NCBI GenBank assembly: GCA_946534585.1
Contig: CAMNCV010000146.1
Location: forward strand, 20,328 to 84,327
Direction: 5' to 3'
DNA length: 64,000 bases
Source: an uncultured Prevotellaceae bacterium
GTDB lineage: Bacteria; Bacteroidota; Bacteroidia; Bacteroidales; Bacteroidaceae
Part shown: one piece after another, positions 1 through 64,000 of the stretch
Layout: every line of letters begins with the position of its first letter
How positions within the stretch are numbered: position 1 is the first letter of the stretch
Made by a program: the position numbers and the translations under genes
The notes under the pieces: model-generated
Seen by the model: only the letters and a program-made list of their open reading frames with translations
The model's database searches: none
What the model was told of the DNA's origin: nothing

Positions 1-522
1 TTTCTCCTTGTTTATGCCGCTCTGCATGGTCACTCCGTGCATACGCTCGGAGGTAAGGCAAGACTTCATATCGTCAGTGATGCCCTCACCCGTCAGTTTC
101 AGCAGTGCTTCCTTGCGCGTCCACAGTTCGGTAAACGTATCGTCGGGACTTTCTGCCGACAGTATCTGTTGCATCTCGTCGTCACTCATGCAGTAGCGCG
201 CCAGTCGCTCATTATAGCGTCCTATGCGCTCCACGTCGATGCCACATTCCCTGTCACTCACCACGCAAGCCACGGCAGCCTTGCAGTGTGACAGGTTGAA
301 ATAGACTGGTGGCGTGTATGGTTTGCCATGCTCTGCAATCGAAAACTCTGGCTGCCATCCCAGCATCTGTTCAAGCAGCAGGTATGCCTCGGCACACTCA
401 CGCTGTCCTTGCTCCTGCTTGTAGGCCAAGGCTTTCTGCCTACGCCACTCGGGCAAGCGGGCAAGCAAAGTGCTCAATGGCTCAGGATTGCTGAAGTCGT
501 CCTTTATCTTGTAGTTTATCAT
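1..522 (-). CDS. 4'-phosphopantetheinyl transferase superfamily protein (3' end truncated by window edge)
   Basis: Read by hand on the minus strand (not in ORF track because no stop inside the window): MINYKIKDDFSNPEPLSTLLARLPEWRRQKALAYKQEQGQ...NLSHCKAAVACVVSDRECGIDVERIGRYNE...FTELWTRKEALLKLTGEG; Sfp motifs GIDVE and W-x-x-KEA. Confidence 0.88.
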   Translation of the reverse strand, partial: MINYKIKDDFSNPEPLSTLLARLPEWRRQKALAYKQEQGQRECAEAYLLLEQMLGWQPEFSIAEHGKPYTPPVYFNLSHCKAAVACVVSDRECGIDVERIGRYNERLARYCMSDDEMQQILSAESPDDTFTELWTRKEALLKLTGEGITDDMKSCLTSERMHGVTMQSGINKEK

Positions 523-588
523 CTGTTCGCAAAGTTACGAATTTTTAAGGAATTAAACCGTATATTTTCACTAAAAAAACATTAAAAA

Positions 589-633
589 GGCAAAAGAGCC
601 GACAAAACCTGAAGTTTTGCCGGCTCTTTTGCC
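589..633 (-). terminator. Intrinsic terminator downstream of nadB
   Basis: Near-perfect hairpin GGCAAAAGAGCCGACAAAACCTGAAGTTTTGCCGGCTCTTTTGCC followed on the minus strand by a T-run. Confidence 0.8.
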
Positions 634-654
634 TGATAATTCATACACGGTGGG

Positions 655-2259
655 TTATATGCTTGGCCGCGCATCGTACGCATGATGCGGATAGTCAGTA
701 GTGAAATGCAATCCGCGACACTCCTTGCGTTCTATCGCCCAACGTGTGATGAGGTACGCCACGTTAATCATGTTGCGCAGTTCGCAGATGTCCTTCGTTG
801 GCGTCACACGTTTAAACAGAGCCTCGGTTTCTTCATACAAGGTATCGAGACGTACCCACGCACGCTTCAGACGGAGGTCGCTGCGCACAATGCCTACATA
901 GTTTGACATCACCGTGCCTACCTCATGCACGCTCTGCGTTATCAACACCTTTTCCTCATTGGTCATGGTTCCCTCGTCGTTCCACTCGGGTATCATGGTG
1001 TTGAAGTCATATTCATCAATATGCTCCAGCGAATGGCGTGATGCCGTCTCTGCATATACCACGGCCTCAATGAGTGAGTTGGAAGCCAGACGGTTGCCGC
1101 CATGCAGTCCGGTGCATGAACATTCACCCACGGCATACAGTCGCTTGATGCTCGACTGACCGTTGAGGTCAACCTTGATGCCGCCACACATGTAGTGGGC
1201 AGCAGGGCGCACGGGGATGTATTCCTTCGTGATATCTATGCCTATGCTCAGGCATTTCTGATAGATATTGGGGAAGTGATGCTTCGTCTCCTCTGGGTCT
1301 TTGTGGGTCACGTCAAGACATACATGGTCTATGCCGTGTATTTTCATTTCCTTGTCAATGGCACGCGCTACGATGTCACGTGGCGCAAGCGACAAGCGCT
1401 CGTCGTATTTCTCCATGAATGTTTCGCCGGTAGGCAGTCGCAGTATGCCGCCATAGCCACGCATAGCCTCGGTGATGAGGTAGGCAGGATGGGTCTCGCC
1501 CGGGTGATATAGCGATGTGGGGTGGAACTGCACAAACTCCATGTCGGCCACGGTTGCCTTTGCACGGTAAGCCATTGCCTCGCCATCGCCTGTAGCTATG
1601 ACGGGGTTGGTTGTCGTAAGATATACAGCACCGCAACCTCCTGTACACATTACGGTGACTTTTGACAGATAGGTATCGACTTTCTGTGTCTCTGGATTTA
1701 ACACGTACGCACCGTAACACTCTATGTCGTTTGACTGGCGCGTAACCTCTATGCCCAGATGGTGCTGTGTGATTATCTCAACAGCAAAGTGGTTTTCTTT
1801 TATCTCTATATCGGGATTACTGCGCACTGCCGCCATCAGTCCACGCTGTATCTCTGCGCCGGTGTCATCAGCATGATGAAGTATGCGGAATTCTGAGTGT
1901 CCGCCTTCACGATGCAGGTCGTACAAACCGTCTTCGTTCTTGTCAAAGTTCACGCCCCACTGCACCAACTCCTTTATCTGAGATGGTCCCATGCGTACTA
2001 CCTGATCCACGGCGGCAGGGTCTGAGATGTAGTCGCCGGCAATCATCGTGTCATTGATATGTTTCTCAAAATCATCAACGATAACATTCGTGACAGAAGC
2101 CACGCCGCCCTGGGCACGTGTGGTATTAGCCTCATCAAGGGTGGTTTTACATATAAGGCATATCTTGCCCTTCTTTGCTCTTGCTACTTTCAGAGCGTAA
2201 CTCATACCGGCTACTCCTGCGCCGATAATAAGGAAGTCATATTTATATACCATAAGCAA
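655..2259 (-). CDS. nadB: L-aspartate oxidase
   Basis: 534 aa; N-terminal FAD-binding GAGVAGMSYAL, TTRAQGGVA, HTxGxxR-like active-site regions, typical NadB length and order. Start may be the internal MVYKYDF. Confidence 0.92.
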   Translation of the reverse strand: MLMVYKYDFLIIGAGVAGMSYALKVARAKKGKICLICKTTLDEANTTRAQGGVASVTNVIVDDFEKHINDTMIAGDYISDPAAVDQVVRMGPSQIKELVQWGVNFDKNEDGLYDLHREGGHSEFRILHHADDTGAEIQRGLMAAVRSNPDIEIKENHFAVEIITQHHLGIEVTRQSNDIECYGAYVLNPETQKVDTYLSKVTVMCTGGCGAVYLTTTNPVIATGDGEAMAYRAKATVADMEFVQFHPTSLYHPGETHPAYLITEAMRGYGGILRLPTGETFMEKYDERLSLAPRDIVARAIDKEMKIHGIDHVCLDVTHKDPEETKHHFPNIYQKCLSIGIDITKEYIPVRPAAHYMCGGIKVDLNGQSSIKRLYAVGECSCTGLHGGNRLASNSLIEAVVYAETASRHSLEHIDEYDFNTMIPEWNDEGTMTNEEKVLITQSVHEVGTVMSNYVGIVRSDLRLKRAWVRLDTLYEETEALFKRVTPTKDICELRNMINVAYLITRWAIERKECRGLHFTTDYPHHAYDARPSI

Positions 2260-2328
2260 TGTTATGTTTTTTGTGTATTAAGTAGGTGTGCATAATTATT
2301 TTTATAATATTGCGAGCATACCTCGCTT

Positions 2329-5300
2329 TTACCTTGTCAATGAGAATTTTATGCCCAGTCCGAAGTCTTGCGTAACGGTTGGGTATGAACCTGAAGACAA
2401 CAACGGCGTATTAGTCTGACGGTCATAATAGAAACTCATTGACATCAGTTTCGAAATGCTGTATTCTGCCGAGAAAGCAAGTTTGAAAGCATTGTTGCCT
2501 GACGTTGCCGATGAACTTGCCGTTGCAATGTCTCGCGTGATGGCTGCTTGCTGGCGGTAACTCATGTCAAGGCGCAGGTTTAGGTCGTGGGCAAAACCTT
2601 TCACTCTCGTGTTTCCACTCGATGTTGAAGACTGACTTTCATCGTCAGCATTACCCTTCTTCTTATTCTTCAACACGAGTGGCGACTTGCCGCGGAATGG
2701 ATTAAAGTCACTTATCTTATAGCCCATACCCACTACCCAGTCTTTAGATAGTGCCTCGTTAATCTGTACGCTGGTCATCGACAGCGTCAACACGCGAGTC
2801 GTCTTATATTCCACCTTAAACGACATGTTATTCGGTAACGTGAAGTCTATACCAAGCAATGGAGAGAAGGCCTCGTTGATACTAACGGTTGACACGTTAA
2901 ACATGGAGTTTGGCACGACACGGCCATCGTCAGTAGCATCTGTAATATATCCGATGCGATCTCCCATATACGACATATAGGTGGAGTAAGAACTGTATGA
3001 ACCCACTGCATATACGCTCTTATATGAATGGTTGATATTAAAGCTCTTGAAGTGATCCTTAAACCATTGTATCTGCGTAAGTCCGCTGAAGCGAAGCGTC
3101 CAGTTTGGCAACATACTCGTTATGGCAGGGAAAATGCTTAGCCCTTTGTAACCTGTATAGGCATTGAGGAATGCCGGTATCATTACGTCGGCACTGTATT
3201 TATTTACCTCTCCGTAGTCTGGATTAAAGCGTTGACCTGCGTATGCTGTACCACTTGGATAGCGCGTGCCTACATACTGTCTCTGCACACGTGCCTGATA
3301 AGCATCGAGTAGCGAACAGAATTCGCTGAATGAAGCAGAATGATAACCATTGTTGGCATCGCCAATGCCCTCAAAGGCTGACTTGATACTTACTGTCGTC
3401 ATGGTGAATGTGCCGCTCTGCGTAGTCGGACTGCCGACATACATGTATTGTATCGACTTATTCTTGGTAAGAGTATGAGCCATGTTGAGATCAACCTTCA
3501 GATTATTGAATGGTTCAAGCGTCATCTTAATCTGCAAATCCTGCGTACTGTTGGTTGTTGCAGGAGTAGATACTGACTCATTCTGTAATAGCCATCCATT
3601 TTCCTTCGCACGGTCTATGTAACTATCACCGATGAAACCAAATGCAAAGTCCAGTCCCGGGGTCAGCACGTTGTCTTTCCTCTGTCCAAAGACATCACCG
3701 ACAGTCGGCAGGAAACCGGGAAGTGCCATAGAGTATTGATTGCGATAACTGATGGAGATATTGCGAACAGACATTGCTACACGAGCTACTCTTTGCGCTA
3801 TCTTGTACCACGTGAGATTCTCAAGTGGTTCAAGGGCTACGACTGACAGTTTCATCTTGACGGCAGTATCCGCACGGTTAATAAGTTTTATTTTGTTGTC
3901 GTCAACGCGCTTGTATTTAACTGGTATGGGCTTTCCTTTTGCGTCCTTGGCCGTAACAAGCAGACGGTTTGACTTCTTTCCGTGCGTTATTACGATAGAA
4001 GTATCGGCTGCCAAAGTCAACTCTCTTGTATAAGTGTTACGCTTAATCTTCTGCGCCTTAGCCTTTTCTTCGGCTGCAGTCTGCGCAGCCTTGGCTTTCT
4101 CCTTTTCTTCTGGAGAGAGGCTTTCGTCCTGTTCCTCCTGTTTCTTCTTTTCTTTCTCGGCCTTTTCTTGCTCTTGCTGTTTTTTCTTCTTCGCAGCCTC
4201 AGCAGTTGATGTTTTTTTCTTTGGCTTGCCTACACTCTCGTTTACTTTCTTGAGGAAAGGCACGTTATTATACAACTTCACCATATCAAGGGTGGAATTG
4301 ATAGTGATGTTGCGCGTATTGCTGATAGTGTTACCATATTTCACTATGCCATCTTCTTCTGAGCCACGCGCCCAGTGATATGTTGCTGCGTATGTACCAT
4401 CTGCCTTAAGCCAATCGAATATCGGTATAAGATTGAGCGGAAGCTGATAAGAGGCATTGAACGACTGGTTGTAGTCAAGAGGAGTACCCATGTGCTTAAT
4501 ACTTGTCCACACCGAATCCTTCCACGCTGCGTAGCCATCAGGATTGAGGTCTTTATTGACCTGTGTATAAGGCTCCTCCACTTCTGCACGCGTAGCACTC
4601 TGGAAGCTCATGCGCAAGTTGCGCGTCAAGTCCCATCGTATGGAGAAAGAACGGTTCCATAGGAATTGTGAACTGAATGTAACAGGCAAACTGGCTTCAT
4701 TACTGAGGTCATCCAAATCACGCAACTGCTGTTCGTAGTAAGTGCGTGTCATATCGGTATTTGCTGATATATTCTGCGGCAACCAATTAAGCGTAAACTT
4801 CTTTAAAATATCAAGATACTTCGATTTAGACTTTAGTTTCTTAAATGGTTCAAATGACTTATATACAGGAGTCCAAGAGTAATTTATGGAGCCACGCCAT
4901 GTATCATCATTCTCATACACGGTAGTCTCACCATCAGAATGACGGTGTGAGTGACTATATGAGAATGAGAAGTTAGCAGGATCGTATGGCATAGGATGAC
5001 GCTTTGTTGCAATACCGATACGCATTCCTGACAATGAAAGGTTTTTACTGACAGTATTTGTTACGGCGATACTCTCAATAGAATCCTTTTCATGCTGTGA
5101 GCCAGCTGATTCAAGCGCATCTTCCAGCAACATATCAGTATCTAAAGGATTATACTTTGGCGATGTACGCTCACGTGTAACACTATAATACAAAGGAATG
5201 TTTACCTTGGCTTTCTCGGGGAAAAAACGTCCCAAATCCATTTGCGTCGTTACAGAATACGTACCATATTTTTCCATCGTACGCTCTAAGACTTTCTGTT

Positions 5301-8300
5301 CTATACCACCAAAGCCATCACTTATGTACTTGCCTGTAGCTTGAATAGAGGCGAAATCTGATAATTGCAGATCAAGGTTAGCAGATGCAGCCCAGCCTCC
5401 ATTGCTTTCTGGTTCGAGCAATCGTAGCTCGTTGACCCACACCTCGCCATCTTTTACATCAGCAGACAAGTTACGTACACCTATCATCATCGTACGCACC
5501 TCTCCTAATGAAGGATTACCAACGATAGACATCTTATTGTTTTGATTATCGCTATCGTAGGATGAATATATGGCATTGATAGAAGCCTTACCCTGCGACT
5601 TAAGCAGATTACGCTGTTTTTTGAGTGCAGTAAGTTTCTTCAGGTCGATATTAAGCATATTTTCAGCTGGCCATACAACGGCACAGTCAGCATTAGAGTA
5701 TGTGCTGTATATTCCTGCAGGAGTGAGCTTTAATGGTATCTCATACTCATAGTAGTTATTGTTGTAGTCAGAACCGAGGCGAAAGAACAATGCCAGTTGT
5801 GAGTTCTGCAGGTTAGTGGTATTCTGTTCAAGCGCATTAGCATGTACAAACATCTGCAGACGCTTGTAATAACGCATGTCATAGTTGGTATTCTTATATA
5901 CAGCTACGGCATCTCCTTTTGACATGTTGGTGACATCCATACGCAGTGCCTGCTCATTGTTTTCAGTAAGCTGTGGCTGCGAAGGATCAACGACACGGCT
6001 TATACCAGGTGGCAACACATAGTTTACGGGGGTCTTATCGTTGTTTTCCTCGATACTTATTGCCGATGCCATAAACTGTGCTGTAGGGTTGGGTGAAGCC
6101 CCCTTTAGCTGCTGTTCATATATGCGCCAGTCACCGCGCACGAGGTCAAGACTTGCGAAACGCAGTATTGTAGGTTCTTCAAAGCCTTTCATATACATAC
6201 GCATGAAGCGTATTGAAGAGAAATCAGAAATAGAACCTATCTTCTTTCCAGAATTGATTGGAATACGGAATTGATACCACGTCACGGTTTCTTTCTTTCC
6301 ATTACGCAACGTTGTGCTTGCTTCACGCTTATCCACAATATACTCATTTGCTCCAACATCCATGTGGTTGGGATCTATATATATGGTATAATCGTAATAG
6401 TTTTCGTATTCGTTGAGCGTATAGTCCTGATTGATATCCTCCACATCAGGCGTTGTCTTATATGAAGTATCGTAAGCCTCAGTACGCGTATCAGAGTCAG
6501 GAGAGTTTCCTTGAGGATTGTTGATGTATTTGTAGCGGTCAAGGATTGAGGTCTGTGCGGCATCCCAATCAGAGCCACGGAAATAGTGATAGTTATCGCC
6601 AGCAGGGTCGTTGAGTATTGCTGCGCGTACACTATCATTGACCACAGTGTTTCTTACGCTATTAAGAAATCCCTGATAAGACTCCCACTGTTGTTCTTCT
6701 TCATCAGTAAGTCCGTTGTAACCAACATCTTGTTTGCTTCGCGAGCCACTCGTTGTGGCGAAAGCATAGTTTATTGTATTCTGTACAGGAATGAAGCCCC
6801 ATTGTGTTGAGTCAAGACGCGTAGCTTCACCATCAGCTACAGGCATACCACTTTCGTAGAACTTCTTACCATCATAGAGAATATCCTCTGACACTTCACC
6901 CAGATTTATATGCAGTTCGCCTGCATGCTTGTCAGCAGTTCCATCAGCACGAGTATAGACATAGGGGTCCATCAGCCAGAACTCCACATACTCTATGTTT
7001 GACTCCTCAAAGTCGCTTGTATCAAGTTTGCGCATCATTCCACCCCACGACTGTGCAGGATTAGGCAATAAGCCTTGTTGTGTAAGCGAAGGATTGAAGT
7101 TGTATGGTCCACGCTCCGATGGATAGTAAGCCAGATTAAGCACACGTATGGTGTTTGTCACGCCATTATATGTATTCTGGTCGCGATTAGGGTATAGCTC
7201 ATTAACATAGACCTCTCTCACGTAGTGATTTGACAATTGGTCAAGGTCGTTCTTAATATGACTTGGCGTAAGCGTAGATGAGCGCGTGGTGAAGAGTTTA
7301 TCTATCGTGTACCAAGCGAGCCTTGCACGGTTATAACCAGACTCAAGTGTAGATTTGCTGTATGTGTTACGTCCTTCCGTAGGTACACTTGCCAGCGTCC
7401 ATGCCGTTGGCGTACTGATATCTATACCGTTGGTGGCACTCTCGAAGTCATCAATATAAGATGCATTATCCTGCGTTCCACTCGCCATACTGCTGAAAAG
7501 TTTTGCAAATTCCACATTCATCTTCAGGCTCGAAGGTTGCGAGACATGCAGGAATGGTATGTAATTCAGCATAGTCGTAAGCCATTGGCTCTCGGTTTTC
7601 CAGTTCAGATTAAGACCTATGAGTGTATTGTTTACAGGTTCGCTACCCATTGTCACCTTTGATGTCAGACTCTGCTCAGATAAGTGTTGGAACGTACCGC
7701 TCAACATGAAGTCTTTTGAAAAATCATATTCCCAGTTAAGACCAAACATAGTTTTGCGTTGCATACCGTAGTCAGAGTTGCTTTCCAATGACACATTGAC
7801 AGCAGTTCCTGCATCTATTATGCTTTGGTTGAGGATTGTAACCTCACCTGCTGAATAGTCCACTGAGTAGTCGCTGCCTTCTGTCAGTTCTACACCAGCC
7901 GCTGTAACCTTAACACTTCCTTGTGGTACATTATATGCACCGAGACTTATAACATTGGCTGCAGAGCCCTTATACTGACCTACAAGAATATATTTGTTTT
8001 TCTCTGCTATCTGTTTCGCAACTGTCCGTGTAGTATCATAGAGTTCCTGATAGCGATATTTTGCAGCAACATCGTCACTAACCCCGCGCGAGCGTAGCGC
8101 ATTATACATACCTGTGCCGAACGGCTCAGCCGAGGGGAAGAATACGCGCCCGTTACTTATGGTATAACCGTCCACATAGTCAAAGAAGCCATTTGAGTGT
8201 GTCTTATTGTTATTATCCAGACGGTCTGCACCCATGAGTTTTATGAGAGGCTCACGCTTTACCTGCGTCTCGGGCAGGTAGGTGACATAGACACCAGCCG

Positions 8301-10080
8301 AGTCGCTCTGGAATTTTACGTCAAGTTTGAATTTCTCCTGTTGCAGTGTGGATGCCAGATAATACACATTGCGCATCATCAGTTTCCAGTTCTGCTGTGA
8401 AGGAGTATTAGATGTATTCTTCAACGATTTCACTACGAGTGCCTGCGTCACATCGGTATTGTCCGACGAAAACTCTCCTACCTGATATGTCACGCCACCG
8501 TATGTATATTCGTAGGCAATGGCGAGCACTTGATCGCTCTGCAACGTTGTCTTCAGCGAGATGTAGCCCATTGTCTTATTGACAGTATAATCTGACGATG
8601 ACAAAAGCCTGGCTTTCTCTATTTTCTCGTATGTAGTGCCGCCAGCCATTGTCTGACCTCCTACCACAGAACCGTCAAGCACGCTACTAATCATGTTTAC
8701 GTCGCGCACCCCTTGCGATGTTTTGCTGTTTATGTCAGAGTATGTGGAATTTGCGTTGTTTGATGGCACAGCACCTGATGCCTCGCCGAGGTTAGGCAGG
8801 GCAATAATATTTCGCGTATTACTAGTAGAACCGCTTTTATTCGTCACCCACACCTCTACTCTTCCAATGCTTATGCCTGTGGCAGGTGTAGGAAGTGATG
8901 TCATCCAACTGTCATAATGGTTACGGAAGTACATAGCCATGAAGAAATGGCGGTTCTCTTCGTAGTTTGCCACGTTGATTTCAAATGGTGTCAACTGTAC
9001 GCCACCGCGACTCGACACACTTGACGATGTGGATTTCTTCTGTGACACCACCGTTTGCAGTTTCAGTTTGCCAAACTGCATATCTGTTCTTATGCCGAAC
9101 AGAGACGAAGCCCCCTGCACCAGCGATGAATTACCCGGGAAACTGACATTACCTGCCTCAACGAGTTTTATTATCTCATCTTCCTTACCATCATACCTCA
9201 GTTTCATATTCTGTGCATCGTAGTCAAACGTAGCATCAGTGTTGTAGTTGAGGTTCATGTTCATTTTGTCACCCACCTTACCTGTGACATTCACATTTAT
9301 CTTCTCATCGAAGTCAATGGTCGTAGTGTTACGGTTACGTATAGGCAGCGATGGATTGTCTATACTCTTCATCGTAGCCCCAAGCTTCAACTCTGCCGAC
9401 CCCTGCGTCTTGACGCGTATGCCACCAGGACCGAATATCTTCTCCGCCGGTCCGAGGTCGAAGTGCATATCGGTAAAGTCAAATTTCTCCTTGCCTTTCT
9501 GTTCGAATATCTCTGCATTCTTTTTGCGAAAGAAATCAGTAAACAGTCCCTTTTCTGTCCACTTCATATACTCTGGCTGATCCATCATCACAGGTGAACC
9601 GAGCCATGTACGTCCGAACTTCGTGCCGAGTATATAGCGATTGATTGTATCGTTATATTCCGTTGTCTGCTGCAGGTTCTCTGGCAGTTGCATATCAGCA
9701 GAGCCCCGTTTGAGGTCATCATACACTATAGGCGACGTGCGTTGTATCTTCCATCGTGGATGCAACAAACTGTCAGGAATGGTATCTTCCTGCAAGCGCA
9801 ACCGTGCCTGCTGTTCGCGGTAGCGCTCAAGCGTACTTTTTTTACGATCTTCTTCTTCTTTCTTCCTGCGTTCCTCTGCCATCTTTCTCCTCTGCTCTGC
9901 AGCAGAGAGTTTGGGTTCAGGCTTTTTCTCATCTTTCTTCTCATCTTTCTTCTCATCTTTTAATGCTTCATCAAACTCGCTCCAGTCTCCGTCCTCAGGA
10001 CCAATGATAGAGTGTATCATCGCAGAACCTACGATGACATACAGTGTCAATGAGAGTATTATGAGAAGATGTTTCCTCAC
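2329..10080 (-). CDS. sprA: SprA/Sov family T9SS outer-membrane translocon protein
   Basis: 2583 aa, beta-rich, immediately downstream of ruvA as commonly seen in Bacteroidota; sequence recognised as SprA-like (for example YIDDFESATNGID, long outer-membrane beta-barrel C-terminus). Confidence 0.9.
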   Translation of the reverse strand: MRKHLLIILSLTLYVIVGSAMIHSIIGPEDGDWSEFDEALKDEKKDEKKDEKKPEPKLSAAEQRRKMAEERRKKEEEDRKKSTLERYREQQARLRLQEDTIPDSLLHPRWKIQRTSPIVYDDLKRGSADMQLPENLQQTTEYNDTINRYILGTKFGRTWLGSPVMMDQPEYMKWTEKGLFTDFFRKKNAEIFEQKGKEKFDFTDMHFDLGPAEKIFGPGGIRVKTQGSAELKLGATMKSIDNPSLPIRNRNTTTIDFDEKINVNVTGKVGDKMNMNLNYNTDATFDYDAQNMKLRYDGKEDEIIKLVEAGNVSFPGNSSLVQGASSLFGIRTDMQFGKLKLQTVVSQKKSTSSSVSSRGGVQLTPFEINVANYEENRHFFMAMYFRNHYDSWMTSLPTPATGISIGRVEVWVTNKSGSTSNTRNIIALPNLGEASGAVPSNNANSTYSDINSKTSQGVRDVNMISSVLDGSVVGGQTMAGGTTYEKIEKARLLSSSDYTVNKTMGYISLKTTLQSDQVLAIAYEYTYGGVTYQVGEFSSDNTDVTQALVVKSLKNTSNTPSQQNWKLMMRNVYYLASTLQQEKFKLDVKFQSDSAGVYVTYLPETQVKREPLIKLMGADRLDNNNKTHSNGFFDYVDGYTISNGRVFFPSAEPFGTGMYNALRSRGVSDDVAAKYRYQELYDTTRTVAKQIAEKNKYILVGQYKGSAANVISLGAYNVPQGSVKVTAAGVELTEGSDYSVDYSAGEVTILNQSIIDAGTAVNVSLESNSDYGMQRKTMFGLNWEYDFSKDFMLSGTFQHLSEQSLTSKVTMGSEPVNNTLIGLNLNWKTESQWLTTMLNYIPFLHVSQPSSLKMNVEFAKLFSSMASGTQDNASYIDDFESATNGIDISTPTAWTLASVPTEGRNTYSKSTLESGYNRARLAWYTIDKLFTTRSSTLTPSHIKNDLDQLSNHYVREVYVNELYPNRDQNTYNGVTNTIRVLNLAYYPSERGPYNFNPSLTQQGLLPNPAQSWGGMMRKLDTSDFEESNIEYVEFWLMDPYVYTRADGTADKHAGELHINLGEVSEDILYDGKKFYESGMPVADGEATRLDSTQWGFIPVQNTINYAFATTSGSRSKQDVGYNGLTDEEEQQWESYQGFLNSVRNTVVNDSVRAAILNDPAGDNYHYFRGSDWDAAQTSILDRYKYINNPQGNSPDSDTRTEAYDTSYKTTPDVEDINQDYTLNEYENYYDYTIYIDPNHMDVGANEYIVDKREASTTLRNGKKETVTWYQFRIPINSGKKIGSISDFSSIRFMRMYMKGFEEPTILRFASLDLVRGDWRIYEQQLKGASPNPTAQFMASAISIEENNDKTPVNYVLPPGISRVVDPSQPQLTENNEQALRMDVTNMSKGDAVAVYKNTNYDMRYYKRLQMFVHANALEQNTTNLQNSQLALFFRLGSDYNNNYYEYEIPLKLTPAGIYSTYSNADCAVVWPAENMLNIDLKKLTALKKQRNLLKSQGKASINAIYSSYDSDNQNNKMSIVGNPSLGEVRTMMIGVRNLSADVKDGEVWVNELRLLEPESNGGWAASANLDLQLSDFASIQATGKYISDGFGGIEQKVLERTMEKYGTYSVTTQMDLGRFFPEKAKVNIPLYYSVTRERTSPKYNPLDTDMLLEDALESAGSQHEKDSIESIAVTNTVSKNLSLSGMRIGIATKRHPMPYDPANFSFSYSHSHRHSDGETTVYENDDTWRGSINYSWTPVYKSFEPFKKLKSKSKYLDILKKFTLNWLPQNISANTDMTRTYYEQQLRDLDDLSNEASLPVTFSSQFLWNRSFSIRWDLTRNLRMSFQSATRAEVEEPYTQVNKDLNPDGYAAWKDSVWTSIKHMGTPLDYNQSFNASYQLPLNLIPIFDWLKADGTYAATYHWARGSEEDGIVKYGNTISNTRNITINSTLDMVKLYNNVPFLKKVNESVGKPKKKTSTAEAAKKKKQQEQEKAEKEKKKQEEQDESLSPEEKEKAKAAQTAAEEKAKAQKIKRNTYTRELTLAADTSIVITHGKKSNRLLVTAKDAKGKPIPVKYKRVDDNKIKLINRADTAVKMKLSVVALEPLENLTWYKIAQRVARVAMSVRNISISYRNQYSMALPGFLPTVGDVFGQRKDNVLTPGLDFAFGFIGDSYIDRAKENGWLLQNESVSTPATTNSTQDLQIKMTLEPFNNLKVDLNMAHTLTKNKSIQYMYVGSPTTQSGTFTMTTVSIKSAFEGIGDANNGYHSASFSEFCSLLDAYQARVQRQYVGTRYPSGTAYAGQRFNPDYGEVNKYSADVMIPAFLNAYTGYKGLSIFPAITSMLPNWTLRFSGLTQIQWFKDHFKSFNINHSYKSVYAVGSYSSYSTYMSYMGDRIGYITDATDDGRVVPNSMFNVSTVSINEAFSPLLGIDFTLPNNMSFKVEYKTTRVLTLSMTSVQINEALSKDWVVGMGYKISDFNPFRGKSPLVLKNKKKGNADDESQSSTSSGNTRVKGFAHDLNLRLDMSYRQQAAITRDIATASSSATSGNNAFKLAFSAEYSISKLMSMSFYYDRQTNTPLLSSGSYPTVTQDFGLGIKFSLTR
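9926..9961 (-). repeat. 12-bp tandem repeat x3 encoding KDEK repeats in SprA N-terminal region
   Basis: TTCTCATCTTTC TTCTCATCTTTC TTCTCATCTTTT on plus strand; KDEKKDEKKDEKK in protein. Confidence 0.9.
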
Positions 10081-10100
10081 GCCGTCCGTGTTTTCCTTTC

Positions 10101-10724
10101 TTACTTTATCAGTTTTAGTGCCTGTTTAATCACCTGCTCCACTGGCATCGATGGTTGTGCCTGCAATATCTCGGTTACCACCTTCGCACTCGGTGCAGGT
10201 GAGAATCCGAGCATAGTGAGCGCGCCTACAGCCTCATCGCGCACTTCCTGATTTACATTAGCAGCAGAAGCTCCTGCGAGTGACGATGTTATATCCTGTA
10301 TCATACCGTTGGAAGCCATCTTATCACGCAGATCTACTATGATGCGCTGTGCAGTCTTCAGTCCAATTCCTTTCACTCCCTTCAGAGCTTTTTCGTTGCC
10401 CGTAGAGATGATATTTACCAACTCTGCCGGACTTGTTGCACTGAGTATCATGCGTGCTGTATTGCTACCCACGCCGCTCACGGTCACGAGCATACGATAT
10501 ATCTCACGCTCCTGCTTCGTTGCGAAGCCATACAGCGTGAATGAATCGTCACGACCACCCGTCATGAGTACTTCGTGAACATAGAGTTTCACTTCCTTCT
10601 TATCTTGAATAGCCGTATAGGTATTCAGCGAAATATTAAGCAGGTAGCCTACACCGCTTGTTGTTTCTATCACTGCCTGTGCAGGGGTCACCTCTGCCAG
10701 CACACCTTTTATATATTCTATCAT
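10101..10724 (-). CDS. ruvA: Holliday junction branch migration protein RuvA
   Basis: 207 aa; [36 protein letters not shown], HhH motifs [13 protein letters not shown] and [19 protein letters not shown]. Confidence 0.95.
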
Positions 10725-10778
10725 ATCACTAATAAAAACGCAGAAGGTCTGTTATTATTGCATCTGAGAGTGTTAAAA

Positions 10779-12581
10779 TTACTTTTTCCTCATCATCACC
10801 TTGCGTCCCTGGTTGATATAGATTCCGCTACGACCTAATTTACTTACTCTACGCCCCATTATGTCATAGAACACCATGCTTTCTTTCTTACTCTCAGCCT
10901 TTACCGTCTGAACAGGAGTAGGGTCTTCACCCGTACGATAGCCCCACACCGTCACGCCTGACTTTGCCAGGGCTGTGAATGCTACCGTCTGTTTCGTCTG
11001 ACTGGGTTCCATTGTCTGTTCTACAACCACGCCCTTATATTGTACTCCGCCAATCGACATGGTTACATAAGACTTTCCATCAGTCAGACTCCATGTACCA
11101 TTGGCATCTCCGCTGATTGTCCCATCATTATGCAGCACGACATCTATCGGCGTTGCCAGTTCTTTCTTACGATGGTCAAGCCCATATCTATGCGTGAGCA
11201 GTTTGTATGTTCCCGTCACTTGTTCGTGGTTCACAATCTGCCGAGTGGTAATATCTCCATCCGTAACCTGCTCTCCAGTATATTCAAACGGTGCTGCAAC
11301 GAGCCATCCGTCCTCGTTTTGGAACAACTGATGCACGCGTACCTGATGCCATTCGCCACTGTTCTGGAAACGACTGTGATACACGAGATACGTACGACCG
11401 TCAGGTGCAGAAATAACAGAATTGTGTCCTTGCGAGCGTTCGCCATCAGCTGAGAGCATATCACCCCAATAACCATACGCACCGAAAATATTTATGCCAC
11501 GCATACTGCTGTTTGGTCCGAAGTTCAATTCATAGGCAGTAAGCACAGCCTTTCTTCCCATGGCATCGGTATAAGGTCCATCTGGTGTCATTGAGCGAAA
11601 GACGCGCATCTGATAACCGCCATTATTATAATCGTTGGTATCACCTCCCGCTGCCAATCCACCATTCGAGATAAACAGATAATAATATCCTCCTACATAT
11701 TCTATATATGAGCCTTCACCCGATGAATAGAAGCCACCCGCAATCTTCTTTCCGAAATATGGATCGCTCGTCACTCCGTCTGTACTGCCACCCACGGAAA
11801 GGTATGTGGTATCATAGTCACGCAAACCGTTTTCTTCATTCAGTTTAAGTATCCATATACCACCACTCCACGAACCGTAACTCATCCACAGTCCTCCCTC
11901 TTTATCGTAAAACACGCAGGGATCTATGCAGTGTGGCCAACGACGGCCCCAATAAGAGGTATAGCGCGATGGTATAGTCGTCATACTACCTATAGCCAAT
12001 TCCATATCCGTATTCTTGTAGCTCAGTGATGCCGGCGCACCACTAATGTTGAAACCACTTATAATTACCGGTCCTTGATAGACGTAAGGCCCCGTGATAT
12101 TGTCTGCCGTCAGCAATATGATACTTGAGTTCCATTTCGGTCCGTTAATACTCATATACATGCACCATTTTTTCATCTTCTCATTGTAGATAACATCAGG
12201 TGCCCACATATTTCCGCTGATATCATAATTGCCGTAAGCCGCTGACCAGTCAAGGGCATTGAAATCAGGAAATGTCACCTGCTCCCCCTGCTTCGTCACG
12301 GTTTTCGTGGCACAACTTGTGAAGGCATTGGCATTGCTGACATTGGCAGTAACGCCACCTGTGCCATTCATCTGCCCCCATGACCACCGTGTTGACGACC
12401 AACTCATCATATCCTTTGTTCTTGCGCAGGCAAGATGGCTTCCAAAAATATAATAGTATTTGCTTGATGGCTCCCATACTACGCTGGGGTCATGTACTGA
12501 CACCCTGTTCAGTTTGTATGCACTTACCGTTGTTATTGCCGTCATCATGGCAATAATTAAAATCAAGAATACTTTCTTCAT
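10779..12581 (-). CDS. Secreted glycoside hydrolase family 43 protein (endo-arabinanase-like) with a T9SS-type C-terminal tail
   Basis: 600 aa; signal peptide; VHDPSVVWEPSSKYYYIFGSH, WAPDVIYNEKMKKWCMYMS, CIDPCVFYDKEGGLWMSYGSW, GEGSYIEYVGGYYYLFIS; C-term YDIMGRRVSKLGRSGIYINQGRKVMMRK. Confidence 0.85.
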   Translation of the reverse strand: MKKVFLILIIAMMTAITTVSAYKLNRVSVHDPSVVWEPSSKYYYIFGSHLACARTKDMMSWSSTRWSWGQMNGTGGVTANVSNANAFTSCATKTVTKQGEQVTFPDFNALDWSAAYGNYDISGNMWAPDVIYNEKMKKWCMYMSINGPKWNSSIILLTADNITGPYVYQGPVIISGFNISGAPASLSYKNTDMELAIGSMTTIPSRYTSYWGRRWPHCIDPCVFYDKEGGLWMSYGSWSGGIWILKLNEENGLRDYDTTYLSVGGSTDGVTSDPYFGKKIAGGFYSSGEGSYIEYVGGYYYLFISNGGLAAGGDTNDYNNGGYQMRVFRSMTPDGPYTDAMGRKAVLTAYELNFGPNSSMRGINIFGAYGYWGDMLSADGERSQGHNSVISAPDGRTYLVYHSRFQNSGEWHQVRVHQLFQNEDGWLVAAPFEYTGEQVTDGDITTRQIVNHEQVTGTYKLLTHRYGLDHRKKELATPIDVVLHNDGTISGDANGTWSLTDGKSYVTMSIGGVQYKGVVVEQTMEPSQTKQTVAFTALAKSGVTVWGYRTGEDPTPVQTVKAESKKESMVFYDIMGRRVSKLGRSGIYINQGRKVMMRKK

Positions 12582-12707
12582 TTATTTATATACTTTTACC
12601 TTATAACATAAAAAACATATCCTATCAAATAGAGCACTTGTAAAATTTGAGGTAGGAACCCACCTTGAATAATACCCTGCGTCTTTGCACATTCGAGAAA
12701 TCTGGTA

Positions 12708-12739
12708 CAAAATTACATCTTTTTTCTCGTATTTCCAAA
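12708..12739 (-). promoter_or_regulatory. Bacteroidota-type promoter for the GH43 gene
   Basis: Minus strand TTTG-N20-TAATTTTG matches the -33/-7 consensus; about 120-nt leader to the ATG. Confidence 0.6.
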
Positions 12740-12827
12740 TTAAACTATGTAGTAAAGTTGTAGTATGAAGTTACAATACTATCTAAAAGCACTGTACTTT
12801 CTATCTGCAGGTTATGAAAAAGCATGA

Positions 12828-12857
12828 TGCCGAGGCTCTTGTGCAAGCACCTCGGCA
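12828..12857 (-). terminator. Putative terminator of rsgA
   Basis: TGCCGAGG...CCTCGGCA hairpin followed on minus strand by a T-rich run. Confidence 0.6.
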
Positions 12858-12881
12858 ATCAATGTATAACTTTCTGTTTAT

Positions 12882-13835
12882 TTAGTATGCAGCACGGTAT
12901 TTATCTCCGTCTTTGTCCTCAAGCATTGAGAGGTAACTCTGATAGCGCGACTGTGCTATGTAGTGGTTTTCTACTGCTTGAAGCACTGCACAACCAGGTT
13001 CGTGCGTATGGGTGCAGTCAGAGAAACGACAGTCTTTTGAGAATTGGAATATCTCTTTGAAGTATGAGGTAAGCTCGGCTCGCTCAATGTCAAACGTACC
13101 GAAGCCACGAATTCCTGGTGTATCGATAATCCAGCCGTCATCGTCATTGCCATCAGATTTGGGCAGTCGTATCATCTCACTAAACGTGGTTGTATGCATC
13201 CCCTGATTGTGTGAGTCGCTAATCTCAGCGGTACGCAGTTCTGCATCTGGCACGAGCGCATTTATTATAGTGCTTTTGCCTACACCGCTATTGCCGCTCA
13301 ACAAGGTAATTTTATTTTTCAGAAGATTATGCAGTTCATCTATGCCCTCGCCCGTAGCGGCTGAGATAGCAATGCTGTCGTAGCCCACGGTATCATATAG
13401 TGCCTGCATCATCTGTTGATAATGCAATTCTTCGTCGCTGAGCAGGTCTTTTTTATTAAACACAAGCACTACCGGTACGCGATAAGCCTCAGCCGATGCC
13501 AAAAAACGGTCAATGAACGTAGTACTCGTCTCTGGATAGTTCACTGTCACAATGAGCATGGCCTGATCTACATTGGCAGCGATGATACTACTCTGCTTTG
13601 ATAGGTTCGACGACTTGCGTATGATATAGTTACGTCTGTCCTCTATCTCAGTAATCCAGGCATTGGGTTCGCTCTCTGCCTTGCTGATAACCACTCTGTC
13701 GCCCACGGCCACAGGATTAGTACTACGTATGCCCTTGAGGCGGAAGTTACCTTTCACCTTACAATCAACCGCAGTACCGTCATCAGTCAGCACCGTGTAC
13801 CAAAATCCAGTGTTCTTTATTACTAACCCTGTCAT
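12882..13835 (-). CDS. rsgA: Ribosome small subunit-dependent GTPase A
   Basis: 317 aa; [15 protein letters not shown]-loop, [16 protein letters not shown], Cys/His zinc-binding [16 protein letters not shown]. Confidence 0.96.
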
Positions 13836-13838
13836 GCT

Positions 13839-13946
13839 AATTCATAATTCATAATTCATAATTCATAATTTCCTGCTTGAACAGTAATTACGAATTATGA
13901 ATTATGAATTATGCATTACGAATTACGAATTATGAATTATGAATTA
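13839..13946. repeat. AT-rich period-9 inverted/tandem repeat (AATTCATAA/TTATGAATT)
   Basis: Left arm of TTCATAA iterations, right arm of TTATGAA/TTACGAA iterations, lying between frr stop and rsgA start. Confidence 0.9.
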
Positions 13947-14507
13947 CTATACCGTCATGATTTCCTTATTCTTTTCCTCTATTAGCACATCAAGCTTGGC
14001 TATGTACTTGTCGTGCACTTTCTGCAGGTCATTCTCCGCATCCTTTTCAATGTCCTCTGACAGTCCGTCCTTGATAGCCTTCTTCAGTTTATCCTTCAAG
14101 TCGGCGCGTACGTTGCGCACCTCTACCTTTGCCTTCTCTGCTATCTTGCCACACTGCTTCATCAGTTCGCGACGGCGTTCCTCCGTAGGCTGTGGTATAG
14201 CAAGGCGGATGACCTCACCGTTATTGTCGGGTGTGATGCCGACCTCTGAGTCCATGATAGCCTTCTCGATAGCGCGAATAGCCTTCTTGTCCCATGGCTT
14301 GATAGCTATGGTACGGGCATCAGGCGTTGAAACGTTTGCCACCTGATTCAAAGGCACCATCATACCGTATGATTCCACCTTTATTCCGTCGAGTATTGCC
14401 ACGTTGGCGCGGCCAGCGCGTATGCGCGAGAGCTGTTCCTCAAGAAACATGGCTGCCATTTCCATGCGTTCCTCGGCCTCATTGAGAGTTTGTTTTACGT
14501 CTAACAT
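13947..14507 (-). CDS. frr: Ribosome recycling factor
   Basis: 186 aa; RIRAGRANVAILDGIKVESYG, IPQPTEERRRELMKQ, full-length RRF. Confidence 0.97.
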   Translation of the reverse strand: MLDVKQTLNEAEERMEMAAMFLEEQLSRIRAGRANVAILDGIKVESYGMMVPLNQVANVSTPDARTIAIKPWDKKAIRAIEKAIMDSEVGITPDNNGEVIRLAIPQPTEERRRELMKQCGKIAEKAKVEVRNVRADLKDKLKKAIKDGLSEDIEKDAENDLQKVHDKYIAKLDVLIEEKNKEIMTV

Positions 14508-14584
14508 ATTATCTGTATTTTCTTTTTTATTATTATTTCTTACTCCCCCCTTGCGGTCTGGAAAGTATGCCTGTTATATCAATG

Positions 14585-14615
14585 CAAAGTTAATGATTTA
14601 TTTCCAAACGGCAAA
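14585..14615 (-). promoter_or_regulatory. Putative frr promoter
   Basis: Minus strand TTTG-N19-TAACTTTG. Confidence 0.6.
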
Positions 14616-14630
14616 ATTTTTATATCCGAA

Positions 14631-14665
14631 TTTGTTGCAAACTACGTATTTTCTTCGTACCTTTG
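14631..14665 (+). promoter_or_regulatory. Putative promoter of the periplasmic-binding-protein gene
   Basis: TTTGTTG then TACCTTTG (14658-14665), 20 nt after the TTG; ATG at 14673. Confidence 0.6.
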
Positions 14666-14672
14666 CACTCTT

Positions 14673-15815
14673 ATGAGATATTTTCGTTATACATTCCTGT
14701 TCCTGTTGCCACTGCTTATGGCTTGTCGTGGTGCCAATTCCCCTGTCCATGACGATGGAGGCGAGACACTGACGTTGCGCCATGCCGATTTGCTCAGCAT
14801 TACCGAACACGATGGCTATACGACGGTCAGCATTACCAATCCTTGGGATTCCACGCGCACGCTTCATCGCTATGTGCTCGTGCCACGAAATGCGGAATTG
14901 CCTGAGCATCTGCCAGAGGGCGACGTGGTGCGCACTCCGCTTGAGAACATGGCGGTATATACCTCCGTACATTGCGGACTTATCGATGAGCTTGGTGCAT
15001 ATCCCAGCATCCGCGGTGTGTGTGACCTGCAGTATATCAACCTGCCCAAGGTGCACGATGATGTGCGCTCGGGGCGCATACGCGATTTAGGAGAGACGAT
15101 GTCGCCTAACATTGAAGGGGTGATTGACATGCAACCCGATGCCATACTGCTCTCGCCCTTTGAGAATAGCGGAAGCTATGGCAAGGTAGGCAAACTGGGC
15201 ATACCGCTCATAGAGTGTGCCGACTATATGGAGACGTCGCCGCTCGGTCGTGCAGAGTGGATGCGTTTCTACGGCAGACTGATAGGTCGCACGGCTGAAG
15301 CCGACAGTCTTTTTTCGTGCATCGAACAGCGTTATGACTCCATACGCACGCGAGCCTCGCAGACAAGCAGACGACCTACGGTGGTGACGGAGATGAAGAT
15401 TGGCAACACGTGGTACGTAGCTGGGGGCGAAAGCACCGTGGGGCATTTCATCAGCGATGCCGCAGGAGATTATATATATAAGGATGTTAAGGAGCGCGGT
15501 GCTCTGCCTTACAGTCCAGAGACGGTGTATGAGAAGGCGCGCGAAGCCGACTTGTGGCTGATAAAGTATAACCAAGCCACTGATGTGACTCTGCGCGACA
15601 TTGCTTCCCTGTGGGCAATGAACACACGTATGCACGCCTGGCAGACTGGCAACGTATGGGTGTGCAATCTCTCTCTGACGCATTTTTACGAGGAGACCCC
15701 GTTCCATCCCGATGTGCTGCTCAGCGAATATGTGTCGATTCTGCATCCGGAATTGTGTGCTCCGCCGACAACTCCGAGTTCTATGTGTAAGTATTATAAA
15801 AAGGCTGGTCAGTGA
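14673..15815 (+). CDS. ABC transporter substrate-binding lipoprotein (BtuF/FepB-like)
   Basis: 380 aa; lipoprotein signal MRYFRYTFLFLLPLLMAC; periplasmic metal/cobalamin binding fold motifs (VHCGLIDELGAYPSIRGVCDLQY, PNIEGVIDMQPDAILLSPFE). Confidence 0.85.
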   Translation: MRYFRYTFLFLLPLLMACRGANSPVHDDGGETLTLRHADLLSITEHDGYTTVSITNPWDSTRTLHRYVLVPRNAELPEHLPEGDVVRTPLENMAVYTSVHCGLIDELGAYPSIRGVCDLQYINLPKVHDDVRSGRIRDLGETMSPNIEGVIDMQPDAILLSPFENSGSYGKVGKLGIPLIECADYMETSPLGRAEWMRFYGRLIGRTAEADSLFSCIEQRYDSIRTRASQTSRRPTVVTEMKIGNTWYVAGGESTVGHFISDAAGDYIYKDVKERGALPYSPETVYEKAREADLWLIKYNQATDVTLRDIASLWAMNTRMHAWQTGNVWVCNLSLTHFYEETPFHPDVLLSEYVSILHPELCAPPTTPSSMCKYYKKAGQ

Positions 15816-16822
15816 ATCGCGGTAGGTACATAATCATGTTGCTTGCCGCCATGGTCACTTTAGCGGCACTGCTCAATCTGTTTTTCGGTTCCGTCAGCAT
15901 ACCGTCAGCACAGGTATGGCGTGTACTAACGTGCGGAGAGGCTGAGAAAAGCAGCTGGACGTATATCATCCTTGAGAGCCGACTGCCGCAGATGCTGACG
16001 GCTATGGTATGCGGTGCTTCGCTTGCCACGGCCGGACTGCTCCTGCAAACCGCCTTTCGCAATCCGCTGGCGGGTCCCTCTATTCTCGGTATTACCAACG
16101 GGGCCGGTTTCGGCGTGGGAGTGGTGATGCTCGTGACGGGTGGCGTCATCAGCATAGGAGGCAGCACCGTAGCGGGCTATCTGGCAGTGGTAACGGGTGC
16201 CTTCATCGGTGCTATGGCAGTAATCGTGCTGCTATTGGCCTTTGCCAGTGTGGTGAGGAGCAATATGATGCTGCTCATCGTAGGCATAATGGTGGGCTAT
16301 CTCGTGTCGAGTCTGGTAATGCTGCTCAATTTCTTCGCTACGAGCGACAACATCCACAGCTACGTGATGTGGGGCATGGGCAGTTTCAGCGATGTCAGTC
16401 CGCAGACGCTTCCTTTCTTCATCATAGCCAGCAGTGTGGGACTGTTGCTTGCTCTCTTGCTCGTAAAACCACTCAACGCGCTGCTTCTCGGCGATGCCTA
16501 CGCTGAGAACCTCGGCATAAGCATACGCAGGGTGCGCCTGCTTCTTCTGGTATCTACAGGCATTCTCTCGGCCGTAAGCACGGCTTTCTGCGGGCCTGTG
16601 GCTTTCCTCGGACTGGCTGTGCCCCACATGGCACGCCTTGCCACTGGCACTTCTAACCACCAGACTCTTATGCCTGCCACGATTCTTTGCGGTGCGCTGA
16701 CGGCCTTGGCGTGCAATCTCATCTGTGTGATGCCGCAGGGCTCGGTCATACCACTCAATGCTGTCACGCCTTTGTTTGGCGCTCCTGTCATTATATATAT
16801 AATGTGCAGGAACAGGCATTAG
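15812..16822 (+). CDS. FecCD/BtuC-family ABC transporter permease
   Basis: 336 aa; RLPQMLTAMVCGASLATAGLLLQTAFRNPLAGPSILGITNGAGFG; GTG start overlapping the upstream stop. Confidence 0.93.
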   Translation: MNRGRYIIMLLAAMVTLAALLNLFFGSVSIPSAQVWRVLTCGEAEKSSWTYIILESRLPQMLTAMVCGASLATAGLLLQTAFRNPLAGPSILGITNGAGFGVGVVMLVTGGVISIGGSTVAGYLAVVTGAFIGAMAVIVLLLAFASVVRSNMMLLIVGIMVGYLVSSLVMLLNFFATSDNIHSYVMWGMGSFSDVSPQTLPFFIIASSVGLLLALLLVKPLNALLLGDAYAENLGISIRRVRLLLLVSTGILSAVSTAFCGPVAFLGLAVPHMARLATGTSNHQTLMPATILCGALTALACNLICVMPQGSVIPLNAVTPLFGAPVIIYIMCRNRH

Positions 16823-16937
16823 TCTTCCCTTAAGCGACAAGAATGCAGGTAAGTTCTAATAATTAGCTTTGTCTGACTTTCGGATTTGCTTAGTCCGCCC
16901 CCCTATGGGAATATCAAAGAAAACAAAAAGATAATAT

Positions 16938-17660
16938 ATGCACAGCGAATTAAAACCATACTACAGGGCTGGTGTGATTGAGGCCGGCTGCGACGAGGCC
17001 GGTCGTGGCTGTCTTGCTGGCAGCGTGTATGCCGCTGCGGTAATTCTGCCGGCTGATTACCATAACGAGATGCTCAACGACTCGAAGCAACTGACCGAAA
17101 AGCGCCGCTATGCACTGCGCGCACAGATAGAGCATGATGCCGTGGCATGGGCGGTGGGCATCTGCACTCCAGAGGAGATTGACAAGATAAACATTCTCCA
17201 TGCGTCATATCTCGCCATGCACCGTGCACTCGACAAACTGACCGTAAGACCTGAGGAACTGATTATCGACGGCAATAAGTTTGACCCTTATTTTCCTAAT
17301 GCTGACCACAACGTGCTGCCAGTGATAAAGGAAAAGAAGACTGTGCAACTTGGTTTGTTTGGCGATGAGGTGGCTACGAAGGATAAGAAAACGAAGAAAT
17401 CACGCAGCATGGCGTTGGAGAAAGGTTGTCTGCCCTACACTACCATAGTAAAAGGCGATGGCAAATACCTCAGCATAGCGGCAGCCTCGATATTGGCTAA
17501 GACCTATCGCGATGACTATATGAACGAACTTGCGGAGCAATATCCGCAGTATGACTGGTTGTCGAACAAGGGATACCCTACGAAGAAGCACCGTATGGCT
17601 ATAGCAGAATATGGACCTACGCCTTACCATCGCATGACATTTGCATTACTACCAGAATAA
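16938..17660 (+). CDS. rnhB: Ribonuclease HII
   Basis: 240 aa; [35 protein letters not shown], Lys-rich insert before [21 protein letters not shown]. Confidence 0.96.
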
Positions 17661-17669
17661 ATCAGAACG

Positions 17670-18830
17670 ATGAATAAGAATAAATACACATATGTTGCCC
17701 TCGTCGCATTGTTGCTAATCTTCACCGGATGCCGTGACGACAGGTTACTTGTAATCTCAGAAAAAGAGGATTTAGGCCGTTCCACACAGGGTCAGGGCTA
17801 TAAAGGCATGTATGTATTGTGTGAGGGGGCCATGGGGAGCAATAACTGTTCGCTTGACTATCTCGATATGTCTGACAAACAGTCAACAGCTCATTATCTA
17901 CGCAATATATACTCTGAGCGTAATCCAAGCGTCGTCATGGAACTGGGCGACGTGGGCAATGACATAAAGATTTACGGCAACAGGATGTGGATGGTCATTA
18001 ACTGTTCCAACAAGGTGGAAGTGGTTGATGCCGCATCGTGTAAGCGTATAGGTCAAGTCAACATCGGCAACTGCCGCTATGTGGCTTTCAGCGAAGGCTA
18101 TGCCTACGTATCGTCCTACGTGGGACCAGTGAGTCTTACCGATGGCTCGCAGGTAGGCAGGGTATATAAGGTTGACACTCTGACGCTACAGAAGATGGAT
18201 AGCGTAGAGGTTGGCTATCAGCCCGACGAACTTGAAGTGGTGGGCAACAAACTCTACGTAGCCAACAGCGGCGGATACCTCGTGGGGATATATGACAAGA
18301 CAGTGAGTGTCATCGACCTTACCACATTCAAGGAAGAGCGCAAAATCACCGTGGGCATAAACCCTCACCGTGTGCGTAGTGACCGCTACGGACAGCTTTG
18401 GGTGACTTCGCGCGGCGACTACAATGACACGAGGGCTTGCCTTTACCTGCTGACCCCTGACAGCCATGGGAAGATGCAACTGACGGGATGCCTGCCACAG
18501 GCCGTGAGCGATATGTGCATAGTGGGTGATTCGCTGTATTACATCGGCACGGAGTGGAGCAATGCCACGTATTCCAACATCATAACATATGGCATAATCA
18601 ATGTGCGCACGCATGAGATTGTAACCAACAGGCTGAGCGATGCCCCCGAATTGGCTTCCGTGCGTATGCCTTATGGCATCATCGTAAATCCTGAGGGGCG
18701 CGATTTCTACGTGATGGATGCAAAGAACTACACCTCGCGTGGCGAACTGCTACATTTCAACAGTGATGGTACGTTTGACTGGCGCGTGAATACTGGCTAC
18801 ATACCAGCCCACGCTTGTTTCCTAAAATAA
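17670..18830 (+). CDS. Beta-propeller (YncE/DUF5074-like) surface lipoprotein, BtuG-like candidate
   Basis: 386 aa; lipobox LLLIFTGC; repeated propeller blades (YVANSGGYLVGIYDKTVSVIDLTTFKEERKITVGINPHRVRSDRYGQLWVTSRGD); next to BtuF/BtuC-like genes. Confidence 0.75.
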   Translation: MNKNKYTYVALVALLLIFTGCRDDRLLVISEKEDLGRSTQGQGYKGMYVLCEGAMGSNNCSLDYLDMSDKQSTAHYLRNIYSERNPSVVMELGDVGNDIKIYGNRMWMVINCSNKVEVVDAASCKRIGQVNIGNCRYVAFSEGYAYVSSYVGPVSLTDGSQVGRVYKVDTLTLQKMDSVEVGYQPDELEVVGNKLYVANSGGYLVGIYDKTVSVIDLTTFKEERKITVGINPHRVRSDRYGQLWVTSRGDYNDTRACLYLLTPDSHGKMQLTGCLPQAVSDMCIVGDSLYYIGTEWSNATYSNIITYGIINVRTHEIVTNRLSDAPELASVRMPYGIIVNPEGRDFYVMDAKNYTSRGELLHFNSDGTFDWRVNTGYIPAHACFLK

Positions 18831-18877
18831 GGGTGAAGGGAGAAAGGAGGAAGGGTGAAAGGATGAAGGAAGAAGGG
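18831..18877 (+). repeat. Near-uninterrupted polypurine tract
   Basis: gggtgaagggagaaaggaggaagggtgaaaggatgaaggaagaaggg. Confidence 0.9.
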
Positions 18878-18992
18878 TTAATTGGGAATAAAGGAGGAAG
18901 GTTTACAAGCAAACAATAATCCTTAATCCTTCCAACCTTATTCCAAAGCAAACCTTAATTCATAAACACGAACATTTAGCAATGATTAAAGA

Positions 18993-20393
18993 ATGGCAAA
19001 AGACAAGATAGCATACGTATGTGACAACTGCGGTCAGGAATCTGCCAAGTGGATTGGCAAATGCCCTGCATGTGGTCAGTGGAACACCTTTCGCGAGATT
19101 CGTATAGCCAATGATACGGGTCAACAGAGTGCACGCACTGCAGCAAAGGAGGTCAGCGCGGTGCGCAGGCAGGGTGTCGGTTCGCGCAGCAATGCCATGC
19201 TGCTGAAGGACATACCGATGAAGGATGCACCGCGTATGGATATGCACGACGAAGAACTTAACCGTGTGTTGGGCGGCGGACTGGTGCCTGGCAGCATAAT
19301 CCTGTTAGGCGGTGACCCTGGCATAGGCAAGAGTACGCTGACACTGCAGACCATCATGCGTATGCCTGACTGTGACGTTCTGTATGTCAGCGGTGAGGAG
19401 AGTGCTCACCAGCTCAAGATGCGTGCCGAACGAATAGAGGGAGGCAAGAACGAGAGCGTGTCGGTATTGTGCGAGACGAGCATCGAGAAGATATTCGACC
19501 AGATAAGGGAAAGTGCGCCCAACCTCGTGATAATTGACTCCATACAGACCATGGAGACCGAAACCGTTGACTCTGCACCCGGCAGCATCACCCAGATACG
19601 CGAGTGTGCCAGCGCATTGCTACGCTTTGCCAAGGCAAGCAGCGTGCCGGTAATTCTTATAGGTCACATCAACAAGGAGGGCACCATAGCCGGACCGAAG
19701 ATACTGGAGCATATAGTTGATGCCGTCATTCAGTTTGAGGGCGACCGCCAAGGCATCTATCGCATACTGCGAAGCATAAAAAACCGTTTCGGCTCTACGT
19801 CCGAACTCGGTATATACGAGATGTTGCAAAACGGTCTGCGCCCCGTCAGCAACCCCTCTGAGCTGTTGCTCAGCGAAGACCGCGATGGCATGAGCGGCAT
19901 CGCCATATCGGCTGCAGTGGAGGGTATGCGACCGTTTATGATTGAGACGCAGGCATTGGTGAGCACCGCAGCCTACGGCACTCCCCAACGCTCTGCCACG
20001 GGTTTCGACCAACGACGCCTGAATATGCTGTTGGCTGTGCTGGAGAAGAAGGTGGGTTTCAAGCTTATCCAGAAGGATGTGTTTATAAATATTGCCGGTG
20101 GAATAAAGGTTACCGACATGGCCATGGACCTCAGTGTCATTGCCGCCGTATTCTCGTCAAACGTCGATATGCCTATAGATACTGGCTACTGTCTGTGTGG
20201 CGAGGTCGGTCTGTCGGGCGAGGTGCGCCCCGTTGCGCGCATAGAGCAGCGCATAGCCGAGGCTGAGAAACTGGGCTTCACCGACATCGTTATCCCCAAG
20301 CGCAGCCTCATGGCCATCAAGGGTAAGAAGTTCAGCATAAAGATTCACCCCGTAGGAAAGGTTGAGGAGGCTCTAAGGATGCTGTTCGGGTAA
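18993..20393 (+). CDS. radA: DNA repair protein RadA
   Basis: 466 aa; CDNCGQESAKWIGKCPACGQWNTF zinc finger, GGDPGIGKSTL Walker A, KNRFGSTSELGIYEM. Confidence 0.97.
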   Translation: MAKDKIAYVCDNCGQESAKWIGKCPACGQWNTFREIRIANDTGQQSARTAAKEVSAVRRQGVGSRSNAMLLKDIPMKDAPRMDMHDEELNRVLGGGLVPGSIILLGGDPGIGKSTLTLQTIMRMPDCDVLYVSGEESAHQLKMRAERIEGGKNESVSVLCETSIEKIFDQIRESAPNLVIIDSIQTMETETVDSAPGSITQIRECASALLRFAKASSVPVILIGHINKEGTIAGPKILEHIVDAVIQFEGDRQGIYRILRSIKNRFGSTSELGIYEMLQNGLRPVSNPSELLLSEDRDGMSGIAISAAVEGMRPFMIETQALVSTAAYGTPQRSATGFDQRRLNMLLAVLEKKVGFKLIQKDVFINIAGGIKVTDMAMDLSVIAAVFSSNVDMPIDTGYCLCGEVGLSGEVRPVARIEQRIAEAEKLGFTDIVIPKRSLMAIKGKKFSIKIHPVGKVEEALRMLFG

Positions 20394-20407
20394 CTTTTTT
20401 GGGGACA

Positions 20408-20725
20408 TTAAATCACCACGGCAGTACCGCTCGTTGCCACCATGAGCATTGAGTTATTCTGTCCTATCGTCTCATAGTCAATGTCGATGCCCACGATGGC
20501 ATTGGCACCCATCTCCATGGCGCGCTTTTGCATCTCTGCCATCGAAGTATCTTTGGCTTCTATAAGCACCTTTTCATAACTGCCAGAGCGTCCGCCGATG
20601 ATATCGCGTATGCCAGCAAAGAAATCCTTAACGAAGTTAGCACCGATAATGGTCTCACCTGTCACCACGCCCTTGTATTCTCGAATGGGGTGGCCCTCAA
20701 TTTGTGGGGTTGTAGTAATAATCAT
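20408..20725 (-). CDS. YbjQ/UPF0145 family protein
   Basis: [54 protein letters not shown]...[14 protein letters not shown]; the track's longer start (20770) overlaps the next gene, so internal Met at 20725 preferred. Confidence 0.88.
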
Positions 20726-20748
20726 AGTGTTGTTTGTTTTAGGGTTTT

Positions 20749-21585
20749 TTATACTATACGTCTGAACCAATAATCAAACAGTTTGAAATCCTCCGACGAC
20801 ATAGTTCCTGAATTTGTCTGATCCATGCGGCAAAGAGGTATGTCACGGTACATTGCCGCCACGAGTGAGTATGTGCTTGGAGGACCGATGAGATAGTCAC
20901 ACTCTGAGAGCATATACAGGTCTTCGGCTGCATTGCCTCCAAGCAGATGCACACACACTTCCGGCTCTGGTATCAATGCAGATATAGTCTCAGCACTGAC
21001 CGCCGCATCGTTGGTGGAGAGAAACACCTCTACCGTCTTGTCTGACATCATGCGTGCGAAGGCTGCAATATAAGCAGCATACGTAGCATCATCATAGTAG
21101 TATTGCCCATCGCAGAAGTTCTTGTAGTCTCCGCGACGTATATGCACGCCAAGCCTTACGCGTCCGCCCGTCGTTGCCCTCTCTGCTGCCGCCATCCGCT
21201 TGCGCACTGAAGTCGTGATAGCCTCATTCATAGCAAACAGTGAACATATCTCACTGCGGTATTTCAGGAAGAGGTCGTACCAGCGGCAGAACCATCCGCT
21301 CACCACTATGTGCCGGTGGCGAAGCATTCTGCGCTCAAGTGCATCGCTGTCGCAATCCTCTGTCTGGAATTTCGCCTCTGAAATCAGTCCCAACTTGGCT
21401 GCATACTTCACCACGACGTAAAGAAATGCATTAGCATATCTCGAACTACTGATAGCGAAATACCTGTATTTATAACTGAAACGCATTGACATAACGCTGC
21501 GGTCATGTTCACGCGCCCAGGCATATACATGACCAAACTGCAACATATTGTTACACATACGTCCTTTGTCTCTCGCAAATATCAT
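20749..21585 (-). CDS. GT11-like (alpha-1,2-fucosyltransferase family) glycosyltransferase
   Basis: 278 aa; [12 protein letters not shown] motif and N-terminal [17 protein letters not shown]. Confidence 0.8.
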
Positions 21586-21599
21586 TATTCTAAGTTATG

Positions 21600-21680
21600 G
21601 GTTATGACCCCACCCCTTCCCCTCCCAAAGGTGGGAGTTTTCTCCTTGTGGAGATTTAGGGGGAGTCGAATTATGAATTA
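21600..21680. repeat. C/G-run intergenic repeat with short hairpin
   Basis: ccccaccccttcccctcccaaaggtgggagttttctccttgtggagatttagggggagtc; CTCCCA/TGGGAG arms. Resembles dispersed Bacteroidota intergenic repeats. Confidence 0.5.
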
Positions 21681-21695
21681 TTCTGCCCCATATAA

Positions 21696-22907
21696 TTACA
21701 TCTTATGTATGGGTATGACTTTTATTATATATCCATTTTTCTCTATACTCCGCTCTTCATTGGCAGTCACGATCATCAGGTCAGAACAGTGTAGTTCGCC
21801 TGCAGCTTCTACAAGGGCATCAACTTCTCTCTTTTCTGTTTTTGCATTAGTAAGCGTGTAGCTGACTTGAATTAGCTGCTTGATACGGAAATCGTCACGT
21901 ATTACAAAATCTATCTCCTTGTCGTTGCGTGAGCGATAATAGAAAAGCGTGCGTTCTGTGTCATAGCCTCTGCGTAGCAATTCTGTGAAAACCTGATTCT
22001 CCAATAACCGACCAATGTTCTCGCTTATGTTGAAAGCCCTGGATGTCACAAAACCGTTATCTACTACATAAACCTTCTGTGCTGCTTTCTTCATGATTTT
22101 CATCTTGTTGTCATAACGCATAAGGAAGAAAAAGAGGAAGGGCTCATGTAGATAATCCATGAATTTCTTCGTTGTGGTGACACTTGAGAATCCTAATTCC
22201 GTTTTCAAGTCGTTAGCACTGACAGGATTGCAGAAATTGGTAAGAAGATATACTGCCAAAGTGTTTAAGTCTGTAGCCTTGCGCACCTTGTGCCGCTTGC
22301 ATACATCTTTCCATACTATATTGTCGAATAGCGTGAAAAGGTAATTCTTGACAATGCTACGCGCCTGAATCGTTTCGGGATAACCTCCGTTGTGGAGGTA
22401 GTCGTCAGCAATACTTCTGATATCAGTATTGTTCCACTCCGCCACCTCCTGCATGCTGAATGGCATCATGTCTATTTGTATGTAACGTCCTGTAAGCACG
22501 GTAGCCATCTCGCTGCTCAGCATCTTTGCATTGCTGCCTGTTACTATCAGGTTCTTGCCTCTTCGGTAGAGTTTTGAAATCCATAAATCCCAGTCATTCA
22601 GGTTCTGCACCTCATCAAGCAGCATGTATTCATAGTTAGGATATACCTCATCTAACAACTGCATGACGGCTTCTTCGTCCCACGTTGCAAGCAACTGGTC
22701 ATCATCGAAATTCAGATAGGCAAAGTTCTTGCCCTTTAGCATCAAAAGCGCATAAGTTGACTTTCCTACCCTACGTGGACCACTGACCAGTTTAATCAGT
22801 TTGTTAGCCAACAGTTCATCGGAATTGAATTTTGTCTTGCGCTCCAGATAGCTACGCTCTAACAGTTCGTCACGCTCTCTTCGTTGATTAAGTATAACTG
22901 CTCTCAT
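21696..22907 (-). CDS. AAA_14/DUF4143 family ATPase
   Basis: 403 aa; SGPRRVGKSTYALLML Walker A, YMLLDEVQNLNDWDLWISKLYRRGKNLIVTGSNAKML, C-term ERTLFYYRSRNDKEIDFVI. Confidence 0.9.
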   Translation of the reverse strand: MRAVILNQRRERDELLERSYLERKTKFNSDELLANKLIKLVSGPRRVGKSTYALLMLKGKNFAYLNFDDDQLLATWDEEAVMQLLDEVYPNYEYMLLDEVQNLNDWDLWISKLYRRGKNLIVTGSNAKMLSSEMATVLTGRYIQIDMMPFSMQEVAEWNNTDIRSIADDYLHNGGYPETIQARSIVKNYLFTLFDNIVWKDVCKRHKVRKATDLNTLAVYLLTNFCNPVSANDLKTELGFSSVTTTKKFMDYLHEPFLFFFLMRYDNKMKIMKKAAQKVYVVDNGFVTSRAFNISENIGRLLENQVFTELLRRGYDTERTLFYYRSRNDKEIDFVIRDDFRIKQLIQVSYTLTNAKTEKREVDALVEAAGELHCSDLMIVTANEERSIEKNGYIIKVIPIHKM

Positions 22908-22932
22908 AGGGAATGATTATGGGTTATAGGTG

Positions 22933-22964
22933 CAAAGTTACACTTTTTTATCCAATAAAACAAA
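22933..22964 (-). promoter_or_regulatory. Promoter of the DUF4143 ATPase gene
   Basis: Minus strand TTTG-N20-TAACTTTG. Confidence 0.65.
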
Positions 22965-22966
22965 CT

Positions 22967-23001
22967 GTAATGGATAAAAAAGTTACTTTTTTATCCATTA
23001 C
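22967..23001. promoter_or_regulatory. Perfect 16-bp inverted repeat, operator candidate
   Basis: GTAATGGATAAAAAAG-TTA-CTTTTTTATCCATTAC. Confidence 0.85.
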
Positions 23002-23021
23002 AGCGTTTAAACTGGATATTT

Positions 23022-24872
23022 TTACCTTTTATCCAAGTCATCGTAGAGTTTTTGCAGGAAAGCCTGCGCCTGTTTCGTGAGCGTTGCATTGTTGCTGCCT
23101 GCATGCTGCGCCACCTTATTAGAGGTGTTATTGTAAATCACCCCGCCGTCAGGTGTGACGATGCCCATAGCATCAGGGAAGGTGAAGAATGCGAAATGAG
23201 GCGCTGCTGAGTCAAGCAAATCCTTGGAATAGGTGAAGTCGCTGTGGTCTATGCCCAGCAAGGCAAGCACTGTGGCGGCAATGTCTATCTGTGAGCCTAT
23301 GACGTCAAGTGACTCCTGGGCTTCTGTCCTGAAATCATCTACGGCGCCGCCCGAAAGGATGAGGGGTACATGGAAACGCCACTGCTGATAGTTGTCAACC
23401 TTGTCGGGATAAGCACCGAGGTGATCGGGCACTATCACCACGAGGGTGTTGCGCCAGCACGGAAGTGCTTTCAGTTCTGTCATGAACCTGCCCAGGCACT
23501 CGTCAGCGTATGCAAAGGCATTAAGTTCAGGAAAAGACTTAATCTTATTATAGTCTGGCACGTCGAAAGGCTCATGGCTGCTCTCTGTCATTATGCTACG
23601 GAAGAATGGCTTACCGCTTTTGTCGGCTTTGATGTCGGCAAGCATACGGTTGAATACCGGACCGTCAGCCACGCCCCATTTGCCTGTATGTAGCGACTGT
23701 GGGAAATCAACGTCACACACTATCTGCTGAAAGCCCGTACCGATGAAATAGGAGCGCATATTGCTGTAGTTGATGTCGCCGCCGTAATAGAAAGTCGTGG
23801 AGTATCCGTTTTGTGCCATAGTGCCGGCAATGGAAGGCAGCGAAGTGCTCTTCTTCGGCATATCCATGATGCTCATGGTGGGCTGTGCAGGCAGTGCGCT
23901 GTGTATAGACACCAGTCCGCGGTCGGTGCGGAAACTGTTGGCATAGAAGTTATGGAAATGCAGACCTTCTGCAGCCAGTTTGTTGAGGCAGGGCGTTACT
24001 CCTTCAACGTGCATTATGGAGTCAGAGAAGCTCTCAAGGGATATAAGGATGACATTATAACGCTTGACTGTGGCGGAAGGCCTGAGCGAGGTGTGTATCA
24101 TCTTACGGAACAATGCCGTTGCCTCTTCGTCTGGCATGAAGCGATACCTTGTGCCTATCTCCTCCTGATGGGTGACAGCCTCGACGAAGGAGAAGACAGG
24201 ATTTACCGCCGCATGGTTCAGTGCCATGTTGCTTGAGAAATACACGCTGCCCGTATGGTTAGTGCCGGTACCCACGCCGCCACGTATCGGAAGTATGAGC
24301 AGGGCGGTGAGAAGAAGGAGGAGAAGAGTATTGAATAATCGAATGAGCGTAGTTCTTCCCGTTGAATTCAAATGCTCTGACTTCGGTCGTAACGGTCTGA
24401 ACGCACTGTATATTAAAACTGTCAGGAGTATTATTGCGACCAGAGCTACTATCATCTGCCATGCACTGACGCTCGCAGCGGCATCTGATGGCGATGTACG
24501 AATGTATAATAAAGGGGTGTTGTCAAGGGGAAATCCCCAATAGCCATAAAGTCCGAGGTTGGATACTATGGCAAAAGAGTACAGCAATGAAGTTATGGCA
24601 AAATAGATATTCCATACCCATCGCAACGCTTTTCCCTTGTACCACTGTCTCACTATGAGCATCAATCCTGGTAATAGCGTAAGATAGCCAGCCACTGCGA
24701 GGTCGAGCCGTAGTCCGTGCCACATAGCCATCATACGCCCAAACGTGCTCGTGTCACTCATCAATGAACCATACATAAAGAGGAATGGCACCTTACTTAC
24801 CACACCTACCAATGTCCATATCAGGAAAATAACAATGAGACTTACTATTGCTCTACTTCTTATTCGTAACAT
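23022..24872 (-). CDS. LTA synthase family / sulfatase-fold membrane phosphoglycerol(ethanolamine) transferase
   Basis: 616 aa; multi-TM N-terminus then NVILISLESFSDSIM, SFRTDRGLVSI, ESSHEPF, VVIVPDHLGAYPD. Confidence 0.85.
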   Translation of the reverse strand: MLRIRSRAIVSLIVIFLIWTLVGVVSKVPFLFMYGSLMSDTSTFGRMMAMWHGLRLDLAVAGYLTLLPGLMLIVRQWYKGKALRWVWNIYFAITSLLYSFAIVSNLGLYGYWGFPLDNTPLLYIRTSPSDAAASVSAWQMIVALVAIILLTVLIYSAFRPLRPKSEHLNSTGRTTLIRLFNTLLLLLLTALLILPIRGGVGTGTNHTGSVYFSSNMALNHAAVNPVFSFVEAVTHQEEIGTRYRFMPDEEATALFRKMIHTSLRPSATVKRYNVILISLESFSDSIMHVEGVTPCLNKLAAEGLHFHNFYANSFRTDRGLVSIHSALPAQPTMSIMDMPKKSTSLPSIAGTMAQNGYSTTFYYGGDINYSNMRSYFIGTGFQQIVCDVDFPQSLHTGKWGVADGPVFNRMLADIKADKSGKPFFRSIMTESSHEPFDVPDYNKIKSFPELNAFAYADECLGRFMTELKALPCWRNTLVVIVPDHLGAYPDKVDNYQQWRFHVPLILSGGAVDDFRTEAQESLDVIGSQIDIAATVLALLGIDHSDFTYSKDLLDSAAPHFAFFTFPDAMGIVTPDGGVIYNNTSNKVAQHAGSNNATLTKQAQAFLQKLYDDLDKR

Positions 24873-25032
24873 TTTGATTTACTTCTCTGCATAAGAAAAA
24901 CACGGACAAAGATAGCAAAAATACTCTATCTGACAAAATAACCTTGCGGATAATTACATTTTGAGAGAAAAAAAACATAAAACCTCACGTAATATCAATT
25001 TTATTTACTATATTTGCGTAAATTACTGTAGA

Positions 25033-26124
25033 ATGAAACACATAGTACATCTTGTATCAAATAAAGTGTGGGGAGGGGGCGAGCAGTACGTTTATGATTT
25101 ATGCCAGCGTCTCTCTCAAGACGTGTTTCCCGTGACTGTCGTATGCCGTCCTTACAGTGCAATATACGACAAGTTGCGCCATCTCAACGCTACCGTAGTG
25201 CAGATGCCGCTGAAGGGTATCGTTGATATTGTGAGCGTTTGGAGATTAGCAAAGCTTTTATGCCAAGGTGAGTATGTCATACACGCCCATAATTTCAAGG
25301 ATGCCCTGACTGCTGCCATGGCACGGAGGCTCTCTGGCAATAGTAGTCGGGTGAAACTAATCATCACACGTCATCTGGTCAAGAAAGGTAGTAACAACTT
25401 GCTGTACCGTTGGCTGTATGGACAGGTAGATAAAGTGGTTTTCGTATCTGAACTTGCAAGACAGGAGTTTATGCTCAGCCAACCGAATATTGCGTACGAC
25501 AAGACCTGCGTCATACACAACAGCATCGCTTTGCCTGCCGAAAGGAAATGCAGCGAAACCATAATTCTAAGGGAGAAGTATAATCTTAAGGATTCTACTG
25601 CTATAATAATGTATCATGGCAGGCTGGCTGAAGAGAAGGGGATAGAGGTGCTTATTGAGGCTCTCGGCATCATACGCAATGCCGATTTCTTCCTCATCAT
25701 AGCAGGAACTGGGGAGGCTGAATATACGAAACGCTTGCGCGAACTGGCTTTAAGTTGTGGCATTGCTGACAAATTGGATTTCGTAGGGTTCCTGCAAGAG
25801 GTCACACCTTATATACGTCAATGTGACTTCGGGGTATTACCGTCAATAGCCCGAGAGTCTTTCTCACTCGCTTGCCTGGAATATATGTCGCAGGGGAAAT
25901 GCGTCATTGCTTCTGACAACGGCGGACAAAGCGAATATCTGATATCTGAAAAGAATGGCATACTGACACCACCAGGCAACAGTAAGTCGCTCAGCAATAA
26001 AATAAAGCAGTTGATTGAAGACAAGAATATGCGCAACAGTATTGGCGGGCAGGCTCTGAATGACTTCCATACTTCTCTAGATTACAATCACTTCTACAAA
26101 CGTATAAAGGAGCTTTATGTCTGA
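25033..26124 (+). CDS. Glycosyltransferase family 4-type (GT-B)
   Basis: Start at MKHIVHLVSNKVWGGGEQYVYDL (track's TTG start at 24961 unlikely); YHGRLAEEKGIEVLIEAL, ESFSLACLEYMSQGKCVIASDNGGQSEYL. Confidence 0.9.
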   Translation: MKHIVHLVSNKVWGGGEQYVYDLCQRLSQDVFPVTVVCRPYSAIYDKLRHLNATVVQMPLKGIVDIVSVWRLAKLLCQGEYVIHAHNFKDALTAAMARRLSGNSSRVKLIITRHLVKKGSNNLLYRWLYGQVDKVVFVSELARQEFMLSQPNIAYDKTCVIHNSIALPAERKCSETIILREKYNLKDSTAIIMYHGRLAEEKGIEVLIEALGIIRNADFFLIIAGTGEAEYTKRLRELALSCGIADKLDFVGFLQEVTPYIRQCDFGVLPSIARESFSLACLEYMSQGKCVIASDNGGQSEYLISEKNGILTPPGNSKSLSNKIKQLIEDKNMRNSIGGQALNDFHTSLDYNHFYKRIKELYV

Positions 26125-26139
26125 ACGAATGTTTCCTCA

Positions 26140-26970
26140 TCAACTTACGAACTCTCGTTCGTCTTTGTATTGGCGATAGGGCAAGTCGTAGTCTAAATAG
26201 TAGAAGTCGTGCTGTCGTTGATGTTCTACAGATGGTATGGTCATGTAATCACCATATTTATGTCGCAGATAAGCGTCGCTGCGCTCCACTCCCTTTAATT
26301 CTATGCCCTCAAACATAACTGGTACGGGACGCCCTAAGTACTCTTTTGGCATTATGCCTGGAGCGCCGTCGTCGAAGTCGCACACGTAGTCGGCACTGTC
26401 ATACTCACACTCCTTCATCAATGATATAGCCTTTCCCTGTATGTCAGCATTGGTATAGCGGCTTTGTATCAGCCGCGGCAACCACGAACTGATGCCTTTG
26501 CCGTGCTTGTATGGATTGCGATTACAGAAGTATGCTATTTTTTTGTAGTAGCTGTATCGCGACAATTTCATCTTGCCTCTGATACCGTTATCACACACTC
26601 CGTCAATCGGAAACAGGTCTATATATATTCCTCCGAGCGATTTGAAGTCATAACGCTCAATGAGCGTGGTGCTGCTATCAATGATTTTAGCATACGTTCC
26701 CGTAAACTTCGGATTGTATTCAAAGCATGTCAGTTCGTAAGGATAAGGCAACCACTCGGATGCATGCTCCACGAGTATGTCGTAACACGGGCGTGGCATC
26801 GCTATGTCGGCATCGTCATCCCAGGGTATGAAACCGCCGTGTCTCACGGCTCCGAGCATCGTTCCTGCCCACAAGTAATAATCCAGATTGTGTTCTTTAC
26901 AAACGTTGTCAACCGTCTGCAGTATCTTCAGCAATCTCATCTGCAAGTCTCTTATGTCATACTTCGCCAT
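26140..26970 (-). CDS. LicD family phosphotransferase
   Basis: 276 aa; YYLWAGTMLGAVRHGGFIPWDDDADIAMPR. Confidence 0.93.
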   Translation of the reverse strand: MAKYDIRDLQMRLLKILQTVDNVCKEHNLDYYLWAGTMLGAVRHGGFIPWDDDADIAMPRPCYDILVEHASEWLPYPYELTCFEYNPKFTGTYAKIIDSSTTLIERYDFKSLGGIYIDLFPIDGVCDNGIRGKMKLSRYSYYKKIAYFCNRNPYKHGKGISSWLPRLIQSRYTNADIQGKAISLMKECEYDSADYVCDFDDGAPGIMPKEYLGRPVPVMFEGIELKGVERSDAYLRHKYGDYMTIPSVEHQRQHDFYYLDYDLPYRQYKDEREFVS

Positions 26971-26989
26971 AATGCCCTTTAATTTGTTT

Positions 26990-27055
26990 AGGTGGGTTCT
27001 ATTCTTTAGCTTTGTCAGTTTTTCGAATTACGGTGGTAATCAATAGAACCCACCT
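26990..27055. repeat. 14-bp perfect inverted repeat with 38-nt loop
   Basis: AGGTGGGTTCTATT (26990-27003) and AATAGAACCCACCT (27042-27055) between licD-like and GT2 genes. Confidence 0.85.
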
Positions 27056-27844
27056 TTATTTATTTTGTTCTTCCTCGCTTCTAAATCTTTTCTCCATCAC
27101 TTTAGATACCAGCACATACTGATACTGTGCCGCCATCATCGAACGGATAAGTCCTCGCTTGCCCATCAGGAAACTGCCGTCGAGAACATAACTCTTGAAA
27201 AATCTCCAGCATGGACGCCACACCAATGCACACACACCGTAGCGTTTCTTGCTTTTCTTTTCCACTTCGTTGTCTGTGTACTGATTCATCTTTTCCATAT
27301 ACTGATGCATCGTTTCATCCATCAGATGCAGCATACGCACCTTGCGTCCTGCCTTGAGTTTCCTTACCGGACCATTGACTTTGGGGAAGGTATGCACGTA
27401 AGGCGGCCACTCTGTACCCTCGCGTATGAAGAAGCGTAGCTGATAATCATAATGGAAATCGCGTATGAAACGACCCAAGAACATATTCTGACGTGGAATA
27501 TAATAGCCTGCGGCGCAATCGGGCGTTTTGATAATGTCATACAGCTTTTCTCGCAGTTCTGGTGTTATTATCTCGTCAGCATCTACTACAAGCACCCATT
27601 TGCTCGTTGCTGACTGAATAGCGAAGGTGCGTGCAGGTTCTGCACTTTTATGGTCTGCCTTAGGAAACGTAACAATACGACAGCCGTATTGCCGAGCGAT
27701 GTCAAGCGTTTCGTCTGTGCTTTCCATATCACACACCACAACTTCATCAAAACAACTCACTGCCTGCAACACCTTCTCAAGATGCTGTGCGGCATTATAG
27801 GTATTGATTACTACTGATATTTTATTTCCGTCATCCATGTTCAC
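27056..27844 (-). CDS. Glycosyltransferase family 2 (WaaE/KdtX-like)
   Basis: 262 aa; KISVVINTYNAAQHLEKVLQAVSCFDEVVVCDMESTDETLDIA, VDADEIITPEL. Confidence 0.9.
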   Translation of the reverse strand: MNMDDGNKISVVINTYNAAQHLEKVLQAVSCFDEVVVCDMESTDETLDIARQYGCRIVTFPKADHKSAEPARTFAIQSATSKWVLVVDADEIITPELREKLYDIIKTPDCAAGYYIPRQNMFLGRFIRDFHYDYQLRFFIREGTEWPPYVHTFPKVNGPVRKLKAGRKVRMLHLMDETMHQYMEKMNQYTDNEVEKKSKKRYGVCALVWRPCWRFFKSYVLDGSFLMGKRGLIRSMMAAQYQYVLVSKVMEKRFRSEEEQNK

Positions 27845-27868
27845 GACTTCATGAATATTTCATTCCGT

Positions 27869-28798
27869 TCACAATTTACTCATTATACGCTCACGTTCAC
27901 GCTCGTCAGGTATCAGTTTGCAGAAGCCTTCCCAGTCTCGCTTCCATCGGCGATGGCTCCAGAGCCAGTAGGCGGGATGCTCATTTATCGCAGCTTCGAG
28001 CAACTGATAGTATCGCTGTGTCAATGCAAATTTCTCTTCTCCACGCGCTGCATCACACAGTTTCACCATCGTTGCCACGTAGTAACCGCGTCGAGGCCGC
28101 TTCATGTCCATATAGAACACTGCCGTATCAAACAACTTGGCTATGCGTTCCGTTCCCGTATAAGTAGGTGTCTTCTGATTTAAGAACATCGGCCAATAGT
28201 GCATGTCGAGATAGCCTGGAGCCTGATCTGATATGTATCCCACGAGGTTCGTCTGCCCATCTGCCACCCAATGGCGTATCACCTTCAGCGTGTCATTCAT
28301 ACGAATGGAGATACTCCCGAACCGACCGCGTATCTTCAGGAAGAAACGGTTCATGGCTTTGTTTTCCAACTCATGGTATATCTGCCCGCATTTGTATTGT
28401 GGCAGATGCATGCCGAAACTGCTCACCCACTCCCAGTTACAGTAGTGGCCCATATATACTGACACGTTTTTGCCTTGCTCCGTAAGTCGGCACACCTCGT
28501 CAAGACCCTCAAAACGCATTCGTCTGCGCATCTCCTGCTCGCTTATCGATGTCAGTTTTAGCGTCTCCACGATATAGTCACAGAACCAATGGTAGAACTC
28601 TCTCTCTATTTTGAGACGTTCTTTTTCATCCTTATGCGGAAAGGAATTCCTCAGGTTCGTACGCACTACCGACGCCCTGTAGTGTAACATCTTATATATT
28701 ATGATGTAGAAGAAGTCGGATATGACATACAGCGCTCTCATTGGCAACAATGATACCAAGTAAGCGTTTACGTATATTATGTAATACAATACGTTCAT
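27869..28798 (-). CDS. Lipid A biosynthesis acyltransferase (LpxL/HtrB family)
   Basis: 309 aa; GHYCNWEWVSSFG motif, DQAPGYLDMHYWPMFLNQ, YWLWSHRRWK. Confidence 0.9.
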   Translation of the reverse strand: MNVLYYIIYVNAYLVSLLPMRALYVISDFFYIIIYKMLHYRASVVRTNLRNSFPHKDEKERLKIEREFYHWFCDYIVETLKLTSISEQEMRRRMRFEGLDEVCRLTEQGKNVSVYMGHYCNWEWVSSFGMHLPQYKCGQIYHELENKAMNRFFLKIRGRFGSISIRMNDTLKVIRHWVADGQTNLVGYISDQAPGYLDMHYWPMFLNQKTPTYTGTERIAKLFDTAVFYMDMKRPRRGYYVATMVKLCDAARGEEKFALTQRYYQLLEAAINEHPAYWLWSHRRWKRDWEGFCKLIPDERERERIMSKL

Positions 28799-28815
28799 AT
28801 TGTTTTTTTTACTTT

Positions 28816-30651
28816 TTACAGCTGCTGCATATCATGCAGTTTTTTGTAGTAGCCACCTTCGGCTATGAGTTGGTCGTGCTGTCCATGCTCTACGATGCGT
28901 CCCTCGTGCAATACGTATATCTCGTCGGCATTGCGGATGGTTGACAGACGATGGGCTATGGCTACCGTCGTGCGACTCTTCATCAGTCGCTCCAAGGCTT
29001 CCTGAACGAGATGTTCTGACTCTGTATCAAGCGCCGAAGTGGCTTCGTCAAGTATCAATATCGGGGGGTTCTTGAGTATGGCACGGGCTATGCTTATGCG
29101 TTGGCGCTGACCCCCTGACAGGCGGCCGCCACGGTCACCTATCATCGTGTCGTATCCTTTCTCCGTCTGCATGATGAAGTCATGGGCGTTGGCTATCTTC
29201 GCAGCCTCTATCACCTGCTCCATCGTGGCATTCTCTACACCGAAGGTTATATTGTTGAAGAATGTGTCGTTGAAGAGTATTGCCTCCTGATTTACATTGC
29301 CTATGAGTGAGCGCAGGTCGGCTATTCCTACCTCGCGGATGTCTTTTCCGTCTATAAGTATGCGTCCGCTGGTCACATCGTGATAGCGAGGTATCAGGTC
29401 AACGAGTGTTGATTTGCCTGAGCCTGACTGTCCTACAAGGGCTATCGTGCGGCCTTTCTCTATGCAAAGGTTGATGTCTGTTAGCACTTCCCTACCCTCT
29501 TCATAATGGAAACCCACATTGCGGAGTTCTACCTTGTCGAGGAACTCGGTCAATTCTTGTGGCTTCGGCAATTCCTTTATGGGGTTTTCGGCTTTGAGTA
29601 TGAAGTCTATACGATCCATGGATGCCAGTCCGAGGGGTATCTGATACAAGGCTTTTACAAATTCCTTCAGTGGGTTGATGACGCTGTAGAGTATCACCAT
29701 GTAGAAGATAAACGTTGAGGCATCCACCAGATTGGAGCCCGTGAGTATCAGCCAACCGCCGAATGTGAGCACTATTACGATTATCACCGTGCCGAGGAAC
29801 TCTGACATTGGGTGTGCCAGCGACTGACGTATGGTCACCGCACTCACTGCTTTACGGTAACGGCTGTTGACGTCCTCAAAGCGGTCGGCCATCTTCCTTT
29901 CTGCTATGAAGGCTTTTATTATACGCAGACCGCCGAGGGTTTCGTCAAGTTGCGAGAGCAGGTCGCCCCACAAGGTCTGTGCCGTGGTACTCTGTGCCTT
30001 GAGACGTTTGCTCACCTGGCCCATGATTATACCGGCAAATGGTGCCACGACGATGACAAAGATGGTCAGTTCCCAACTCACGAATATCATGGTGGAGAAG
30101 CACACCACGATTGCTATCGGATGGCGAATGAGCAGGTCAACGGAGCTCGTCAGTGAATTTTCTACCTGCTGCACGTCTGCACTCATACGGGCTACGATGT
30201 CGCCTCTACGTTCGGCAGAGAAGAATGCGAGCGGTAATGAAAGCACCTTGCGATACACCTCCATGCGTATATCTTTCACTATGCCCGTGCGCAGCGGCAC
30301 CATCACCGACAAGGAGCCAAAATAGCCCAGCGTCTTCAGTGCGGTCATTACTACTAATCCTATGCCCATCAAGCACAGGGTATAGAATGCACCGTGCTGT
30401 CCCATCAGTTCCTGCACGTAGGCATAGCCGTTGTTCACAAGCAGGTCTTTGTCGATTGACGACCACGTCCACTCCTTATAGTGATACACTTTCTGGTCTA
30501 TCTGAAACAGTATGTTGAGTATTGGTATAAGCACCACAAATGAGAACACATTCATCACCTGCGAATACAGGTTCAGCAGCACTGACCATACGAGATATAT
30601 CTTGTACGGACTGAGATAGCGGCGCATTATCTGGAAAAACTGCTTTATCAT
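28816..30651 (-). CDS. ABC transporter ATP-binding/permease protein (MsbA-like)
   Basis: 611 aa; LVGQSGSGKSTLVDLIPRYHD, RLSGGQRQRISIARAIL, ILDEATSALD. Confidence 0.92.
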   Translation of the reverse strand: MIKQFFQIMRRYLSPYKIYLVWSVLLNLYSQVMNVFSFVVLIPILNILFQIDQKVYHYKEWTWSSIDKDLLVNNGYAYVQELMGQHGAFYTLCLMGIGLVVMTALKTLGYFGSLSVMVPLRTGIVKDIRMEVYRKVLSLPLAFFSAERRGDIVARMSADVQQVENSLTSSVDLLIRHPIAIVVCFSTMIFVSWELTIFVIVVAPFAGIIMGQVSKRLKAQSTTAQTLWGDLLSQLDETLGGLRIIKAFIAERKMADRFEDVNSRYRKAVSAVTIRQSLAHPMSEFLGTVIIVIVLTFGGWLILTGSNLVDASTFIFYMVILYSVINPLKEFVKALYQIPLGLASMDRIDFILKAENPIKELPKPQELTEFLDKVELRNVGFHYEEGREVLTDINLCIEKGRTIALVGQSGSGKSTLVDLIPRYHDVTSGRILIDGKDIREVGIADLRSLIGNVNQEAILFNDTFFNNITFGVENATMEQVIEAAKIANAHDFIMQTEKGYDTMIGDRGGRLSGGQRQRISIARAILKNPPILILDEATSALDTESEHLVQEALERLMKSRTTVAIAHRLSTIRNADEIYVLHEGRIVEHGQHDQLIAEGGYYKKLHDMQQL

Positions 30652-30674
30652 TCCTTTTTATTGAGTAATATACT

Positions 30675-30784
30675 TAATAGCTATGCGATTACCGTGTAAT
30701 AGCTATGCGATTGCCATGTAATAGCTATGCGATTACCGTGTAAATGCTATGCGATTACCGTGTAAATGCTATGCGATTGCTGGA
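30675..30784. repeat. Tandem array of 5 x 22 bp (TAATAGCTATGCGATTACCGTG)
   Basis: Exact 22-bp period from 30675: TAATAGCTATGCGATTACCGTG / TAATAGCTATGCGATTGCCATG / TAATAGCTATGCGATTACCGTG / TAAATGCTATGCGATTACCGTG / TAAATGCTATGCGATTGCTGGA. Confidence 0.95.
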
Positions 30785-30792
30785 TAAACACA

Positions 30793-30835
30793 AAAGAGGG
30801 GGCTGCTCAATTGGCGGGCAGCCCTCTCTTTTTAT
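30793..30835 (-). terminator. Putative terminator of the giant gene
   Basis: agagggggctgc...gcagccctctcttttt hairpin (one or two mismatches) flanked by A/T runs. Confidence 0.65.
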
Positions 30836-30846
30836 ATTCATTGTTT

Positions 30847-33800
30847 TTACTTCAAGAGCATCTTCTTCTGCTCTACAACATAGACGCCTGATGCGAAGCC
30901 TGAGTAGATTGAAGTACCAGGACGTACGTCGAGAACTCTGACGAGCTGACCTCCGGCACCGTAAACCTTGATGGTCGTAGCGTATGTGCTTTCTACCACG
31001 ATGCGCTTACCGCTTGGATAGATACGCAGACCTTCGCTTTCGATTACGTCTTCGGTCTCTGGCTCGCTGACACCCTTGTCCTCAAGACTTACACCGAGTG
31101 AGCTGATGTAGATGTACTCTGGCTCTTCTGCCTGATAATCTGCATAGCTTGCAGCCTTGGCTCCATTGGATCCGGATACTGCCTCGCTCACGATCTTCGT
31201 GCGGAATGGATAAACCGGTACGGAAGCTGTAAACTTATCACCCTTGATGTCTGTATCGTCGGCGCTTGTGCGCAGTGCGATAGCATAGGTGTTGGCTGCG
31301 CCTTCCTCATTCATGAATGCAGCATAGTGGGTATAAGTATGTGTACCACTTGTTCCACTCTGCTTGGTTTCTTTTACTGCATCGTCAGTAATATCTACCA
31401 AGGCATCACTATTTGAGAAGGTTATCGAGCGACCTGTCATATCGAACTCATAGAACTTCGAGCCTGGGAAACTTACCACGAATGGTGTGTAAGCTGCGAA
31501 GCCTCCATCCTCCTGACTATTGAGCGGACGCTTAAACGTAGCCGTGAGTTTGCCAGTAGCGTCTTGGCGTTTAAGACCTGTCATGCTGCGCAGCCAATAC
31601 TCATGGTTGATTACGTTAGGATTATCCTCTGTAGTATCGCCATCACCGTAGAAGAACGTAATCAGTGACTGATCTTCCTTCTTAGTGTTGCGCTTATGCT
31701 CAGCGTCTTCTACCTCGTCTGGATAGTCGTAGAAGCGTTCGATAGGCTCACTGAGTTCTGTCTTAGCTACGCTGAACGGCAGTGTTACACTCTCCCAGCC
31801 TTGTCCGGCCTCGTCAACATATCCTGTCTCCATCGATGGATCGCGGTCATACCATGCTCGAGATGCCATAAATGCGATAGGAGCGTTGAAGTCCTCCTTA
31901 TCTACCAAGTGAAGCAGGGCTGCTGTATGATTTGGAGTGCCTACTACCACGCGATGTCCGAGAATATCCTCAGTGCTGGTCTGTGCAGTGTACTCTATGC
32001 CTTCCTTAACCTTAGTACCGGAGTTAGAGTTAGGTGCAGTATAGACAAGCAGGTTCTGTGTCACATGAGTGCCGTCAGACTTAGGTGCTGCTACGCCGAA
32101 CTTCCAGTAAGATGTAGAATTAAGCTCATCAACAGGGGTATCCTTTGTCGGAGCAAAATATACACTCTGCAGTTCGTTAGCTTCGCCATCAATACTTGTC
32201 AGTGTATTGATCTCATCATTCTGCCACTTTTCAGCATTAGTTATATCACCGTCACGCTGACATGTGAAGTCTATTGCTGTCAGACGTGGGTCGTTCACCA
32301 TTGTAGCCATGTTGGTCATAGCGTTATAGTAGAAGCCCTCATCCTTCTTCGAACCATAGAAGCCACTTGCACGCCATACGCGGTTTGTTGCGTCAGCATT
32401 CATGCTGCTTGCTATGTTCTTTGGCAGAAGCTGCAACTTCTCACCAAGGTTCTGACCGAACAACAGGTAGTCGTTGCGCAGTGTGTCCTTTTCCATCCTG
32501 CCTACCGAGTCAACAGCATAAGGCTCATTGAACAGCGGACGATATGTCACGCTCTTCACCGTCTTCGTGCTGTAAGGATCCTTGTCAATGTGGATTGGAG
32601 AACCTGTAGTAGCTGAGTTGATTTCGTATTCATACTCGGCATTGAACTTAGCATTGCGTGCGTCAGCCTCTGCCTGTGTCAGACATGTCACTGCAGCACG
32701 TGCCTTGTCAATGTAGTGGTGCTTGTCATGACGTGTATCTGAACTTGCATAAGCTGGCATATCCGTGACACCTGTTCTCAGATACTGGACACCCGTAACC
32801 TTACCTGTCTGGGAATCGTTACGCCACTCATACTGGAAGTCCTCACTACCGAAGTACTGCTCTATGCGATCGTTGTATGCCGTTGCAATACCCTTATTGC
32901 GGCGATAACGTTCATTCAAGTAGTACTTATTCAGGTTGTAAGCCACACGACCGTAGTTGAAGTCATAATCATTAGCCACGCTGAGGTCATAGCAGTTGTC
33001 GAGAGCATTGTTGCCTGCTGTCGCTGCATTGTTGACGATTGTCACAGCCTTCTTATTCTTCATGCCATATACGAAGCTGTTGAATATGTGTGCTTTGTCA
33101 TCTTCCTCAACGCTTGTTGCTATTGACTTTCCAAGTACACCGAGGTTCATCACATTACCCTTCACGTTTCTCAGCAGTGCCGGCACGTTCTGGTCAGTGA
33201 TACGGTTGGTGTTGGTCAGGTCAACGGTATGACCACGGCCGTCAAGGTCTCCCTCGAAGTCCTGAGTAGGTGCGTGATAGTACAACTTGTTGAATGAGAT
33301 ACTATCCTGCATGACGAAGTACATATAATTACCACCTGTTGGTACTGTGTACTTCTTCGTGCCTATCTGAGCCTCTGTGAGGTGTGTACCCTCGTTATAA
33401 CGTCCGATACTGTCGATGCAGTTGTAGAAGGCTACCATGTCTTCCTCGTCCTGCAGATATACGCGAGGACGACGGAGTGGAGCTACATAAGTAGGCTCGG
33501 GATTGTCTTGGTTCCAAGTCTTCTTATCATCTTCGCTCTTATCAGCATAACCGTCGGCTTTTTTCTTCTTATCCCATGCCGTCTTGTCAGCAACATACTC
33601 TTCATAAGCCTTAGCTCTTGCTGCAGCCTCGTCGAAGTGCAGGTGCAGAGTACTGTTGGTAGCATGTGTTGACATACGGTGATAGTTGTGGATAAGCAAG
33701 GTATCACTCTCAGCCATGCTGACTGGGAAGATCTGACCTTCCAAACCGTTGAACTCAATACCATACTGCACACCATAGCCATTCATGAAGTAATATACTG

Positions 33801-36800
33801 GGAGGAGCAGATAGTTGTCATCCTCATCATATATCACGCCCTTGAACACACCATTGTATGTAGAGCCATTCACCATATAAGAGTCATAGCCTGCAGGCTT
33901 GGTCTTCTCTACGGTTGCAGGTGTCCATTTCGTTTCATCTGCAAATACCCAGCTGCCTGACTTCTCGTCATACTTACGCATACCAACACGCCAATAGTAA
34001 CCTATAGGAGCCATTGACTCATCTGCTGCGATCTTCACGTTCTTGGTGGTCAGCTTAACCATCTCACCTGGCAGAGCACAGTTTTCGATGTTGATATGAC
34101 CGCGAACCTCCGGACCCTGTACGTAGTCTATCGACAGATACAAGGTGTAGGTGTAATTACGTGGACCATACAAGAAGACGTTAGTCACTGGATTTGAAGT
34201 CAACGTAGCATCACCATCCTTATAAGTTACGATGAACAAACCATCCTCATTGGTGCGGATACCTGTAATCACCTTGTAGTCAGCTTCTGATAAACCCGAA
34301 CCAAAGTGATACCTCAACATCGAGAGGTCAACAGTATTATACTCATGAGTATTATCATTAAAGAAATAATACTTTGTATTACCTGACAAATCAAGAGGAG
34401 TATTTTTTGGTACCTTAGAGTTCAAGCCCTGAGAAGTAGAGTCGGTATAGAAAGCTGATACCGTAGTATAGCCTTGAATCTGACGTCTTTCTTCATCAAG
34501 AGCCGGTACTGTCAGCACAACGGTTGCCTTACACGTCTCAGAGAGGTGACGCTTGTAGTATGCTTCCGTGGTGTTATCCACTGCATCAACCAACTGCATT
34601 GCGATTACAGGTTCATCAGTAAGCAATACGCCGTCAAGTACTTGCTGACTGGTCGTATTGACCGCACGCTGCAGGTCGCCATAGACTGACTTGTAATGCT
34701 TGTCACCTATCAACGTGTCAGCAGTCTCTTTATATACGAGCGTTGTGTCGTCGTGAGCACTGAAGCGCAACTTGTAGTAGTCATCAGTCCAGCGCTGACC
34801 AATCTGTTTGGTACTATCATTAAGTACCCAAGCAGGAGTAGCACTGCCGTACTTACCTGCAGGATCAGCGATACCCGTTGTCATACTTGCAGGGTATGTG
34901 CCATTGGCCTTATAATTACCGTCGATATCGCACTCATCATACGAAGTATCGTTCTTACCGATGTGCTCACTACGCCAACGAATACTGTGAACGGTAACCT
35001 TCTGTCCTTTCTTCGCACCTTTCAATATCGTGAGCAAGTCAGTATTATCACTGTCGAACTCCATTGGGGTCTTGCGTGAGTCAGAGGTGTAACCGGTAAT
35101 GTGGATGTTATAATAGTAGTTATAACCCTCAATATACCAATAGTGTGCATCCTCTGCTTCGCCGTGTTCGCCAAGAGTTTCGTCGTATGACTTCACGTAA
35201 CAGTCATCAAGGATGTAACGACCGCCGTCAGTATGCGGGAATACGAAGTTACCCGTAGTAACAAGGAAGTCAACTTTGTCTGTACCATTGACTGTATGAG
35301 GGTCATGCACATTGTCGGCATAGATGTAACCACCACCCTCGTCAAGACGAGAACTCATAAGGTTAACCTCTGCTACACCAACGATTGGACCGTAGAATAC
35401 GGAGTCATTGAGTACGTTTGTCTCCGAACCATCTTCAATAGTCTTACCTACTACTGATGTAGAAACATTCTGTATCTTCATAGCGTAACCAGAAGATATA
35501 CCAATCATGTTCTTCGCCGTAGCGTCGTTACGCAACTGGAATATATCCTTCTTTTCCTTCAATGGATAGAACTGGTCGATACAATACTGCTTCTTCTGCT
35601 GATACGTAGAGTCACCAGCATTCTTCGTGTTGTTATACTCATGCATAACATCAGAGAAGTCGGTATTCGTATATACACAGCCTACATAGAGGATGTTGTT
35701 AGACAATCCGAGGAAGTTACGTGCACCCTTGTCACCCTCAATGATATCATCGGTATTGACAATAGATACCTTCTTCAAGTCACCGCTGTCATCGATGTGA
35801 CTGACGAGCTGCAACTCACCAATACGTGACAGAGAGTACGGAGTGGTGTTAGTTACGTTCGTAGCATAGTCACGTGCACCGAGCATGATGACGTTACAAT
35901 CCTCTACGCGCAGGATATCCATACGCTGGAATGAATTCATCAGTCGAGCACCCTCGATAGAGCGACCGCCATTGAAGCCGTAGCCCTTTATCTCACCAGT
36001 ACGGAAGCCTTCAGAGAAGGAGAGGTGTCCGTCACCGTACATACCGCCCTCAGCATCGAAGTCGTATGCTGACACGTATGTTCCAGTGTAGCCTGGTGGT
36101 TTTGGATACGACAGACCCTGGAAGTACTTATTCTCTTCGTAGATGTAGTGATAGTGATGATTCTTATCCTCATAGTAGTAACCGAAGAGGTCGGTTCCCG
36201 TAGGCAGGTCAACTGGTGTCATACGCTGCTGTGATATTGATATATGGTCAACAGCATCATTACCTGGAGTCTTCGTGGTCTTGTTGTCGCCATCACCATT
36301 ATACTCCATCTTATCCCAGACAACCATTGTGGTATTACCACCATAGCCTACTGACGTGAGTGTAGTATATTTATCATCTGTATTATACTCATCATCGTAC
36401 TTCAGGACGATGGTATTGTTAGCCATCACTGAAGAACCAGAAGCCAGTGAGTATCCACCACCATAGATAGCTTCATCAATCGTTATGGCAACGTTTTCCC
36501 ATCCTACTGATGATGATGGTGCTGTTGTCACGTGTGTGAAGTTTTCAGCCTTGCTCGCATCAGCCTTGACAATTGACTCATACAGCGTAGGAGCTATGAT
36601 GTCGCCTGCCATGAGTTTTACCTCTTGCTTGATGGCCTTCTCTACATTACCCTTCAAATCCTGTGTCTTGACAGCGAGGTTGTCTGCTCGCTTGTCCTTA
36701 CGATCCACAGCATATACTGCCTGTTTCTTTTCCTTAACGACATAGTAGTCTGGATAACCGACAAGCACCTGAGTGCTACCCCAGAGGTAACCGGCATAAG

Positions 36801-39800
36801 AACCGCCAGTAACTGAGTGGAGTGTATGGCCGTTGAGGTATTCAACAGTAGCATTACCTACGACATTACCCTGCAGACCGCCACCGAAGATGTAGCTTGC
36901 TGACGTACCTAAATCATTGAATACCTCGTAAGTTGCGTTGGCACTGCCTGAAGCATCACCGAATACGCCCTTTGCTCCATTACCGTCGTTAACGGTAGTT
37001 GTAGCAGTCTTACAATTTGTATTCTTACCTACGATGACCTTGGTGTTACCATATACATAGCTGTTTGTACCGTAACCGGCACCATATACGTTACATGAAG
37101 AAGCACCGATGTCAGATATTACATCGAAGTAATCCTTACGGAGACCCTTCAGCATGTTAGAACGCAGGTCAACAGTTACATCACCATTGATAGTACCAGA
37201 CTTATAGCAACCGCCATAGACGTTACCACCAGTGTACTCAACATGCTCCTCACCATCTACAGTCACATGCACGGTATCGGGTTTGAAGACATTCTCGACT
37301 AACAAACGTATCATTGGGTTCTTTGACTTACGCTCACCGAGCAGATAACCACCAGTGTGCTTAGTCACATTACCCGTAGCAGAGTTGTGCCATTCGTAGT
37401 TTGCATTGTTACAGCCACCAATGATGTGCTTGGTAATCTCAAGACCTGTTGGGAACTTTATGTCAACCACATTACCCTTGTTTGTACCTGTCTCAGCTGG
37501 ATATACGTTCATGTTACCACGGTTACCGCCACAGCAGAAGATACCAATAGTAGCATTTGACACATTACCCGTAGCAGAACCATTCCACAATACTGTAGGC
37601 TGTATAGACATCTCCACTGGGAGGAAGTACAGGTCGAGCAAGTGCGGATAGACGATTGGTCTGTCCTCAATATCCACTGGCAGATACTTCTTCTTGATAC
37701 CACGGTTGGCTGGGTCTGTCTCCCACATCACAGTATCCTCAAGGTTGAGGTTATTTATGGTCTGGAAGTTTGACAGGAATGAATTCTTCTCAGAGTCAAC
37801 GAACAATGCATCACCGTCAGAACCGAGGAATACACCACCGACATTGATATTGTCCTTAATATCGAACGTCACCTTGGCAGAGTTGACACCAGTGTTAGTA
37901 ACAAGACCATCAACCGTAGCACAGTTACCACCGCCAAAGACATTACCCCTAATGTTCAGTCGATCACTTTCAGAAAGACCGTAGAGTTCGATGTTAGACT
38001 CTATCGTTGAAGGACGGAAAGTTGAAATGTTGACAATCTTCTGTGCGTCACTTGCATAGTTAGAGCTTATCATACCATCGCGCATCGGCACGGTATAAAC
38101 GAGGTCATAACCTTCGAATACAGCCGTCTTGAGGTAGTGCTCATTAGGTGTTACTTCTGTCTCACCGTTAACGCCGAGAGCATAGAGGTAGTCACCATTA
38201 CCACCACCGTAAACGTCGCCATAGAGGTTACCACCATACATCTTCAGGTAAGTACCCTGCCCTGCTTGGTGTTGTTCGTTCTTGTAACCGACCGTACCAG
38301 ATACGTCGTTACCACCATAAACGTTCTTATTGATGAAGAGTTTAGAGTTATGGTTGACAGAATATGGAGTACCATCGAAGGTAACATTTTCACGCCAACC
38401 AATCTGAATATTGGTATTCTCGTAAACGTCACCGATAAGACCACCACCGAATACTTCATCGATATCGCCTGATGTCACGAGCAGGTTGGTCTCCTTAACA
38501 GGAGCATAGTAACCACCAGTGAACACACGACGCATGAAGGTGTTACCGCCAATGTGAACGTTTGTCTCACCATTTACCTTACCATTATAACCACCGCCGA
38601 TAACGTCAAGCAATGACTGCTTCGTTACGAAACGCTTATAGTAAGGTATATTTTTGGTTTCCATCGTGTCAGACGGCAGGCGCTCACCTTTAATACGGAT
38701 ATCAACGTGAGTGTCACCCTTTACAAGGGTCTCTTTTCCGTAGCCTGCACCGAACACGCTGAACTGAGCTGAGCCTATCTTATTATAAGACTCCTGCCAT
38801 TCACGCTCCTGGAACAGGTCACCTACAGCATCTTCACGACCGATAACTACAGTCTTATCGAGCATACCATTGGTCATTGTCACATAAGCATCGCCATCAA
38901 TCGTTGAGCAGTTGTAACCGCCACCGTAAGCATTGTGGTTAATGACGAATTTACGGTTATATGGATCATACTGAGAGCTGTATGTCTGGTTGCCGTATGT
39001 ATTGGCAGGCTTCCAGGCACGTATGTCCTTACCTTCCTCGTCTGTGGTGAGCCAAATAGAAGACAAGATCCAATCACCACCCGAAATGTTAAGACGTGTA
39101 TTACCCTTGACAGCAGCATCCGTACGTATGGTGTCAGCAGCTCCGTTAGCGGTGTAAACAGTATCAACAATACCGTAACCACCAGCAAATATATTATTAC
39201 CGAAGTCACAGCCCTGGATATCGACATCAGTATGTCCGAAGACAGTACCACACATACCACCACCAAAGACATTACCGAATACGTATCCTTGCTGACTTTC
39301 TATGTTTGGATCATCAACTACAAGTTTGGTATTACCATATACAGCGCCCAAACGAGTGTAATCGACACACAAAGAATCAGGACGTCCGCAACCACCGGCA
39401 TAAATATCTGACATGAGATGTCCGCCATAGATTGAAACAGTAGTTACAGGCTCTGCATTCTCAGCAGCAACTGGGATATTTTCATAGTCATTCTGATAAG
39501 CACCCACACTGGCAACGTCACCACCACCTGCTATAGTACCATAGACGATAGTAGCATCGATAGGCAGACCATTATCACCACTGTATGTCTTGCCATCTTC
39601 GTCACCAACGACTTTACCCTCAACGGTAACGACAGATGACTTAAGTACACGTGCAACATCAACATAGTCAAGAGTTGGATTGCCTCTTTCGTCTTTAGCA
39701 GACTCAACGCCAGCACCACCACCGTAAACACTACCAGAGATGATAGAACCATTTACGATGACAGTAGAAGTGCCTCCAACCTCACCGAGTCTGTCAGCGT

Positions 39801-42800
39801 TGGCAGTTGGCGTAGCCATACCTACACCGCCGCCGAATACGTTGCGGCAGCCAGAGGTACCATCCATGGTAACGGTAGTGTTACCAACGACTTTACCAGC
39901 CCAAGAACCACCATATATATTAGCCATCACGTGACCATGCACACCACCAGACCAAGCGTAACGCGAAACGCGGAAACGACGGTACTGGTTGTTATTGAAA
40001 CTACTACCATAGATAAGTTTACGCTGTTCCGGGCTCAGAGAATTCCAGCGTGACTTCATTTCCTCCTCAAAGAGACGGAAGTTCACATAGTCATCCTCGT
40101 ATGATTTATACTTCTTGTATTCATTGTAAGCCTTCTTCTCCGCTTCATAAGCAGCAGTCTCCTCTGCAGTTGCATTTTTACCTGGTGCTTCTGGCTCAAT
40201 GTAGTTAGAAACATTCATAGACACATGAGTATCTTTACCTATTGTAGTGTACTTACCGTAGCCGCCACCAAGCACAGAGAACTGTGGATAAGACTTATTC
40301 TTGATGAGCTCATACCACATCATTGCAAATGGAGAAAGCGTAGCTTCATCATAATACTGCAGACCTTCGGTAACAAGACCATGGTTCATGGTCACATTAG
40401 AGTTACCGGTAACCGTACAGAACACATTACCACCACCATATACGTTGTGGTTGACTTTGACATGCATCGTGCTCCAGTCAAAGAATCCCTCCGTACCACT
40501 TATATCATCAGCGGTAAGAAGTCCCTTACCATAACGTGAAGTCTCAATAACGTTGGTATTGTCAAAGTAATAAACCTGACCATGAGTGTAGTCATCACAC
40601 TGCTGGCTCCAGAGCATAGAACCGCCATTGACTGTAATATTAGTGTTACCACCAACGTTAGCAGAAACAGCACCAGTGCCCGTAGTTCCACCGTCAGCAT
40701 CAAGCACACCAAGACCACCGCCATAGATGTCGCGAGCCAACTGGCCACCTTCAATCAGCAAGTGAGTGTTACCTTCTACGTCAGCCATCTCACCACCACC
40801 ATATATGTCACCATATATATAAGGTGAAATAGGCTTACCATTCATTGTAGAATCTACAGAGTTGAAGAAAGTAGAACCATAGACAGGTCCGCGGCTACCA
40901 CCGGCAAACACATTATGGAATATAGTACCACCGGCAACTACGACAGTAGAGACAGTATCATTCTCTGTAGATTTATCATGATTAGCATCACCTACCCATG
41001 CTACGTCACCGCCGCCATATACAGAACCATATACCTCACAGTCACGGAGTACCTCAACATACGTAGTGCTATCAACGTCGCCGCGCGCACCACCGCCGAA
41101 GATGTCACCGTAAACCAAGCCACCGTTAGCCGTTACGCGAGTGTGACCACCCACATGTCCGAGGTCTGTCTGTACTGTATAATCCGCACGGTCTCTCTTA
41201 CCATAACCACCACCATATACACGGTGTATATAAGTATTACCACCGATGGTCACCTTAGTATCCTCGAGGACTTTACCCTCCATACCACCGCCGAGTACAC
41301 CCAGTACAGTATATCCAGCAATACCATAGCCATTGCTATAGATACCGATGGTATGTTCTGCATCGCCTGCAGCGTTAGCCTTATCAGTACTTACAGGATT
41401 GCCGTCCTCATCCAAGAACATAGTAGAACCCTTAGCAAGTACATCCGTAGTTGTAGCATCCTCAGTCAGTATGTCCTCCATACCTACGTTGACGATAGTA
41501 TTGCCAACCGTAGTATGTTCGCCAAAACCACCACCGAACACATAGAAGTGTGGGTTATCATTGTCATAGTATGACTGCTCCCATTCTTCAGTCTCAAGCA
41601 GTGCCTTCGGTGTCATACCACGTGTAACGGTAACACGAGCCGTAGAGTCAACGGCACAGTAAGCATTACCACCACCGTAGATGTTATGAGCATTTCTGCC
41701 TCCTATCGGATCAAGCCATATTGACACATTCTTGGTCTTGCCGTCAGAACCAGTAGTTTGTGTTGTCTCGACGAAACGTGACTTATCTTTCTCCCACGTC
41801 TTAATATACGTATTCTCGAAAGCATCGATGTCATTCAGGTCCACACGATCGTTATACTTATTCTGTGAGAAGGCAGTAACATCGAACATCTTATCCCACA
41901 TTACAGTGTAACCATTGAGGAACACGTCAGTGAAGCCATGGACACTTGCAAGCTTATTATTTGCAGGGGTTTTAGAGTCGTAAACGCCGTTACCACCACC
42001 ATAGATGGCACCACCTACATGTCCTGCAGACATACCTACGTATGTATCGCCATTTACGTCAGCAGCATTACCACCACCGTAGATATCGCCATACACGTAA
42101 GCATCATCGGTCATAGTATATACCGTAGTGCGACCAGTACCTACAATCTTCGTACCGATCTTAGTCGCACCTTCTTTCAGTTCACCAAGGTGTTTTTGAA
42201 CGCCACCATTAGTTATCATACCAAGACGCTCAAGCTCTTCCACATAAGCAGCTAACGAATCAGTACCAAGGGCATCCTTAGCCGCATAGTTAACATCGTC
42301 TTCTACTCTCCAATAAGAAGATGCTGTATATACATCTTGTGGAGCAAAGATACCAACGGTAGCCTTGTTACCACCACCGAATACAGAGCCATAGACAACA
42401 CCCTTGTTAATATTAACCTCGGTAGTGTACTTAACGCGGGCATTATCACCACCGCCATATACATTACCATATACATGAACAAGTGAGTCAGAAGAGTTGA
42501 TATTTACGGTGGTGTTACCCCAGATGCGAGCCATGTTCAAACAGCCCTCACCCTGTCGATTACCAGCCGCTCCGTAAGGAGCTATTAACTTATTATTGTC
42601 ATACAGAGTACCTGTACCTTCACCAGAGCCATAGATATTACCCTTGAAGAGACCACCGTTAATGTTCATCACCACATTACCAGTAATCTGGGCGTTACGA
42701 GAATAGCTGTCCTGTGTAGTACCGAAAGATAGATATTCGGGATTATTCGGGTCGTCTATGTCATACTTACCCTCTGCTTCTCTACCTACCCAAGACCAAT

Positions 42801-45800
42801 CGCCATTGTAACCCAACTGACGATAATAGTAGATGTCGTTACCACGACCGCCACCATATACATCACAGTTGAACGTACCACCGTTAATATTGATCTCTAC
42901 GGCAGTCTTTCCCTCAGCGCCAAGCACTGAACCACCAAGAGGGTTAGGCGCCTGACCCGGGAAGTTAATCAACTGATTATTTACATAGCCGTTACCAGCG
43001 CCATATATACCTGCGCCCTGCGGTAATTCACGTGGGAAGAACACACCACCATTGATAGTAATGGTAGAAGAAGTCTCTGCGGGGTCAATCTTTGTGGTGT
43101 ACTTCTTTGTTCCAACGATAGAGTCGATACAAGTGAAATAAACCTTGTCAGCACCAGTATGCTTCTTATATTCTTCATAATCACCATAGAGCACGACCTT
43201 ATCACCGAACTTTGCTATTTCAGTAGAAGTGTAAGAAGACCCTGTCGTTGCATTGGCCCAATATGGCAGACGCAAGTCATTAGTATGCAGAGAGTCAGTA
43301 CCAATACCGTTGAAGCCACCGGCACCGCCACCATAGATACCAGGCTGTGCCATATAGTAGTACCCCTTTCCGTCCTCATACGTATTTTTATTGGGTTTGT
43401 CGCCTGCAGTCCTATTCTGGTAAGCCTTCAGACCGTAAAAACCTGACTCTGTATGATGATCATTACGTGAGTCTTTTACGAGGGTTTTACTATCCCAACA
43501 GTTAAGGTCAAACGTACCACCATTGATGGTGATGTTAGACTTACCATAGAAGGTTGACATACATACACCTGTATTGCTTGAATTACCCATGTGACGACCA
43601 AGAGCACCGCCATAAATCTCACTGACTACGACACGCCTATCAACATCATTCTCGTAAGTGTATTTTGAACTTGCCGGGTCAACGAGAATGTTACAACGTC
43701 CGAAGTAGGTATCAAACGGCATATACACATCAGCAGCACTACCATAGTAATCCTTAATAGCATAAAAACCACCAGAAGTACCGAAGCTATTTGACTTACG
43801 CTTATTACCGAGCGAACCAGAAGTAACACGTCCTATGATACCAGAGCGGATAATGATATCCATGTCACCATACTGCGCACCCTCATGGTTACCCGCCATT
43901 ACGGCACCAATATCGTAACTTGCAACCTTATCAGGAGAGTTACCATATTGTACGTGCTCACCGGTATTAGTATTACGGTCGATATCAATAATGATAGTAC
44001 CCTTGATTGGTCTGTTAGGCGTACCGACAATACCATTTTGCGAGTTATCACTCGACTGACGACCAGAAGCGCAGACATTACTGCAGAAGCCAGACCTTAC
44101 GGTGATGGTAAAGCCTTCCGGATGCGGCAGATACTCGTCTAATTCATAGTTAGAGACTGAGCCCGGAACTTTCAAGAAGCGGTCGTCATTATTACATCCG
44201 CCAAAAATCTGCAAGTCAGCAATACGTGTACCAGGAAGCGGTCCAACCTCAGCAGAAGCAGAAGAAGCAGATGGGAAATTCTCCATTACGATGCCTTCAC
44301 CAAGTTCCAGACTATGATACTGACACATAATAATACCATAACCACCATCTGGTGTCTCATGAGTGAGCGTCAGATGCTCAAGACGAGTATCGCCGAAGAG
44401 AGCAAACTGTGTTCCACTACCAGCACTATTATCCATCTGGAGCTTACCTTCGAAGTTAACTCCATCATCTCTGAGCGTCGTGATGGTTGCATTACGGTTC
44501 ATGAATTTCTCTGCACCGCGGTTATACCATACAGCATAGGTACCGGTGGTATTATTACCATTGTAATTCTGCGTACCGAGACCGAAGCCCTCCCGTGTCT
44601 GATCAGCTGTACTTTCACCTATCAAGATGATATAGTTCTGATCCCACGTAGCTCCCTCAGTCAGAAGCTGATAAGCGCGTGACCACGTCTTCACAGGAGT
44701 CTGAGGAGTCTTACCATCGTTAGTATCTTTACCCTCACCTGTAGTCTTTTGAGTACCAGTACCAGTACCAGTCTTTTCTGTATAACTCATTATATGGTTA
44801 TTAGGATTTATATAGATATAATCCTTACCCCATGAGTATCCGACAGTCTTACGGTAGAATTCAAATTTATAACAAGTCAGTGAAGTATCTCTTATGGTTA
44901 CAAGACATTCATACTCACCACGGTTGCTATTAGCATCAAGTGTAACGGTGAGATAAGACTCATTACCAACTATAATTCCATCGCCCTTACGAGTCCAAAG
45001 ATATGAAACATCATATTTATTTTGCGCCAGCCATGCAGCATCTTTTGGCGAAATCACAGCAGTCAACGTAGTCGTGACAGTAGCCGGAATTTGATGATTA
45101 AGAGTACCGAATTCCGTTTCTGTTACGCCCTTATTTTTCCATGATGTACCTTCATAAGAAGAACCATCTTGCGTATTCGTAGCATTACCCGTACCTGCAA
45201 ACGTATATGTAAAGCCAAGATTAGAATCTCCCTCCGTATATACCCCCGTACGCTGATCAGCTGCCAGGAATTCATTGTAAGAATACAAGACAGCAGGAGT
45301 ACGCAACAGTATCTTACGAGCATCAGCATTATCCTTCAAATTTTCTTCAAGCCATCCGATACTATCGCTTGCCACGCCACTCGCTGGAGAATAGATTTCA
45401 TCTTCTATCGTGACGACTTCTCCATTCTTATTAGTATACGTATGAGTTTGAGTTTCTATTGGAGCAGTCAAGTTGAACAACCTCTTATAATCAGCCCATA
45501 TTTTAGCCCAGTTAGATACGTTCGTCTTCTTGACTTTACCGTTCTTCATACTGAAGACAACACTATCACCTTTCGCACAATACTCAGGCTCCGTAATAAG
45601 AGAACCGATAGTCCATGGGGTCTTAAGTTCTTTAAGAGATGCCGAGTCGCCTGCTATTTCCCATTCGAAATACGTACGAGCGTGGTCATAGTCATAAAGC
45701 CACTTATTGATACAGTCACCTACGTCACCACATGGATAGTAGTTTGCAACGCTCTTAGTCTTTTTACTTGAATCCCAATTATAGAATTCAGCCTGACTGA

Positions 45801-48800
45801 CACGCACGTCGTCAGAGGTAGATGACATATACTCTGCATAAGTATCATATTTCTTCTCTGGATTTTCAACTGCAACATGTTGAATATCTACACTGAACTC
45901 ACTTGCCTGAACAGCGCCAGGTACACGCACGGTGTCAGACTTGAAAGTCTTACCATTACCATTGGTAGCCATAGCATAGAAGAACTGGTCGTGATCAGAC
46001 TTTGGATAAGTATAGGTTCTTCCGCCCTGAGCATTAGTCTTTAAATCCTGAACTTTGTTGTTACAAATGTCATACCACTCATATTTAAAATTCTCTAATC
46101 CGGTCTCTACACCATGAAGTGTAGCAACCACAGTTGAATCTTTCGTATCAAGAGCAGCTTCCAGATGCTCTACGCTCTGAGAGGTGAGTACAGGACGACC
46201 AGACCAATGGTCATCAGTCTCATTCTCCCAAGCCCATGCCTTCTCACCATTCTCACTGAACTCTTTCTTTACTTCATTCTGAAGAGTGGAATTATTGTTC
46301 CAATCCTTCCATATACCCTGGTTGACACCTATATAGTAACCATTGATATCTTGGTTGCCATCAATATTTTTCTCATTACCATTACCATGGCTGAGGATAG
46401 AACGAGCGCCCTCAAAACCTGAGAGAGTACAAACACGCAGTGGATCAGCAGGAGTAGAATCAGTAATAGGACCGAAATACATCAGCTTACCACCATTACC
46501 ATACAATCCACCGTTTATTGTATTTTCATGTGTAGCATTCTGATTACCCTTATTCTTAGCCCAGATTAATCCGGCACTGGCATGGTCACGCCAGTCACCA
46601 CGGCCAGTGAGGTAAGTTCCGCTTGCGTTAGGATTGGTATATTTTGAATTATCATATTGTTCATCACCCTTAGCCAGACGAATCCAGTAGTTATTGTAGT
46701 ATCCAGTCTTGATAATGTTAGGATAACCAATCCAGTGCTCGTGAATCTGCTGCGAAGTGGTGATATTCTCATTCATCGCACCATAGTTAACATAGCCGAA
46801 GATAGGACCACCCATCATGCTCATGCCACGCATCTGACCAGTGAAGAACACATGCTCAGGCCAAGGCAGAGAAGTATAGCCGGCAGTAGTGTACATAGAA
46901 CCTACGATACCACCAGCATTGAAATAGAAACGTCTTGCCGCTCCGTTATATCCTTCCGCGGAAGCAGTGCCGTTGCCACCGCCATTAATAGTTGGCATTG
47001 GGATATCGATATCAATATCCGTAGAGAGATAGTGAAGCTTTACAGAGCCAGCCACATCGCCACGCATCTGGTCATAAGCAGCCTGCACGCGACCTACAAC
47101 GCCACCTACCCACAGGTGGAACTGATATTTACCATTGTGAATATCGAAACAAGACCAATCAGTACGTGCACAGGTATTGTCCACAGCAGCTCCAACAATA
47201 CAGCTCTTTCTGACATCAATATTGTAGATATCGGCATTTCTCGTCACCATACCGGCGAGCGCGCCAACGGCAACGTTAGTACCACGCGAGTCGTTAAAAT
47301 CACGATCCTTATGGAACCTCGACTTAGCATAAGCGAACGTACCATTATATACGTCATGCTCAAAGATAGCATTCTCAATGATGACATTCTTGACTACGGC
47401 ATCCGTTCTTGCTTCATCACCGACCTTCTTTGTTGCACCACCGCCGATACATCCGAACAGGCCATAGCACTCCGTGGCATGCTCATCGTAGGTTATGCCA
47501 AGCGAACCGCCGCGCCATATCTGACGCAGGTTTTTGATTATCTTACCGTCGCCGTCGAAGGAACCGCGGAACGTATGCTCCGAGTCATAAATATCCTCGC
47601 TGGTGAAGCCGCAGATAGGTTCAAAATTGTAAGCCGGGTTGAACTTATGTCGTACGCTATAAGCTGCTCCGCTATAAGTCGACGTACTCTCTACCCCCTT
47701 ATCATTATAGTACGTCACGACGTCTGACAGCTTTTGCCGTTCGGTAACGTTGGTAGAAAGTTTATCCGGGTCGAGATCGATGTTGTGACCGAGAACGAAG
47801 TAAGCCGTATTGAAATGGTTGGCATTATCCTCGTACGTACCTATCTGACTACCATCAGCAGCAAGAATAGGACCATTGTCGATCGTGCCGCTCATGCGCG
47901 AGAGCTCAGACCAGTAGCGCAGTTCCTCGGCTGTGCTTATCATATAAGGATTATCCTTCGAGCCACGCGTTTTGTTATCATCAGCGATGGTACCAATCTG
48001 GCTCATATAGGTATTACCCTTATATGTCACAGAACCATCAATAGGGTCCTTTGGCGAGTTCATGGTAGGCAAGTATGCACGCGGCAAAGTGAGAGAAGCT
48101 ACAGCTCCATCAGTAAACGACACCATCACAGTTGTCGTACCGGAATAGTTTGGTGCAACCTCTACCGTCGCTTTATCAGCACTTCCCGCTATTTCTTTAC
48201 CATTGAGATACCACTTCCATGAAGGAGACTTATTGTCACCGACGGTGTATGTCATATTTATAGTATGCTTCATAGTGCCACGCTGACCGAGGTCTTCATC
48301 GACAAGCACCACCTTAGCGAGAGTGGCGACATAAGCCAGACTATTTATATAAGAAGAAGCCTGCTCCGAACTAACGTAAGTACCCACATTATATCCCTGC
48401 ATGAAATAGCAGTAGTATGCAGGAGTAGAGGTTCCAAAAACTGATGATGCATAAGAGGGATAAATGCCCTGAGCATTATCAGAAGTCGCATTAGAACCAT
48501 TATTTTGCGTGTACCATATCACGGTATGCGAATTGCGCGCTGAACCATTGACGCTATTCTGTCGAGGCAGCGATACAGTAGCATCACCCACGTTAAGATA
48601 GCCATTAGAGATAGCATCAGCAGAGTAGTTCTTATAAAGACTACAGTTCTGTACAGCCGCACTTAAACCGAGTTGATATCCATTGTACATCCACTCGTTA
48701 GTCTTCTCACGCTGTGCTGTACTGATATTATCGCCCTCAGCCGAATAGTCATCCGAAACGACGTTATTGCTCGAGGTGCTTGAACCTTGGAACATACCGC

Positions 48801-49728
48801 ACACTGGACCTACAGCTCCAAATGGTGCGTTGATCTTACAGTTGTAAGCACAAAGTCCTTCCGGCATTTTATCGCATGGTTTTACGACATTACCTACGAC
48901 GCCGCCCACATTGATGCTACCCTGATTGTAGCCATATCCTGTACCACGAGTAAGCAAGATATTCAAGTTAGCTCCAGAAGCACCACACTTTTTCATACTG
49001 GAAGCAGAGCCCACCAAGCCAGCCACGCCACCGATAGAAACTATTGTAGCTCCAGCATCAACAGCAGTAGTGCTAATGAAAACACCTTCGGTCTTACTAT
49101 CGCTTACGACACCGCCATTGGCAACTCTACCAACCATGCCGCCAATACTGACATAACTACCCCATTGTTTCATTTCGGCAGAGAAAGACATGCTACTGGA
49201 ATCCACCTTACAAGTGGCAACCTCACCTTCAACGATGGCAGCAAGAATACCATAACAGCAGGTATTCCATTTGTGTCCATCGGTAGCCGTAACATTGCTC
49301 ACGGTGAGTCTCTGAACCTTACCAGTGATGCCGCAGAACAAACCGCCATAGCAGTTATTGTGGTAGTCAAGCTTAAAATTCCTCACCGTACCGCCGTTAC
49401 CATCGAACGTGCCGGCGAAGTTAGCCTGATTCTGCTTCACACCATAAGTCCAGGTTTTTCCGTCAAGGTCAATAACCAGACCTTCGGACATCACCCAATG
49501 ACTGGAGTTGTTTTCCATCACCGAGCCGAAATAGGCGAAAGCCTTTGCCGAGTTGATGATGTAAGGGTCGCTCGACGTACCGGTGCCAGTGATACCTGCA
49601 TCGGCGAGCGTGGCAGGCGTATTACCATCCCACGTATCAGCGAACGACGTCACTACTCCTGTGATAAGTATCACAGTGAGCATCAGCGACTTTCTGAATG
49701 TTGCAAGAATTCTGTAGGTTTTCTTCAT
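30847..49728 (-). CDS. Giant secreted repeat protein (6293 aa): GLUG-like N-terminus, long YGGG-repeat region, T9SS-type C-terminal sorting domain
   Basis: One uninterrupted ORF; signal peptide MKKTYRILATFRKSLMLTVILITGVVTSFA; about 40 [IV][YF]GGG-type repeats; C-term SEGLRIYPSGKRIVVESTYATTIKVYGAGGQLVRVLDVRPGTSIYSGFASGVYVVEQKKMLLK. Confidence 0.93.
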   Translation of the reverse strand: MKKTYRILATFRKSLMLTVILITGVVTSFADTWDGNTPATLADAGITGTGTSSDPYIINSAKAFAYFGSVMENNSSHWVMSEGLVIDLDGKTWTYGVKQNQANFAGTFDGNGGTVRNFKLDYHNNCYGGLFCGITGKVQRLTVSNVTATDGHKWNTCCYGILAAIVEGEVATCKVDSSSMSFSAEMKQWGSYVSIGGMVGRVANGGVVSDSKTEGVFISTTAVDAGATIVSIGGVAGLVGSASSMKKCGASGANLNILLTRGTGYGYNQGSINVGGVVGNVVKPCDKMPEGLCAYNCKINAPFGAVGPVCGMFQGSSTSSNNVVSDDYSAEGDNISTAQREKTNEWMYNGYQLGLSAAVQNCSLYKNYSADAISNGYLNVGDATVSLPRQNSVNGSARNSHTVIWYTQNNGSNATSDNAQGIYPSYASSVFGTSTPAYYCYFMQGYNVGTYVSSEQASSYINSLAYVATLAKVVLVDEDLGQRGTMKHTINMTYTVGDNKSPSWKWYLNGKEIAGSADKATVEVAPNYSGTTTVMVSFTDGAVASLTLPRAYLPTMNSPKDPIDGSVTYKGNTYMSQIGTIADDNKTRGSKDNPYMISTAEELRYWSELSRMSGTIDNGPILAADGSQIGTYEDNANHFNTAYFVLGHNIDLDPDKLSTNVTERQKLSDVVTYYNDKGVESTSTYSGAAYSVRHKFNPAYNFEPICGFTSEDIYDSEHTFRGSFDGDGKIIKNLRQIWRGGSLGITYDEHATECYGLFGCIGGGATKKVGDEARTDAVVKNVIIENAIFEHDVYNGTFAYAKSRFHKDRDFNDSRGTNVAVGALAGMVTRNADIYNIDVRKSCIVGAAVDNTCARTDWSCFDIHNGKYQFHLWVGGVVGRVQAAYDQMRGDVAGSVKLHYLSTDIDIDIPMPTINGGGNGTASAEGYNGAARRFYFNAGGIVGSMYTTAGYTSLPWPEHVFFTGQMRGMSMMGGPIFGYVNYGAMNENITTSQQIHEHWIGYPNIIKTGYYNNYWIRLAKGDEQYDNSKYTNPNASGTYLTGRGDWRDHASAGLIWAKNKGNQNATHENTINGGLYGNGGKLMYFGPITDSTPADPLRVCTLSGFEGARSILSHGNGNEKNIDGNQDINGYYIGVNQGIWKDWNNNSTLQNEVKKEFSENGEKAWAWENETDDHWSGRPVLTSQSVEHLEAALDTKDSTVVATLHGVETGLENFKYEWYDICNNKVQDLKTNAQGGRTYTYPKSDHDQFFYAMATNGNGKTFKSDTVRVPGAVQASEFSVDIQHVAVENPEKKYDTYAEYMSSTSDDVRVSQAEFYNWDSSKKTKSVANYYPCGDVGDCINKWLYDYDHARTYFEWEIAGDSASLKELKTPWTIGSLITEPEYCAKGDSVVFSMKNGKVKKTNVSNWAKIWADYKRLFNLTAPIETQTHTYTNKNGEVVTIEDEIYSPASGVASDSIGWLEENLKDNADARKILLRTPAVLYSYNEFLAADQRTGVYTEGDSNLGFTYTFAGTGNATNTQDGSSYEGTSWKNKGVTETEFGTLNHQIPATVTTTLTAVISPKDAAWLAQNKYDVSYLWTRKGDGIIVGNESYLTVTLDANSNRGEYECLVTIRDTSLTCYKFEFYRKTVGYSWGKDYIYINPNNHIMSYTEKTGTGTGTQKTTGEGKDTNDGKTPQTPVKTWSRAYQLLTEGATWDQNYIILIGESTADQTREGFGLGTQNYNGNNTTGTYAVWYNRGAEKFMNRNATITTLRDDGVNFEGKLQMDNSAGSGTQFALFGDTRLEHLTLTHETPDGGYGIIMCQYHSLELGEGIVMENFPSASSASAEVGPLPGTRIADLQIFGGCNNDDRFLKVPGSVSNYELDEYLPHPEGFTITVRSGFCSNVCASGRQSSDNSQNGIVGTPNRPIKGTIIIDIDRNTNTGEHVQYGNSPDKVASYDIGAVMAGNHEGAQYGDMDIIIRSGIIGRVTSGSLGNKRKSNSFGTSGGFYAIKDYYGSAADVYMPFDTYFGRCNILVDPASSKYTYENDVDRRVVVSEIYGGALGRHMGNSSNTGVCMSTFYGKSNITINGGTFDLNCWDSKTLVKDSRNDHHTESGFYGLKAYQNRTAGDKPNKNTYEDGKGYYYMAQPGIYGGGAGGFNGIGTDSLHTNDLRLPYWANATTGSSYTSTEIAKFGDKVVLYGDYEEYKKHTGADKVYFTCIDSIVGTKKYTTKIDPAETSSTITINGGVFFPRELPQGAGIYGAGNGYVNNQLINFPGQAPNPLGGSVLGAEGKTAVEININGGTFNCDVYGGGRGNDIYYYRQLGYNGDWSWVGREAEGKYDIDDPNNPEYLSFGTTQDSYSRNAQITGNVVMNINGGLFKGNIYGSGEGTGTLYDNNKLIAPYGAAGNRQGEGCLNMARIWGNTTVNINSSDSLVHVYGNVYGGGDNARVKYTTEVNINKGVVYGSVFGGGNKATVGIFAPQDVYTASSYWRVEDDVNYAAKDALGTDSLAAYVEELERLGMITNGGVQKHLGELKEGATKIGTKIVGTGRTTVYTMTDDAYVYGDIYGGGNAADVNGDTYVGMSAGHVGGAIYGGGNGVYDSKTPANNKLASVHGFTDVFLNGYTVMWDKMFDVTAFSQNKYNDRVDLNDIDAFENTYIKTWEKDKSRFVETTQTTGSDGKTKNVSIWLDPIGGRNAHNIYGGGNAYCAVDSTARVTVTRGMTPKALLETEEWEQSYYDNDNPHFYVFGGGFGEHTTVGNTIVNVGMEDILTEDATTTDVLAKGSTMFLDEDGNPVSTDKANAAGDAEHTIGIYSNGYGIAGYTVLGVLGGGMEGKVLEDTKVTIGGNTYIHRVYGGGYGKRDRADYTVQTDLGHVGGHTRVTANGGLVYGDIFGGGARGDVDSTTYVEVLRDCEVYGSVYGGGDVAWVGDANHDKSTENDTVSTVVVAGGTIFHNVFAGGSRGPVYGSTFFNSVDSTMNGKPISPYIYGDIYGGGEMADVEGNTHLLIEGGQLARDIYGGGLGVLDADGGTTGTGAVSANVGGNTNITVNGGSMLWSQQCDDYTHGQVYYFDNTNVIETSRYGKGLLTADDISGTEGFFDWSTMHVKVNHNVYGGGNVFCTVTGNSNVTMNHGLVTEGLQYYDEATLSPFAMMWYELIKNKSYPQFSVLGGGYGKYTTIGKDTHVSMNVSNYIEPEAPGKNATAEETAAYEAEKKAYNEYKKYKSYEDDYVNFRLFEEEMKSRWNSLSPEQRKLIYGSSFNNNQYRRFRVSRYAWSGGVHGHVMANIYGGSWAGKVVGNTTVTMDGTSGCRNVFGGGVGMATPTANADRLGEVGGTSTVIVNGSIISGSVYGGGAGVESAKDERGNPTLDYVDVARVLKSSVVTVEGKVVGDEDGKTYSGDNGLPIDATIVYGTIAGGGDVASVGAYQNDYENIPVAAENAEPVTTVSIYGGHLMSDIYAGGCGRPDSLCVDYTRLGAVYGNTKLVVDDPNIESQQGYVFGNVFGGGMCGTVFGHTDVDIQGCDFGNNIFAGGYGIVDTVYTANGAADTIRTDAAVKGNTRLNISGGDWILSSIWLTTDEEGKDIRAWKPANTYGNQTYSSQYDPYNRKFVINHNAYGGGYNCSTIDGDAYVTMTNGMLDKTVVIGREDAVGDLFQEREWQESYNKIGSAQFSVFGAGYGKETLVKGDTHVDIRIKGERLPSDTMETKNIPYYKRFVTKQSLLDVIGGGYNGKVNGETNVHIGGNTFMRRVFTGGYYAPVKETNLLVTSGDIDEVFGGGLIGDVYENTNIQIGWRENVTFDGTPYSVNHNSKLFINKNVYGGNDVSGTVGYKNEQHQAGQGTYLKMYGGNLYGDVYGGGNGDYLYALGVNGETEVTPNEHYLKTAVFEGYDLVYTVPMRDGMISSNYASDAQKIVNISTFRPSTIESNIELYGLSESDRLNIRGNVFGGGNCATVDGLVTNTGVNSAKVTFDIKDNINVGGVFLGSDGDALFVDSEKNSFLSNFQTINNLNLEDTVMWETDPANRGIKKKYLPVDIEDRPIVYPHLLDLYFLPVEMSIQPTVLWNGSATGNVSNATIGIFCCGGNRGNMNVYPAETGTNKGNVVDIKFPTGLEITKHIIGGCNNANYEWHNSATGNVTKHTGGYLLGERKSKNPMIRLLVENVFKPDTVHVTVDGEEHVEYTGGNVYGGCYKSGTINGDVTVDLRSNMLKGLRKDYFDVISDIGASSCNVYGAGYGTNSYVYGNTKVIVGKNTNCKTATTTVNDGNGAKGVFGDASGSANATYEVFNDLGTSASYIFGGGLQGNVVGNATVEYLNGHTLHSVTGGSYAGYLWGSTQVLVGYPDYYVVKEKKQAVYAVDRKDKRADNLAVKTQDLKGNVEKAIKQEVKLMAGDIIAPTLYESIVKADASKAENFTHVTTAPSSSVGWENVAITIDEAIYGGGYSLASGSSVMANNTIVLKYDDEYNTDDKYTTLTSVGYGGNTTMVVWDKMEYNGDGDNKTTKTPGNDAVDHISISQQRMTPVDLPTGTDLFGYYYEDKNHHYHYIYEENKYFQGLSYPKPPGYTGTYVSAYDFDAEGGMYGDGHLSFSEGFRTGEIKGYGFNGGRSIEGARLMNSFQRMDILRVEDCNVIMLGARDYATNVTNTTPYSLSRIGELQLVSHIDDSGDLKKVSIVNTDDIIEGDKGARNFLGLSNNILYVGCVYTNTDFSDVMHEYNNTKNAGDSTYQQKKQYCIDQFYPLKEKKDIFQLRNDATAKNMIGISSGYAMKIQNVSTSVVGKTIEDGSETNVLNDSVFYGPIVGVAEVNLMSSRLDEGGGYIYADNVHDPHTVNGTDKVDFLVTTGNFVFPHTDGGRYILDDCYVKSYDETLGEHGEAEDAHYWYIEGYNYYYNIHITGYTSDSRKTPMEFDSDNTDLLTILKGAKKGQKVTVHSIRWRSEHIGKNDTSYDECDIDGNYKANGTYPASMTTGIADPAGKYGSATPAWVLNDSTKQIGQRWTDDYYKLRFSAHDDTTLVYKETADTLIGDKHYKSVYGDLQRAVNTTSQQVLDGVLLTDEPVIAMQLVDAVDNTTEAYYKRHLSETCKATVVLTVPALDEERRQIQGYTTVSAFYTDSTSQGLNSKVPKNTPLDLSGNTKYYFFNDNTHEYNTVDLSMLRYHFGSGLSEADYKVITGIRTNEDGLFIVTYKDGDATLTSNPVTNVFLYGPRNYTYTLYLSIDYVQGPEVRGHINIENCALPGEMVKLTTKNVKIAADESMAPIGYYWRVGMRKYDEKSGSWVFADETKWTPATVEKTKPAGYDSYMVNGSTYNGVFKGVIYDEDDNYLLLPVYYFMNGYGVQYGIEFNGLEGQIFPVSMAESDTLLIHNYHRMSTHATNSTLHLHFDEAAARAKAYEEYVADKTAWDKKKKADGYADKSEDDKKTWNQDNPEPTYVAPLRRPRVYLQDEEDMVAFYNCIDSIGRYNEGTHLTEAQIGTKKYTVPTGGNYMYFVMQDSISFNKLYYHAPTQDFEGDLDGRGHTVDLTNTNRITDQNVPALLRNVKGNVMNLGVLGKSIATSVEEDDKAHIFNSFVYGMKNKKAVTIVNNAATAGNNALDNCYDLSVANDYDFNYGRVAYNLNKYYLNERYRRNKGIATAYNDRIEQYFGSEDFQYEWRNDSQTGKVTGVQYLRTGVTDMPAYASSDTRHDKHHYIDKARAAVTCLTQAEADARNAKFNAEYEYEINSATTGSPIHIDKDPYSTKTVKSVTYRPLFNEPYAVDSVGRMEKDTLRNDYLLFGQNLGEKLQLLPKNIASSMNADATNRVWRASGFYGSKKDEGFYYNAMTNMATMVNDPRLTAIDFTCQRDGDITNAEKWQNDEINTLTSIDGEANELQSVYFAPTKDTPVDELNSTSYWKFGVAAPKSDGTHVTQNLLVYTAPNSNSGTKVKEGIEYTAQTSTEDILGHRVVVGTPNHTAALLHLVDKEDFNAPIAFMASRAWYDRDPSMETGYVDEAGQGWESVTLPFSVAKTELSEPIERFYDYPDEVEDAEHKRNTKKEDQSLITFFYGDGDTTEDNPNVINHEYWLRSMTGLKRQDATGKLTATFKRPLNSQEDGGFAAYTPFVVSFPGSKFYEFDMTGRSITFSNSDALVDITDDAVKETKQSGTSGTHTYTHYAAFMNEEGAANTYAIALRTSADDTDIKGDKFTASVPVYPFRTKIVSEAVSGSNGAKAASYADYQAEEPEYIYISSLGVSLEDKGVSEPETEDVIESEGLRIYPSGKRIVVESTYATTIKVYGAGGQLVRVLDVRPGTSIYSGFASGVYVVEQKKMLLK

Positions 49729-49798
49729 TTCAGTTATGTTAGATTTGTTATTCTCACCTTATATATATAAGTGCATAAATAGGCACTCTATCAATCTA

Positions 49799-49830
49799 CA
49801 AAGTTAATAAATTTTCAATGAGTTTAGAAA
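49799..49830 (-). promoter_or_regulatory. Putative promoter of the giant gene
   Basis: Minus strand TTTC-N20-TAACTTTG. Confidence 0.5.
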
Positions 49831-49913
49831 TGTTTTAACTAAATTATTCTTTCTTTTAACTTTTTTTTACAATATAGTTATTTCAAATCAATAAAGGTAG
49901 GTTCTATAAAAAA

Positions 49914-49952
49914 CAAAAGCTATCATACCAGAATTGGATATGATAGCTTTTG
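49914..49952 (-). terminator. Terminator of the pectinesterase-like giant gene
   Basis: Perfect 14-bp stem CAAAAGCTATCATA / TATGATAGCTTTTG, followed on minus strand by TTTTTT. Confidence 0.75.
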
Positions 49953-50045
49953 CAGTGTAATAAGATAGTTATTGCGAAGTAATCGCTATGCTTTTGCGAG
50001 GTAATCGCTATGCTTTTGCAGTGTAATCGCTATGCTTTTGCGAGG
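49936..50045. repeat. Tandem array of 5 x 22 bp (TAATCGCTATGCTTTTGCGAGG)
   Basis: GGATATGATAGCTTTTGCAGTG / TAATAAGATAGTTATTGCGAAG / TAATCGCTATGCTTTTGCGAGG / TAATCGCTATGCTTTTGCAGTG / TAATCGCTATGCTTTTGCGAGG, exact 22-bp period; the first two are degenerate. Confidence 0.9.
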
Positions 50046-50084
50046 TAATCAGGCAGCGATTAGAGTGTACAGAAAATCAACACC

Positions 50085-53000
50085 TTACTCATAGAGTTGC
50101 TTCTGACCTCCGATGATGTAAATCATACCCTTGCGCATCTGGTCAGGATCCACTGGTTTGCCCGAGAGGTCAAAGACTGCATCAACGTCATCAGTATCTT
50201 CCTTGACACCGCTGACCGTTGTAGCATCTTCATAGAACTCTTCTTCGTCAACAATCTCAGTGAACTGTAATCCCTTGGCACCGAGCGTGATGCCGGCTGC
50301 CTCAAGAGTAGAGGTCTGCAGGTAAGCCTTGCGTGCAGGTATGCTGCTTCCAACGAACTTATAGAATCCCACTCCCGGATTGATGGCAGGTTTGTATGCC
50401 AGCGTATAGACATTGAGTGTACCTACGGTAACTGCATGATTCTCGGAGTTGCCATCAAGCAGCGAGTATTTCTCTTCGCTGTCGCCTTGAATAACCGGAC
50501 GCACGGTATTGTAGGTGCCACGGAAATAGTAGGTACCAGGAGTAGCATACAGGATATAGCCACGTTTGCCCCTCAATCCTGTGGCGCCTGTTATTTTCTT
50601 CAGTCCAAGGGTAGAGCCGTTAAGTGCCACAGCAGCATATACCGTCAGTCCATCGACATCAGAGAATGTCGCGTTCTCAGGCAGGCAGACCGTACTCCAT
50701 CCCTTTCCAGGCTCAGGACCTACCTGTTTCACCTCAACAGCGTAGGTACCGAGAGGTTCGTAGGTTACTATTTCAGAAGCGTCACCCAATCCTCCGCGCT
50801 CATTGGCAGCACGAATGACGAACCTGCGACCGGCCTGTTCCTCACCAGGGTTAATATGGTTATAAGTAGCCATTGTATAGAAGAGCGTGTCGCCTGTTTC
50901 TTCATCGATACGGAAGATGAAGTAGCAGAGAGCCTTCTGTTTAGCAGTCCATGTGATGATGGTAGAGCCATCGGAGTTGGTACTATTCTCCGGCTGAATT
51001 CCAGCCATAGACACCTGCTCGGTATAGACCGTTGGGTCATAGGCCTCGTCACCGCCAAGGACATTATGCAGTGTATATTCGGCAGCCTGCTCAGCGGTGA
51101 GGATACAGTCATCAGAACCTGCGGCAGGTGTAGCATTACGCAAGGTGCGACCGGTCAAGTCGGCAACCGTGCTATCAGCATTCATAGAGCCATATTCATG
51201 CATACGACAGAGGAGGTTCTTTGACATGACACCATATCCCACGGATTGCGGCATGCTTTGATAAGTAGCATAGAGGAATGTCTGCGATGGCGAACCCTGC
51301 CATGTACGTCCGATAGTATAATTACCATTCTGTGCGTTATGAGCAGCAACAGACTCGCATTTTATTACCGCTTTATTGAATACAAATCCCCATTTCTCAT
51401 CGAAGGTCTTGTCAGCGCCGACATAATTCACTGTAGTAAGAGCCGACTGATGACTTGAGGCTACGATGTTATTGCCTGTTGCGCGCTTACGGAGTACTAA
51501 GACAGGATTCTCCCACCATGACTCACCGCTGCCGCAGATGAAATCGACGGTACCCCATACCTGACAGTTCTCATAGTAACAGTAAGTATGGAAGAAGCCC
51601 GGTGACGTACCTTGAGTAGAACTCGTATTAGAGGCACTGGCATAAGTATCCTGATATCCCTTCATCGTAACATTCTTCCAGATAGAATGAATACCGCGAT
51701 CGTAAACGGCAACCGACTGTCCGCCAGGGTTTGCATCGCCACGCTCTACCTGGAAATCAGAGTAGCGGTTCTCGACTGTGAAGTCCTGGAAATAGCAATC
51801 CTTTTGCGCCGTGCTGACGCCAAGGGTATTGGTCCAGCTGATGCCATAGATATATGGGTCGCTATATATCAGTGTGCCATCCTGACTCTGACCGACGAGA
51901 GATACGTTATTACGCTTTATCCAAGTCTGGCCGTTATAGAAATTATTCACAACGGCAGAGACACCATCCTTGTTATCTTTATAGGTACCATTATATTTCT
52001 CTGCACCCTTCATGCAGTATTCTCCATCCGGCACGAAGATATAGAAGCGTTCTGAACCGCCATCGGCATTAGCCAATGCCAGACCTTCGTCAAGAGTACC
52101 GTGAGGCACATTGAGAGAATCCAGATTAGCAATCACATCATCTTCTACGATTTGGATGCGTCGGCCCGCGGTTTGAGTGGCACAGTCAAAATTCTGATTA
52201 TGTGTTACGACGAAATCGAACTTACGCGGAGACACTGAAGCAGAAGAACTCCTTGTGGAGAATGCCACGACAAGGTCTTGATTGTAAGCCTCGCCGTAAG
52301 TATCCTTGAGAGTACCGGCAGGAATAGTAAGAGAATAATCCTTACCATACTCCAAATCCCAATACGTAAACCTCAGAGTTTTATTGCTGACCACGGCCTT
52401 CAACTGCTGACCTAATCCTGTAGTAGCGGCGAGCGTAGCATCGGCAGCCACGTGATTGAGAGCTATGGCTATAACGCCCTTTGTGCCGACTTCCGTCGCA
52501 GAGCCGTCCATGGCGTTTTTGCCATCGACTGTAATCGATGTCACCTCTGGTGCTACGGTGCCTGTGACGCGGAAAGACACGCTGTATGTAGCTACTGTCA
52601 CGCCGCCGGCTGTCTGAAGCAGGATTTTAGCAACTGGGTTAGATGACGTAGCCTGGGTAATCACGCCCTTACCGCCGTTGGAAGCGCTAATGTTCAGAAC
52701 CGGCATAGAGTTGCCACTGTATCTTGCCTCGAACTCCACATTCTCAAGTGCTTTGGCAGTTTTGAGCGTAGTAAGCTGTGTCTCAGTTACAGAAGTGCCA
52801 TCAATGGTAACGCCGGTAAGCTCTGGCTGTCCGCCAATCGGATTGTAAGTAACCTTAACATATGTCATACGTGTTGCAGCTCCGAAGTCAATTTCCTCCA
52901 TAGCTTTTTCACCCGTATAGACTACGCTGACTGTTTTTCCGCCATCAGACGAGGTCGTATAGTTTGTAGTACCGGCAATCGAAACGTTCTTCACCGCACC

Positions 53001-56000
53001 ATTGTCAGAGTGCAGTTCGATGACGCAGTTTGAAGATACCGGCAACGTGAACACCGCATTCTTGTTTGCCGTACAGCTGCTCTCAGCTGTTGTGCTATTA
53101 GGAGAAGTGTTCGTTACACTACCCTTCGAACCATCGATGCGCAGCGGCAGGTCGATTTTTGTGCCTCCGATGTTGAGTTGGTCAACGATCAAACCGGCAG
53201 CAGACGAATAGTATATAGCCGTAGCACCGCGTGCAGCACCCAACGGCCATTCTATCGTTGTAGCCTCAGTGACCTGTCCGCGTGCTACAGTATTAGCCAC
53301 GAAATGCGGTGAGAGAAGCAGGTCGCCATCAACGGTGTTAGCTTCATTGACCAGATACTCCTGACCGAAGTCGTAGTGATTGCCCTTAATATCGGTATAA
53401 TAATCAAGGGTATATCCTTCGAGGTATAGATGCTGGTTATGCTCAGGCATTACGAACTTCTCATCCCACTCCACATGCTGCTGATATGGAGGCAGGCCGT
53501 CAGCCTGTCCACCGGCTGAGAAATTGACATAGTAACTCTTCTTCTTACCATAGACAGCCTGCAGCGTATGGTAATCATTGAGTTGCAGCGTTATGCTCTC
53601 ATCACTTACAGCACTATAGGTAACGGTACCGCCAGTAGAGAATGAGCCAGTGCCGTTCCAGTCCGTATGCAGTCGCGTGTTGCTGCCGGCCTTCTGATAA
53701 GAGCCATCAGGATATATACGTGTGCCGTTGCCCTCCTGCCAATACATCAACTCATAGTACTTGTTGCGATTAGCGTTAATCGTAACTGACGTACCATTGA
53801 TGAATGCCGTGCCTCCATCAGTGGTTTTCTGTCCGCCTTCTGTAGATAATGCCACGGTACCCATACCGGTGTTGTTAGAACTGCTATAGAGCGTCTTACG
53901 CACGGCTGTAGGCAGAGCCACCTCGATATACTGATAGTACGCATAATCGTCACCTATATTCAGCGTGGCTGTAATATCCGTTGACGTCACAGTCCAGTAA
54001 TACAGATAAGCATTATCGCTGTTGCGTTTCAGGTTCTCATCATATATATTATCAGGCATCATACCATTAAGGCGCGTGCCCTTGAGCGAAGACGCATCGT
54101 CGTTAATAGGAGCATAGGTAGCAAGGGTTACTACTGCGCCATAGCCGGAAGGTATTGTAATCTTCGTGCCTTCCTTTATATATGCCCATGTATCTATATC
54201 GGTATTTTCGACTATCGCCCCACTCGTACTGGTGTCTATTGTCAAGGCCACGTCTATATTCTCGGTTTGGTTCTCCACCTCGCCTGTAGCGTCATTACGC
54301 ACACCCTGACCACTGATTTCCGTTTTCGTAACCAGAGACAAGTCAGATATGCCGGAGATGTTATCCATACGCTGTGCTCCATAGCCCGTACGGAAATCCC
54401 AATGTATCGTAACATCTTCCGTCACCTTTTCAATTTTATCGACCTCACAGTTATACTTAAACACTGGTATAAGCGTAACAGTCTGGCCTTCAGACGCAAA
54501 GAATTCACTTGAACCAAGTTCATAGTGCCTATGCGTATTCTTATCCTCCCAGTAGAGAAGTGTATAGTTTGGTACGTGAAGCGTATGATTAGAAGGCACG
54601 TTGATAGCAGTTGCTACGATACGCTCCGGGAATACGGAATAGTTAGGTATTCCCATCGTAACGGCATATTTCACATACTCCTCTACGCTATTGATACTAC
54701 AGTTATAGAGACCTTCATACAGAGACTTTGTTGTCTGCCATGTGTCGGCATATTTCTCTGTATATTCAACGCCATCACTTCCATACCAGCGTGCGCCCAT
54801 TACATCATAGACGACTGTTCCCTGAGGACCTGCCTCAAAGTGGGCGTAATACACATTGCTCGTGCTATTTATAGTAACGGTATATGTACGTTCTGAGGAG
54901 ACAGGGTTCTCGCCTGTTTTATCTGTGCTCCATCCCGTAAAGCCATAGCCCGGCTTGGCTACTGCAGTCATGGTCACTTCGGTGCCTGCGGTGTAGTTGT
55001 TACCCTGTACCACAGGCGAGAACTCAAGAATTCCATAAGTATCCGGCCATGAGTGGGCATTGAGTTTATAGGTCTTGAAGTGTGTCTGTTTTTCTGAAAC
55101 CTCAGACGTTGTCTTCTGCGTATTGGCAGCCACTGCCTTAATGACACAGTTTCCACTCACATGTATGCCCTGGTCTATACCATTGCCATCAAGATTTGGC
55201 ACATAGAGCAGTCCGGTCATTTCGTCGGGTTCTGTACCATCAAGCGTATAATAGAACTTGTCGTCAGATGAGCCGTTTGTAAGGACGAATGATGCTTTGT
55301 CATTGTTAAGCGTTATCTCCGGAGCATCGGCATCTGGAGTAAACGTAATCTTGTATATACGCAGATACTGAGGACCGAAGTTAATGCTGTCAGTGAGTTC
55401 CTCTCCTTCTTCGTCGGCATATCTTCCCTGCAACAGTACACCACCTGCTGCTACACGAACCGTCGCCGTAACCTTATCCGCGCTATTCGAACGGAACTCG
55501 GTATTAACGCCATTGACGTTAAGATAGCGATAAGGGCGCTGTGATGAGCCGGTATTGGAGAATTCTACCTCAAGCATACCTGAGACAGTATTATTGAAGT
55601 ACATCTGATTACCCTGGAAACACTGGCCACCGCCTTGAACGACATACTGGCCTGCACCTGCAAGATACTGCAAACCGCCGTAATAGCCTTCGGCATCAGT
55701 CAGTCCTGCCGGTATCGAAACTCCTGACGGTATTTCTACGTCACTGAGTTTCATATAGCCCTCTTTCTGTGTAAACAGGACGTCTGACGATGCGCCATTC
55801 CAATCCCACTTTCGATAGGTATCGACAGGTTCAACCGCAGTACCCGTATATGCTACGGTGCGTCCGTAAGGTAAGCTTATCGTGGCCGTATGCTCCGCGG
55901 CTGTAAATGTTATGGTCAGTGTTCGCTCTGCACTCACTGCCGTTCCAGTATATGTAACAGTAAATTGCTGGGCGATAGTTCCATCGCTCTCTATCTGGAA

Positions 56001-59000
56001 TACCTGCGGAGAGATGCTTATATTTGACGAGGCACCATTTACGCTGACGCTACAGTCACCATAAGAAGGGAATTCTGTGCCTGTCAGTGCAATAAGAGAG
56101 GTTGCGCTCTTGACCTTGTCAGAAGTAATCACAAGCGACGAAGGCTCTGCGACTACTGATATCTGAGCATTACTCGTTGAAACAGTGAATGTCTGCTCTG
56201 AGGCATGATAAACACCATTAGCCTCCTGTGAAGCAGTGACTGTCACCACTCCATTGTCAGTTACGGTTATCGTGCCGTCAGAAGAAACCGTTGCAACATT
56301 GGTATTACTTGAAGTCCATGTGATTGGGGCTTTGCTGAAGTTCACATAGTCATTACCTTCTTCCAAAGTATAGGTCTCTCCAGGTTTCACAACATAATTG
56401 CTGTTGTTTATCGTAAAGCCTGCCATGTCGCAGTCGATGTAATACACGTGAGAGCCAAAGCCACTATTCTGTATGCTTATCTCTGTTATGTCCTGTCCCA
56501 TTGTTGCAGCAGCAGGCACTTCAAAGGTACATTCGGTCAAGGTTGTAGGCATCTCTGTTCCTATAAGCTGCCAATTACCTTGCGCATCCTTGTACTTGAC
56601 TATGACACCACGACCGTCAGAGAGTTGGTGTGACTCCACACCTATCTTTATCGTAGAGCCCGCCTTCACCGCTGGTATATACATATAGGTATCGTCGCCT
56701 GCCAGCCATATATACTGGTTACCGCTGTAGGACGAGAGTGCTGTGCCGAGGTCGTAAGCCAAAGCCAACTTGTCAAATCCTGTTGCTACGGTAAAGCGAA
56801 TAGGATAGGTCTCTGCTATGTTCACGCCGTTGGCGGTGAGGTACTCATAGTTGTATGAGGCAGTGTTGGCTGTGAAGTATGCACCTGAAGTAATTCCCGT
56901 GCCATCGTTTTTCTCATCAAGCGTCCAGCGGTTGTCTGCCGCGAGGTTTGCCTTAGTATCACTGCTCCAGTCTGTGAAGTCAAAGGTATGGGCTGAGAGT
57001 TTCAGCGTCGTAATAGTAGAGGTGATGCTACCATAGCTGTTGGTTGCCACAAGGTAGTAATATACTCCCTCGGCTGGTTCTGAAATCGTATAAGCCGGAG
57101 AGTTAGCTCCTGCTATAGCCGTAGCGCCATCAGTCGAAGCCTCCGTATTGCTATACCACTGATATGATGTCGCACCGCTAACTCCGACATTCAGTGTTTT
57201 GCTTACTCCCGTGCGAGCATTATACCGTGAAGCGAGGTCTGACGTTATCTCAGGTATAGGCAAACGCGGATACGTCAGCGTAAGGCCACTGTAGTAGCCG
57301 CCACCACCGACGGTAATGGTAACCTCGGAAGCACGACCCACGTAGGTATATACAAGCGAAGAACCATACAATGTCATTGAGGTGTTGATACTGCCATCGC
57401 TGATGGTTGCTGAAGGATTACTATATCCATCAGTAAGTTCTATTGTCATACCGCTGACAGCACGGAATGTGAACTTGGTGCCGTCATTAACCTGTGCGAG
57501 ATTATCCGAACGACTAGAGTTATTGAACTTACCACCATTGGTATTGACGATGAGCGGCATGTCCTGTGTCTCGCCCTCTACATCTGACTGTGTGACGAGA
57601 TACTGGTCACCTGAGTTCTCCCAAGCTACTTTCGGCGCACCGTTTTTGGGGCCGAACTCCCATCTTACGGCAGTGTTCTTCGTCAGTGCATTGAGGCTTT
57701 TTGTGTTGGCGGTGAAAACAGGAGTAAACTCCACATCTTCCGTAACAGTATAGCTGGCACCGAGCGCATAGGTATCAGTGCCGTCATTCCAACCACTGAG
57801 GGTATAGCCCTCCTTATAAGCCAAGCGGTTCGGAGAGTAAGGCAGGGTGACAGTGGTATTCTTCTCCACTTCGCTTCCAGAAGGGAGCACGCCCTTTACT
57901 TCTGCATCGTCGGTAGAGAAGGAGTAAATGGCTGTAGAAGCCACGTTGACAGTTATGGTCTTACTCAAGGCTGCCATACCATCATGGGCTGCCAACGTAA
58001 TAGTGATGGTGGCACTGCCATTACCTACTGTGGTGATAACGCCGGAAGCACTTACGGTTGCCACACTCTCATCAGAGCTGACGAATGTAAGTGCGGCTGT
58101 GCTCGTGGTGCTGTAATCTACACCTGAGGTCAGAGCATAAGTCACTCCATTCTCAGTGAAGCGCAGATTATCTTTAAGGAGCGTGAAGTCGTTGTATTCA
58201 CAATCCACATAATATACATGGGAGCCTTTTACCGCACACTGTACTCTGACATCTGTATAATCACTGCCCAATGATGATGCCGAAGGTACGACAAATGCAT
58301 GGTCAGCAAACTCACCCGTAGTGAAGGTCTCGTAAGTGTCATCACTAAAGGTGACGGTCACACCACGAGCTTCCTCTATCTTGTGTGACTCAACGCCCAT
58401 ATATATTGTTGAGCCTGCCCTGACATTAGGAATGGTGAAATATGTATTAGTATTCAGCAGCCAAAGATACTGCGAAGACGCATACGTACCGAGCTTAGTT
58501 GACGGAAGATTATAAATCAGGCCTATGCCATGAGCACCGCCATTGAACGAAAGCGGATATGTCTCACGTACATTGGCGCTGCCGGCAGTAAGCACCGTGC
58601 CGTTCCAAGTCACGTCATTATAGTAGCCCTTGTCGCCGTCATTACCCGCCTTAGTCATATCTGCGCTCTCATGGGTTGACCATATCTGGGTATCTGACGC
58701 GCAACTGCCGAGTGTAGTTGATGACCAAGAAGTAAAGTCGAAGGTGTGTCCGCCTACACTGACACAAGTTATCACCGACTGTGTTTCACCAGCATTATTG
58801 ATGGCCTTGACATAATAGTATGAGCCATCGACTGGCGAAGCTATAGTGTATGACGATGAGTTGGCACTTTCTATAGCTACGGGATTGGTGCCATTGGCAT
58901 CATCGCAGGTGTACCACTGGTATGATATGACATTGGAGGCTGCAATGCTGAGGGTCTTAGCTCGTCCGCTTACCGCCGTGCTTGCAGTACTGAGGTCTGT

Positions 59001-59858
59001 GGTGATGTCTGGAGGGGAAGCCTCTACTGTCACTGTGCAGACGTCAGAGGTGACTGTTCCCTCACTGTTTGTCACTACGCAATAGTAATACTCCGTACCA
59101 TCAGTAGTCGGGATATACGTATATGTAGAGTCGGTAGCTCCGCTGATAAGAGTGCCTCCACTATTTGATGCTATAGTATTGCTGTACCACTGCAAACTGG
59201 TAAACGACGGAACGGAGAAGATATCAGCCGCAACAGATGTGCTTCTATTCACTTTTGTATTAACGGATGATGGCACAGACACTGTGGGTATAGATGCAGT
59301 GGCATAGTTCACAGTAACAGTCATGTTTACTTGCTGCGCTGCTACATTGTCAAACTTGAAAGCTATAGACGAGGCAGCTACAAATCCCGTAATTTCTATT
59401 GTCACCGCATCGCCATTTTTATCATTCAGGCTATATGTTGTATTTCCCAACACATTTGTGGAGCTTCCATCAACATACACTCCGACCAACTGCGTAGCGT
59501 TCGCTGAATTACTGACGGCATCAAGCGTAACCGATGTGACATAGTAACCACTGTTTACAAGCATGTAGAAACCCGTGCCGCTATCTACACCATAACTTGC
59601 CAACGACTGGTTCGTACGCATCTTGATGTTCTTTGAGGCATTGCCGCCACCCGCGACACAGGTACCTGGGACCATACATGATGTTCCGCTGACATCAACA
59701 TCTTTGTCTGATGCTCTCCCCAGCGTTTCCGATTCAGCCAACGCATCTATGCTCCCCACAAACATGGAAAGCATGGTCACTATGGCAACAGTCATAATGC
59801 GAGAGAGACGCTGAAGCTTTGCGCCACAACTCTCATGAGTATATCTTGTCATATTCAT
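50085..59858 (-). CDS. Multidomain secreted protein (3257 aa): Ig-like/BIG2/InlB-type repeats plus a C-terminal pectinesterase (CE8) domain
   Basis: WYSN...YYYCVVTNSEG Ig-like repeats, SSDESVATVSASGVITTVGNGSATITIT (BIG2), GYTLSGWNDGTDTYALGASYTVTEDVEFTPVF (InlB-type); CE8 motifs GYQDTYAS, GTVDFICGSG, TIGRTWQGSP; C-term FDLSGKPVDPDQMRKGMIYIIGGQKQLYE. Confidence 0.88.
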   Translation of the reverse strand: MNMTRYTHESCGAKLQRLSRIMTVAIVTMLSMFVGSIDALAESETLGRASDKDVDVSGTSCMVPGTCVAGGGNASKNIKMRTNQSLASYGVDSGTGFYMLVNSGYYVTSVTLDAVSNSANATQLVGVYVDGSSTNVLGNTTYSLNDKNGDAVTIEITGFVAASSIAFKFDNVAAQQVNMTVTVNYATASIPTVSVPSSVNTKVNRSTSVAADIFSVPSFTSLQWYSNTIASNSGGTLISGATDSTYTYIPTTDGTEYYYCVVTNSEGTVTSDVCTVTVEASPPDITTDLSTASTAVSGRAKTLSIAASNVISYQWYTCDDANGTNPVAIESANSSSYTIASPVDGSYYYVKAINNAGETQSVITCVSVGGHTFDFTSWSSTTLGSCASDTQIWSTHESADMTKAGNDGDKGYYNDVTWNGTVLTAGSANVRETYPLSFNGGAHGIGLIYNLPSTKLGTYASSQYLWLLNTNTYFTIPNVRAGSTIYMGVESHKIEEARGVTVTFSDDTYETFTTGEFADHAFVVPSASSLGSDYTDVRVQCAVKGSHVYYVDCEYNDFTLLKDNLRFTENGVTYALTSGVDYSTTSTAALTFVSSDESVATVSASGVITTVGNGSATITITLAAHDGMAALSKTITVNVASTAIYSFSTDDAEVKGVLPSGSEVEKNTTVTLPYSPNRLAYKEGYTLSGWNDGTDTYALGASYTVTEDVEFTPVFTANTKSLNALTKNTAVRWEFGPKNGAPKVAWENSGDQYLVTQSDVEGETQDMPLIVNTNGGKFNNSSRSDNLAQVNDGTKFTFRAVSGMTIELTDGYSNPSATISDGSINTSMTLYGSSLVYTYVGRASEVTITVGGGGYYSGLTLTYPRLPIPEITSDLASRYNARTGVSKTLNVGVSGATSYQWYSNTEASTDGATAIAGANSPAYTISEPAEGVYYYLVATNSYGSITSTITTLKLSAHTFDFTDWSSDTKANLAADNRWTLDEKNDGTGITSGAYFTANTASYNYEYLTANGVNIAETYPIRFTVATGFDKLALAYDLGTALSSYSGNQYIWLAGDDTYMYIPAVKAGSTIKIGVESHQLSDGRGVIVKYKDAQGNWQLIGTEMPTTLTECTFEVPAAATMGQDITEISIQNSGFGSHVYYIDCDMAGFTINNSNYVVKPGETYTLEEGNDYVNFSKAPITWTSSNTNVATVSSDGTITVTDNGVVTVTASQEANGVYHASEQTFTVSTSNAQISVVAEPSSLVITSDKVKSATSLIALTGTEFPSYGDCSVSVNGASSNISISPQVFQIESDGTIAQQFTVTYTGTAVSAERTLTITFTAAEHTATISLPYGRTVAYTGTAVEPVDTYRKWDWNGASSDVLFTQKEGYMKLSDVEIPSGVSIPAGLTDAEGYYGGLQYLAGAGQYVVQGGGQCFQGNQMYFNNTVSGMLEVEFSNTGSSQRPYRYLNVNGVNTEFRSNSADKVTATVRVAAGGVLLQGRYADEEGEELTDSINFGPQYLRIYKITFTPDADAPEITLNNDKASFVLTNGSSDDKFYYTLDGTEPDEMTGLLYVPNLDGNGIDQGIHVSGNCVIKAVAANTQKTTSEVSEKQTHFKTYKLNAHSWPDTYGILEFSPVVQGNNYTAGTEVTMTAVAKPGYGFTGWSTDKTGENPVSSERTYTVTINSTSNVYYAHFEAGPQGTVVYDVMGARWYGSDGVEYTEKYADTWQTTKSLYEGLYNCSINSVEEYVKYAVTMGIPNYSVFPERIVATAINVPSNHTLHVPNYTLLYWEDKNTHRHYELGSSEFFASEGQTVTLIPVFKYNCEVDKIEKVTEDVTIHWDFRTGYGAQRMDNISGISDLSLVTKTEISGQGVRNDATGEVENQTENIDVALTIDTSTSGAIVENTDIDTWAYIKEGTKITIPSGYGAVVTLATYAPINDDASSLKGTRLNGMMPDNIYDENLKRNSDNAYLYYWTVTSTDITATLNIGDDYAYYQYIEVALPTAVRKTLYSSSNNTGMGTVALSTEGGQKTTDGGTAFINGTSVTINANRNKYYELMYWQEGNGTRIYPDGSYQKAGSNTRLHTDWNGTGSFSTGGTVTYSAVSDESITLQLNDYHTLQAVYGKKKSYYVNFSAGGQADGLPPYQQHVEWDEKFVMPEHNQHLYLEGYTLDYYTDIKGNHYDFGQEYLVNEANTVDGDLLLSPHFVANTVARGQVTEATTIEWPLGAARGATAIYYSSAAGLIVDQLNIGGTKIDLPLRIDGSKGSVTNTSPNSTTAESSCTANKNAVFTLPVSSNCVIELHSDNGAVKNVSIAGTTNYTTSSDGGKTVSVVYTGEKAMEEIDFGAATRMTYVKVTYNPIGGQPELTGVTIDGTSVTETQLTTLKTAKALENVEFEARYSGNSMPVLNISASNGGKGVITQATSSNPVAKILLQTAGGVTVATYSVSFRVTGTVAPEVTSITVDGKNAMDGSATEVGTKGVIAIALNHVAADATLAATTGLGQQLKAVVSNKTLRFTYWDLEYGKDYSLTIPAGTLKDTYGEAYNQDLVVAFSTRSSSASVSPRKFDFVVTHNQNFDCATQTAGRRIQIVEDDVIANLDSLNVPHGTLDEGLALANADGGSERFYIFVPDGEYCMKGAEKYNGTYKDNKDGVSAVVNNFYNGQTWIKRNNVSLVGQSQDGTLIYSDPYIYGISWTNTLGVSTAQKDCYFQDFTVENRYSDFQVERGDANPGGQSVAVYDRGIHSIWKNVTMKGYQDTYASASNTSSTQGTSPGFFHTYCYYENCQVWGTVDFICGSGESWWENPVLVLRKRATGNNIVASSHQSALTTVNYVGADKTFDEKWGFVFNKAVIKCESVAAHNAQNGNYTIGRTWQGSPSQTFLYATYQSMPQSVGYGVMSKNLLCRMHEYGSMNADSTVADLTGRTLRNATPAAGSDDCILTAEQAAEYTLHNVLGGDEAYDPTVYTEQVSMAGIQPENSTNSDGSTIITWTAKQKALCYFIFRIDEETGDTLFYTMATYNHINPGEEQAGRRFVIRAANERGGLGDASEIVTYEPLGTYAVEVKQVGPEPGKGWSTVCLPENATFSDVDGLTVYAAVALNGSTLGLKKITGATGLRGKRGYILYATPGTYYFRGTYNTVRPVIQGDSEEKYSLLDGNSENHAVTVGTLNVYTLAYKPAINPGVGFYKFVGSSIPARKAYLQTSTLEAAGITLGAKGLQFTEIVDEEEFYEDATTVSGVKEDTDDVDAVFDLSGKPVDPDQMRKGMIYIIGGQKQLYE

Positions 59859-60068
59859 ATCGTATGTTTTAATATCGTTATGTTGATTTAGTTGATTTAG
59901 TTCTGTATTTTTTCATAATTCTAATCTACGAAACAAAAGTTTTAATAGATGCAATAATATAGACACTACTTTTCAAGATACAAAATTACAAAACAAACCC
60001 CATTAAATGGAATAAAAATATACCAAATAAGTGGAATTTTGTTTTATTTAACACTTTTTACATACGAA

Positions 60069-60112
60069 ATGCCCTCAGAAGTGGCAAATATAATCTGCAC
60101 TTCTGAGGGCAT
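60069..60112 (-). terminator. Hairpin downstream of the second pectinesterase-fold gene
   Basis: 15-bp perfect arms ATGCCCTCAGAAGTG / CACTTCTGAGGGCAT; only a weak T-run follows. Confidence 0.5.
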
Positions 60113-60126
60113 TATCAATGTATTGC

Positions 60127-60198
60127 GTGAATCTATTATTCAAAGAGAATCATACATTCATCGTGAACCTATCATTCAAAGAATATCATCTGCTCATA
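60127..60198. repeat. 36-bp imperfect direct repeat x2
   Basis: gtgaatctattattcaaagagaatcatacattcatc / gtgaacctatcattcaaagaatatcatctgctcata. Confidence 0.75.
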
Positions 60199-60208
60199 GC
60201 GAGTCATT

Positions 60209-63200
60209 TTACTCATCATACATGACTTTCTTCCCGCCGATGATGTAAATCATACCCTTACGCATCTGGTCTGGGTCAACAGGTTTGCCAGAGAGGTCAT
60301 AGACGGTGGCATCGTCATCCGTATCTTCTTTGACACCGCTGACTGCAGTAGGATCTTCATAGAACTCCTCTTCTTCTTCGCCAAAGAATGAGAACTGCAA
60401 TCCCTTAGCACCAAGATGTATGCCGGCAGCCTCAAGAGTTGAGGTCTGCAGGTAAGCCTTGCGGGCAGGTATGCGGCTACCTACGAACTTGTAGAAGCCT
60501 ACCCCAGTGCTGTCGATAGAGCGCTTGTATGCCAGCGTGTAGATATTGAGTGTACCTACTGTGACATCGTGATCCTCAGGGTTACCGTCAAGCAGTGAAT
60601 ACTTACCATTAGTTCCTGCTACCTGCTTCACAGCTTTATAGGTACCATGGAAATAGTATGTACCTGGAGTAGCATAGATAATATATCCACGACAAGCCTT
60701 CAGTCCATCATCGCCACTTACCTGCTTTAATCTGAGAGTATTATTGTTTTCTATCCTCAAAGCAGTATAGACTGTAATATCTTTGTTATCATCTTTGTTA
60801 TCGCTGAATGTTACATCCTTTGGCAGACAGACTGTGCTCCAGCCCTTTTCAGGATCAGGACCTACCTGCTTCACCTCAACAGCGTAAGTCTCAAGAGGCT
60901 CATAGGTTACTATTTCAGAAGCGTCACCCAATCCTCCGCGCTCATTGGCAGCACGAATGACAAACCTGCGACCAGCCTGTTTCTCGCCAGGATTTATATG
61001 GTTATAAGTAGCCATTGTATAGAATACTGTATCGCCAGTTTCTTCGTCAATACGGAAGATGAAGTAGCAGAGAGCGTTCTTTTTCTCGGTCCATGTGATG
61101 ATGGTATTTCCATTATCATCAGTGTTATTCTTCGGCTCAACTCCAGCCATAGACACCTGCTCCGTATAAACCGTTGGGTCGTAAGCGTTGTCACCTCCAA
61201 GCACATTGTGCCGAGTGTACTGAGCAGCCTCTTCAGAAGTCAGGATACAATCGTCAGAACCTGCAGCAGATGTCAATGCTTTCAGAGAACGAGAACTCAA
61301 GTCAAGCAACGTTCCATCTGCTCCCTTGGAACCATACTCATGCATGCGCAATACTTCACCAGTACCCTGATAATTATCCCAACCTTCTGGCTTAGGAAGA
61401 ACTTCCATCGTCGTATACAGATAGGTCATTGCAGGACTGTTACGAACCTTACTACCAAGACCGTACCAGTTATTGCATTTATCATACGCCCTTGTGTTTT
61501 CTGCCTTTATAGTACCATTATTCAACACGAATCCCCAAGGTGTGGTACTTGCATGCATGAGAAGACCGATACAAGGGCTGCTGACATAACGCATCACCAC
61601 GGTCGGATTTTCCCACCAACACTGGCCTGATCCATACATAAAGTATCTTGTTCCCCACAATGCACAGTCTTCATAATATCCATTATTATTAGCATTAGAA
61701 GAGTAGTACGTAGCTTCGTGAGCCTTCATCGTAACTTGCTTTGCAATGGTGTGAATACCATTATCATAGAAAGCACCTGCACCACCGCCATTCTTATTTA
61801 TATAAGCCTTAGGACTACCAGTCATAAAGTCACAGAAACGGTCTTCAATGGTCAAATCCTGGAAATAAGTGTCAGTGACATTATCCTTTATATACATCGT
61901 AGCATTATTATCATATCCTAATACATACGGATCATTATATATAATAGTTCCTGTCTGACTCTGACCGACAACAGAGATATTGTTAGCCTCAAGCATAGTA
62001 CGTCCTGTGTAGTATTTACCACCATTGTCATAGTCTGACATACTCAATGATATAACTCCTGCACTTGTACCGTTCTTTCCGTATACAGCGGTAGTATTTT
62101 TTTCATCCAATTTCGTTGTAGGTATCTTAGTGAACGAGCCTGCAGAATTACCACGCATAGAGTATTCGCCATTTGGTACGAAGATGCGGAAGCGAGAAGC
62201 GCCACCATTAGCATTTGCGAGGTCAGTACCCTCTTCAAGCGTACCGTGATGTATATGGAGAGAGTCGAGGTTTGCAATAACATCCTCCGGAACCACAAGC
62301 ACGGTATCACTGGCTGTCTGTGTCTCGCTATTCCATACAAACCTCTTGGTAACGACGAAGTCAAAATACTTCGGTTCAACAGAGGCTACAGCCTCAGTAG
62401 TGAATGTAACCTTGATGTCAGAAGCATATTTTACTCCATATACATCAGTAAAGGTGTTTGCTGGAATAGTAAGCGTATATGGCTTATTGTTGCTCAGTCG
62501 CCAGTATGAGAGCGTAATGGTACGCCCTGACACACGAGAAGTGAGCGTCTGTCCGAGTTCAGAAGACTCCACATCCGTTGCTTTCATAGCATGGTCGAAC
62601 GTGAGCGTAACCGTACCCGTCACTGCCTGCTTACCTTCTACAGTGCCTCCTGCTACCTCCGTTGCATTTACTTTTGTAGTGGTCAGCGTTGGTGCTGTCT
62701 TACCTGTCAGGTTGAACAGAATGGTATATGTAGCCTTAACCACACCAGCACTATTCTTCAGCAGTATCAAAGCCTCAGGATTAGCAGCCGTAGCAGCGGT
62801 CACTACAACAGTGCCATTGTCTGCCGTAGCAGTGACTTCTGGCATCGCGTCATTAGCACTATATACAGAAGAAGCAGCATAGTCATAAGACAGTTCAAGC
62901 TCATTCTTAAGCGTAGTCAACTCATCTGCACTAATCGATGTCGTTCCAATCTTCACACCAGAAAGGACTGCATTATCAGCAAGCGGCTTATACGTCACTG
63001 ATACGTTCTGTATCTTTGCGGCCTTCTTAAACACTATATTTTGCGTAGAAGCATCGCCTGTATAAGGTGTACTGATATTGTTACCAATCAATGTCGTAGC
63101 ACCTGCTATATCTACATCACCAGCTATGAAGTCAACGCCCGCAATATTCTGCACCGCTATCACGCAATTACTTGTAGTAGGAACAGATAATGTAGCATCA

Positions 63201-64000
63201 GCACTCACGGCACACTCACCATTTGTGGTAACCACGCTGGCTTTATTTACTTTGGCTATATCCAGTTTCACATCAATAGTATTGTTCTTATCCAGTGCTA
63301 CCTGTGTCACGACAATACCAGCAGCAGAGGTATAGTTGACTGTTGGCAATGATGCAAGCTTCCATGTAGCAGTAACTCCTTCGGAAGCCTGAACCTCGGT
63401 AAGTGCCATTTCATTGACAGTGAATACTGGTATGAGGGTCATATCACGCGTAAGAGGATATGAGTGTCCGAACTCATAATGCACGTCAGGCACATCAATC
63501 TCAGTGTAGTACTTCAGAGTGTGACCGGCATAATACAAGTTGTAGTTGTAATCTGGCAATACGAACCTTTCCGTTGCCTCCAGTTTCTGCTGAGGCAGGA
63601 TTGCGCCTTCAGTTGTAATATTGTCTGGAATACGGAAACTTACCGTATATGAAGTCTTTTCCTTGAATACAGCCTGAAGCTTGAACGACTTACCGATAAT
63701 GAATGACAAGGTATAGCAAGAGTCTTCCTCATTTGTCACTGTCTTATATTCGATTCCGGCAAGTGTCACACCGTTGCCAAAGTCAGAAACAGTCTCGCTA
63801 CCAACACGCTGATACTTTCCGTTAGGATAAATCTTGTTGCCAGAGCCGTCAATCCAATAATCCAGTTCATTGTATCTCTTACGCTTAGCAGTAAGCATTA
63901 CAGTAACACCGTTATCGAACGAATATCCCAGTTCTTTCTTCTCGGCATTCTTATCGTCGGTGACAGTACCCATGTTTACATTGTTAGAAGAGTAATCAAG
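60209..64000 (-). CDS. Pectinesterase-fold paralogue of the 50085-59858 protein, predicted catalytically inactive (5' end beyond window)
   Basis: C-terminal part closely similar to the upstream neighbour; the frame stays open from 63973 to 64000 (LDYSSNNVNMGTV, compare YSSSNNTGMGTV in the paralogue), so the Met at 63973 is internal. Confidence 0.88.
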   Translation of the reverse strand, partial: LDYSSNNVNMGTVTDDKNAEKKELGYSFDNGVTVMLTAKRKRYNELDYWIDGSGNKIYPNGKYQRVGSETVSDFGNGVTLAGIEYKTVTNEEDSCYTLSFIIGKSFKLQAVFKEKTSYTVSFRIPDNITTEGAILPQQKLEATERFVLPDYNYNLYYAGHTLKYYTEIDVPDVHYEFGHSYPLTRDMTLIPVFTVNEMALTEVQASEGVTATWKLASLPTVNYTSAAGIVVTQVALDKNNTIDVKLDIAKVNKASVVTTNGECAVSADATLSVPTTSNCVIAVQNIAGVDFIAGDVDIAGATTLIGNNISTPYTGDASTQNIVFKKAAKIQNVSVTYKPLADNAVLSGVKIGTTSISADELTTLKNELELSYDYAASSVYSANDAMPEVTATADNGTVVVTAATAANPEALILLKNSAGVVKATYTILFNLTGKTAPTLTTTKVNATEVAGGTVEGKQAVTGTVTLTFDHAMKATDVESSELGQTLTSRVSGRTITLSYWRLSNNKPYTLTIPANTFTDVYGVKYASDIKVTFTTEAVASVEPKYFDFVVTKRFVWNSETQTASDTVLVVPEDVIANLDSLHIHHGTLEEGTDLANANGGASRFRIFVPNGEYSMRGNSAGSFTKIPTTKLDEKNTTAVYGKNGTSAGVISLSMSDYDNGGKYYTGRTMLEANNISVVGQSQTGTIIYNDPYVLGYDNNATMYIKDNVTDTYFQDLTIEDRFCDFMTGSPKAYINKNGGGAGAFYDNGIHTIAKQVTMKAHEATYYSSNANNNGYYEDCALWGTRYFMYGSGQCWWENPTVVMRYVSSPCIGLLMHASTTPWGFVLNNGTIKAENTRAYDKCNNWYGLGSKVRNSPAMTYLYTTMEVLPKPEGWDNYQGTGEVLRMHEYGSKGADGTLLDLSSRSLKALTSAAGSDDCILTSEEAAQYTRHNVLGGDNAYDPTVYTEQVSMAGVEPKNNTDDNGNTIITWTEKKNALCYFIFRIDEETGDTVFYTMATYNHINPGEKQAGRRFVIRAANERGGLGDASEIVTYEPLETYAVEVKQVGPDPEKGWSTVCLPKDVTFSDNKDDNKDITVYTALRIENNNTLRLKQVSGDDGLKACRGYIIYATPGTYYFHGTYKAVKQVAGTNGKYSLLDGNPEDHDVTVGTLNIYTLAYKRSIDSTGVGFYKFVGSRIPARKAYLQTSTLEAAGIHLGAKGLQFSFFGEEEEEFYEDPTAVSGVKEDTDDDATVYDLSGKPVDPDQMRKGMIYIIGGKKVMYDE

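Follow-up and report, generated by a model that had tools for sequence, protein, structure and literature searches.

A pectinesterase-like domain stripped of its CE8 catalytic residues and kept beside an intact sibling in giant proteins of rumen-type Prevotella

The stretch of DNA analysed here (64,000 nucleotides, hereafter the window) belongs to a rumen-type Prevotella and covers positions 20328-84327 of contig C146, which is 84327 bases long, so that the contig ends at the window edge. Its last open reading frame codes for a giant protein, P0001, which carries a degenerate CE8 (pectinesterase-like) domain and will be called the pseudo giant. Since the contig stops at the last base of the window, this frame is cut at its 5' end. 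The complete protein is probably of about 3.7 kaa: in three other genomes the orthologue is complete, its frame staying open for 3667, 3771 and 3818 codons, and the starts look signal-peptide-like by eye. The features of the locus are the following, the numbering of PemA being used for the catalytic positions.

60209..64000, minus strand: open reading frame of the pseudo-CE8 giant (P0001), 1263 codons plus stop, 5' end open
61181..62383, minus strand: pseudo-CE8 (pectinesterase-like) domain, residues 540-940 of P0001
61700..61723, minus strand: AHEATYYS, with E762-A763 in place of PemA Q177-D178
61625..61654, minus strand: GTRYFMYGSG, with Y786 in place of the PemA nucleophile D199
61433..61462, minus strand: GLGSKVRNSP, with S850 and V852 in place of PemA R267 and W269
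60212..61180, minus strand: post-CE8 region and C-terminal tail (DLSGKPVDPDQMRKGMIYIIGG) of the pseudo giant
50085..59858, minus strand: intact-CE8 giant P0002, 3257 aa, with Ig-like and InlB-type repeats
51039..52238, minus strand: intact CE8 domain of P0002, with the complete Q/Q/D/D/R/W set
51659-51636, 51554-51525 and 51317-51297, minus strand: intact motifs GYQDTYAS, GTVDFICGSG and TIGRTWQ of P0002
30847..49728, minus strand: third cassette gene, a secreted giant of 6293 aa
2329-10080, minus strand: SprA-type T9SS translocon protein (SprA_N, E 9.3e-230)

The 6293-aa giant matched no Pfam family, and no PDB entry matched it convincingly; it starts with a GTGTSSDPYIINSA-type stretch and ends, by eye, in a T9SS-like tail. 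The gap between it and the intact giant holds short direct repeats (CGCAAAAGCATAGCGATTAC, at about 49900-50080) and a terminator-like hairpin (49953-49913). Elsewhere in the window, RuvA and a GH43 enzyme are found among the neighbours of the SprA-type gene, and a cell-envelope gene group (glycosyltransferases, LicD, a sulfatase-fold protein, a lipid A acyltransferase and an ABC transporter) occupies 20749-30651. With regard to export, the tail of the pseudo giant resembles a T9SS sorting domain by eye only and matched no Pfam or NCBIfam model of this kind. The pseudo giant is probably a surface protein exported via T9SS.

When scanned in isolation, the pseudo-CE8 domain of the window scored 27.1 bits against PF01095, for a cut-off of 27. 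Of the five members of the pseudo clade described below, one matched the family clearly (43 bits), two scored within 0.1 bit of the cut-off and two gave no match, and whole-protein Pfam and NCBIfam scans of the pseudo giant missed its CE8 domain. A phmmer search of the PDB retrieved 2nsp (E 2.5e-4), which was also the top fold match (E 3.9e-12, TM 0.62/0.73) of the AlphaFold2 model of the domain (pLDDT 82, pTM 0.87). At E <= 0.001, this predicted structure had 15 PDB matches, comprising 14 pectin methylesterase chains and E. coli YbhC. The intact domain was modelled with similar scores (pLDDT 84, pTM 0.88), its top match being 1qjv (E 1.6e-13). By alignment and by model, the pseudo domain is a CE8 homologue with a predicted right-handed beta-helix of the CE8 type.

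The sequence-only reading of this DNA had reported three degenerate motifs in P0001 and three intact ones in its neighbour, and all six were located where it had placed them. At the PemA positions Q153, Q177, D178, D199, R267 and W269, the neighbour's intact domain has Q/Q/D/D/R/W, whereas the pseudo domain of the window has G/E/A/Y/S/V. Both Asp are thus gone, the acid/base D178 being replaced by A763 and the nucleophile D199 by Y786, and the other replacements are Q153 to G740, Q177 to E762, R267 to S850 and W269 to V852. The changes at Q153 and W269 are two active-site losses beyond those first noticed, but position 153 is also variable (R/V) in many CE8 domains that keep the triad. The PemA numbering was verified on the PDB chain returned by the sequence search, which has Ala at 178 and is described as a D178A mutant.

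A different alignment that restores the catalytic residues would have overturned this assignment; none does. The residues immediately around all three motif sites align gap-free, and a profile built only from 104 canonical-triad domains aligned the pseudo domain nearly end to end (E 1.8e-83) with the same placement. One other 'QD' is present in the pseudo domain (YFQDLT, residue 714), but it aligns with a QD of the intact copy and is therefore not a displaced active site. Assembly or sequencing error as the cause of the motif loss is ruled out by the same losses in independent genomes. From the residues it has lost, the domain is almost certainly devoid of methylesterase activity. Since it is a CE8 homologue that falls outside the catalytic definition of a CE8 enzyme, we refer to it as a CE8-fold pseudoenzyme.

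Some relative of the pseudo domain was detected at E <= 0.001 in 224 of 299 genomes of the genus, and nearly all relatives examined were ordinary CE8 domains. Close members were found in a goat abomasum MAG (RGIG1502, here G001, at the same place as locus L057), in Tb.RUG.131 (L055) and in UBA3627 (L056). A fourth comes from the same genome bin as the window, where it lies on contig C16 (L041, G000:C16:1-6833); its protein is nearer to that of UBA3627 than to that of the window, and C16 may be a contaminant in the bin. Searches of 398 genus and 399 family genomes at E <= 1e-40, samples that overlap the earlier ones and cover the genus in part, revealed no additional species with a pseudo-CE8; the only new strong genome, G428, has its matches placed exactly as they are in the UBA3627 genome. 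A contig scan with a single pseudo-CE8 protein as query returned no matches, and an alignment-based scan recovered three members.

The fetched loci yielded 112 distinct CE8-like domains, a set picked by similarity to the pseudo domain and not a random CE8 sample, of which 104 keep D178, D199 and R267. Their six-position strings are RQDDRW (74), QQDDRW (15), VQDDRW (14) and AQDDRW (1). All six active-site residues are absent in each of the five pseudo members, namely those of the window (GEAYSV), Tb.RUG.131 (GEGWSM), UBA3627 (GEGYSI), G001 (GDFYTL) and C16 (GDGYTI), which share the replacement pattern G, E/D, A/G/F, Y/W, S/T, V/M/L/I. Among the remaining exceptions, two domains are partly degenerate and lack the pseudo-clade signature, L137 (G450:C46; QEYDRG, with SYEYTYNS / GAVDM / GRPGN) and L076 (VQNDHW, with RQNTYYS / GALDI / LAHGW), and L006 is an odd fragment. 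Several Prevotella giants (L045, L046, L047, L048 and L049) carry two CE8 domains in one protein.

In a maximum-likelihood tree, the five pseudo domains form one clade (support 100/100), the five intact cassette siblings (94/90) are placed beside it, and five intact outgroup domains fall outside. Since the pseudo clade has intact domains to either side, one catalytic loss, on the branch leading to that clade, explains the tree most simply. Gene order is also shared: the pseudo giant, the intact giant and a further giant follow one another on one strand in the window, in G001, in G358 (Tb.RUG.131) and in G359 (UBA3627), the G358 cassette having two intact giants. The third giant counts 6293 aa in the window, 6304 codons in G001 and 6248 codons in G358, and the G359 copy is cut by the fetched region. 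These results give strong support to the pairing of a pseudo-pectinesterase with an intact paralogue, proposed from the window alone, and widen it to a conserved clade and a cassette in four genomes. The genes flanking the cassette in the other genomes gave no pectin-related lead.

Within the pseudo clade, synonymous sites are saturated (pS 0.65-0.74) and replacement sites are not (pN 0.29-0.38); pN in the intact clade is lower (0.22-0.30). Since the frames are open and replacement sites change far less than the saturated synonymous ones, the pseudo domain is under purifying selection, and a maintained function of some kind is very likely. Several related species retain the dead domain next to a copy that looks functional, which identifies it as a maintained pseudoenzyme and not a decaying gene. 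The sequence-only reading had left the choice between a binding-only, a regulatory or an altered-activity protein; the results show that the domain has been kept under selection, and no evidence for regulation was found.

The region after the CE8 domain shows a different pattern of identities. In the window, the tails of the pseudo giant and its sibling are 76% identical, and over the whole post-CE8 region siblings of the same genome share 59-76% identity, versus 41-56% between pseudo orthologues (60% between C16 and G359). For the CE8 domain itself, same-genome siblings share 41-48% and pseudo orthologues 45-57%; the window's pseudo-CE8 is 48% identical to its sibling and 45-51% to its orthologues. 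The tails thus appear to be homogenised within each genome while the CE8 domains stay apart, and we infer gene conversion as the mechanism.

In the intact clade, the catalytic columns have a conservation of 0.93, and the columns within four residues of them are more conserved than those elsewhere (0.74 vs 0.61, resampling p 0.026). In the pseudo clade, the same flanks do not differ from the remainder (0.53 vs 0.51, p 0.41), while a value of 0.47 is obtained at the columns that were once catalytic. As residues near the old site show no excess of conservation, the claim that a specific ligand has been retained in the cleft is weakened. Further, the pectin-contact positions of PemA (109/110, 153, 177, 198, 219, 230, 267 and 269, a list taken from PMC10530356) are mostly replaced in the pseudo domain. 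With these contacts mostly replaced and the cleft under no extra constraint, pectin binding cannot be assumed and is weakly supported; binding of some glycan is plausible.

The clade nevertheless has hallmarks of its own, namely His at PemA position 176, an acid at 177, an aromatic residue at 199, G740, Q793 and R853, and an additional insert before the catalytic coils. At the old active site, G740, A760, H761, the acid at 762 and R853 are clade-specific invariants; H761, within AHEATYYS, stands where Tyr was, and R853 immediately follows the old Trp269 position, where PmeC2 has the contact residue Arg244 (PMC10530356). Taken together, the cleft evidence points to re-use of the fold more than to a pectin lectin that was retained, new catalysis being a minor possibility.

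We therefore propose, with slightly better than even confidence, a dead CE8 of single origin that selection maintains in a non-catalytic role, for binding or adhesion, as one module of a giant exported protein. Its history would begin with one duplication of a giant CE8 surface protein, within one Prevotella-group lineage; the duplicate would then have lost the whole catalytic set, and the dead copy would afterwards have been kept as a folded beta-helix module. Beside its catalytic sibling, this module would act in binding or adhesion, its cleft no longer carrying the pectin contacts of PemA.

Alternatively, the beta-helix might be a pure scaffold that helps a giant adhesin to fold or spaces its parts, with a former cleft that binds nothing. 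In favour of this, the cleft has lost its extra constraint although the fold persists, and Ig-like and InlB-type repeats occur in the giants that carry the domain. Against it stand the clade-specific invariants at the old site and the CE8 domain itself, which remains distinct from that of the sibling although the tail does not; this reading is unlikely. It is more doubtful still that the cleft has been adapted to a different reaction or ester via His761, Glu/Asp762, Tyr/Trp786 and Arg853. All five members have these residues and the intact siblings lack them, and migrated catalytic residues are known in some pseudoenzymes (PMC10211241). However, conservation near the old site does not exceed that elsewhere in the domain, opposite to the intact clade, residue 763 varies freely (A/G/F), and the cleft holds no new pair of invariant acids. 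Conversion into a site that binds or processes a different glycan is given the same low probability. If true, it would add an activity of a new class to the pectin-esterase fold.

As for the pseudo protein binding and modulating the adjacent intact CE8 protein, the two genes are neighbours in all four cassettes, but tandem duplication also leaves adjacency and no interface evidence was found. Promoter-like TAnnTTTG sites of the Bacteroidetes type occur in all nine gaps examined, with 13 seen for about 3 expected (a rough estimate from base composition), and the cassette genes may therefore be separate transcription units; scans for sigma-70 promoters and terminators gave no excess over the shuffled level. 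Co-transcription is thus not required, and a regulatory partnership is improbable. The idea of a pseudogene-like relic losing its function, which could draw on the longer branches and higher pN/pS of the pseudo copies relative to their intact siblings, has a negligible probability and is rejected on the basis of the frames of 3.7-3.8 kaa open in three other genomes, the conserved gene order, the single clade with its common residue signature, and replacement sites held back against saturated synonymous ones.

The preferred reading, a maintained non-catalytic module, has practical consequences. Annotation by family name alone could label the pseudo giant a pectinesterase, and for rumen metagenomes this is a warning against equating each CE8 match with methanol-releasing activity. 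A dead CE8 clade with an active-looking sibling in every cassette seen also offers a clean natural comparison for the passage from a polysaccharide esterase to a non-catalytic surface module. In the open-access literature searched, no paper on an inactive CE8 was found.

Compared with known systems, the pseudo domain is closest to the CE8 pectin methylesterases (PF01095), and in particular to PemA of Dickeya/Erwinia (1qjv, 2nsp), with which it shares homology over the domain and a predicted beta-helix, and which supplies its top PDB matches in both the fold and the sequence comparison. It differs from PemA in that the catalytic and transition-state residues are all replaced, as are most sugar contacts. 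The D178A mutant of PemA (2nsp), solved with a bound hexasaccharide, has Ala at the position of A763, but the mutant chain retains D199, R267 and the cleft contacts, which the natural pseudo domain lacks. Nearer at hand, the CE8 domain of P0002 and its cassette orthologues occupy the same position in the protein, with a related tail and 41-48% identity within a genome; they keep Q177, D178, D199, R267 and W269 with raised conservation around them, unlike the pseudo domain, and lack its extra insert. The rumen Butyrivibrio enzymes Pme8A, PmeC2 and PmeC5 (PMC10530356, PMC12109409) share the CE8 fold and the habitat and, in contrast to the pseudo domain, retain the Asp/Asp/Arg triad, described as 'strictly conserved' in Pme8A and PmeC2 (PMC10530356) and listed for PmeC5 (PMC12109409). 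The pseudo domain would work, if at all, like other maintained pseudoenzymes (PMC10211241).
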